From positions 1 through 33,914 of the forward strand of contig JABGPF010000021.1 of the NCBI GenBank assembly GCA_018645065.1: DNA of 33,914 nucleotides, in the 5' to 3' direction. The translations under genes and the position numbers were made by a program. Positions 1 to 33,914 of this stretch are shown here, one piece after another. Source of the DNA: Phycisphaerales bacterium. GTDB lineage: Bacteria > Planctomycetota > Phycisphaerae > SM23-33. The notes beneath the pieces were generated by a model. That model was not told where the DNA came from. It searched no databases and saw nothing but the letters and a program-made list of their open reading frames with translations. How positions within the stretch are numbered: position 1 is the stretch's first letter; each line of letters begins with the position of its first letter.

Positions 1-873
1 CTCGGCATGGATTTGCGCGTGTCCGAGCCGGTATGCTCGCAGCGCCGCGTCGCTGTCGGGCTTCACCGATCCGCCTTCAGGCCGGAGCGTTCGCATCGCA
101 TCGACCAGGAACAGGCGCTGCGTGGCGGGCATTATCATGTCCGAATCGTCCCAGATACGCTCGAACAGCGCATCAGTCAGCCGCGCCGAAACATCGGGCG
201 AGAGCTCCTTGTCGCCGATCTGCAGTGCGAGCAGTTGGGCCAGGGGCGCTATTACCCGTCCCTCGGAGTCGAGTGCGTTGCGATATTCCGGTTGGCTCAG
301 CGGGCCTGTTGCGATGTCCAGGGCGGCGTCTGTTTCACCGAGCCGCAGAAGGCATCGAATCTGGGCCTGCATCGCTCGTGCCGCGATATGAAGGCTCTGC
401 TCGGTATGGGCCAGTTCTCTATACAGGTCGGCGGCGTCCTGGTGTTTATCTTCGGCTTCGAAGTTGCGTGCGAAACGCCAGGCTTCAGAGTTGGCTGAGA
501 CCACTGGCGTCGCTGTAAGCTGGCGCGGGCAGATCACCTCACCAGCGTCGTCGTAAACCACGATCGCCCCGCACACCTCACCGCTGATCAGCATCTTGTA
601 TATCTGCCGGGGGCTTTCGAGCTTGCAAGCTTCGTCAAGCTTTTCAGCAACGTTTTTCCAATGCGCCGCCAGCCCGTTTTTGCGCGCGTCGAACTGGCTG
701 CGGTAGACGTCGGTCAGGCGCTGCTTAACGGCCAGTTGTTGATTATCGATCGCGGCGCCCAGGAACCACAGCACGCACCCTACCGGTACGATCACCGTAA
801 GCAATACGAGTATCGCCATAGTCCCTACATCCGACGCGCCGTCGGAAGATGTTGCAGTCACCGCACGTCCCAT
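1..873 (-). CDS. Partial one-TM protein with helical repeat-like region (possible sensor kinase N-terminus)
   Basis: The reading frame is open for 291 codons from an ATG at 873 to the left edge, so the C-terminus is missing. A purine-rich ribosome site (GAGGAA) sits about 6 nt before the ATG, and the gene begins 19 nt after the stop of the TPR-DUF4019 gene on the same strand, so it is the third gene of that operon. Residues about 20-41 form one hydrophobic segment (AILVLLTVIVPVGCVLWFLG), followed by a charged, probably extracytoplasmic helical region. Around residues 130-200 the pattern (EAWRFARNFEAEDKHQDAADLYREL) resembles TPR-like helices. No catalytic domain is visible in the part present. 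Planctomycete sensor histidine kinases often begin this way, but that identity is inference only. Confidence 0.72.
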   Translation of the reverse strand, partial: MGRAVTATSSDGASDVGTMAILVLLTVIVPVGCVLWFLGAAIDNQQLAVKQRLTDVYRSQFDARKNGLAAHWKNVAEKLDEACKLESPRQIYKMLISGEVCGAIVVYDDAGEVICPRQLTATPVVSANSEAWRFARNFEAEDKHQDAADLYRELAHTEQSLHIAARAMQAQIRCLLRLGETDAALDIATGPLSQPEYRNALDSEGRVIAPLAQLLALQIGDKELSPDVSARLTDALFERIWDDSDMIMPATQRLFLVDAMRTLRPEGGSVKPDSDAALRAYRLGHAQIHAE

Positions 874-892
874 TGAGTTCCTCTGTCCATAT

Positions 893-2062
893 TCATTTTA
901 TATAGTACCCCGAAACGCGCCATGTTCCATCTTTGTCTTTCATTGGCGTGACGGTCTCGACGGCCTCGGGTTTGTTGGCGCAAGCGGTTTTGAAGGTAAA
1001 CACCACGTATTGCCCCTTGGCTCCGCCGGGCAAAACTGCTCGGTAGTCAGCCTTGATTTTCTCTCGCGATTCAACCTTGCCCATCGTCGACGACAGGTTC
1101 GATATCGTAGCGACCCACCTCTGTTTGGTAATGGTGGTGCGGAAGAGCGTCGCCGATTCGTCCCAGCTTTCTTCGTACTGCCCCTCGTCGAGCATCGCCA
1201 GCCATTTCTCGGCGGCCGCCAGGGCTTTTTGGGTCTCTACAACCGCTTGGGCGGCTTTGGCTTGTAGGGCTTGGGACTCGGCTTTGATCTTCTTGTTGCT
1301 CGGGTCGACCCGGAGCCACGCGTCGTAGAAGACCGCGGCTTGGGTATACTTCCCGCGGGCGGTCAGTGTGTCTACCAGCCCTCGCAGCGCCGCAGTTGTT
1401 TGCGGGTTGGCGGTAACGGCTTTTTGCCACCAGGCAATGGCCTGTTCTTCTTTTCCGGCCTGCTTTGCGACCCATCCGAGCCCGTTTAATGCGCCCGAAT
1501 TTTTCGGGTCTATCGTCAGGCATTGTTTGAAGGCGTCGGCGGCTTCGGTCTTTCCCTGGTTGTGCATCACCCAGCCAAGTCCGTTCCAGGCGTTGGCGTT
1601 GTTGGGGTCTTTCTCCAGGGCCTGGCGGAAAAGTTTTTCCGACTCCTCCAGTTTCTGCTGTGACCAGAGGGTCCAGGCCTGACTGGCCAGTTTCACCGAG
1701 ACATTCTTACCCGCCAGTTCCGGCGGGGCCAGTATCTCAAGTTTAGCAGCCGCCTGTTCGACAAGGATTTTCTGATCGGGGAAATGTTTCACCAGCGCTC
1801 GAAACGCGACGATCGCCTCGTCTGTTTTCTTCCGCCGAACATAGCATCCGCCCAGGCGACTCAGCGCTTGGGCGACGTATTTTCCCTTGGCGTTTGCGTC
1901 GTCGACGATCTGTTTGTAGATCGTTATCGCAGCGTCGATATCGCCTTTGGTTTCTTCTGCGAAAACGCCTTTTTCCAGCAGCAGCGCCGGTGATTCACCC
2001 CGCGCGGCAGAGACGGTGACCATAGCAACCGCAGCCAGCACAAAGAGCATATTACGTTTCAT
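893..2062 (-). CDS. Exported TPR protein with C-terminal DUF4019
   Basis: A 389-residue protein with an N-terminal signal peptide (about 1-22, hydrophobic core LFVLAAVAMVTVSA). Residues about 27-110 and 125-260 are tetratricopeptide repeats; the clearest have the form NAWNGLGWVMHNQGKTEAA and ALNGLGWVAKQAGKEEQAI. Such repeats act as protein-protein scaffolds. Residues about 278-389 match the DUF4019 pattern: AAEKWL, GQYEESWD, LFR...TKQRWV, a VETVTPM block and a terminal DGTWRVSGYYIK. The family has no known function. An AAAGGA site lies 7 nt before the ATG. It is the middle gene of a three-gene minus-strand operon, 21 nt after the zinc-ribbon membrane protein. The product is probably periplasmic; its partners are unknown. 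Confidence 0.93.
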   Translation of the reverse strand: MKRNMLFVLAAVAMVTVSAARGESPALLLEKGVFAEETKGDIDAAITIYKQIVDDANAKGKYVAQALSRLGGCYVRRKKTDEAIVAFRALVKHFPDQKILVEQAAAKLEILAPPELAGKNVSVKLASQAWTLWSQQKLEESEKLFRQALEKDPNNANAWNGLGWVMHNQGKTEAADAFKQCLTIDPKNSGALNGLGWVAKQAGKEEQAIAWWQKAVTANPQTTAALRGLVDTLTARGKYTQAAVFYDAWLRVDPSNKKIKAESQALQAKAAQAVVETQKALAAAEKWLAMLDEGQYEESWDESATLFRTTITKQRWVATISNLSSTMGKVESREKIKADYRAVLPGGAKGQYVVFTFKTACANKPEAVETVTPMKDKDGTWRVSGYYIK

Positions 2063-2083
2063 CGCGTGATCCTTTTTCCTTCG

Positions 2084-2965
2084 CTAAACCGCAGGAGACG
2101 GCGCCGGGGTCGGGGCGACGCCTTTGAATTCGAGCAGCGTCTGGTACTCTTCCAGTGTCAGGCGAAGATTTGCAGCTCCTCGCACGGGCATAAATTTTGC
2201 TTTGTCGTCTTTGCGTTTTGGCCTGGCCATGAGGAATACGTGCGCCGCGTAGAGTTCCTGGCATTTTTGGCATTTCAGTAGTTCGACCTGAATGTGTTTA
2301 TCGCCCGTTGTGTAGGCAGGCAGGGTCAGAATACCGCTGATGTCGCGGTTTTGCACCGCCTCTATCATAGACTCGTCCTGCGGAGGGTCGAGTCGGGGCA
2401 GTTTAATTCTCTCGGTCACCCAGCAGTTGCATCGCTCGCAAAACAATTTATCGCTCATGTACAGCATCGAGACCACATACACAACGCCAACAACCAGACT
2501 CGCCTCGAGCCCCCAGAGGATGTACATTGGAATACCGTTCACCGGTTGGTCAAAACCGAAAAATCGCCATTCGGCGTTCTCGGCGATATATACTATGTAG
2601 TTCCAGATCGCCACCGGGTTCAGATCAAGCACCCCGGGCCCGAAGTCCGAGCTGAAGAAATACGCCCAACAGACCCAAGCGGCCCAAATAGTCGCAAGCC
2701 CAGCCAGAAGACCGCCCAAACCATACAACCACCTATTACGCACTTTACCGAGAAGCGTTCCACGACCGACGATTTTCCCCACGAGCCACGCCATCCAACA
2801 CATGGCGAAGAGATTCAGGATCCCCACCGGGCTCAGGTAGACCAACACTCCGTACACCCCGCCCAGCAAAACGCCCGCGCCCAGCGCGACGCTAAACATA
2901 ATCAGCAGCCCGGAAAGACTAAATCGCCCCGACGGGTCATAATATACGTTGTCCGAATCTTCCAT
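2084..2965 (-). CDS. Four-TM membrane protein with a CxxC...CxxC zinc-ribbon-like tail
   Basis: A 293-residue protein. I chose the ATG at 2965 because GGGAG lies 8 nt upstream; an ATG two codons earlier (2971) would leave only about 2 nt after that site. Hydrophobic segments occur at about 18-42, 47-66, 79-103 and 148-170. The cytosolic or periplasmic tail carries two CxxC pairs, CERC (C176, C179) and CQKC (C232, C235), separated by about 50 residues, the arrangement of a zinc ribbon or redox-metal site. The C-terminus is Ala/Pro-rich. I recognise no named family. It is the first gene of a minus-strand operon with the TPR-DUF4019 protein and is divergent from the HzsA-related gene at 3196. 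Confidence 0.88.
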   Translation of the reverse strand: MEDSDNVYYDPSGRFSLSGLLIMFSVALGAGVLLGGVYGVLVYLSPVGILNLFAMCWMAWLVGKIVGRGTLLGKVRNRWLYGLGGLLAGLATIWAAWVCWAYFFSSDFGPGVLDLNPVAIWNYIVYIAENAEWRFFGFDQPVNGIPMYILWGLEASLVVGVVYVVSMLYMSDKLFCERCNCWVTERIKLPRLDPPQDESMIEAVQNRDISGILTLPAYTTGDKHIQVELLKCQKCQELYAAHVFLMARPKRKDDKAKFMPVRGAANLRLTLEEYQTLLEFKGVAPTPAPSPAV

Positions 2966-3078
2966 TAGCATTACTCCCGAACATAATTAGTAATCAAAAT
3001 CACAAGCAATGTTAAAGTTAATTTCAGATTTAGACGAAATTTACAACCCCCCAAGGCCCGTTCCCGTAGTTTCGCGCC

Positions 3079-3108
3079 TTGCAATAAAGTGTCGCTGGAA
3101 GGTATCAT
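3079..3108 (+). promoter_or_regulatory. Candidate promoter of the first HzsA-related gene
   Basis: TTGCAA (3079-3084) and TATCAT (3103-3108) are separated by 18 nt, giving a sigma-70-like promoter with an approximately 80-nt leader before the ATG at 3196. It lies in the 230-bp divergent region 2966-3195. That region is AT-rich near the minus-strand operon, where I see no promoter clear enough to report. The second HzsA-related gene has an analogous TTGCAG-N18-TACTAT upstream, which supports this call. Confidence 0.45.
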
Positions 3109-3195
3109 ATTACCGTTAAACCATCCGCACACACGCGCCTGTAGACTCGGGCAGGCCGAGGAAACATTCCAGACGAACCAACAAGGAACAGTCAA

Positions 3196-6108
3196 ATGAT
3201 CAAAATGTCGCGTATCGCAATCGTCGCCATCGTCTCTTTGGCGTTTATCTGCACCATGTCGCCCGCGGCCTCGGCGCTGACGCCAACCGGACAGGAGCAA
3301 CTCGAAGCCGACTGGCTCATGCAGTGCGGTAAAACGCCAATCACCGAGCGCACCGCCCTGGAAATCACCTGGGCCCGCAACCTGGCTGAGCGGCTGGGGG
3401 CACTCAAAGGATGCAAGTCGCTGAAAACCGAACTGGCTACGCTGGCGAAGCTCGAAAAGAAGATCAGCGGCGCCAAGGGCGAAGAAGCGATCAAGAAACT
3501 CTACTTCGAGGTCCGAACGGTCAAGCGGGCGATTATGTTCTCCAACCCGCTGATCAACTTCGACAAGGTGATCATGATCGACAACCCCTACCCGATGGGC
3601 AAGGGCGGAGACGCGACAAACGAATGGAAGCACGAAGCACGCCATCGCAACGGGTATATGGGCGTGCCGGGCGGAAGGCTCCTGGTAGCTGGGCTTGACC
3701 CCGACAGCGAAGCGAAAAACCTTTTCGGCGACCGCAAGGGAAGCTTCTGGCGCCCCGACGTGCACTTCTCGGGCGATAAAGTTATCGTCTCGTTCGAGCC
3801 GGCCGGCGAGAAAGCATACCACCTGTACGAAGTTGACAAGGACGGGAAAAAAGTAACCCAACTCACCTTCGGCGACTACGACGATCTCGACCCGATCTAC
3901 ACGCCAGACGGAAAAATCACCTTCTGCACCTCGCGAGCGCACACATACGTACGCTGCATGCCTATGACGCACGCATACGCCGTAGCCCGATGCGACGCCA
4001 ACGGAAAGAACATCTACGTTGTCTCGCGAAACGGTGAGGCGGAGTACATGGCCTCGGTGCTCAACGACGGACGAGTTATCTACACGCGTTGGGAGTACAC
4101 CGAAAAGGCGCTCTGGCGCGTCCAAAGCCTCTGGACAATGAACCCCGACGGAACGAACGTTCAGATTTTCTGGGGCAACCAGTCCCGCTGGCCTGACGTT
4201 CTGACCGAAGCCCGGGCGATCCCCGGTTCCAACCGCGTGATGTTCACCGGACTGGGCCACCACGACTGGTTCGCCGGATGCCTGGGAATAATCGACCCGA
4301 ACAAGGGCCTGGACTACCCCAAAGGCCTGACGAAAGTAACCCCGCAACTGGCCTGGCCGGAAGTTGGCGACGGTAAACCCGCCTGCGAGAACGAGACTGA
4401 CAAGAACAGTTCACCGGCGCGTAAGTACCATGAAAACGGCGGTTTCCTGGCTTACAAGACCCCGTATCCGCTTTCAGAGGAAGACTTCCTGTGCTCGGCG
4501 GTTAACGGTCAAATCGGGCACACGAACCAATTTTCGGCACGCAGCCCGAAGTTCAGCCTCTACCTGATGGACGTTTACGGTAACCGCGAGCTGATCCGCA
4601 AAGGCACGCACAACGCCTATTACGCCATGCCCTTCTGCAAGCGTCCGACGCCCAAGGCGATTCCAGATCGAGTAGATTGGCCCAAGATCGGCTCGGGCGC
4701 CAAACCGGCCGACGGGATCCTTTACAGTAACGACGTATTCAGCAACGCGCCGAAAATCCTGCGCGAAAAAGGCAAATACATTCGCGTCCTGCAGATGGAC
4801 CCGAAGAACTACACGACATGGCACAAGACCGTTCAGCACGATGGCCCGGCGATCAGCGTATTCCAGGCCGACGGCGTGAAACGCATACTCGGAACCGTTC
4901 CGATCGAAAAAGACGGCAGCATCGCAATGAAAGTACCGCCCGGACAGTCGCTGTTCTTCCAGATGCTCGACGAAAAGAAGCAGGCGATTCACGTTATGCG
5001 GTCGTTCACGGGCGTTATGCCCGGCGAGGTTCGCGGTTGCTTCGGTTGCCATGAGTCCAAGCTAGTCACACGCGGAAACCCGACGGCGACTTCGACGAGC
5101 ATCGCGATGAAGAAGGGACCCAAAAAGCCCGTCGAACCGTCATGGGGCTACAACACGAGCATAAGTTACGCACGATTCGTCCAGCCAGTTCTGGACAAGC
5201 ATTGCGCCAAGTGCCATAACGACGCCAAGCACAAGGCCTACGCAAAGTTGAACATGACGCTGCGTCCCTCGAAACACCGCTGGCGCGATCACTCGACACA
5301 AACTCGCCCCGGCGACGTCAGCCCGTTCACCGAACCGTACCTGACGCTGGTTGGCGGTAAGTGCCAATGGGGCAGGAACAAAAGCAAAGTCAAACCGCTG
5401 TCGGGCGTATACGTTGTGGAATCATACGACGGAAACAGAGGCGACGGATCAGACCTCAAGACACTGGCTCCCTACACGTCGTTCTCGCCGAAGAGCAAAC
5501 TTATCGAAAACGCGACCAGCGGAAAACACGGTAACAAGGTTAAAGTAACCGGTGAAGATCTCGAACGCCTGGTGGCGTGGGTCGACGCAAACGGACCGTA
5601 CCTTGGCGACGAGGAGATCCGCGAAATGTACGACCCGTACACTCCCACGGTTATTTCCATTCCCCAGGTGCGCCCCCGAGTAGCCACCGCGCCAGTGATT
5701 AACCGGTTCGACATCCGCCAGGACGGTAACTCTGAAAAAGTCGCCGGCGTACCGCTGAAACTCACAAAAGAAGCACAAGCCGCCAAAGCCAAAGACCTCG
5801 AGTTGATGAAGAAAACCAAAAAGGTGACGCCCGCTGAAATCCAGGCCGCGATGAACGAGAAGAACGTTAAGCTCGTAATCACCAAGGCCTCTTACGGCTC
5901 AAAGGATCAGCGAGCCGACGTAACCGATCAGGTCGCCCGCTGGGCCCAAAACTGCCGCTACATCCCGCTGCTGCGCTACCGCGACCTGACCAGCAAGGAC
6001 CCGGCCCGCGGGAAAGTCAAGACACTGACAATCGAATACACCTTAAACGGTAAACCCGGTAAGATGACCTATCCCGATAACGCGACAGTAGTGTTACCGA
6101 AAAACTAA
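3196..6108 (+). CDS. HzsA-related di-haem c protein, paralog 1
   Basis: A 970-residue exported protein; AAGGAA lies 7 nt before the ATG. The signal peptide ends near residue 27 (SPAASA). Residues about 150-480 contain a TolB/WD-like propeller with repeated DLDPIYTPDGKITF, LNDGRVIYTRW and MNPDGTNVQ blocks. A middle domain like that of the hydrazine synthase alpha subunit ends in a CxxCH site, C615-F-G-C618-H619. A PSCyt1-like segment (FVQPVLDKHCAKCH) gives a second site at C670/C673/H674. Two covalent haems are therefore predicted, in the periplasm or at the surface. Residues about 890-970 form a small domain shared with the two other HzsA-related proteins here. In anammox bacteria HzsA helps make hydrazine from NO and ammonia; nothing here indicates that reaction, since no HzsB/HzsC genes are near. 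A perfect hairpin terminator follows. Confidence 0.92.
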   Translation: MIKMSRIAIVAIVSLAFICTMSPAASALTPTGQEQLEADWLMQCGKTPITERTALEITWARNLAERLGALKGCKSLKTELATLAKLEKKISGAKGEEAIKKLYFEVRTVKRAIMFSNPLINFDKVIMIDNPYPMGKGGDATNEWKHEARHRNGYMGVPGGRLLVAGLDPDSEAKNLFGDRKGSFWRPDVHFSGDKVIVSFEPAGEKAYHLYEVDKDGKKVTQLTFGDYDDLDPIYTPDGKITFCTSRAHTYVRCMPMTHAYAVARCDANGKNIYVVSRNGEAEYMASVLNDGRVIYTRWEYTEKALWRVQSLWTMNPDGTNVQIFWGNQSRWPDVLTEARAIPGSNRVMFTGLGHHDWFAGCLGIIDPNKGLDYPKGLTKVTPQLAWPEVGDGKPACENETDKNSSPARKYHENGGFLAYKTPYPLSEEDFLCSAVNGQIGHTNQFSARSPKFSLYLMDVYGNRELIRKGTHNAYYAMPFCKRPTPKAIPDRVDWPKIGSGAKPADGILYSNDVFSNAPKILREKGKYIRVLQMDPKNYTTWHKTVQHDGPAISVFQADGVKRILGTVPIEKDGSIAMKVPPGQSLFFQMLDEKKQAIHVMRSFTGVMPGEVRGCFGCHESKLVTRGNPTATSTSIAMKKGPKKPVEPSWGYNTSISYARFVQPVLDKHCAKCHNDAKHKAYAKLNMTLRPSKHRWRDHSTQTRPGDVSPFTEPYLTLVGGKCQWGRNKSKVKPLSGVYVVESYDGNRGDGSDLKTLAPYTSFSPKSKLIENATSGKHGNKVKVTGEDLERLVAWVDANGPYLGDEEIREMYDPYTPTVISIPQVRPRVATAPVINRFDIRQDGNSEKVAGVPLKLTKEAQAAKAKDLELMKKTKKVTPAEIQAAMNEKNVKLVITKASYGSKDQRADVTDQVARWAQNCRYIPLLRYRDLTSKDPARGKVKTLTIEYTLNGKPGKMTYPDNATVVLPKN

Positions 6109-6131
6109 CGCGAAAACAGCGCAACACCAAT

Positions 6132-6166
6132 AACGGCGCCGCGGTGACATGCCGCGGCGCCGTTTT
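6132..6166 (+). terminator. Intrinsic terminator after HzsA-related gene 1
   Basis: A perfect 13-bp GC-rich stem (arms 6132-6144 and 6152-6164) with loop TGACATG is followed by a short T run (TTTTG). It begins 23 nt after the stop codon and separates the HzsA-related gene from the lipoprotein gene. Confidence 0.8.
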
Positions 6167-6324
6167 GCAATTGGGGCCTGATATTTGTTGATTATATCTA
6201 ACCGACGGGTAGAATTAACCCATGGGCTGGCGTTTGAGTCGGCCTTTCTGAGTTTTGCATATTATTTGAACTCGCGGGGCGATGGACTGTGACGCGCCGC
6301 AATTTTATGGGAAAGGGAAACACT

Positions 6325-8352
6325 ATGAAGAAATCAACACTTTCAATGGCCCTCGTGCTTATGTTCGCGATGAGCCTGCCGATCGGATGCGGTAAGGGCG
6401 AACCGGGCGATGCAGGCGACCCCGGCGATAAGACCGGTAAAACCGCAACCGGGACCGGCGCAAATGCGACTGCAATATTGGACTGCATACCAGCGGGATC
6501 GACTTTCTATGTAACCAAATCGCTGTCGGACACTATCGATTCGATCGAGATGTTCCTGATCGACATCAGCGTTGGCGAGAGGATGGGGATAGGCGTAAAA
6601 CGCCCCGGCGACGGAATTGCACGCGACAGCATGCTGCTGGCCCAACTCAAAGGGCTGCTTCGACTCGGCGATGGGCTTGATGCTACAGGTTCGGCTGCGA
6701 TGGTTTTGGTCAATCCCGAAGCCGCGGGCATCAATATCGTCGAACTACTCAAAGCCGCCAAAACACGAGCCGCCGCCGAAAGCGGCATGGCGAACCCTTA
6801 TATAGACTACTTCACAGAGTCGAAAATCACCGAACTCCTTGCGATTATACTACCCGGTAACATCAATGCGATAATGGTCGGCAAGACAACCACCGAAGGA
6901 CCCCTTACGGTAATTACCAGCGGATTCCAGAAAATATACGCCGTGCAAAAAGGCTCGCACGTGGTGATGTCCCCGTCAAAAACCGCTGTAACTGCGGTTC
7001 TAAACTCCAAAAAGAGCGTTACCGGTGAGCTATCGGCCGACCAGATCGCAATGGTCAAGGGCAGCGAACTTACAATTCACCTGGACCTCAAACCTTACAA
7101 GCCTATGCTCGAAATGCTGCTGAATCTTCCCGACGAGAATCTCTACAAGAGGCTGGACAAGGCCATCGTACCCGTCATGAAGATGTACATATCAATGGGT
7201 CGCGGGCTGCTGGGCGAACTCGATGCGACAACCATTGGCTTGAAACTCGGCTCGGACGGAGTGAACATCGATTCGATCTGCACAGCGAAACCCGGAAGCA
7301 CTACAGCCAAGATATTCCAAGCCGAATCGTCCATCGACGGTGGCGCGAAAGTCCTCGATTCAGTCCCCTCGCTGCCGTATGTCTCGGCGACAGGGATGAC
7401 CGGATGGATGGATAACCCGCTGTTCCAGAAAGCAATGATGGATATGTCAATGTCCATGATGGGCGCCGGGGGCATGTACAAAATCGATGAAAAAACCCAA
7501 GCACAAATGCTGAAAATGCAAGACGAGCTGAAGGACATGGTCACTGGTGTTCAACTCGTTATCGGAGGGGCTCCCAAGGGCAAGGGCGTGGCCAGTCTGG
7601 CCTACGTTATAAAGTGCAAGGATTCGGCGAAGTATCGCAGCACGTCTCCTCAGGGCATCGAGCTGTACAACAAGATGATGGCCAGTACGGAAATGCCCCC
7701 CGGCTCGATAAAGTTCGCCATGGACTACGCCAAAGACGCCGAGAAAATTGGCGATCTGCCGGTCGATGTAATCACCATGACCATATTGAACAAGCCCGAA
7801 GATGACCAACCCCCGCTCCGCGAATTGCTGCAGATACTCCGCGGTGAGCAACCCGAACTGCTCAAAATGATCCTGGGCGAAGAGAAAATCCGCATGCGAG
7901 TCGCCGCTCCGGACGCCACGACGCTGGTGATGACCGTCGGCGGGACGAGCGAAGCGATGGCTCAGACGCTCAAGACCCTTGGCGGTAAAGGGCCCATATC
8001 CAGCGACCCGGGAACAGTGAAAATCATGAAGTTCATGCCCAAAAACCCATCCTTGCTCGCCTTGTTCAACACAGGCAACCTGATGGACGTTATCCGCACG
8101 GGCATGACGGCCGCCGGAGCCAAACCCGATGATCTCAAAAACCTGCCCGCATTCAACTGCAAAACGCCCATAGCGTTCGGAATGAAGGCAAAAGGCGAAA
8201 CACTGCACACCGCACTGCACGTTCCCAAGCCCGTAATTAAGGAGGCGGTGACGGCAGTACTGAAACTTCTAGAGGACATGCAACGAAGCGCCGCCGAATG
8301 GAACCGGGAGATAAATGGCAGCAACAGCAAGGCGGGTCCGGGCGATTTCTAA
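6325..8352 (+). CDS. Large uncharacterised lipoprotein, copy A
   Basis: The start is the ATG at 6325, behind a purine-rich GGGAAAGGGAAA; an in-frame ATG a few codons upstream lacks the signal-peptide context. The product has 675 residues. The N-terminus is a lipoprotein signal peptide with lipobox LPIGC and lipidated Cys22, followed by a Gly/Asp/Lys-rich linker. Mature sequence starts with AILDCIPAGSTFYVTKSLSD, a form seen in exported planctomycete proteins of unknown function in which PAG/PAD-x-TF-Y/V opens a repeated beta-alpha domain. No catalytic motif is visible. Two related halves may be present (LVNPEAAGINIVELLKA early, and NPSLLALFNTGNLMDVIRT late). It sits between two HzsA-related haem proteins and is duplicated immediately downstream. 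A periplasmic partner or envelope role is likely, but the function is unknown. Confidence 0.88.
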   Translation: MKKSTLSMALVLMFAMSLPIGCGKGEPGDAGDPGDKTGKTATGTGANATAILDCIPAGSTFYVTKSLSDTIDSIEMFLIDISVGERMGIGVKRPGDGIARDSMLLAQLKGLLRLGDGLDATGSAAMVLVNPEAAGINIVELLKAAKTRAAAESGMANPYIDYFTESKITELLAIILPGNINAIMVGKTTTEGPLTVITSGFQKIYAVQKGSHVVMSPSKTAVTAVLNSKKSVTGELSADQIAMVKGSELTIHLDLKPYKPMLEMLLNLPDENLYKRLDKAIVPVMKMYISMGRGLLGELDATTIGLKLGSDGVNIDSICTAKPGSTTAKIFQAESSIDGGAKVLDSVPSLPYVSATGMTGWMDNPLFQKAMMDMSMSMMGAGGMYKIDEKTQAQMLKMQDELKDMVTGVQLVIGGAPKGKGVASLAYVIKCKDSAKYRSTSPQGIELYNKMMASTEMPPGSIKFAMDYAKDAEKIGDLPVDVITMTILNKPEDDQPPLRELLQILRGEQPELLKMILGEEKIRMRVAAPDATTLVMTVGGTSEAMAQTLKTLGGKGPISSDPGTVKIMKFMPKNPSLLALFNTGNLMDVIRTGMTAAGAKPDDLKNLPAFNCKTPIAFGMKAKGETLHTALHVPKPVIKEAVTAVLKLLEDMQRSAAEWNREINGSNSKAGPGDF

Positions 8353-8385
8353 GAACCACGAACCGATTAAACCGAAAACGCAACC

Positions 8386-8422
8386 AACGGCGTCGCAGCA
8401 ATATATGCCGCGGCGTCGTTTT
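8386..8422 (+). terminator. Intrinsic terminator after lipoprotein copy A
   Basis: The stem arms 8386-8396 and 8410-8420 pair over 11 positions with two G-U wobble pairs in RNA, then TTTTG follows. This is the diverged counterpart of the perfect hairpin at 6132-6164. Confidence 0.7.
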
Positions 8423-8580
8423 GCAATTAAGGATGGTATTGGGTTGATTATGCGAGGTTGACGGTTAGAATAATCCTGTGGGTTGGCGTTGAAGTCGGCC
8501 TTTCTGAGTTTTGCATATTGCTTGAGTTCGCAGGGCGATGGGCTTTGACGCGACGCAATTTTACGGGAAAGGGCAACACC

Positions 8581-10554
8581 ATGAGGAAATCGACACTTTC
8601 AATGATCATCGTGCTTATGTTCGCGATGAGCCTGCTGATCGGATGCGGTAAGGGCAAACAAGGCGACCAGGCCGATAAGACCGCAAACGGGACCAATGAA
8701 AATGCGCCTGAAATATTAGACTGCATACCGGCGGGATCAACTTTCTATATGACCAAATCGCTGTCGGGCACTCTCGATACGGCCAAAAAATTCATGGACG
8801 ATATCGGCGCTGGTGAGATGATGGAGATGATGGAGATGAGCGTAAAAAGCCTCGACGACGAAGCCAAACGCGGCGCCCCGCTGATGCAGCAACTCAGAAG
8901 GGCACTTCGACTGGACAAGGAGATTAACTCCAAAGACTCGGCTGCACTAGTCCTGGTCAATCCCGCGGCGGCGGATATCAATATCGTCGAACTTCTCAAA
9001 GCCGCTCAATCGCGATCCGCCGCCAAAGGCGAACCAACCAGCTACTTCCAAGAGTCGAAAATTGAGGAACTCGTCGCGGTTATATGTCCCGGTAAGATCG
9101 CCAAGCTGATAGTCGCGAAAACAACCACCGAAGGACCCCTCACGGTAATAACCGACGAATACGAGAAGATATACGCCGTGCAGAAAGGCTCGCACGTGGT
9201 GATGTCTACGTCAAAAATCGCCGTCACCGCGATTCTCAACTCCCCAAAAAGCGTCGTCAGTGAGCTTTCGACCGACCAGATCGCAATGATCGAGGACAGT
9301 GAACTTACACTGCATCTGGACCTCAAACCTTACAAGCCGATGTTCGAAATGCTGCTGAATCCTCCCGACGAGAATCTCGACAGTAAATCTGGTGAGCCCA
9401 CCACGTCCGTCATGGATACGTATATATCGCTAGCACGCTGGCTGATGAACGAATTCGATACGACAACTATTGGCTTGAAACTCGGCTCGGACGGATTGAA
9501 CATCGATTCGATATGCACCGCGAAACCCGGAAGCACTACAGAGAAAATATTCCAGGCCGAATCGCCCAACGCCGGTGAGGTGAAACTCCTCGATTCGATT
9601 CCGTCGCAGCCTTATATCGTCGCGGCAGGGATGAACGGATGGATAAAAAACCCTGTGTTCCAGAAAGTGATTACTAATATGGCAATGTCCATATTGAACG
9701 AGAATTCGCTCTATAAGATCGATGAAAAAAAACAAGCCCGGATACTGGAACTGCACAACGAGGGGATGAACATGATTACCGGTGCTCAACTTGTTGTCGG
9801 AGGATCCCCCAAGGGCAAAGGCCTGATCAGTTACGTCCATGTTATCCAATGTACGGATTCTGCAAAGTATCGCAGTATCCTCTTCGAGGCCAGCGAGTTC
9901 TACAATGGGATAATAGCCAGTACGGAGATACCCCCCGGCTCGCCAAAGCCAGCTATAAACTACGCCAAAGACGCCGAGAAAATTGGCGATCTGTCGGTCG
10001 ATATAATGAGCGATACCGTATTGAACAAACCCGAGGATGATGGCGCCGAATCCTCTGAAATGCCCAATACGCTCCTGGGCGAAAAGAACAAACGTGCGCG
10101 GATCGCCGCCCCGAACGCCAAGACGCTGGTGATGACCATCGGCGGAGCGAGTGAAGGGATGGCTCAGGCGATTAAGGCTGCTGGCGGTAAGGGGCCTATA
10201 CCCGGTGACCCGGAAACTCTGAAAACCATGCAGTTTATGCCCAAAAACCCATCATTGCTCGCCCTGTTCAACACAGGCAACCTGATGGACGTTATCCGCA
10301 CGAGCATGACAACCGCCGGCGCCACGCCCGCTGCGATCAAGGACCTGCCCGCATTCAACAGCAAAACGCCAATAGCTTTTGGAATGAAGGCTAAGGGCTC
10401 AACACTGCACACCTCGCTGCACATTCCCAAACCCGTAATCAAAGAGACTGTAGCGGTGCTACAGAAACTCCACCGTCAGATACAACAAAACGTCAAGAGC
10501 TGGATGGGAGCAATCAATAACAGCAGCGGTACGGCGGCGCCGGGCGATTTCTAA
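8581..10554 (+). CDS. Large uncharacterised lipoprotein, copy B
   Basis: The ATG at 8581 corresponds exactly to the copy A start; the same GGGAAAGGG element lies upstream. An in-frame extension to 8458 covers only the duplicated leader and is rejected. The product has 657 residues with lipobox LLIGC (Cys22). It aligns along nearly its whole length with copy A: the CIPAGSTFY opening, the TTTEGPLTVIT and VQKGSHVVMS blocks, SICTAKPGSTT, and the FMPKNPSLLALFNTGNLMDV block near the end. It differs by an expanded Met/Glu run (MMEMMEMS, near residue 80) and by lower conservation in the middle. The function is unknown; a paralogous lipoprotein with a changed ligand or partner is one possibility. Confidence 0.88.
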   Translation: MRKSTLSMIIVLMFAMSLLIGCGKGKQGDQADKTANGTNENAPEILDCIPAGSTFYMTKSLSGTLDTAKKFMDDIGAGEMMEMMEMSVKSLDDEAKRGAPLMQQLRRALRLDKEINSKDSAALVLVNPAAADINIVELLKAAQSRSAAKGEPTSYFQESKIEELVAVICPGKIAKLIVAKTTTEGPLTVITDEYEKIYAVQKGSHVVMSTSKIAVTAILNSPKSVVSELSTDQIAMIEDSELTLHLDLKPYKPMFEMLLNPPDENLDSKSGEPTTSVMDTYISLARWLMNEFDTTTIGLKLGSDGLNIDSICTAKPGSTTEKIFQAESPNAGEVKLLDSIPSQPYIVAAGMNGWIKNPVFQKVITNMAMSILNENSLYKIDEKKQARILELHNEGMNMITGAQLVVGGSPKGKGLISYVHVIQCTDSAKYRSILFEASEFYNGIIASTEIPPGSPKPAINYAKDAEKIGDLSVDIMSDTVLNKPEDDGAESSEMPNTLLGEKNKRARIAAPNAKTLVMTIGGASEGMAQAIKAAGGKGPIPGDPETLKTMQFMPKNPSLLALFNTGNLMDVIRTSMTTAGATPAAIKDLPAFNSKTPIAFGMKAKGSTLHTSLHIPKPVIKETVAVLQKLHRQIQQNVKSWMGAINNSSGTAAPGDF

Positions 10555-10584
10555 GAACCACGAATCTATTAAACCATAAGCGCA

Positions 10585-10626
10585 AGTAACGGCGTCGCGG
10601 TATCTTACCGCAACGCCGTTACTTTA
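10585..10626 (+). terminator. Terminator after lipoprotein copy B
   Basis: A 10-bp perfect outer stem (10585-10594 with 10614-10623) encloses a 6-bp inner stem (GCGGTA/TACCGC, loop TCT) across a small internal loop. A modest T-rich tail (ACTTTAT) follows. It is related to the two earlier hairpins but rebuilt. Confidence 0.65.
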
Positions 10627-10640
10627 TCGGGTTTCATTTC

Positions 10641-10670
10641 TTGCAGCAACGGAGCAATATGGGGTACTAT
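10641..10670 (+). promoter_or_regulatory. Candidate promoter of the second HzsA-related gene
   Basis: TTGCAG (10641-10646), 18-nt spacer, TACTAT (10665-10670). The architecture matches the candidate promoter at 3079-3108, and the distance to the start codon at 10746 (about 75 nt) is also similar. Confidence 0.45.
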
Positions 10671-10745
10671 ATAGCGTTAATTCGTAAAGACACAACAAGC
10701 TGGACGGACTGTAATTATCCCACCCGAACGCAAAGGAAAAGTCAC

Positions 10746-13538
10746 ATGAATAAGTTGTCACGTATCGCGATCCTCGCTACCGTTTGTTTTGCGGTTTTGG
10801 GATCTATGTCAACCGGAGCTTCGGCGATCACGCCTGAAGGTCAAGCTCAACTCGACGCCGACTGGCTCGTGCAATGCGGTGGGAAACCGACAGCCAAGAT
10901 GGTCACCGATGAAATCGGCTGGGCGCGCGAACTGGCTGCCCGTCTGGAAAAGATCAAAGGCTGCCCCTCACTGAAGGCCGATCTGGCCAAGCTGGCCGAG
11001 CTCGAAAAGCAGATCGCCGGCGCCAAAGACGCCGAAGCGGCCAAAAAACTCTACCTCGCGGTTCGAGCAGCAAAGCGAAAGATCATGTTCGCCAACCCGC
11101 TGATCAACTTCGACAAGATCGTCCTGATCGACAACCCGTTCCCCAACGGTAAAAAAGGCGACGCGACTAACGAATGGCGTCACGAAGCTCGTCACCGCAA
11201 CGGTTACATGGCCGTTATGGGCGGAAAGCTCCTTTCGGTCGGGCTCGATCCGGGCAGTAAAGCCACAAGCCTCTTCGGCGATCGCATCGGTAGCTTCTGG
11301 CGCCCCGACGTGCACTTCAACGGTAAGAAAATCGTTGTCAGCTTCCAGCCTACCGGCCACAAGTCGTTCCACCTGTACGAAGTCGACTCAGAAGGCAAAA
11401 ACGTCAAGCAGCTCACCTTCGGCGACTACGACGACCTCGACCCGATCTACACGCCTGACAACCACATTACCTTCTGCTCGTCGCGAGCACACACATACGT
11501 TCGCTGCATGCCCATGACACACGCATACGCGGTGTCACGCTGCGACGCCGACGGAAAGAACATCTACGTAGTATCGCGTAACGGTGAGGCTGAATACATG
11601 GCCTCAGTCCTGAACGACGGTCGCGTAATCTACACCCGCTGGGAGTACACTGAAAAGGCTCTCTGGCGAATCCAGAGCCTCTGGACCATGAACCCCGACG
11701 GAACGAACGTGCAGGTGTTCTGGGGCAATCAGTCGCGCTGGCCTGACGTTCTGACAGAAGCACGAGCCATCCCCGGTTCAAACCGCGTAATGTTCACCGG
11801 TCTTGGCCACCACGACTGGTTCAACGGCTCGCTGGGCATTATCGACCCGGCAAAGGGTTTGAACTATCCCGACGGACTGACCAAAGTAACGCCTGAAGTT
11901 CGCTGGACGGAAGTCGGCGACGGACCGAAAGAAAAGACCGAATCGAAAACGTATCACAGTTGCAAGGCCTTCCGGGCCTACAAAACCCCCTACCCGCTCA
12001 GCGAAGAAGATTTCCTGTGCTCGGCGATCGTAAGCGGTGGACGCGGCGGACGCTTCCAGCTTTACCTGATGGACATCCACGGTAACCGCGAGCTGATCCA
12101 CAAGGGTAATCACAACGCTTATTACGCCATGCCTCTAGTGGCCCGCAAGGCGCCTCCGGCACTTCCCGATCGCGTCGCCTGGCCGAAAATCGGATCGGGT
12201 CAAAAAGCCGCCTCCGGCGTGCTCTACAGTAACGACGTATTCAGCAACGCGCCCAAAATCCTCAAGGAAAAGGGCAAATACATTCGCTCAGTAGTTATGG
12301 ACCCCAAGAGCTACACGACGTGGCACAAGACTGTCCAGCACGACGGACCGGCAGTCAGCGTATTCCAGGCCGATGGCGTAAAACGCATACTGGGAACCAC
12401 GCCGATCGAAAAAGACGGAAGCATCTGCATGGAAATTCCCGCCGGTATCGCCGTTTCCTTCCAGGTTCTCGACGAGAAGAAGCAGTGCATCCACGTTATG
12501 CGTTCGTTCACAGGCGTAATGCCCGGTGAAACTCGCGGTTGCTTCGGATGCCACGAATCGAAGCTGTCGACACGCGGAAACCCCGCGGCAGGGTCGAACA
12601 GCATCGCGATGAAGAAGGGCCCGAAGAAGCCCGTCGAACCGGCATGGGGATACAACACGTCGATAAGCTACACCAGGTTCGTTCAACCGGTGCTCGACAA
12701 AAACTGCGGCAAGTGCCACCAGGACCCCAAGCACAAAGCGTTCGCAAAGCTGAACATGACCTACCGCCCCTCGAAGCATCGCTGGCGCACGCGAGTTAAC
12801 ACGCGTCCTGACGATGTCAGCCCGTTCACCGAGCCTTATTACACGCTGGTTGGCGGCGGACAGGGTTGGGGCGGACGCCAGAAGAAGATGCCCCTGTCGG
12901 GCGTTTATGTTGTTGAATCGTACAACAGCGGCGGCGACGGTTCGGACCTGAAAACGCTTCCGCCCTACTCGGCGTTCTCGCCCAAGAGCACGCTGATCAA
13001 GAACGCGTCGAGCGGTGAGCATCACAAGGTTAAGGTGTCGGCTGCAGATCTCGCGATGCTGGTCGCATGGGTTGATCTGAACGGTCCGTACCTCGGCGAC
13101 GAAGAAATTCGCAATATGTACGACCCGATCTCATACGCCGCCGAGAACATCTCAGCGGTTCGACCCCGAGTGGCCACCGCGCCGATGATCGATCGCTTCA
13201 ACATCCGCCAGGACGGCGACTCAGCCAAGGTCTCCGGACCGCTGAAGCTCTCGAAAAAGGCGATCAAACAAGCCCCGCCAAGACCCAGCAAATCGCCCAA
13301 AAAGCCCAAAACGCTGGTCTACACGAAGATCCTCAAGGTTACCTACGGAGCTGGCAAGAATGTCAACGACGTTACCGCAAAGGTGACAGAGAGCGCCAAC
13401 AAAACCGGGATCATCACGATATCAAGCGAGCACAACACCCTCTTTGGCGACCCGATCAACGGGACCGTCAAGGAACTGGTTATTACGTTCGAACACAAGG
13501 GCAAGAAGCAGACCGTCAAGGCACTCCGGTCAACCTGA
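10746..13538 (+). CDS. HzsA-related di-haem c protein, paralog 2
   Basis: I chose the ATG at 10746 because AAAGGAAAA precedes it and a signal peptide begins directly there (MNKLSRIAILATV..., cleavage near GASA); an in-frame start at 10641 would put an implausible tail before the signal and would overlap the promoter. The product has 930 residues and is very close to paralog 1 through the propeller and middle domain (DWLVQCG, YDDLDPIYTPD, NQSRWPDVLTEARAIPGSNR, LGHHDWF). The haem sites are C599/C602/H603 and C654/C657/H658. The main differences are a shorter loop before LSEEDFLCSA and a different C-terminal linker. The small shared C-terminal domain spans about 852-930. It is probably periplasmic or surface-bound; the substrate is unknown. 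Confidence 0.92.
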   Translation: MNKLSRIAILATVCFAVLGSMSTGASAITPEGQAQLDADWLVQCGGKPTAKMVTDEIGWARELAARLEKIKGCPSLKADLAKLAELEKQIAGAKDAEAAKKLYLAVRAAKRKIMFANPLINFDKIVLIDNPFPNGKKGDATNEWRHEARHRNGYMAVMGGKLLSVGLDPGSKATSLFGDRIGSFWRPDVHFNGKKIVVSFQPTGHKSFHLYEVDSEGKNVKQLTFGDYDDLDPIYTPDNHITFCSSRAHTYVRCMPMTHAYAVSRCDADGKNIYVVSRNGEAEYMASVLNDGRVIYTRWEYTEKALWRIQSLWTMNPDGTNVQVFWGNQSRWPDVLTEARAIPGSNRVMFTGLGHHDWFNGSLGIIDPAKGLNYPDGLTKVTPEVRWTEVGDGPKEKTESKTYHSCKAFRAYKTPYPLSEEDFLCSAIVSGGRGGRFQLYLMDIHGNRELIHKGNHNAYYAMPLVARKAPPALPDRVAWPKIGSGQKAASGVLYSNDVFSNAPKILKEKGKYIRSVVMDPKSYTTWHKTVQHDGPAVSVFQADGVKRILGTTPIEKDGSICMEIPAGIAVSFQVLDEKKQCIHVMRSFTGVMPGETRGCFGCHESKLSTRGNPAAGSNSIAMKKGPKKPVEPAWGYNTSISYTRFVQPVLDKNCGKCHQDPKHKAFAKLNMTYRPSKHRWRTRVNTRPDDVSPFTEPYYTLVGGGQGWGGRQKKMPLSGVYVVESYNSGGDGSDLKTLPPYSAFSPKSTLIKNASSGEHHKVKVSAADLAMLVAWVDLNGPYLGDEEIRNMYDPISYAAENISAVRPRVATAPMIDRFNIRQDGDSAKVSGPLKLSKKAIKQAPPRPSKSPKKPKTLVYTKILKVTYGAGKNVNDVTAKVTESANKTGIITISSEHNTLFGDPINGTVKELVITFEHKGKKQTVKALRST

Positions 13539-13576
13539 AGACAAAATAACCCGCCGCACCCAACCCGACGAGATTT

Positions 13577-13618
13577 AGCTGATTAAGCCCCCTGATAACG
13601 TCGGGGGGCTTTTCAGCT
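13577..13618 (+). terminator. Strong intrinsic terminator after HzsA-related gene 2
   Basis: A stem AGCCCCC/GGGGGCT (13586-13592 with 13604-13610) is followed by TTTT. It extends outward through AGCTGA/TCAGCT with a small mismatch, giving a long hairpin. It separates the gene from the HEAT-containing paralog at 13663. Confidence 0.82.
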
Positions 13619-13662
13619 TTTTAGACTTTTTTAACGTACGACCCACCGAAGGAAGAAGTCCC

Positions 13663-16600
13663 ATGGTCAAGACGCCACGTATCGCCCTGCTAACCATCAC
13701 GCTGGTCACCCTGTTTATCGCGGGAGCGGCCTCTGCGGCAGCGCCAAAACCGAGTCTGAAAGGCTCCAACTGGATATGGCACAAGGGCGCGGGCCAGGCC
13801 GCAGGTACGTGGTATTTTCAGAAGGGCTTTGCGTTTCCCGCAGGTCAGAAACCTATAAGCGCCCGTCTGCTGATCACCTGCGATAACCTCTGGGTGCTTC
13901 ACGTTAACGGTACAAAAACCGCTTGGAACGCCTCGCCAGACTCATGGTCGAGTCCGCGAAATGTGGATATCACCAGGCATCTGGTGATCGAAAAGAACGC
14001 GATCGCAATCGAAGGACGAAACACCGCGCCCGGACCGGCGGGGCTGATGGTGAAGTTGATCGTCGAATTCGAAAATGTCAAACAGACATTCCAGCTCGTC
14101 AGCGACGAGACCTGGATCAGTTCATCCAAACCGGACGAGGGCTGGAACGAGAACGGTTTTACCGCTGGCGCCAATTGGGCTCCGGTCAAGGTTCTCGGAA
14201 AGTACGGGATAGCGCCCTGGGGCAAGGTGCAGGTGGGGGGCACACGCAGGCGTCCGACACGGAAACCCGCTCCTGTGATCGAGCTTGTAACGGACGAAAA
14301 AGAACTCAGCAAACCGGTCTACCAACCCGGCGCCGTTTTTGTCGGCGGCGCGGTCGGTTTGAACGTCAACCGCCAACCGATCTACCACCAGAACATCCGC
14401 GGAACCCGAGCATATTTCGAAATGGACCCCATGACGCCGGCGGCTCTGGGACGCGAACTGTGGTCCGTAATCCCGCTCGGACCCGACGGTAAAAAAACGC
14501 TGCTCTGCGACGCAGGAACCGGAACAATCGGGTCGCCAAGCGTCTCGTACGACGGAAAAACCGTATTCTTCACCATGGTGAAACCAAACGAAGCATACTT
14601 CCATATTTACAAGATCGACATGACCGCAACGGGCGACGCCGCACCAGGCAAACCCAAAAGCGTAGTGCAACTCACCGACGGACCATTCCACGACTACGAC
14701 CCCATGGAACTGCCCGACGGGCGAATCGCCTTCAGCTCAACACGAATCGGAAGCCGCGAAGAATACCACGCGAAATACGCGTCATCGCTCCACACTTACG
14801 ACCCCAAGACCAAAAAAATCCGACCGCTGACATATCACATCGTAGCCGATCGCGAACCGCGAGTAATGGCTGACGGGTCGCTGGTGTTCATTCGATCGGA
14901 CAACTTCCTGGAACGAGCGAAAGTGGAAGTGCACCTGCACCAGACTCGCATGGACGGTACTGCCGGTCAGGTAATCATCGGACCAGGGCGAAAAGGCGTG
15001 AGGCTCGATCGCGACGTAGCGGCTGAACCGGCGATGAACTGGCTCCGCAGATACGGTATAGGCAGCCCGGCGCCGATGACTGACGGGCGAGTGGCTGCGA
15101 TCAACCAGAGCGGTCTGGTGACCTCCGCCAGCGCCACTGGTATGTCGGTGGGCGGCGGATTCCTTCCGTTCGACCTGTCGCCCCTGCCCGACGGCAGGCT
15201 GCTGTGTACGTCCAAAGGGAAAAATCAGATCATCGTTTTCGACCCGAAAGACCAGAAGCCAAAAGCCATCTTCTCCATGAACGGTATCCATTCGGTAGTG
15301 CACATGGGCGCTCGCAAGAAGCCTTCTGTAATGCCTTCGATGATCGACCCCGCCGCTGAACGCCGGATCGACAAAACAGGCTTCCTCTACTGCCAAAACG
15401 TGCTCGACACACAGCACACCGCCGCCGACACGAAACGCATCCGGGCCATCCGAGTCTACGAAGGGCGACCCTTCACGCTGGAACCGACCAAAACGATCTA
15501 CGCGCACATCGGAACCGTGGGCGTCGAGCTGGGAACCGTACCGCTGGCTGCCGACGGGTCGTTCTATATCGAAGTGCCCGCCGACCGTCCGGTGGCGCTG
15601 CAGGCGATTGACGCCGAAGGCCGAGCAGTCATCAACGAGTTGTCGTGGATCTACACTCGCCCGGGCGAGCAGCGGGCATGCGTCGGCTGCCATGCTCCGG
15701 TTGATGCGGCTCCAAAAATGACGGTGGCCACCGCGATGAAAACCAAACCGATGAAGCTCACCGGACAGGGCGACCCCCACCGCTTCCGAGCGAACAACGG
15801 AGCCAACGGCGGGATCGTGAACCTGCAGCTCGATAAGTTCCGAGAAGTTGTCGGCGTGAATCTCATGACCGTGCCCAACGACGCGAGCCTCTCGACGATC
15901 AGGCGTTTGGGAATTCTTCGCAACCGATCGTCGATACCCGTGCTGGTCAAAGCGTTGAAGGACAAGAGCCCCGAGATGCGATGCGCCGCGGCGATGTCGC
16001 TTTCGGCGTGCGGTAATCGTGACGCGGTCAAACCGCTCATGGAGGCCCTGGGCGACACTAACGCCACAGTAGCCCGCGCCGCGGAAGTGGCGCTGGAGCA
16101 CCTGACGGGCAACCCCAAAGGCGGGACCGACTGGGCTGCTATCGAAAAGGCGCTGATTGGCAAAATGTCGGGCGAGGCCCAGCTGGCCAAGGCGTCTGCG
16201 GGAGCGGCGCCGAAAATCGTTATTAAGTCGGCGCTCTATGGCGTGAAGGGCAAGCCCGAAAAGCAGATGGATCTGACCGCGAAGATAAACAAACGCCTCG
16301 CCGCCGGTGAATGCACCTTCAGCGCGAGTTACAAGTTCGCCGGCAAGGATCCGGCGCCGGGAATCAACAAGACAACCGAACTGGAATACTCGCTCAACGG
16401 GAAGGTCAGGAAAGTGTCCCTTCGAGAAGGCGCCGAGTTTAACCTGATGACAGGCTCTGCAGGAAGCATTTCCACCACTAGCAGTAAGAACGGGCAGGAA
16501 GTGCATATGGCAATTGAATCGCTCGGCCATGTCGGCGGTGACGCGGGCAAGAAGGCGATTCGCGATTGGCTCAAGAACAATCCCAAGGGCGAGCTGCGAA

Positions 16601-17706
16601 TAATGATGGCCGCCATCCGCTCGCTGGGCTACCTGCAAGATCGCAAGGCGATACCCGCCCTGGTGGAGATCATGAATGCGAATCTCAATGTCCGAGGAAA
16701 AGGCGGTTGGAACGAAGGCGGATTCAATCAGAAACCGACGTATCTTTGCGCGACCGCGGCGGAAGCTTTGGGGCGCATTGGCGGAGCCGACGTGGAAAAA
16801 GCGATTCTGGCGGCGTTGGCGAAACTAGGCAATTTCGAGACCCATGTAATACATACCGGCGAGCACGGTTGGCTCAGAAGCGCACAAGCCTCGCCGAACT
16901 ACTTCCGCATGCTCGAAGCGCTCGAACGCATGAACAGCAAAGCCGGAGCCCCGCTTGCAGGACAGCTCGTCGAGTCGCTTCAGTCCGATAAGGACCGCGG
17001 GCTGCTGTACGAACTGGACACTTACGAAAAGCTGGTCGGGCGAACCGTCAAGCGCATCGGACGCATGGACGACGTTGTCGAAGCGTGCCTGGCGGTGCTG
17101 GGCGATAAGTCCGGTAACACCAAGCCCGACGCCGCACTGACCAAATCGGTATCCAAAGCCCCGCACAACGAGGGGCACATCAGGAGGCATTCAGCCCAGG
17201 CACGGGCGGCGCAGGTTATCTCAATTGTCTGCATGGACCTCAAATACGCACCGCGAATACGCAAAGTGCTGATGGCGCATCGAGCGGCGAAAGCGTCCGA
17301 AACGCGAGCGTGGGTTTGCTTCATGCTGACCCGCACACTGGGACGATTGGGCGATACCGGATCGATTGACCTGTTCATCGAAATGCTCGCCAAAGGCCCG
17401 ACAGAAGCATCGTTAGGCCTGAACCCCCCGCCAGCGCACATTATTTACAAGGCATGGCGCCCGTTCCACCGCCCCGCTGCCGCATGGTCGCTAGGCCAAC
17501 TGAAAGCAAAACAAGCTACGCCTACACTGCTGAAAACCGTTCAGGAACTCGGTAACGCATCGAGCACGCGCGAGCAAGCCGCAGCAGCACTGGGAAAAAT
17601 CGGCGACAAGACCACACTTACCGAACTGAAAAAAATCGCCGAAGAATACCCCGAACTAATGACCAGGCGAGCACTGCTGAGATCAGCGAAAAAGATCGCC
17701 AAATAG
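13663..17706 (+). CDS. Giant HzsA-related mono-haem c protein with HEAT repeats
   Basis: A 1347-residue exported protein; AAGGAAG lies 7 nt before the ATG and the signal peptide ends near residue 25 (AASA). Residues about 30-185 look like a beta-sandwich, galactose-binding-like domain (SNWIWHKG, TWYFQKGF, LHVNGT). Residues about 220-650 hold TolB-like propeller blades and the HzsA-like middle domain. A single CxxCH follows, C673-V-G-C676-H677. The second haem segment of its relatives is absent. HEAT repeats occupy about 740-835 (IPVLVKALKDKSPEMRCAAA) and about 945-1340. Between the two HEAT blocks (about 851-925) lies the small domain that ends the other two HzsA-related proteins. HEAT arrays bind proteins or large ligands, so this may be a docking member of the set. 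Terminator-separated from its neighbour upstream. Confidence 0.9.
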   Translation: MVKTPRIALLTITLVTLFIAGAASAAAPKPSLKGSNWIWHKGAGQAAGTWYFQKGFAFPAGQKPISARLLITCDNLWVLHVNGTKTAWNASPDSWSSPRNVDITRHLVIEKNAIAIEGRNTAPGPAGLMVKLIVEFENVKQTFQLVSDETWISSSKPDEGWNENGFTAGANWAPVKVLGKYGIAPWGKVQVGGTRRRPTRKPAPVIELVTDEKELSKPVYQPGAVFVGGAVGLNVNRQPIYHQNIRGTRAYFEMDPMTPAALGRELWSVIPLGPDGKKTLLCDAGTGTIGSPSVSYDGKTVFFTMVKPNEAYFHIYKIDMTATGDAAPGKPKSVVQLTDGPFHDYDPMELPDGRIAFSSTRIGSREEYHAKYASSLHTYDPKTKKIRPLTYHIVADREPRVMADGSLVFIRSDNFLERAKVEVHLHQTRMDGTAGQVIIGPGRKGVRLDRDVAAEPAMNWLRRYGIGSPAPMTDGRVAAINQSGLVTSASATGMSVGGGFLPFDLSPLPDGRLLCTSKGKNQIIVFDPKDQKPKAIFSMNGIHSVVHMGARKKPSVMPSMIDPAAERRIDKTGFLYCQNVLDTQHTAADTKRIRAIRVYEGRPFTLEPTKTIYAHIGTVGVELGTVPLAADGSFYIEVPADRPVALQAIDAEGRAVINELSWIYTRPGEQRACVGCHAPVDAAPKMTVATAMKTKPMKLTGQGDPHRFRANNGANGGIVNLQLDKFREVVGVNLMTVPNDASLSTIRRLGILRNRSSIPVLVKALKDKSPEMRCAAAMSLSACGNRDAVKPLMEALGDTNATVARAAEVALEHLTGNPKGGTDWAAIEKALIGKMSGEAQLAKASAGAAPKIVIKSALYGVKGKPEKQMDLTAKINKRLAAGECTFSASYKFAGKDPAPGINKTTELEYSLNGKVRKVSLREGAEFNLMTGSAGSISTTSSKNGQEVHMAIESLGHVGGDAGKKAIRDWLKNNPKGELRIMMAAIRSLGYLQDRKAIPALVEIMNANLNVRGKGGWNEGGFNQKPTYLCATAAEALGRIGGADVEKAILAALAKLGNFETHVIHTGEHGWLRSAQASPNYFRMLEALERMNSKAGAPLAGQLVESLQSDKDRGLLYELDTYEKLVGRTVKRIGRMDDVVEACLAVLGDKSGNTKPDAALTKSVSKAPHNEGHIRRHSAQARAAQVISIVCMDLKYAPRIRKVLMAHRAAKASETRAWVCFMLTRTLGRLGDTGSIDLFIEMLAKGPTEASLGLNPPPAHIIYKAWRPFHRPAAAWSLGQLKAKQATPTLLKTVQELGNASSTREQAAAALGKIGDKTTLTELKKIAEEYPELMTRRALLRSAKKIAK

Positions 17707-17756
17707 CGTCGCAACGATACACGGACACCACGCGGAAACGGTTATTCTATTTCACT

Positions 17757-17792
17757 CAACTCGCTTGACACGCGAGTTGGATAAAGTAGAAT
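17757..17792 (+). promoter_or_regulatory. AbiE promoter with perfect inverted-repeat operator around the -35 box
   Basis: CAACTCGC (17757-17764) and GCGAGTTG (17772-17779) form a perfect 8-bp inverted repeat whose 7-nt centre contains a consensus TTGACA (17765-17770). After a 16-nt spacer comes TAGAAT (17787-17792). The antitoxin ATG is at 17800, only 7 nt past the -10 box, so the transcript is predicted to be leaderless. AbiEi antitoxins are known to repress their own promoters through inverted repeats, which fits. Confidence 0.72.
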
Positions 17793-17799
17793 CACTACT

Positions 17800-18594
17800 A
17801 TGGCTTGGAAACTGGGACAACAAGAATCCGCATTTATGGCCTACGTCCAGATGCGAAATATGCGAACGGTTCGTTCGGGCGATCTGATAGCACCACTCAA
17901 ATTGTCACCAAAGCAGGAGCAGAATCTCCTTAGTCGAATGAACCGGCGGGGCATAATTGCCCAAGTTCGACGTGGTTTGTATCTGGCTCCTGACAAACTG
18001 CCTTTGGGCGGTGTCTGGACGCCGGATGAGGCGTGCGCGGTCGGTGCGATCATGAGCGACAAGCGAGCTCGCTACCAGGTCACCGGTCCGAACGCCTTCA
18101 ATCACTACGGTTTCGATGAGCAGATTCCCTCGCGCATTTATGTTTACAATGACGCCATTTCCGGTCAGCGCACCATTGGGCAAATTGAGTTAACGCTCAT
18201 CAAGGTCAACCCGGGACGCCTGGGAGATACCGAGCAGGTGGAAACACCATCAGGCGACACTTTGATTTATTCATCACGCGTGCGGACGCTCGTGGACGCC
18301 GTATATGACTGGTCTCGCTTCGACAGCCTCCCTCGGGCATTCAACTGGATTCAAAGCGATATCGAGGCAAACCGCATTAACCCGATCGAGCTGGTCAAAT
18401 CGGCAGTTCGCTATAGTAACCGGGGCTCGCTCCGACGTATCGGAGCCGTTCTCGAGAGACTTGGCGCGGCCGAGAATGCCCTGAAGCTGTTGGCACGCGC
18501 CTTACCGCGGTCTGGGGCGAAGATTCCTCTCATCCCCGAGCGGCCCACGCGAGGGGTCTTGATGAAACGTTGGGGGGTGGTAAACAATGCCTGA
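17800..18594 (+). CDS. abiEi: AbiEi-type antitoxin (type IV toxin-antitoxin)
   Basis: A 264-residue protein. Residues about 8-65 form a winged helix-turn-helix (MRTVRSGDLIAPLKLSPKQE...LSRMNRRGIIAQVRRGLY), the DNA-binding half that autorepresses these operons. The rest is the antitoxin domain, with the usual YQVTGPNAFNHYGF and IYVYND blocks and a RVRTLVDAV segment. In type IV systems the antitoxin counters the nucleotidyltransferase toxin without stable complex formation. The coding sequence overlaps the toxin gene by 8 bp, so translation is coupled. No Shine-Dalgarno precedes the ATG, which agrees with a leaderless mRNA. The family was first described as phage abortive infection. Confidence 0.93.
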   Translation: MAWKLGQQESAFMAYVQMRNMRTVRSGDLIAPLKLSPKQEQNLLSRMNRRGIIAQVRRGLYLAPDKLPLGGVWTPDEACAVGAIMSDKRARYQVTGPNAFNHYGFDEQIPSRIYVYNDAISGQRTIGQIELTLIKVNPGRLGDTEQVETPSGDTLIYSSRVRTLVDAVYDWSRFDSLPRAFNWIQSDIEANRINPIELVKSAVRYSNRGSLRRIGAVLERLGAAENALKLLARALPRSGAKIPLIPERPTRGVLMKRWGVVNNA

Positions 18595-19465
18595 TCACAC
18601 CGAGTGGAATCTGCATCACGACACGGCGCTATTCCGAGAGGCGGTAAACTTCACCACCGCACGAACAGGCTTCAACCCACGCCTGATCGAGAAAGACTAT
18701 TTTTGCACCGTAGTGCTGGCGTATCTCGCGGATCGCGGTGGTGATAAACTCGCATTCAAAGGCGGAACATGCCTGGCCAAAGTCTACGCCGACTTCTACC
18801 GCCTGAGCGAAGATCTGGACTTTACGGTCCCTATCGCAACTAACGCCCCCCGAACCCAACGCAGCCAAACCGTCGCGACGACCAGAGACGCAATATCCGA
18901 GTTGCCTGATCACCTACCCGCCTTCACACTGACCCACCCGTTGACCGGCGCGAACAACTCCACGCAATACAATGGGGCTGTTGAATACAAATCGCCAACT
19001 ACAGGTCAGCCGGAAAGCATCCTTATCGAAGTCAGCATTCGAGAACCTCTGCTGACACCGGTGGTAAGAAGACCTGCGAGGACTCTACTGCTTGACCCAA
19101 TAGGCGGCGAGACCATAACGCCTGACATAGAGGTGAACTGCATCGCCATGGACGAAGCTATCGCAGAAAAGTGCCGTGCGGCGCTATCGCGACGGGATGC
19201 GGCGATACGAGATTTCTACGACCTTGATTACACCGTCTCGCACCTCGGGATAGACCTCACGAACCCAAGGATGATTGAGATGGTGCGAAGCAAGCTCTCA
19301 GTACCGGGAAACTCGTCGCCCGACGTGGGCCCGCAGCGATTGGCGAGCCTGAAACGCCAACTCAACACTCGCCTCAAAACCGTGTTGAGGGACAAGGAAT
19401 TCAAAGAATTCAATCTAAGCCGGGCATTTGCTCTTGTCACCGCGATAGCAGAACGCTTAACTTAA
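18587..19465 (+). CDS. abiEii: AbiEii/AbiGii nucleotidyltransferase toxin
   Basis: A 292-residue member of the DNA polymerase beta-like nucleotidyltransferase fold. Motif I is intact: K57, G59-G60-T61 and the S74-E75-D76-L77-D78 segment that supplies metal-binding acids. IEKDY (34-38) lies upstream, and the later conserved block has the form EKCRAALSRRD...RDFYDLDY (about 193-216). Family members are reported to use NTPs, and some relatives modify tRNA; the target here cannot be read from sequence. It overlaps the antitoxin gene. The catalytic residues look complete, so I consider it functional rather than decayed. Confidence 0.93.
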   Translation: MPDHTEWNLHHDTALFREAVNFTTARTGFNPRLIEKDYFCTVVLAYLADRGGDKLAFKGGTCLAKVYADFYRLSEDLDFTVPIATNAPRTQRSQTVATTRDAISELPDHLPAFTLTHPLTGANNSTQYNGAVEYKSPTTGQPESILIEVSIREPLLTPVVRRPARTLLLDPIGGETITPDIEVNCIAMDEAIAEKCRAALSRRDAAIRDFYDLDYTVSHLGIDLTNPRMIEMVRSKLSVPGNSSPDVGPQRLASLKRQLNTRLKTVLRDKEFKEFNLSRAFALVTAIAERLT

Positions 19466-19489
19466 TCATCAAACCAGAAGGAATACAAC

Positions 19490-20980
19490 ATGAAGAAAAT
19501 CCAACTGATCGCGCTGACTTTGCTTGTTGTCGGCGTGGCGGGTTCGGTGCAGGGCGATGACGAGTTCGCTGCAAAAACATACACCGCGGGCAAAGAGACC
19601 CTGCTCTACCGGATCCACAGTCCGGCGAAAGTCGAGGCCGGTAAAAAGTACCCTCTTATCGTCCTGTTCCACGGCGCCGGGGAACGCGGCAGCGACAACA
19701 AGAGGCAGTTGGTCCACGGGGCCAGTGATATTGTAAAGTTTGCCAAGGCGACTAATCAGCCCGTATTCTTCATCGCACCGCAATGTCCACGCGGCCTGCA
19801 GTGGGTAAACACGCCTTGGGGAAAACTGTCTCACACAATGCCGAAAGGCCCGTCAAAATCGATGGCGCTGGCGATCGGACTGATCAAGAAAACCGTCGCC
19901 GATTTACCCGTCGACAATACGCGAATTTACGTTACCGGGCTATCGATGGGCGGGTTCGCCACATGGGACATAATCCAACGCATGCCCGATTATTTCGCGG
20001 CCGCGATGCCCGTTTGCGGAGGGGCCGACACCGCCCAAGCCGTCAAGCTCAAAACCATGCCCATCTGGTGCTTCCACGGCGGGAACGATCGCGTAGTTAA
20101 AACCAAACGTTCTCGCGACATGATCGCCGCGATCAAAAAAGCCGGCGGAGCCCCGAAGTACACCGAATACCCCGGCGTGGGGCACAATTCATGGAGCGCG
20201 ACGTTCAAAGACAAAAAGGTGCTCACCTGGCTGTTCGAACAGAAAAAGACGCCCAAAAAGACCGCACCGCTCAAAAAAGAGCTGTTCAAGATTGCAGGCC
20301 AACCCGCCTTCCTGATTCTCCCGCCCGCTGACAAGATAAAAGCGGGCGCCCCCGTGCCCTGGGTCTGGTATGCACCGACATTACGCGGGCTGCCCGGCGG
20401 GGCGGAAAAGTGGATGTTCGATCAGTTCATGGACAAAGGTATCGCTGTCGCTGGCGTTAATGTCGGCGAATCGTACGGTAGTCCAAAGGGTAGAGCGATC
20501 TACTCAGCCCTTTATAAGCACCTGGTCGCCAAACGCGGGCTGTCGAAGAAGGCATGCCTGCTGGCCCGCAGCCGCGGCGGGCTGATGTTATACAACTGGG
20601 CTGCGGAGAATCCCCAATCGGTAGCATGCATCGCAGGTATTTATCCTGTTTGCAATATCAGCAGTTACCCCGGCCTGAAGCGGGCCTGCGGCGCCTACGA
20701 GATGACCAGCGAGCAACTGGCCGAGAAACTTACCGAACACAACCCCATTGACCGCCTGGCGTTACTGGCGAAAGCAAAAACGCCCATTTTTCATATCCAC
20801 GGTGATAAGGACACAGTAGTACCGCTGGACAAAAACTCAGGCGAACTGAAAAAGAGATATGATAAACTGGGCGGTCCGATGACACTTGAAGTAGTCAAAG
20901 GCCAAGGTCATAATATGTGGCATGGATGGTTCCACAGCCAAAAGTTAGTCGATTTTGTGATCGCCAACGCTAAAAATTAA
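19490..20980 (+). CDS. Secreted double-domain alpha/beta hydrolase
   Basis: A 496-residue exported protein (signal peptide about 1-22, AGAAGGAA before the ATG). The first half (about 30-253) is an esterase/phospholipase-like alpha/beta hydrolase with HGAGERG, nucleophile elbow G150-L-S152-M-G-G, acid D200 (HGGND) and H232 (GVGHNSW). After a Lys/Thr/Pro linker, the second half (about 265-496) is another hydrolase with a less usual elbow, A-R-S361-R-G-G, acid D441 (HGDKD) and H474 (GQGHN). Both triads appear complete. Likely substrates are esters or acylated glycans, given neighbouring polysaccharide-degradation-like genes, but specificity cannot be assigned. It starts 24 nt after the AbiE toxin and lies 11 nt before the MtaA-like gene. 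Confidence 0.9.
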   Translation: MKKIQLIALTLLVVGVAGSVQGDDEFAAKTYTAGKETLLYRIHSPAKVEAGKKYPLIVLFHGAGERGSDNKRQLVHGASDIVKFAKATNQPVFFIAPQCPRGLQWVNTPWGKLSHTMPKGPSKSMALAIGLIKKTVADLPVDNTRIYVTGLSMGGFATWDIIQRMPDYFAAAMPVCGGADTAQAVKLKTMPIWCFHGGNDRVVKTKRSRDMIAAIKKAGGAPKYTEYPGVGHNSWSATFKDKKVLTWLFEQKKTPKKTAPLKKELFKIAGQPAFLILPPADKIKAGAPVPWVWYAPTLRGLPGGAEKWMFDQFMDKGIAVAGVNVGESYGSPKGRAIYSALYKHLVAKRGLSKKACLLARSRGGLMLYNWAAENPQSVACIAGIYPVCNISSYPGLKRACGAYEMTSEQLAEKLTEHNPIDRLALLAKAKTPIFHIHGDKDTVVPLDKNSGELKKRYDKLGGPMTLEVVKGQGHNMWHGWFHSQKLVDFVIANAKN

Positions 20981-20991
20981 GGAGATTTGAA

Positions 20992-22008
20992 ATTAACGGA
21001 TTGGAACGATATTTAGGCGTATTGGCTGGCGAGGCGGTGGATTTTGTCCCGCGAACGCCGATTTTGATGCAGTTTGCCGCCGAGCATATCGGCTCGGACT
21101 ACGCGAAGTTCGCCTCGGACTACCGCGTATTGGTGCAGGCCAACGAGCAATGCGCTATAGATTTCGGGTTCGATCAGCTAAGTTGCATCTCCGATCCGTA
21201 TCGGGAAACGCAAGGTTTCGGCTCGAAAATCACCTATCGCACAGACGCCACGCCGCTGAGCACCCATCCCCTTGCCGACTGCAAGGACCTCGACGCCCTG
21301 ACCCAGCCCAACCCGCTGGAATCTGAGCGAATGAAGGACCGAGTCGATGCAGTAACGGAGTACAAACAGCGGTTTGACGGGCAGTATTCGATTCTCGGGT
21401 GGGTCGAGGGACCGGCAGCAGAGGCAGCCGACCTGCGAGACGTCGCCAATTTCATGATCGATACGGTCATGGACGAGCAATACGCATGCGATCTGATGGA
21501 CCTGTGCCTGGAGAACGCAATCGCGTTCGCCCTGGCGCAAGTCCAAGCTGGCGCCGACACTATCGGCGTGGGAGACGCCGTAGCAAGCCTTGTATCCCCA
21601 GATACTTACGAGTCCATAATCCTGCCCAGAGAAATGCTGCTGGTAAAAGCGATTCAGGACGCGGGGGCATACGTGAAGCTGCATATTTGCGGAAATATCG
21701 CCCATTTGCTCGACGGGATCGCAACACTGAACGTAGATATCCTGGACGTCGACCACATGATGGATATCTCACTGGTCCGCCAAAAAGTAGGCCCGAAAGT
21801 GGTGCTCGGGGGCAATATCGACCCCTCAGAAGGCGTCAGCAGAGGAAATCCCGAATCGATCCGAAAAACGATGCGTGAGGCCTACAAACAGGCCGGTAAC
21901 CCGTTCATGGTGAACGCCGGATGCGAAATACCCTCGGGCACACCGATCGAAAACCTCAAGGCCATGTGCGAACCGATAGAATACCGACCCTACCGTCGTT
22001 ATGTTTGA
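20992..22008 (+). CDS. UroD/MtaA-family methyltransferase-like protein, probable ATT start
   Basis: A protein of about 338 residues of the uroporphyrinogen decarboxylase superfamily, closer to cobamide-dependent methyltransferases than to true UroD. The zinc-ligand pattern H-x-C...C of MtaA/MtbA is present: KLHICGN (H228, C230) and NAGCEIP (C308), counted from the TTG at 21001. Start choice: AAGGAG overlaps the stop codon of the hydrolase and is 7 nt before an ATT at 20992, giving (M)NGLERYLGVLAGEAVD, which matches the usual family opening MNGxER. The only canonical-type start nearby, TTG at 21001, is 16 nt from the ribosome site and loses that opening. Either product keeps the whole catalytic domain. 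Cytosolic; methyl donor and acceptor unknown. Confidence 0.85.
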   Translation: MNGLERYLGVLAGEAVDFVPRTPILMQFAAEHIGSDYAKFASDYRVLVQANEQCAIDFGFDQLSCISDPYRETQGFGSKITYRTDATPLSTHPLADCKDLDALTQPNPLESERMKDRVDAVTEYKQRFDGQYSILGWVEGPAAEAADLRDVANFMIDTVMDEQYACDLMDLCLENAIAFALAQVQAGADTIGVGDAVASLVSPDTYESIILPREMLLVKAIQDAGAYVKLHICGNIAHLLDGIATLNVDILDVDHMMDISLVRQKVGPKVVLGGNIDPSEGVSRGNPESIRKTMREAYKQAGNPFMVNAGCEIPSGTPIENLKAMCEPIEYRPYRRYV

Positions 22009-22160
22009 AACTGACGGTCTATAGACATTTTTGCCCGACTTATTAGTCAACATAAAGGGCGCACAAGCCGATAATTGTATTTAGATTCGATGGTTATCCA
22101 GGTACAAGATGCTCGGGAAATATCACTGCGGGAAGAACCTCTCGTAAGCGAAAGCTCAAC

Positions 22161-23021
22161 ATGATCAAAAAAATGCTCGCCTCAGCGGTGGTTCTGTCGA
22201 TGGTTCTGCTCACCGGGACCGCGGCGGCGCCGGACAATAAACCAGTTTACCAATACACAGCCATCGCTCGGGCCAGCGAGGACATCACCGTTTCGGCGAC
22301 GATGGCGGTTCGCGTCGAGAAGGTTTTTGTCAAGGACGGTGACACCGTCAAGCCCGACCAGCCCCTCGTTCAGCTCGACGATAAGGCAGAACGCGTTCAG
22401 ATGGAGCAACTCAAGGCCCAGGCCGACGACAAAACGCACGTCGAAGCCGCTGAAGCACAACTCGCCCAGAAAAAGGTCGACCTGGCGGGAATAGTGGAAG
22501 CCAGAGAGAAAAACGCCGCCACCGAACTGGAATTGCAGCATGCCAAACTGGAAGTTACGATCTCGGCGCTTTCGCTGAAACTCTCGAAATTCGAACACAG
22601 CCAGAATCAATTGAAATACAAGCAGGCCGCGGCGCAAGTCGCTCGTCTGCTGCTCAGGGTGCCGACTTCCGACAAGGACAAACCCGATGACACGTTCAAG
22701 GTTTTCAAGGTGTTCATCGCTCGTGGTGAGTCGGTTGATCGCCTGAAGGAAGTTATACGAATCATCAAGATCGACCCGCTCCAGATCGACGTACCGGTCC
22801 CGGAAACAGTGGTCGAGAAGCTCAAGGTCAAGGTCAAACAAAACGCCGATGTTATTTTCCCGAATACCACAGATCCGCCCGTCAAGGGCACGATCATTTA
22901 CGTAGCCGATGAGATAGACGCCGCCAGCGGAACGCAAACCGTTCGGGTCGAAATACCCAACCCGACCGGACGCCCCGCAGGCAAGAAGGTCTCGGTGCGA
23001 TTCGCCCCGACGCCCCAATAA
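22161..23021 (+). CDS. HlyD/RND-type periplasmic adaptor protein
   Basis: A 286-residue exported adaptor with a signal peptide (about 1-23, AAA cleavage region). Residues about 40-75 are one half of a biotinyl-lipoyl domain (EKVFVKDGDTVKPDQPLVQLD). Residues about 78-160 form a coiled-coil hairpin rich in Ala, Glu, Gln and Lys. The second lipoyl half and beta-barrel follow (IDVPVPETVVEKLKV, DVIFPNTTDPPVKGTI), ending in TQTVRVEIPNPTGRPAGKKV. Such proteins bridge inner-membrane transporters to the envelope. No strong ribosome site is evident. It opens a five-gene operon whose later members also contain HlyD modules, so it is likely part of one complex. No transporter of RND, ABC or MFS type is nearby. 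Confidence 0.9.
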   Translation: MIKKMLASAVVLSMVLLTGTAAAPDNKPVYQYTAIARASEDITVSATMAVRVEKVFVKDGDTVKPDQPLVQLDDKAERVQMEQLKAQADDKTHVEAAEAQLAQKKVDLAGIVEAREKNAATELELQHAKLEVTISALSLKLSKFEHSQNQLKYKQAAAQVARLLLRVPTSDKDKPDDTFKVFKVFIARGESVDRLKEVIRIIKIDPLQIDVPVPETVVEKLKVKVKQNADVIFPNTTDPPVKGTIIYVADEIDAASGTQTVRVEIPNPTGRPAGKKVSVRFAPTPQ

Positions 23022-23055
23022 ATAGTATTTCCACTTACAGCAAAGGAACGAACCG

Positions 23056-23409
23056 ATGGCCAAAGACACACCCGAACCCACAAAAGACACCCCGGCGGAC
23101 GCCCAGACCCAGCAGCAGACCGTACGAGTCCGCATGGATCAGCGCGACGTGAAGACCAGCTACGCAAACTCGTTCAATACTCACGCTCAAACCAACGAGG
23201 TAATCCTGGACTTCGGACTGAACATGCCCGTCCCGCCCCAGCCCGATCAGCAGCCTGAAATCCTGCTGCAAATCACTGATCGCATCATCCTGAACTACTA
23301 TTCAGCCAAGCGTTTAGCGCTTACTCTCGGCCAAGTGGTTCGACGTCACGAAGAGCGTTTCGGCGAGCTGGAACTGGACGACAACAAGCGAGTCAAGGGC
23401 GACTCATAG
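23056..23409 (+). CDS. DUF3467 protein
   Basis: A 117-residue protein; AAAGGA lies 8 nt before the ATG. A Pro/Thr/Gln-rich N-terminus is followed by the DUF3467 pattern: SYANSFNTHAQTNEVILDFG and a later ITDRIILNYYSAKRLALTLGQ helix. DUF3467 proteins are small and uncharacterised. No signal peptide or membrane segment is seen, so it should be cytosolic. It lies 34 nt after the adaptor gene and 27 nt before the GAF-HlyD fusion. A role as a small accessory subunit of this operon is inference. Confidence 0.9.
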   Translation: MAKDTPEPTKDTPADAQTQQQTVRVRMDQRDVKTSYANSFNTHAQTNEVILDFGLNMPVPPQPDQQPEILLQITDRIILNYYSAKRLALTLGQVVRRHEERFGELELDDNKRVKGDS

Positions 23410-23436
23410 CACTGCGACCGGGAGACTTAAAACCTC

Positions 23437-25455
23437 ATGCCGCCAGAACACGCAGCTAATTCCGCGCCCGAACCGAACGGAGCGAAACTACCGACCCTGG
23501 CCCAGTTGTTCGAACAACTGAGCCGATACGACGGTCCGGTCGAAGGCTTCCTTACGCACCTGGTGCAGACCCAATGCATCGCAGCCGACGCAAACGGCGG
23601 TGCGATACTCCGCATTGCGCCTGATGGACGCCCACAGGTGCTGGCGGTTTATCCGGGCGCCGATCCGGGCTCACCGCCGCCGGTCTGGTTAGCGCGGGCT
23701 GCGGAAATCGCAGCAGAAGTCGCCTCAGCAGGCGTCACCGACGTAAGACCGCTGCACGACCCCGATGACCTCTACGGACAGCCCGTGCGAAGCCATCTGG
23801 CGCTCGTACCGCTTACCGGCGGGCAGGGCGCAAGGGGGCTGGCGGCGTACGTACTGGACAAAAATGACGAGGTCATGTTCGCCTCTCGCATCGAGCGCCT
23901 TGAACTTACCATCGTGCTGATGGGGCTGCACGAAATGCGACTTTCGCTGCAGCGGCGGAACAACGATTTGGCGAGGCTGAGGGTGTCGATGGACACGCTG
24001 GCGGCGACTAACGAGCACGAGAAATTCGCAGCGGCGGCGATGTCGCTTTGCAACGAGATGGCGTCGACCTGGAAGTGCGAACGGGTAAGCCTGGGCGTAC
24101 TAAAAGGGCGATACGTTCAAGCTAAAGCTGTCAGCGGCACCGAGAAAATAAGCCGCAAAATGAAGCTGGTTCAGGACATCGAAGCGGCGATGGAAGAGAC
24201 GCTCGACCAGGATATCGAGATTGTCGTTCCGACTGCGCCCGAGGCGACCTATGTAAGCCGAAGCGCCGGTGAGTTGTCGCGGCGCCACGGTCCTTCAGCG
24301 ATTGTCTCGCTTCCGCTCAGGCGTGAAGGAAAGCCCGTTGGCGTAATCACGCTCGAACGCCTGGCTGAAAGCCCGTTCACCGCCGAGCAGATCGAAGCGC
24401 TGCGGTTGACGTGCGAACTGGCGACGCCCAGGCTTATGGACCTGCACAAAACAGATCGCTGGGCAGGGGCGAAAGTCGCACAAGGCGCCCGCGCCGGACT
24501 CAGCACGATCGTAGGGGCCAAACACACCTGGGTCAAAATGATCGTCCTGCTGATCTGCGGGTTCCTGGCGTTCGCAATCTTCGTGGAAGGCGACTACACC
24601 GCCAGCGGAGATATGGACCTCCAGGTCAGAACCCAATACGTGATCCCCGCGCCGTTTGAGGGAATCCTCAAAACCGTGAATGTCGAGATCAACGAAGCAG
24701 TCACAGGCGAAGACCTGCCGGGCGCGACGATCCTGGCGGAAATGGACACCTCAGAACTTCGAGAACGCCTGGCCGCTGCAAAAGCTGAACGCAGCCGAGC
24801 AACAAACCAAGCCGAACAAGCCAGAAACGAAGGCAAGCAAGTTCAAGTTCAAATCGCCGAAAGCGATATCGAAAAAGCCAACGCCAACATTCATCTGCTC
24901 GAGCAGCGAATCACGCTGGCGTCGATCAAATCGCCAGTCTCCGGAGCCGTCGTCAGCGGTGACCTGAGGCGCCATCTGGGCAGGCGATACGAACTGGGCA
25001 AGGAACTTTTCCAGGTCGCCAAGATCGAAAACATGCGGGCCGAAATGCTCGTCGGCGAAGATCAAATCGCCGAAGTTATGAAAAAATACGGAGAAAGCTG
25101 CCGCCAGCGAAATAAAATCCAGCGGGAACTCGACGCCCTGGCTCCCAGCGACACCGCGCGGCGCAAGGTGCTGGAAGGCAAAATAGCTGAACTCGACAAG
25201 AAGCCAAGCGGAAGGCTCGCGGCGCTCGGACACGCCGGCAGGCACTTTGAATTCGTCATCGAGAGGATCACGCCGGTGGCGCGACCCGACGAGGGCAAGA
25301 ACGTTTTCCCGGTTCGCGTCAAGTTGCTCAAGACCGCAGCCTGGATGCGCCCTGGAATGACGGGCGTGGCGGAGATAGACATTGATCGACGCCCATACGC
25401 GTACATCTGGACGCGCCGGCTGGTTAACTGGATCCGAATGAAGTTGTGGTTGTAG
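23437..25455 (+). CDS. GAF-TM-HlyD fusion (cytosolic sensor joined to envelope adaptor)
   Basis: A 672-residue protein with an unusual layout. Residues about 20-165 look like a divergent GAF domain, about 165-192 a coiled linker, and about 195-335 a clearer GAF domain (FAAAAMSLCNEMASTWKCERV...LPLRREGKPVGVITLERL). One TM helix spans about 366-384 (MIVLLICGFLAFAIFVEG). The periplasmic part is HlyD-like: lipoyl halves about 398-440 and 493-530, separated by a coiled coil (about 440-492), then a second coil (about 545-590) and a barrel ending in MRPGMTGVAEIDI. GAF domains bind small molecules or proteins, so signal input in the cytosol could act on an envelope adaptor. The ribosome site GGGAGA is rather distant (11 nt). 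It is followed after 12 nt by the PqqD-M50-HlyD gene. Confidence 0.92.
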   Translation: MPPEHAANSAPEPNGAKLPTLAQLFEQLSRYDGPVEGFLTHLVQTQCIAADANGGAILRIAPDGRPQVLAVYPGADPGSPPPVWLARAAEIAAEVASAGVTDVRPLHDPDDLYGQPVRSHLALVPLTGGQGARGLAAYVLDKNDEVMFASRIERLELTIVLMGLHEMRLSLQRRNNDLARLRVSMDTLAATNEHEKFAAAAMSLCNEMASTWKCERVSLGVLKGRYVQAKAVSGTEKISRKMKLVQDIEAAMEETLDQDIEIVVPTAPEATYVSRSAGELSRRHGPSAIVSLPLRREGKPVGVITLERLAESPFTAEQIEALRLTCELATPRLMDLHKTDRWAGAKVAQGARAGLSTIVGAKHTWVKMIVLLICGFLAFAIFVEGDYTASGDMDLQVRTQYVIPAPFEGILKTVNVEINEAVTGEDLPGATILAEMDTSELRERLAAAKAERSRATNQAEQARNEGKQVQVQIAESDIEKANANIHLLEQRITLASIKSPVSGAVVSGDLRRHLGRRYELGKELFQVAKIENMRAEMLVGEDQIAEVMKKYGESCRQRNKIQRELDALAPSDTARRKVLEGKIAELDKKPSGRLAALGHAGRHFEFVIERITPVARPDEGKNVFPVRVKLLKTAAWMRPGMTGVAEIDIDRRPYAYIWTRRLVNWIRMKLWL

Positions 25456-25467
25456 GAGACCCAGACG

Positions 25468-27723
25468 ATGCCGATCGACCGTCCTACATTTAGTGAATCG
25501 TGGTATCGCGTGGGCGCGTTGTGCCCTCGCCTGCGGTCATCGGTGCAAGTATTCCGCCAGCACTTTCGCGGGCAGATGTGGCACGTGTTGCAGGACCCGG
25601 GGTCAAACCAGTTCTTCCGCCTGAACGATACGGGTTATCATTTTGTCGGGCTGCTCGACGGGAAAAAAACCGTCGCCGAAGTGTGGAACATTTGCAACGG
25701 ACAGCTCGGCGACTCAGCCCCCACCCAAGGCGAAGTTATCGCCCTGCTGGGCCAGCTCTACACGTCGAACCTGCTGCAGGCCGACATCCCGCCGGACGCA
25801 CAAGGACTCTTCAGACGATACAAACAACGCGTCGGACGAGAAGTACGCGGATACCTGACAAACCTGCTGTTCATCCGAATACCACTGATCGACCCGGACA
25901 GATTCCTCGAACGATGGGTCGGGATATTCGGATCAGTATTCAGCATGATAGGCATGCTCCTATGGTTCGCGATCATGTTCACAGGAGCCTACTTCCTGCT
26001 GGGACACACAAGCGAACTGGCCAGCCAGAGCGTGGGCATTCTCCAAACATCGAACCTGCCCTTCCTGGCGATCAGCTTCTGGATCGTCAAGATCGTCCAC
26101 GAATTCGGACACGGGTTCGCGTGTAAAAAGTTCGGGCTACAAGCCGGCGGCGGTGAAGTGCATGTCATGGGAATAATGTTCCTGATCTTCATGCCGCTTC
26201 CGTATGTGGACGCATCATCGGCGTGGGCGTTCAGGAGCAAATGGCATCGCGTGGTGGTCGGCGGAGCGGGGATGATTTGCGAGCTGGTGATTGCGGCGGT
26301 TGCGGCGATCGTGTGGGCGAATGTCGGGCCGGGAATGACTCAGGTCATCGCATATAACTGCATGTTCATCGCATCGGTGACCACGCTCATGTTCAACGCC
26401 AACCCCCTGCTGCGATACGACGGATACTATATCCTCTCGGACATCCTCGAGATACCAAACTTCGCACAGCGGTCCAAAAACTACCTGTACTACCTGGTGA
26501 AAAAATATATCTGGTCCGTACGCAATCCACGCAACCCAGCCAACACGCCAGGCGAAAAAACGTGGTTCGTATTCTACGGGATCGCGTCGACCATTTACCG
26601 CATGTTCATACTGGTCGTGATCTTGATGTTCCTCTCGGATCGCCTGCCCGAAGAGCTCAAGTTCATCGCCATTATCGCAGCGGCCGTTTCAGGCGTCGCG
26701 TGGTTGTGCACGCCGATATTCAAGTTCGTAAAATACCTCGCCACCAGCGGAGAACTCGCTCGCGTGCGGGGACGAGCGGTGGCCTCAACGCTACTGACCG
26801 TTACCAGCATAATAATGGTTATCGGCGTGATGCCCTGGCGAGATCGCGTTCGCGCAGAAGGCGTAGTCGAACCGCTGGGCCTGGAGGTGGTCTACTCACG
26901 AACGGACGGATTTGTGGACAACTTCCTACCGTCCGGAACGCCTGTCTCCGCCGGCGACATACTGCTAAACGCCATGCCGCCTGCAAGCGATCCGCAGGCC
27001 CGAGCAGCGTTCGTAAAGAAACTGAACGCCGAACTCACCGCCTCGCTCCGCATACTGAAAGCCGAATACGACAAGATCAAAAGACAGGAAGACTGGGCGC
27101 TGGCTGAAGGCGAACACGGCGTGGTCGCCTCGCGGATCGAAGAAGCCAAAGCCAAAGCCGAACAGATCGCCCGAATCGAAGAAGAGATAACAAACCTTAC
27201 CCTGCGAGCTCCGATCAACGGGATATGGATCTCGCCGGACGTCGATCGACTCAAAGGCAACTTCCTGCAAAAGGGCCAGCAGATCGGTTTAGTCGCCGAT
27301 CACAGCCCAAACAACCTTATAGTTCGAGCGGTCGCGTCGCAGGAAATCGGCGCGATATTCTACGAACTGCGGAACGAAAAGAACCACAAAATACCGCTGG
27401 AAATCCGCATTTTGGGACGACCAAATCCGGCGTTCGGCGGACATATAAGCAAGATACTCGACTCCGCCCAGGACGTCCTTCCCTCACCGGCGCTGGGATA
27501 CGCAGTCGGAGGGTCGGTAGTCACGCGACAGGACGATCGCCAGGGCCTGATGGCCGCAGAAGGCTTCTTCGAAATTCACGTGACCCCGCAGGCGATGGTC
27601 GACGACAAACCAATAATGCTCCTCCCGGGCCAGCGAGTCGTTGTCCAATTCGACCTGCCGGAAAAACCGCTGATCGCACAATGGTGGCGATCGCTGCTCC
27701 AACTACTACAGAAAAAACAATGA
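25468..27723 (+). CDS. PqqD-like / M50 site-2 protease / HlyD three-domain protein
   Basis: A 751-residue inner-membrane protein. GGAG overlaps the preceding stop codon, 9 nt before this ATG, implying translational coupling. Residues about 15-107 form a PqqD-like winged-helix domain (VLQDPGSNQFFRLNDTGYHF, then IALLGQLYTSNLLQ), the fold used for binding peptide leaders. About 150-460 is a multi-TM site-2 protease with zinc motif H211-E-F-G-H215 and third ligand region N312-P...D318-G (NPLLRYDGYY). About 465-735 is a HlyD-like module with lipoyl halves and a Glu/Ala coiled coil (about 508-575). Similar M50 proteins occur in peptide-toxin and RiPP operons. All catalytic residues are present. It probably cleaves or handles a peptide within the membrane; the substrate is not identified in this window. 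Confidence 0.92.
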   Translation: MPIDRPTFSESWYRVGALCPRLRSSVQVFRQHFRGQMWHVLQDPGSNQFFRLNDTGYHFVGLLDGKKTVAEVWNICNGQLGDSAPTQGEVIALLGQLYTSNLLQADIPPDAQGLFRRYKQRVGREVRGYLTNLLFIRIPLIDPDRFLERWVGIFGSVFSMIGMLLWFAIMFTGAYFLLGHTSELASQSVGILQTSNLPFLAISFWIVKIVHEFGHGFACKKFGLQAGGGEVHVMGIMFLIFMPLPYVDASSAWAFRSKWHRVVVGGAGMICELVIAAVAAIVWANVGPGMTQVIAYNCMFIASVTTLMFNANPLLRYDGYYILSDILEIPNFAQRSKNYLYYLVKKYIWSVRNPRNPANTPGEKTWFVFYGIASTIYRMFILVVILMFLSDRLPEELKFIAIIAAAVSGVAWLCTPIFKFVKYLATSGELARVRGRAVASTLLTVTSIIMVIGVMPWRDRVRAEGVVEPLGLEVVYSRTDGFVDNFLPSGTPVSAGDILLNAMPPASDPQARAAFVKKLNAELTASLRILKAEYDKIKRQEDWALAEGEHGVVASRIEEAKAKAEQIARIEEEITNLTLRAPINGIWISPDVDRLKGNFLQKGQQIGLVADHSPNNLIVRAVASQEIGAIFYELRNEKNHKIPLEIRILGRPNPAFGGHISKILDSAQDVLPSPALGYAVGGSVVTRQDDRQGLMAAEGFFEIHVTPQAMVDDKPIMLLPGQRVVVQFDLPEKPLIAQWWRSLLQLLQKKQ

Positions 27724-27736
27724 CCGGAGCACGCCT

Positions 27737-29734
27737 TTGAACGATATCGCCAGCACAACGTGGCGAATGCTCGCACAACGAACCGGTGGACGCGAACTGC
27801 CCCGCGGACTCGACGCCGCATGGGACACCGCAGCCGGTATGGCCCAAAAATTGCTGCCCAGAACCGCCCGATTCCTACGCCAGGCCGAAACCGTTCTGGG
27901 CTACGATAAAGAGTTCTCAAAACTGACCGAGGCGAAACTACGGGAACAGGCCGGCGAATACCACGATATGTTCCGACTCGGGCGAAACAGCGCCGCAGAC
28001 CTTCTAAGAGCGTTCGCGCTGGTTCGCGAAATCGCATTCCGCCAGATCGGCCTGAAGGCCTACAAGGTCCAGGTCGCTGGCGCCCTTGCGATCTACGCCG
28101 GGTCGATCGTGGAGATGGCTACCGGTGAGGGCAAAACGCTCTCGGCGACCATGCCCGCAACGGTGGCTGGTTGGTGCGGCAAGGGCTGCCACGTCATCAC
28201 CGTTAACGACTATCTGGCCAAGCGAGACGCCGAGGAGATGGGCCCGATCTACCGCTTCTGTGGGCTGAGGGTGCAGGCGATTGACCAGGAGTCGACCCCG
28301 CCGGAGCGTCGCGAGGCGTACAACTCCGACATCACATACTGCACCAATAAGGAAGTTACCGCAGACTACCTGCGCGACCGCCTGGCGATGGGACGCCTGA
28401 CGGGGCTGTCGTCGGCGCTGCTGGCGAAAATCGCCGAAGGCGACCAGAGCGGGACAGACCGCATCGTGCAGCGAGACCTGAACTACGCCATTATCGACGA
28501 AGCCGACTCGGTGCTCATCGACGAAGGCGTCACGCCCCTTATCATCTCGGGCGAAGCGCCAAACGCCGAACAGGTCCAGGCCTTCCAGGAAGGAGCCGAA
28601 ATCGCCGCGAAAATGAAACGCGACCTGCACTACAAAATCAACCACAAATACCGCGAAGTCAACATGACCAAAGAGGGCAAGGCGTTCGCTGCGAAACTTA
28701 CAGAACCGCTCGGCGGGATATGGGCCGGACAACGCAGAAGCGAAGAAATGCTCGTCCAGGCGCTCACCGCTCGCGAAATGTTCCTGCTCGATAAACAGTA
28801 TGTGATCCAGGAAGACCAGGTGGTGATCGTAGACGATTTCACCGGACGACTAATGCCCGACCGCGAATGGCGCGACGGACTGCACCAAGCCGTCTCAGCC
28901 AAAGAAAAAGTCGAGATCAAACCGCCAAAAGACACCTACGCCCGAATGAGTTTCCAGCGTTTCTTCCGAATGTACAACCGCATCTCGGGCATGACGGGAA
29001 CCGCGGTCGAAGCGTCGGGTGAGTTCTGGCAGTTCTACCACACACCGGTGGTCATCGTACCAACAAACAAGCCGTGCATACGCAAGCAACTGCCCACACG
29101 CATATACCCCACGCAAGATGAAAAATGGCAGGGCGTAATCGACGAAATCACAAAGGCACACGAAAAAGGACAGCCCATTCTCGTAGGCACACGCAGCGTG
29201 CACGACAGCGAAAGAATCTCGCTGATGCTCAACGAACTGGAGTTCGAACACGAAGTGCTCAACGCCGTCAGGCACGCAGAAGAAGCCCAGATCGTAGCCC
29301 AAGCCGGACAAGAAGGACGAATCACCGTGGCGACCAACATGGCCGGTCGCGGAACGGATATCAAACTCGGACGAGGCGTCGCCGAACTAGGCGGACTGTA
29401 CGTAATGGCCACCGACCGCCAGGAGTCCGGACGAATCGATCGCCAGCTCGCCGGGCGGTCCGGGCGAATGGGCGACCCGGGCATGGTGCGAACGTTCGTG
29501 AGCCTGCAAGACGAACTGCCCCGCCGATACGCCACGAAAACCGCTGAGTTCCTCCAGAAACGCCACCCACCTCGCGAAGGCAAGCCCCGCAACATCGCCA
29601 ACCCGATGACGAGGCGCATGTTCAACAAAGCCCAGAAACGCGCAGAACACACCGCATTCAAGCAACGCCGCGCCGTCCTGAAAACCGACCACTGGCTAGA
29701 CGAATATCTCGGCTTCGCCGGACTCGAACGATAA
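27737..29734 (+). CDS. Short SecA-like ATPase (SecA2-type paralog)
   Basis: The start is TTG at 27737 with GGAG 7 nt upstream. The protein has 665 residues, about 200-250 fewer than housekeeping SecA. Walker A is ATGEGKT (128-134), Walker B is DEAD (254-257), and the preprotein-crosslinking region is represented by the NKEVTADYLRDRL segment and its flanks. The second nucleotide-binding fold carries MAGRGTD (535-541) and GRSGRMGDPG (573-582). The sequence ends in what corresponds to the first part of the long scaffold helix (AQKRAEHTAFKQRRAVLKTD), so the rest of the scaffold, wing and two-helix-finger regions are missing. The end is a clean stop without frameshift, so this is a natural short form. 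Operon position after HlyD and M50 genes suggests a dedicated motor rather than general secretion. Confidence 0.93.
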   Translation: MNDIASTTWRMLAQRTGGRELPRGLDAAWDTAAGMAQKLLPRTARFLRQAETVLGYDKEFSKLTEAKLREQAGEYHDMFRLGRNSAADLLRAFALVREIAFRQIGLKAYKVQVAGALAIYAGSIVEMATGEGKTLSATMPATVAGWCGKGCHVITVNDYLAKRDAEEMGPIYRFCGLRVQAIDQESTPPERREAYNSDITYCTNKEVTADYLRDRLAMGRLTGLSSALLAKIAEGDQSGTDRIVQRDLNYAIIDEADSVLIDEGVTPLIISGEAPNAEQVQAFQEGAEIAAKMKRDLHYKINHKYREVNMTKEGKAFAAKLTEPLGGIWAGQRRSEEMLVQALTAREMFLLDKQYVIQEDQVVIVDDFTGRLMPDREWRDGLHQAVSAKEKVEIKPPKDTYARMSFQRFFRMYNRISGMTGTAVEASGEFWQFYHTPVVIVPTNKPCIRKQLPTRIYPTQDEKWQGVIDEITKAHEKGQPILVGTRSVHDSERISLMLNELEFEHEVLNAVRHAEEAQIVAQAGQEGRITVATNMAGRGTDIKLGRGVAELGGLYVMATDRQESGRIDRQLAGRSGRMGDPGMVRTFVSLQDELPRRYATKTAEFLQKRHPPREGKPRNIANPMTRRMFNKAQKRAEHTAFKQRRAVLKTDHWLDEYLGFAGLER

Positions 29735-29769
29735 GGCGCCAGATCAACTCTACAGGCCCGTACGCGAGC

Positions 29770-29831
29770 GACTATTTTAGTGTGAATCAAAAAATAGTCG
29801 TGACTATTTTTTGATTTATGCTAAAATAGTC
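29770..29831. promoter_or_regulatory. 62-bp nested palindrome over the AAA_14 gene promoter
   Basis: GACTATTTTAG (29770-29780) pairs with CTAAAATAGTC (29821-29831), and inside it AATCAAAAAATAGTC (29785-29799) pairs with GACTATTTTTTGATT (29802-29816), both perfectly, with only GT at the centre. GACTATTTT therefore occurs four times in alternating orientation. An extended -10 (TGCTAAAAT, 29819-29827) lies in the right half, with a weak GTGACT 16 nt upstream of TAAAAT. The ATG at 29835 follows 7 nt after the -10 box. An operator for autoregulation is likely; an AT-rich transcript hairpin is the alternative. Confidence 0.75.
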
Positions 29832-29834
29832 AGC

Positions 29835-31049
29835 ATGAAGAAGCGGACTTACTACAGGAATGCATGGGAGGAGTTCGATGCGGAAAAGCACATGGTGCTT
29901 ATTTCCGGGCCTCGGCAGACGGGAAAGACGACACTGGCCAGGGACATTGCATCGCGCCAGGCCGCGTCGGTTTACTTTAACTACGATGTCCCTACCGACC
30001 GGGCGAAATTGTTGAAAAACCCCGTATTCTTCGAGGAAACAGACCGCAAGAAAAACGATGTTCCGCTGGTTGTCCTCGATGAAATTCACAAGTACTCGGA
30101 CTGGAAGAACTATCTGAAAGGCGTGTACGATGGTTACAGCGACGCCTTTCGGTTCCTTATCACCGGTAGCGGCCGGCTGGATCTTTCACGCCACAAAGGC
30201 GATTCGTTGGCGGGACGATATCTGCACTTTCACATCTTCCCGTTCACGCTGGGGGAACTGTTCTCATCGTCAACCGCCGCGGTCTCCGCATCGCACTTGA
30301 AAACGATCCCTCAAACCAATCGTCCGGCCCGCAAGGCATGGGACACCATGTTCCACGTCAGCGGGTTTCCCGAACCGTTCATGAAGGGCACGGAGAAATC
30401 CTACAGGCGATGGGCCGCGAGCTATCACAGCCAGGTTATCCGTGACGATATCCGCGATGAATTCGCTGTCCGCCGCATCGACCGGATGGAGATGTTGTAT
30501 CTCCTGCTTGCCGACCGCGTGGGCAGTCCGATTTCGGTCGCGGCGTTGGCGGGGATATTGAAAGTGGCGCACACCACCGTCACGTCGTGGCTTGACGTGC
30601 TGGAACGGTTCTTTCTGACGTTCAGACTTCGCCCGTACAGCAAGCGTGTCTCGCGCAGCCTCGTGAAAGATTCAAAACTCTACTTCTACGACTACCGCCG
30701 TATCGACGACCCTGGCGCGCGGTTCGAGAACATGATTGCCGTTGAACTTAACCGAGCGGTAACCCTCTGGCGTGATTTCGGTCTGGGCGATTTTCAGCTT
30801 TTGTATCTCCGGAACAAGGAGAAGCAAGAGGTCGATTTTATCGTGACTGAAGGCTCCGAACCGCTATTCATGGTCGAAGCCAAGCTTTCGGACCCCACGG
30901 TCGGTCCGCAACTGAAAAAGTTCCAGAGCATGCTCAACGTCCCGGCGATACAATTGGTCAACCAGCCTGGGATCGGGCGACGCATCACCAATGGCAAAAA
31001 CACGATTCTTGTCGCCAGCGCGGCCGACTGGCTCGCAGGATTGCACTGA
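29835..31049 (+). CDS. AAA_14/DUF4143 ATPase
   Basis: The ATG at 29835 is preferred over the in-frame TTG at 29811, which lies inside the palindrome. The protein has 404 residues. Walker A is GPRQTGKT (25-32) and Walker B is VVLDEIH (79-85), followed by a sensor-like ITGSGRLDL. A central winged-helix-like segment (ISVAALAGILKVAHTTVTSWLD) and the C-terminal DUF4143 domain follow. The C-terminal part has a PD-(D/E)xK-like signature, EVDFIV followed by FMVEAKL. Proteins of this family are widespread, often found singly in accessory regions, and their cellular role is not known. No Shine-Dalgarno is visible, consistent with a leaderless transcript. Confidence 0.93.
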   Translation: MKKRTYYRNAWEEFDAEKHMVLISGPRQTGKTTLARDIASRQAASVYFNYDVPTDRAKLLKNPVFFEETDRKKNDVPLVVLDEIHKYSDWKNYLKGVYDGYSDAFRFLITGSGRLDLSRHKGDSLAGRYLHFHIFPFTLGELFSSSTAAVSASHLKTIPQTNRPARKAWDTMFHVSGFPEPFMKGTEKSYRRWAASYHSQVIRDDIRDEFAVRRIDRMEMLYLLLADRVGSPISVAALAGILKVAHTTVTSWLDVLERFFLTFRLRPYSKRVSRSLVKDSKLYFYDYRRIDDPGARFENMIAVELNRAVTLWRDFGLGDFQLLYLRNKEKQEVDFIVTEGSEPLFMVEAKLSDPTVGPQLKKFQSMLNVPAIQLVNQPGIGRRITNGKNTILVASAADWLAGLH

Positions 31050-31077
31050 TCTAATATATCCCCCCGGAATTCAGCAC

Positions 31078-31665
31078 ATGCAACAGACACGCACATTTGA
31101 GTTGGTTATATTTGATATGGACGGCACGCTGATTGAGATGGTGCTCGACTTCAAGGCCATTCGTCGGCATCTGGCGATCCGCCCCGAGGAGGGCATACTC
31201 GAAGCCATCGCCGAAATGGATCCGTCGAAGCGAAAATGGGCCGAAGAGTGGTTGATCGAAACCGAACGACGAACATCCCAAAACGCCCGCCTCATGCCCG
31301 GCGCTCTGGAAACGCTTGCTGTGATCCGGGCTGCGGGTATCAAAACCGCCCTGCTGACTCGGAACACCCGAGCATCGATGCAAACGGTAATGGGCAAGTT
31401 TGATCTCCAGTTCGACCTGGCCTGGTCGCGTGAGGACGGACCGATCAAACCCGCTCCCGACAGCGTCCTGAAAGCTTGCGCCCTACTCGGCGCCGCACCG
31501 GGGCAAACCGCCTGCGTCGGCGATTTCGAATACGACATCCAAGCCGCCAACTCCGCCGGAGCCCTCAGCATCCTAATCGCACCCGATCAGACACCCCAAT
31601 TCGCCGACACCGCCGACCACGTCATAACCAAACTAGCCCAACTGCCCGCCCTGCTGGGAATATGA
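31078..31665 (+). CDS. HAD-family phosphatase (phosphoglycolate phosphatase-like)
   Basis: A 195-residue cytosolic protein; GGAA lies 8 nt before the ATG and the gene starts 28 nt after the AAA_14 gene. All HAD motifs are present: D13-M-D15-G-T (nucleophile and acid/base), LLTRN (T94), K124 in IKPAPD, and G148-D-F-E-Y-D153 for magnesium. A small helical cap sits between motifs I and II (about 25-75). This fits subfamily I phosphatases acting on small phosphorylated metabolites. The substrate cannot be assigned. Confidence 0.92.
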   Translation: MQQTRTFELVIFDMDGTLIEMVLDFKAIRRHLAIRPEEGILEAIAEMDPSKRKWAEEWLIETERRTSQNARLMPGALETLAVIRAAGIKTALLTRNTRASMQTVMGKFDLQFDLAWSREDGPIKPAPDSVLKACALLGAAPGQTACVGDFEYDIQAANSAGALSILIAPDQTPQFADTADHVITKLAQLPALLGI

Positions 31666-31711
31666 ACGACCAACGAGCAACATCGCCCGAATTACGCTCA
31701 CTATCCAAACC

Positions 31712-31779
31712 GTTTAGCGGTCGAGCACCGCTCGACGCTCGTCGTCCGGCGAACGCGGGGCGATGCCCCGCCGCTAAAC
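31712..31779. repeat. REP/MITE-like composite palindrome
   Basis: Outer arms GTTTAGCGG (31712-31720) and CCGCTAAAC (31771-31779) are perfect complements. Inside are two perfect hairpins, GTCGAGC-ACC-GCTCGAC (31720-31736) and GCGGGGC-GAT-GCCCCGC (31755-31771), giving a three-way-junction shape. It lies in the 175-bp gap between the HAD and PQQ genes. Only one copy is present in the window, so the claim that it is dispersed is inference. Confidence 0.6.
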
Positions 31780-31802
31780 AGGATAATAGATACGAGGCGA
31801 TG

Positions 31803-31832
31803 TTGTGTATGATCTGGAAAATCGGGTATCAT
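31803..31832 (+). promoter_or_regulatory. Weak candidate promoter of the PQQ-propeller gene
   Basis: TTGTGT (31803-31808) and TATCAT (31827-31832) are 18 nt apart, and the ATG at 31841 follows after 8 nt. TATCAT is also the -10 box proposed for the first HzsA-related gene. A short GGGG in the last bases before the ATG is too close for a normal ribosome site, so a leaderless message is possible. Confidence 0.3.
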
Positions 31833-31840
31833 CTGGGGAT

Positions 31841-33418
31841 ATGAAGTTCACATTCAACATTACCGCCCTGGTCGCCCTGCTGCTAACTGCACCCGCCCTG
31901 CGCGCCGATTGGCCCCAATGGGGGCGAACCGATGATCGAAATATGGTCTCTCCGCAAACCGGTCTGCCCGATCTGGGGAAAGGGAAACTCGACTTCAAAG
32001 ACGCCAACTGGCCGATTCGATGGAGCGTGAAAGTCGGATCGCTGTGCTACGGAAATCCGACGATCTCGGGCGGGAAAGTATTCATCGGAACCAATGATCG
32101 GTTATGGTCTGACCCGCGTGCCAAACGCACCCGCGGCGGGCTGCTGCTGTGTATCGACGATAAGACGGGCAAGGTGCTCTGGCGACTTCTCGTTCCGCGA
32201 TACAAGAAGAAGATATTCGGCAGCGGGTTTGATGATTTGAACGTCGGGGTATGCTCGGCTGCGACCATCGAGGGCGACAAGGCCTACATCGTGAGCAATC
32301 GCGGTGAGGTGCTCTGCCTCGACGTTAACGGGCAGGCCGACGGTAACGCCGGACCCTTCCGCGACGAAGGTAAGTACATGGCTCCGGACGCCAAAGAGCC
32401 CGTGAAACTCTACCGCGGCGATGGCGATATCATATGGCGATTCGACATGATCGCCGATCTGGAAAACGCACCGCACGATGCGACCAACTGCAACATCCTC
32501 ATCCATGGCGATCTGCTGTACGTTAACACGTCAAACGGCGTGCATCGCATACCCGGCGAAGCGGACCCCAGGCCCGATGCACCCACGCTTATCGTGCTGG
32601 ACAAGAAGACCGGAAAACTGGTCGCACAAGACGGATGCCTGATCGGGCGCCGGATGTTTCACGGTAACTGGTCGTCGCCGTCGCTGGGCAAGGTCGCCGG
32701 TAAGGAGCAGATATTCCTGGGCGGCGGGGATGGTTTCCTCTACGCATTCTCGCCGGTAAAGCCCGACCCAAAAGCAAAGAAACCCGCAGTATTCAAATCG
32801 ATATGGAAGTTCGACTGCAACCCAGCGAGCTACAAAGTCGACAAAAACGGAGACAAACTGGACTTCTGGGACGGTGACGCGTCCCGAGCCGACGTACCGC
32901 ACAACTACAAAGGACCAAACTCGATAATCGCAACGCCGGTGTGCTACAAGAACCGCGTCTACCTCGCCGTCGGGCGAGACCCCGAACACGGGATAGGACG
33001 CGGAATGCTGCATTGCATTGACGCGACGAAAACAGGTGACGTGACCAAAACCGCGAGCATCTGGTCGTACGACAAAATCGCACGAACAATCTCCACCGTC
33101 GCCATCGCAGACGGGCTGGTCTACATCTGCGACTACGCCGGACTTATCCACTGCCTGGACGCCGAAACGGGCAAGCTCTACTGGATACACAACACGCGAG
33201 AACGAATCTGGAACTCAGCCCTCGTCGCCGACGGAAAAGTATACGTGGGCACCGAGAAGAAAAACCTGTTCATATTCAAAACCGGGCGGAAGAAGCAGCT
33301 GATCGCAACGATCAAAATGCCGTACAAAATGTCCACCACGCCAATCGTCTCAGGCGGTTGCATCTACATACCAACGGCCCGAGCCCTCTACTCCGTAGGG
33401 AAAACCAAACCTCAATAG
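31841..33418 (+). CDS. Exported PQQ-binding-like beta-propeller protein
   Basis: A 525-residue protein; the ATG at 31841 begins a signal peptide (about 1-22, ALVALLLTAPALRA), whereas an upstream in-frame start adds a tail without signal character. The mature protein opens with DWPQWGRTDDRN and carries PQQ-type blades: NPTISGGKVFIGTND, GGLLLCIDDKTGKVLWRL, GLIHCLDAETGKLYWIH, SALVADGKVYVGTEKKN. Such proteins are common in planctomycetes and act as periplasmic scaffolds or cofactor-dependent enzymes; no catalytic signature can be read. The heparinase-like gene begins 11 nt after the stop, so they form an operon. Confidence 0.92.
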   Translation: MKFTFNITALVALLLTAPALRADWPQWGRTDDRNMVSPQTGLPDLGKGKLDFKDANWPIRWSVKVGSLCYGNPTISGGKVFIGTNDRLWSDPRAKRTRGGLLLCIDDKTGKVLWRLLVPRYKKKIFGSGFDDLNVGVCSAATIEGDKAYIVSNRGEVLCLDVNGQADGNAGPFRDEGKYMAPDAKEPVKLYRGDGDIIWRFDMIADLENAPHDATNCNILIHGDLLYVNTSNGVHRIPGEADPRPDAPTLIVLDKKTGKLVAQDGCLIGRRMFHGNWSSPSLGKVAGKEQIFLGGGDGFLYAFSPVKPDPKAKKPAVFKSIWKFDCNPASYKVDKNGDKLDFWDGDASRADVPHNYKGPNSIIATPVCYKNRVYLAVGRDPEHGIGRGMLHCIDATKTGDVTKTASIWSYDKIARTISTVAIADGLVYICDYAGLIHCLDAETGKLYWIHNTRERIWNSALVADGKVYVGTEKKNLFIFKTGRKKQLIATIKMPYKMSTTPIVSGGCIYIPTARALYSVGKTKPQ

Positions 33419-33429
33419 AAAGCAAACTG

Positions 33430-33914
33430 ATGCGCCATATTATCGCAACCATCGTACTGGGTTTAACTATATCCATCGCCGGAGCCAAAACGCCGACAGC
33501 GTCAAACGTGCTGTCGACGCTGGACAAATCCCATCCGCGACTGATGCTCAAAGACGCCGGGCTGAAGAAGCTCAAGGCTCTCTGCAAGACCGACAAAGCG
33601 TTGCAAAAATGCGTCGCCGATACTATCAAATACGCCGACTCATGCCTGAAAAAGAGCCCGCTGGTCTACAAAAAAATCGGCCCGCGCCTGCTGGGCGTCT
33701 CGCGCGATTGCCTCAGGCGAACCTACGCATTATCTCTGGCGTGGCGGTGGACTGGCGAGAAAAAGTACGCTGACCAGGCGATCAAAAATCTACTGGCTGT
33801 TTGTGCGTTCAAAAATTGGAACCCGTCGCACTATCTCGACACAGCCGAAATGTCACACGCGGTCGGGCTCGGATACGATTGGCTTTACCCGCAGATCGAC
33901 GAGGCGACTGGCAA
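33430..33914 (+). CDS. Partial heparinase II/III-like polysaccharide lyase
   Basis: The frame is open from ATG 33430 to the right edge (161 codons), so the C-terminus is missing. A signal peptide covers about 1-19 (IIATIVLGLTISIAGA). The rest matches the N-terminal alpha/alpha-toroid of heparinase II/III-type proteins: HPRLMLKDAGLKKLKAL, RRTYALSLAWRWTGEKKYAD, and the LDTAEMSHAVGLGYDWLY helix that is highly characteristic. Enzymes of this family cleave acidic polysaccharides such as heparan-like or alginate chains in the periplasm. The catalytic residues lie outside the window. Confidence 0.85.
   Translation, partial: MRHIIATIVLGLTISIAGAKTPTASNVLSTLDKSHPRLMLKDAGLKKLKALCKTDKALQKCVADTIKYADSCLKKSPLVYKKIGPRLLGVSRDCLRRTYALSLAWRWTGEKKYADQAIKNLLAVCAFKNWNPSHYLDTAEMSHAVGLGYDWLYPQIDEATG

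Follow-up and report, generated by a model that had tools for sequence, protein, structure and literature searches.

The five-gene cluster analysed here probably encodes the inner-membrane engine and the periplasmic adaptors of a SecA-powered secretion machine of the TolC type, the cargo of which is probably a class of giant proteins with a LEPR-XLL leader. It lies in a window of 33,914 nucleotides (the whole stretch analysed, contig JABGPF010000021.1 of a Phycisphaerales bacterium), and its genes, all on the forward strand, are separated in order by gaps of 34, 27, 12 and 13 nt (Table 1). What we show at the level of sequence is the gene set, intact ATPase and protease motifs, the losses in the short SecA and a statistical link to leader genes. 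An earlier note on this DNA had proposed a machine dedicated to export and processing and powered by the short SecA, without naming a cargo. The conserved set and the separate SecA branch support such a machine, with this ATPase as its likely motor. The leader link names a likely cargo class for an orphan machine, so that its role becomes testable. If the reading is true, LEPR-XLL would serve as an address tag for export, a dedicated way out would exist for some of the largest bacterial proteins, and a motor of the SecA family would operate without the parts that SecA uses to push chains into SecY.

In the mechanism that we propose, the RRE-type domain of the M50 fusion would bind the LEPR leader, which may be cleaved at the M50 site. 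Pushed by the short SecA, the chain would pass through a channel that the M50 fusion either forms or gates, and the HlyD modules together with a TolC channel would take it out of the cell in a single step. We put forward only tentatively that this is a distinct double-membrane pathway bypassing SecYEG, in which the RRE-type domain reads the LEPR leader, M50 trims it and the finger-less SecA drives export through M50, HlyD and TolC. Such a pathway would handle chains as long as about 18,000 residues, and many unrelated exoproteins, about nine of them in the window's genome, would carry the leader as a general address tag.

Table 1. Genes, domains and motifs of the cluster, with positions in the window.
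Feature	Position	Strand	Basis
HlyD-family periplasmic adaptor, 286 aa	22161..23021	+	HlyD_D23 1.3e-13 (Pfam); hydrophobic N-terminus, segment 1-19
DUF3467 protein, 117 aa	23056..23409	+	PF11950 6.1e-15; without hydrophobic segment
GAF-HlyD protein, 672 aa	23437..25455	+	GAF 1.6e-6 and HlyD_3 1.4e-6 (Pfam)
PqqD/RRE - M50 site-2 protease - HlyD fusion, 751 aa	25468..27723	+	Pfam, motifs, model
PqqD-like (RRE-type) domain, residues 39-103 of M50 fusion	25582..25776	+	PqqD 4.3e-7 (Pfam, over cut-off)
HExxH zinc motif of M50 domain, residues 211-215	26098..26112	+	H211, E212, H215 invariant
NxNPLLRxDG motif of M50 domain, residues 310-319	26395..26424	+	N310, N312, P313, D318 invariant
MacA/AcrA-like adaptor region, residues 454-744 of M50 fusion	26827..27699	+	model matches
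Short SecA ATPase, 665 aa, TTG start	27737..29734	+	SecA_DEAD 9.1e-99 (Pfam)
SecA Walker A GEGKT	28124..28138	+	GEGKT in 89/93, GEGKS or GSGKS in 2/93 aligned short SecAs
SecA Walker B DEAD	28496..28507	+	DEAD in 79/93 aligned short SecAs, DEVD in 9, other in 5
SecA helicase motif VI GRSGRMG	29453..29473	+	motif alignment

The module itself has already been described. Kamneva, Poudel and Ward reported in 2015 a truncated 'secondary SecA_DEAD' protein beside HlyD, GAF-HlyD, M50-HlyD and sometimes OEP in Planctomycetes, Verrucomicrobia, Proteobacteria, Nitrospirae and Chlorobi; its short SecA is without the wing-scaffold domain, and the module has no ABC transporter (PMC4452313). These authors suggested that SecA was co-opted in place of an ABC ATPase with M50 as the membrane part, and called the broader role of the locus 'completely unknown' (PMC4452313). 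In Methylobacterium extorquens AM1 the module forms a single operon according to the same paper. The system can therefore no longer be termed undescribed, as it was in the earlier note. The window cluster fits this description. It contains a second SecA_DEAD protein whose SecA_SW domain, absent or fragmentary in the 2015 module, is matched over positions 2-36 of 200 only, as well as an M50-HlyD gene with HlyD/biotin-lipoyl and GAF-HlyD neighbours, and in our quick tree the module SecAs form one clade apart from the canonical ones. DUF3467 and further phyla are added here; the cargo link, the RRE-type fold and the motif and truncation maps are also new. In the main text of PMC4452313 the terms LEPR, giant, DUF3467 and PqqD do not occur.

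All five reading frames were found as the earlier note had listed them, on one strand and with the gaps given above. Its domain assignments are backed by Pfam, except that Peptidase_M50 stayed below threshold (6.7e-4) and is backed by motifs. The alignments show that the short SecA has kept the ATPase motifs and has lost the wing, the two-helix finger and the C-tail. Within what we take to be the E. coli SecA domain limits, occupancy of the helical wing was 0% in 93 short SecAs compared with 92% in 18 canonical SecAs, and that of the two-helix finger was 5% compared with 99%. After motif VI there are 69-93 residues in the 91 untruncated short SecAs versus 319-575 in the 18 canonical ones, and the window's protein stops close to the position of residue 655 in E. 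coli SecA. In a quick tree of 92 short and 19 canonical sequences (18 from the home phylum and that of E. coli, with the sequences of PMC4452313 not included), the short SecAs lie on one side of a single branch with an SH-aLRT of 100. The divergent SecA of locus L077 was omitted from this tree as a long branch; neither Walker motif was found in it by regular expression, which counts against the machine reading.

The arrangement of the cluster occurs, judged by gene order, far above chance across many phyla. Of 80 loci, 72 were long enough to be tested for SecA and 70 for GAF-HlyD (8 and 10, respectively, were too short). M50 is followed by a SecA gene on its own strand in 66 of the former and preceded by GAF-HlyD in 66 of the latter. 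Thus, the set is retained far beyond close relatives, as the earlier note had expected of a genuine system. The same note held that a SecA regularly found apart from the HlyD/M50 genes would speak against it, and this was observed in part, since ten genomes carry a short SecA away from M50. Genomes of this kind represent at least three planctomycete families (f28, f3 and f68) and a lower-scoring M50 subtype. Co-occurrence still holds: among the matches listed, each of the 26 genomes in which the short SecA frame is untruncated was M50-positive, and the six genomes without a SecA beside M50 all have a short SecA elsewhere. The record of a Thalassospira plasmid, a search that covered the plasmid only, gave no SecA match, and this counts against the machine reading.

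The M50 fusion protein is predicted with a mean pLDDT of 87.4 (AF2) and models as a leader-binding-type domain followed by an RseP-like protease and a TolC-docking-type adaptor. Residues 18-105 of the model match the lasso-peptide protein 6jx3_B, a RiPP protein solved together with its leader peptide (Z 9.7, 84 aligned residues, 2.9 A), although this match is tied with a GdmN domain of unrelated function (Z 9.7-9.8). The model thus places a winged-helix PqqD/RRE fold, predicted to be of the leader-binding type, in the fusion. Residues 192-393 resemble RseP (Z 9.9-10.4). The M50 assignment is firm because the HExxH and NxNPLLRxDG motifs are intact and the catalytic-motif residues H211, E212, H215 and D318 are invariant in 31 of 31 aligned sequences, the window's own included. 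Both motifs lie in a membrane domain, and HExxH and NxxPxxxxDG in such a domain are the marks of M50 site-2 proteases. Core fold and zinc motifs are the same as in RseP and other site-2 proteases, but in the window's protein the M50 domain shares its chain with an RRE-type domain and a MacA-like adaptor. The adaptor region matches MacA (9qgy_G) with Z 15.1 and both AcrA and MexA with Z 14.4.

With the type I secretion system (HlyB-HlyD-TolC) the machine shares HlyD-family periplasmic adaptors. TolC-type genes near many loci and RTX giants beside the machine would also fit such a system. In contrast to type I secretion, the set comes without an ABC exporter, and its putative cargo signal is an N-terminal leader, whereas the type I signal is described as C-terminal in PMC5018854. 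The window ORFs scanned (a few at the window ends were left out, and some were scanned with one library) include neither an outer-membrane channel nor any ABC, RND or MFS transporter; SecY was likewise not detected among them. An ABC ATPase signature was matched by regular expression within 7 kb at 3 of 86 loci of relatives. Two of these matches, both from Sulfuritalea, have the size of an exporter (600 and 664 aa) and were counted against the reading. Hence, the earlier statement that HlyD lacks its usual partner here is right as regards ABC, RND and MFS transporters among the scanned ORFs. It does not hold for TolC-type proteins, as the window's genome has 17 OEP matches away from the cluster and many relatives encode such a protein close to the module. 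Among 39 wide loci, 35 have HlyD near the cluster but only 16 a TolC-type gene, a count that also weighs against the reading.

The LEPR-XLL leader (NCBIfam NF012209, labelled 'LEPR-8K'; consensus LEPRxLLSA or LEPRxLLSG) occurs in open frames of up to 18,012 aa in machine-bearing genomes. In Gammaproteobacteria it was found in 12 of 14 genomes with a SecA-type M50, 0 of 10 with other M50-HlyD only and 1 of 161 with neither; in Planctomycetota the numbers were 9/13, 2/33 and 1/150, with M50 score splits (450 and about 800 bits, respectively) picked after the scores were seen. A uniform 600-bit cut gave 11/12 versus 2/173 and 9/13 versus 3/183. The Fisher values, 5e-16 for Gammaproteobacteria (5.8e-15 at the uniform cut) and 1.5e-10 for Planctomycetota, disregard relatedness and are overstated. 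Overall, 60 of 78 machine-bearing genomes examined had a LEPR match (from the 80 loci, without L166 and without L131, which is the same assembly as L124). The 18 genomes without a match count against the cargo link, as do the machine-bearing genomes lacking it in the two samples above (4 of 13 Planctomycetota and 2 of 14 Gammaproteobacteria). The LEPR match of genome G132 looks spurious, with the motif at position 504 of a 773-aa frame (L094); it was still counted against the link.

Moreover, 21 of 63 machine loci have a LEPR gene no more than 10 kb away, where about 0.9 were expected, and in 19 of the 21 it is on the same strand. The other 42 have none that close, which counts against the cargo link, though many of the MAG contigs are short. 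Five M50 rows at 317-478 bits are excluded from this count, one of which (G228:C5:908333) also adjoins a LEPR gene. In Neptuniibacter caesariensis MED92 (L178) and Pseudomonas sp. MMS21 TM103 (L157) the distance between a LEPR giant and the M50 gene is 2-3 kb. Of 75 plasmid records that matched, six were examined and five were searched for the leader (L117 was left out); in 5/5, all of them alphaproteobacterial plasmids, a giant leader gene stands directly upstream of the machine. The window's genome has nine LEPR matches with none on the machine's contig, which counts against the cargo link. RTX repeats were present in the C-terminal pieces of all four proteobacterial LEPR giants scanned and in a 2038-aa neighbour of the machine in genome G028; the five LEPR proteins scanned from the window's genome contained none. 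PMC10868602 mentions a protein from Vibrio, about 8000 aa long, that combines LEPR-XLL with RTX and serralysin domains; it belongs to the leader family used here as cargo marker, and the passage on it names no export route. Near unlinked short SecAs, variant leaders (LE[DES]RTLLSA in the divergent planctomycete subtype) were seen at 5/13 loci compared with 0/7 near canonical SecA, which is suggestive and would fit the cargo link. The contrast of 6/14 with 0/7 for unlinked SecAs is not significant (p 0.06), partly post hoc and involves close relatives. Leader-like ORFs per 400 kb, counted with a stricter pattern, numbered 1/200 in G062, 0/179 in G078, 0/221 in G112 and 0/224 in G082, in which the machine is present, and this count by itself does not discriminate machine genomes.

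Several other explanations were weighed. The short SecA could be an accessory Sec factor that feeds leader proteins to SecYEG, with HlyD and TolC acting in a second, periplasmic step. Its ATPase core resembles that of SecA, as does its preprotein-binding domain, SecA2 of some other bacteria works with the canonical translocase according to PMC4452313, and, like SecA2, it is the second SecA-family ATPase of its genome alongside one of canonical size. However, the scaffold and two-helix finger of SecA2 are missing, as is the tail, the partners are HlyD and M50 proteins, and NCBIfam SecA2 models score 440-570 bits on it, all below their cut-offs of 725-1100. With wing and finger at 0% and 5% occupancy in the 93 short SecAs (on the presumed E. 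coli limits), and most of 31 leaders without a hydrophobic core (median best 15-residue hydropathy 0.81, start codons uncertain), we consider this explanation unlikely.

That the cluster is a proteolysis or signalling device, with protease and GAF sensing the envelope, the SecA-like ATPase unfolding substrates and HlyD being structural only, appears highly improbable. The RseP-like part of the fusion model and the sensory role usually given to GAF domains, also in PMC4452313, agree with it, but HlyD and often TolC accompany the gene set, and giant leader proteins track the machine. We give slightly less credence still to a RiPP maturation and export cassette in which PqqD-M50 handles a small modified peptide, comparable to daptide or epipeptide pathways. 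The best leader-bound structural match is the RiPP protein 6jx3, and the NCBIfam models daptide_HExxH (157 bits) and YydH/LiaK (38.6 bits) hit the M50 fusion; both labels were rejected as the curated cut-offs, 300 and 225 bits respectively, lie higher, and the linked genes code mostly for large proteins.

As for the remaining genes of the proposed secretion machine, the GAF-HlyD protein consists of a GAF region, one hydrophobic segment (363-389, by hydropathy) and an HlyD adaptor. GAF domains are usually sensory. The DUF3467 protein is modelled as beta-beta-beta-alpha with a pLDDT of 65.7. A fold search with this model for a SecB-like chaperone gave no SecB among the matches listed; those listed were weak COMMD/PC4-like ones with Z up to 4.3.

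The earlier note placed five genes, encoding HlyD, DUF3467, GAF-HlyD, PqqD-M50-HlyD and a short SecA, on one strand of the window with gaps of 34, 27, 12 and 13 nt, and this arrangement was confirmed for the plus strand at 22161-29734. Its reading as an export machine is supported by the conservation of the set, the SecA motifs, the folds of the M50 protein and a leader association. However, the system is not undescribed. The available part of PMC4452313 already reports a truncated second SecA and its clade, with three HlyD-bearing neighbours, an occasional OEP and no ABC transporter, and proposes SecA as the source of ATPase activity and M50 as the pore in the membrane. Therefore, the window locus is a member of a known module. 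LEPR, giant proteins, DUF3467 and PqqD are all absent from the main text of PMC4452313, as far as available. The available text of PMC10868602 mentions a LEPR-XLL giant of Vibrio without giving its export route, and PMC9611531 is a second paper listed for LEPR-XLL. As far as our literature search reaches, the cargo link is a new result: proteins with the LEPR-XLL leader (NCBIfam NF012209) are strongly associated with the machine and are, judging from sequence, its putative cargo.

On five alphaproteobacterial plasmids with annotation, the gene directly upstream of the module is a giant labelled 'LEPR-XLL', 'calcium-binding' or 'LamG'. M50 and SecA are separated by a SapC gene on one of these plasmids, and another lacks SecA. 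The LEPR model matched the N-terminal end of the giant's open frame in all five, in one mostly ahead of the annotated start. LEPR-XLL was present in 13 of 185 Gammaproteobacteria, the class of Pseudomonas sp. MMS21 TM103, namely in 12/14 genomes with the M50-HlyD of the machine (SecA-type), 0/10 with only another M50-HlyD and 1/161 with neither. For Planctomycetota the corresponding counts were 9/13, 2/33 and 1/150. The Fisher p values of 5e-16 and 1.5e-10, respectively, are overstated because related genomes are not independent. LEPR was also found in 60 of the 78 genomes reached via the best 80 loci and in none of 14 named control genomes. Moreover, a LEPR gene lay within 10 kb of 21/63 machine loci (20/49 genomes) compared with about 0.9 expected pairs, on the same strand as the machine in 19 of the 21. 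C-terminal pieces from four of these neighbouring giants each showed RTX repeats, as did a 2038-aa neighbour in the planctomycete genome G028. Among 31 leaders, whose start codons are uncertain, the median was 37 aa ahead of the motif with a net charge of +4, and most had no hydrophobic core; one leader of the window's genome (L089) has a hydrophobic stretch. Of all open frames matched by LEPR in these searches, the longest comprised 18,012 aa (G235:C10:53906-53959) and came from Thiomicrospira microaerophila, the source of locus L187.

A profile built from 18 M50 proteins matched 46/196 home-phylum genomes, and the scores fell into two ranges: 813-1010 bits in 13 genomes and at most 528 bits in the other 33. 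SecA adjoined M50 in all 13 high-scoring genomes, being divergent in G028. A scan of named genomes found at least 581 relatives, the best 80 of which were retained. By record titles these came from Planctomycetota, Verrucomicrobiota, Lentisphaerae, Kiritimatiellae, Nitrospirota, Fibrobacter, Rokubacteria and Omnitrophota as well as several delta- or Desulfo-type, alpha-, beta- and gammaproteobacterial sources. SecA followed M50 in 66/72 testable loci and GAF-HlyD preceded it in 66/70, while 39 wide loci contained nearby HlyD in 35, TolC in 16 and DUF3467 in eight. SecA was missing from the locus in six genomes, each of which encoded a short SecA elsewhere; none was found in a Thalassospira plasmid record. 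SecA and M50 pairwise distances correlated with r 0.80 over 77 loci, a value uncorrected for species relatedness. The nearest named relative, a Phycisphaerae MAG (L133), shared 83% identity with the window M50 and 86% with its SecA, and on this basis Planctomycetota is taken as the home phylum.

The window SecA retains GEGKT, DEAD and motif VI and ends near residue 655 of E. coli SecA in the alignment. The only other SecA in a search of this genome was a canonical-sized frame of 1249 aa on a different contig. After motif VI, 91 untruncated short SecAs have 69-93 residues compared with 319-575 in 18 canonical ones. With E. coli domain limits that we presume, occupancy of the wing was 0% in 93 short and 92% in 18 canonical SecAs, that of the two-helix finger region 5% and 99%, and that of the tail 4% and 88%, respectively. 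Walker A reads GEGKT, GEGKS or GSGKS in 91/93, and in a quick tree a single branch (SH-aLRT 100) separates the short SecAs from 19 canonical sequences. Two short SecA genes in public plasmid records (L115, 16204-18120; L116, 17077-19101) are labelled 'prepilin peptidase', which is likely a misannotation.

The M50 protein has intact HExxH and NxNPLLRxDG motifs, and a simple hydropathy scan gave six hydrophobic segments for it and one (363-389) for the GAF-HlyD protein. Its AlphaFold2 model (31 input sequences, pLDDT 87.4) was compared with solved structures. Residues 18-105 resembled a lasso-peptide protein whose structure was determined together with its leader (84 residues, 2.9 A, Z 9.7), tied with GdmN domains. 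Residues 192-393 resembled RseP (Z 9.9-10.4) and residues 454-744 MacA, AcrA and MexA (top Z 15.1, 14.4 and 14.4). By fold, these three matches suggest a single polypeptide that may combine leader recognition with cleavage inside the membrane and docking to a TolC-type channel.

Short SecAs lie apart from M50 in ten genomes with the lower-scoring M50, a sister subtype; these genomes represent three or more planctomycete families, including f28, f3 and f68. Among the matches listed, untruncated short SecA frames (up to 739 aa) occurred in 26 genomes, every one of them M50-positive. A variant leader, LE(D/E/S)RTLLSA, occurred near 5/13 unlinked short SecA loci, all f28 and at the N-terminus (L309, L311, L313, L317, L318), and near 0/7 canonical SecA loci. 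With a chance find in genome G062, located roughly 6 kb away from the SecA there, this becomes 6/14 versus 0/7 (p 0.06). A tie between this leader and unlinked short SecAs is suggestive only.

The window's own genome has nine LEPR matches, none of them on the window's contig. Scans of five of its LEPR proteins found lamin-tail and CotH domains in two, a CARDB domain in one, a CAP domain in another and nothing in the fifth. On contig C491 of this genome about 5.5 kb separate a TolC/OEP gene (5439-6590) from a LEPR leader (12124-12168) at the contig end.

Features of the window and their positions
Feature	Position	Remark
Large protein with hydrazine-synthase-alpha middle domain PF18582	3196-6108	33.5 bits, full NCBIfam hydrazine-synthase model
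Large protein with PF18582	10641-13538	31.4 bits, same model
Large protein with PF18582	13663-17706	
AbiEi antitoxin-like and AbiEii nucleotidyltransferase toxin-like genes	17800-19465	8-base overlap
Five-gene cluster	22161-29734	plus strand
AAA_14/DUF4143 ATPase gene	29811-31049	immediately downstream of the SecA gene

The AAA_14/DUF4143 gene had no BLAST match in the short loci L006-L034 and was absent from the table of 20-kb loci. One of the three PF18582 proteins also contains HEAT repeats. The first two score far under the cut-off of 800 of the full model and are therefore probably not anammox enzymes. The AbiEi-like and AbiEii-like genes are a type IV toxin-antitoxin pair.

Follow-up and report, generated by a model that had tools for sequence, protein, structure and literature searches.

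The short SecA gene examined here is the last in a run of five genes on the same strand of contig JABGPF010000021.1, from a member of the Phycisphaerales; the window is the whole stretch of DNA analyzed, 33,914 nucleotides long. The run encodes, in order, a HlyD protein, a DUF3467 protein, a GAF-HlyD protein, a PqqD-M50-HlyD protein, and the short SecA (Table 1). The gene located 3' of the short SecA gene (29811 to 31049) encodes an unrelated AAA_14/DUF4143 ATPase, and a palindrome, CAAAAAATAGTC-GT-GACTATTTTTTG, was noted between the two (29735 to 29830). Elsewhere in the window are a type IV toxin-antitoxin pair (an AbiEi-type antitoxin at 17800 to 18594 and an AbiEii nucleotidyltransferase toxin at 18587 to 19465) and tandem paralogues with lipoprotein-like N termini and no Pfam match (6289 to 8352, 687 aa, and 8458 to 10554, 698 aa). 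Large predicted secreted proteins with a relative of the hydrazine synthase alpha middle domain are encoded at 3196 to 6108 and 13663 to 17706 (Pfam) and, with a weaker match seen by NCBIfam only, at 10641 to 13538.

Table 1 Genes of the short SecA operon, with positions in the window
Feature	Position	Strand	Description
HlyD-family periplasmic adaptor	22161..23021	+	286 aa
DUF3467 protein, recurrent operon member	23056..23409	+	117 aa; predicted three strands and a long helix
GAF domain, one transmembrane segment, and HlyD periplasmic adaptor	23437..25455	+	672 aa
PqqD-like N-domain, multi-pass M50 (site-2-protease-like), and C-terminal HlyD-like region	25468..27723	+	751 aa
Short (secondary) SecA	27737..29734	+	NBD1, PPXD, NBD2, and first scaffold-helix segment only; 665 aa

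The short SecA frame begins with a TTG start codon and runs for 665 codons with zero internal stops. A reading made from the sequence alone (here, the sequence-only reading) had held that both nucleotide-binding folds and the preprotein-crosslinking region are intact, and this is borne out by the retained motor motifs and by matches to the Pfam models SecA_DEAD (residues 44 to 431, 9e-99), SecA_PP_bind (residues 280 to 386, 6e-26), and P-loop_SecA (starting at residue 446, 2e-57). Like the canonical SecAs of E. coli, B. subtilis, and T. maritima, to which it is ~40% identical, the protein has NBD1, the PPXD, NBD2, the ATPase motor motifs, and the start of the scaffold helix; unlike them, it lacks the rest of the scaffold, the wing, the two-helix finger, and the C-terminal tail, and it scores under the cut-offs of the NCBIfam SecA equivalog models (644 of the 814 and 642 of the 800 bits required). 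The same reading had reported the end of the scaffold, the wing, and the finger as absent, and this was confirmed. In the SecA_SW Pfam model, only positions 2 to 36 of 200 were matched, under the cut-off. Alignment with full-length SecAs placed residue 655 opposite residue 653 of the 901 in E. coli SecA and residue 604 of the 838 in Priestia SecA; the protein stops within the first scaffold helix, at about E. coli residue 653. Comparison of a predicted structure with SecA had been suggested as a check, and the AlphaFold model (mean pLDDT, 83.9; pTM, 0.78) ended in a single helix (residues 623 to 658) and fitted SecY-engaged SecA at a TM-score of about 0.8, the top matches being 6itc (0.81) and 5eul (0.80) over ~620 columns. 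Finally, tblastn with three canonical SecA C termini found no wing or finger remnant downstream of the gene or elsewhere in the window, which rules out a split gene with a nearby remnant.

An ordinary SecA that was recently truncated, through an assembly error or as a pseudogene, could in principle give a frame of this kind, and an assembly error ending the gene at 29734 had been named as something that would overturn the sequence-only reading. Nothing was found in favor of such an artifact, and several lines of evidence refute it, so that we regard it as vanishingly improbable. In addition to the absence of a C-terminal remnant from the window, two independently deposited Phycisphaerae metagenome-assembled genomes (MAGs) carry complete copies of the same short gene at 81 to 86% identity; the same compact form (625 to 714 aa) was found in 38 homologues, from Planctomycetota and from alphaproteobacterial plasmids; and all 30 of the planctomycete short SecAs that were aligned end at the same point, within a few residues. 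These 30 proteins also keep, without exception, Walker A (GEGKT), the DEAD-type Walker B, motif III, motif V, and the motif VI arginines. Across a sample of 199 genomes from the phylum, SecA frames of ~630 to 740 codons recur alongside the normal ones of 850 to 1,250 codons. We then compared 62 SecAs in a tree, built by a quick method, rooted at the midpoint for drawing only, with long branches on a few rows, and made with the sequences of Kamneva 2015 left out. The 38 short proteins were split from the 24 full-length ones, which include the SecA of the same genome and those of other planctomycetes, E. coli, Priestia, S. meliloti, and Tsukamurella, by a branch with an SH-aLRT value of 100. Since no full-length SecA falls among the short ones across this fully supported branch, the short SecA has a separate ancestry and is not a recent truncation. 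Eight short SecAs from alphaproteobacterial plasmids formed one clade among the planctomycete ones, a pattern that fits a family of considerable age, part of whose spread came through horizontal transfer.

A full-length SecA is present elsewhere in the same genome, as a 1,234-aa frame (counted from its start codon) on contig C262 (G000:C262). The sequence-only reading had pointed to such a second copy as the sign that the short one is specialized, and on this result the short SecA is a specialized paralogue. The NBD2 of the full-length protein (L063:3128-6832, G000:C262) carries, between motifs V and VI, a cysteine-rich insertion, CCINCTQYQDDPSCKKCYKV, that is absent from the other aligned SecAs. 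In another genome (G030), which otherwise has one full-length SecA, a strongly diverged SecA-like frame (22% identity, 659 codons; G030:C12:29030-32604) adjoins an M50-HlyD gene.

The presence of a second SecA beside a full-length one recalls the accessory SecA2 proteins of Mycobacterium, Listeria, and C. difficile. The short SecA differs from these in scoring under the cut-off of each of the four NCBIfam SecA2 models and in its length, 665 residues compared with 705 to 771 in solved SecA2 chains. It also differs from SecA2-SecY2 systems in that a single SecY, and no second one, was found in each of the 11 genomes searched, its own among them. Another structural parallel is with SecA-N68 and E. 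coli C-terminal deletions (5k9t; PMC5603524, PMC5456053), which likewise consist of the motor and PPXD without the C-terminal helical domains; in contrast to these laboratory fragments, which do not translocate alone, the short SecA occurs naturally, has dedicated partner proteins, and keeps slightly more of the scaffold helix. In an E. coli SecA deletion series, ATPase activity peaked around fragments 1-619 to 1-632, fragments of 643 to 669 were critical for interacting with SecYEG, and SecA on its own needed sequence to about residue 831 in order to translocate (PMC5456053); SecA-N68 was a constitutive ATPase that bound SecYEG and showed no translocation (PMC5603524). By analogy with this series, a protein that ends at the equivalent of about residue 653 would be expected to be a ready ATPase that depends on a partner for translocation.

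That partner might be SecYEG itself. In such an arrangement, which we think rather unlikely, the short SecA would be an accessory motor of the SecA2-only type that serves some of the preproteins, full-length SecA would provide the finger and wing in trans within a mixed dimer, and the HlyD and M50 proteins would act later, on the periplasmic side. The genome's complement of one SecY and one full-length SecA suits this arrangement, as does a genome (G107; L049, G107:C1:4916500-4934500) in which the genes for a full-length SecA (936 aa) and a short SecA (626 aa) lie ~5 kb apart on the same strand; moreover, SecA-N68 binds SecYEG with constitutive ATPase activity, and N- and C-terminal pieces of SecA, themselves inactive, can show complementation with liposomes (PMC5603524, PMC5456053). 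Set against this, the missing parts include the finger, which engages SecY, and the wing, which engages the lipid surface, in the SecA-SecY complex (PMC6599042), the operon partners that are conserved belong, as membrane and adaptor proteins, to another type of secretion and not to Sec, and the candidate client leaders described below mostly lack the hydrophobic core of a signal peptide. The sequence-only reading had offered two ways out for a motor without a finger, a different mechanism or a neighboring subunit acting as the finger. No finger sequence was found elsewhere in the window, and its interpretation is partly supported: given the missing finger and the full-length SecA elsewhere, a mechanism other than the finger working in SecY is likely. 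We prefer the M50-HlyD protein over SecYEG plus full-length SecA as the partner of the short SecA, and the conserved operon of HlyD-type and M50 genes tells more about how the motor may work.

The order of the operon is kept across planctomycetes and alphaproteobacterial plasmids, and in most of the close relatives examined, the M50-HlyD gene adjoins the short SecA gene or sits near it. Among more distant planctomycete short SecAs, it is often apart, and several have no partner genes nearby. At the level of whole genomes, an M50 homologue was found in 23 of 24 genomes with a short SecA (the exception being G071, in which it was not found anywhere) compared with 1 of 13 genomes without one. DUF3467 also recurs in the cassette, in planctomycetes and in at least five plasmid loci. 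A SecB-like chaperone role for this protein was considered and is not supported: a Foldseek comparison of its AlphaFold model with the PDB gave nothing under an E value of 0.4, and SecB was not among the 50 matches shown. The PqqD-M50-HlyD protein is a candidate membrane partner, channel, and leader peptidase. Hydrophobic segments were seen in its sequence, Pfam identified PqqD (4e-7) and, weakly, Peptidase_M50, and the nearest curated model was the NCBIfam daptide HExxH protease (7e-46, under the cut-off); no convincing relative was found among known structures. Its HExxH motif (H211) and the NxxPxxxxDG motif of its second zinc site (N310, D318) are intact, and both zinc histidines, the catalytic glutamate, and the second-site aspartate are kept in all 18 of the aligned homologues. 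Given this conservation, the M50 protein probably works as an intramembrane protease and is not an inactive pore.

Kamneva, Poudel & Ward 2015 described secondary SecA_DEAD domain proteins encoded with type I secretion-related loci, and in their proposal, SecA takes the place of the type I ATPase, with the M50 protein as a possible pore (PMC4452313). The short SecA of the window is a further member of that family, which, with its operon partners, is thus already published: it too is a second SecA_DEAD protein that lacks all or most of SecA_SW, has a full-length SecA elsewhere in the genome, and groups apart from full-length SecA in a tree, and its neighbors are likewise M50/HlyD, GAF/HlyD, and HlyD proteins (OEP genes also occur in some of those loci). 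DUF3467, the PqqD domain, the active site, the giant proteins, and LEPR are absent from the main text of that paper (PMC4452313) and are added here; the new elements are the hypothesis that LEPR-XLL proteins are the clients and the finding that the protease site of the M50 protein is invariant. Compared with a type I secretion system (HlyB-HlyD-TolC), the cassette shares HlyD-type adaptors, TolC in some loci, and very large, repetitive candidate clients, but it has a SecA-type motor and an M50 membrane protein with no ABC gene seen in the operon, and the proposed tag on its clients is N terminal, not C terminal. Among the window proteins scanned, we found no ABC domain and no TolC. Candidate TolC partners are encoded elsewhere in the genome, which has 17 OEP-domain matches, and in one related locus (L066), a TolC gene lies downstream in the same gene run.

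The invariant M50 site could also be taken to mean that the operon serves maturation or quality control, with some peptide or membrane protein being processed by the PqqD-M50 protein and with the short SecA as a helicase-like unfoldase, not a secretion motor. The PqqD-like domain would suit such a role, as would the nearest curated model, a peptide-maturation metalloprotease, even though the match is under the cut-off. The two or three HlyD-type adaptors and the TolC of the L066 locus instead point toward export across the envelope, and genes for giant proteins of surface type are adjacent in all eight plasmid loci; we consider the maturation role improbable.

In the plasmid loci (Pseudosulfitobacter, Methylosinus, Pontibrevibacter, Mesorhizobium, Alisedimentitalea, Rhizobium, Ensifer, and Sinorhizobium), a giant gene lies directly upstream of the cassette on the same strand in 8 of 8 cases, although the Ensifer and Sinorhizobium loci are near-identical and the number of independent cases is thus nearer seven. 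Five of these giants are annotated (8,148 to 12,737 aa), at distances from the cassette ranging from a 4-base overlap to 177 bases; the other three are unannotated open frames of 9,027 to 10,175 codons. All eight have an [LFM]EPRxLL motif near the N terminus, NCBIfam model NF012209 (LEPR-XLL) scored above its cut-off in each of the four scanned, and the C-terminal ends of the five that were scanned for this resemble RTX and large-adhesin repeat proteins. The association extends to the planctomycetes, in which LEPR-XLL was above the cut-off in 22 of the 46 genomes that have the M50 gene and in 2 of the 153 that lack it (Fisher P of ~2e-14, uncorrected for phylogeny). Since about half of the M50-positive genomes had no LEPR-XLL match above the cut-off, other clients or diverged leaders must exist. 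Within the class to which the window belongs, matches of at least about 16 bits were found in all 10 genomes with the M50 gene, and none at an E value of 0.1 in the 3 genomes without it; in one genome (G160), a LEPR-XLL gene sits beside the short SecA gene on the same 8-kb contig.

The genome from which the window comes has 14 LEPR-XLL matches above the cut-off. Twelve of these frames were fetched, and in each the motif is near the N terminus, at most 94 codons from the 5' end of the frame; it mostly reads LEPRLLL, with S, A, D, or N as the next residue. In 11 of the 12, no strongly hydrophobic stretch precedes it. For this genome, the link to a substrate is one of co-occurrence only: the window has no LEPR-XLL gene, and its scanned proteins gave zero regular-expression matches and zero NF012209 matches. 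A literature search, with subscription papers and preprints outside it, found nothing tying LEPR-XLL to SecA or to the cassette. On the strength of the genomic linkage and co-occurrence, we propose that LEPR-XLL proteins may be the clients of the short SecA cassette.

Taken together, we envisage a type I-like export machine in which the short SecA would be the ATPase, a cytosolic motor and clamp, and in which this protein and the PqqD-M50-HlyD membrane protein would replace the usual ABC transporter. As clients we propose surface proteins of large or giant size that lack an obvious Sec signal peptide and carry a LEPR-XLL leader at the N terminus. This leader would be bound by the PqqD domain and cut at the M50 site. 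The ATP-driven clamp (PPXD and NBDs) would then feed the unfolded chain into or along the M50-HlyD partner, which may itself be the channel, so that the SecY-specific parts (wing and finger) would be unneeded. The GAF-HlyD and HlyD proteins would be the periplasmic adaptors, and a TolC encoded elsewhere would provide the exit through the outer membrane. The activity of the motor, the channel role of the M50-HlyD protein, the recognition and cleavage of the leader, and the choice of LEPR-XLL proteins as substrate are all inferences. For the full model, an ABC-less, SecA-driven exporter of LEPR-XLL proteins, we judge the chances to be about even; the finding that E. coli SecA fragments of similar size hydrolyze ATP and cannot translocate without the sequence to about residue 831 (PMC5456053) counts against it, as do the planctomycete short SecAs with no nearby partner genes, the lack of an M50 homologue in G071, and the M50-positive genomes in which LEPR-XLL stays under the cut-off. 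We suggest more tentatively, as a possibility that leans toward the doubtful side, that this is a distinct route, combining a SecA motor without wing or finger, an ABC-less HlyD/TolC conduit, leader cutting by PqqD-M50, and giants of 8,000 to >12,000 residues, in both Planctomycetota and Proteobacteria.

If the mechanism is as proposed, a SecA motor would work without its SecY-specific parts and power a different membrane conduit, and the role of the clamp would be separable from that of the two-helix finger. It would also account for the exit of very large LEPR-XLL proteins from the cell and would give their N-terminal motif a function. The cassette is carried on plasmids of Rhizobium, Sinorhizobium, Methylosinus, and relatives of Roseobacter, which makes these ideas testable in cultivable bacteria.
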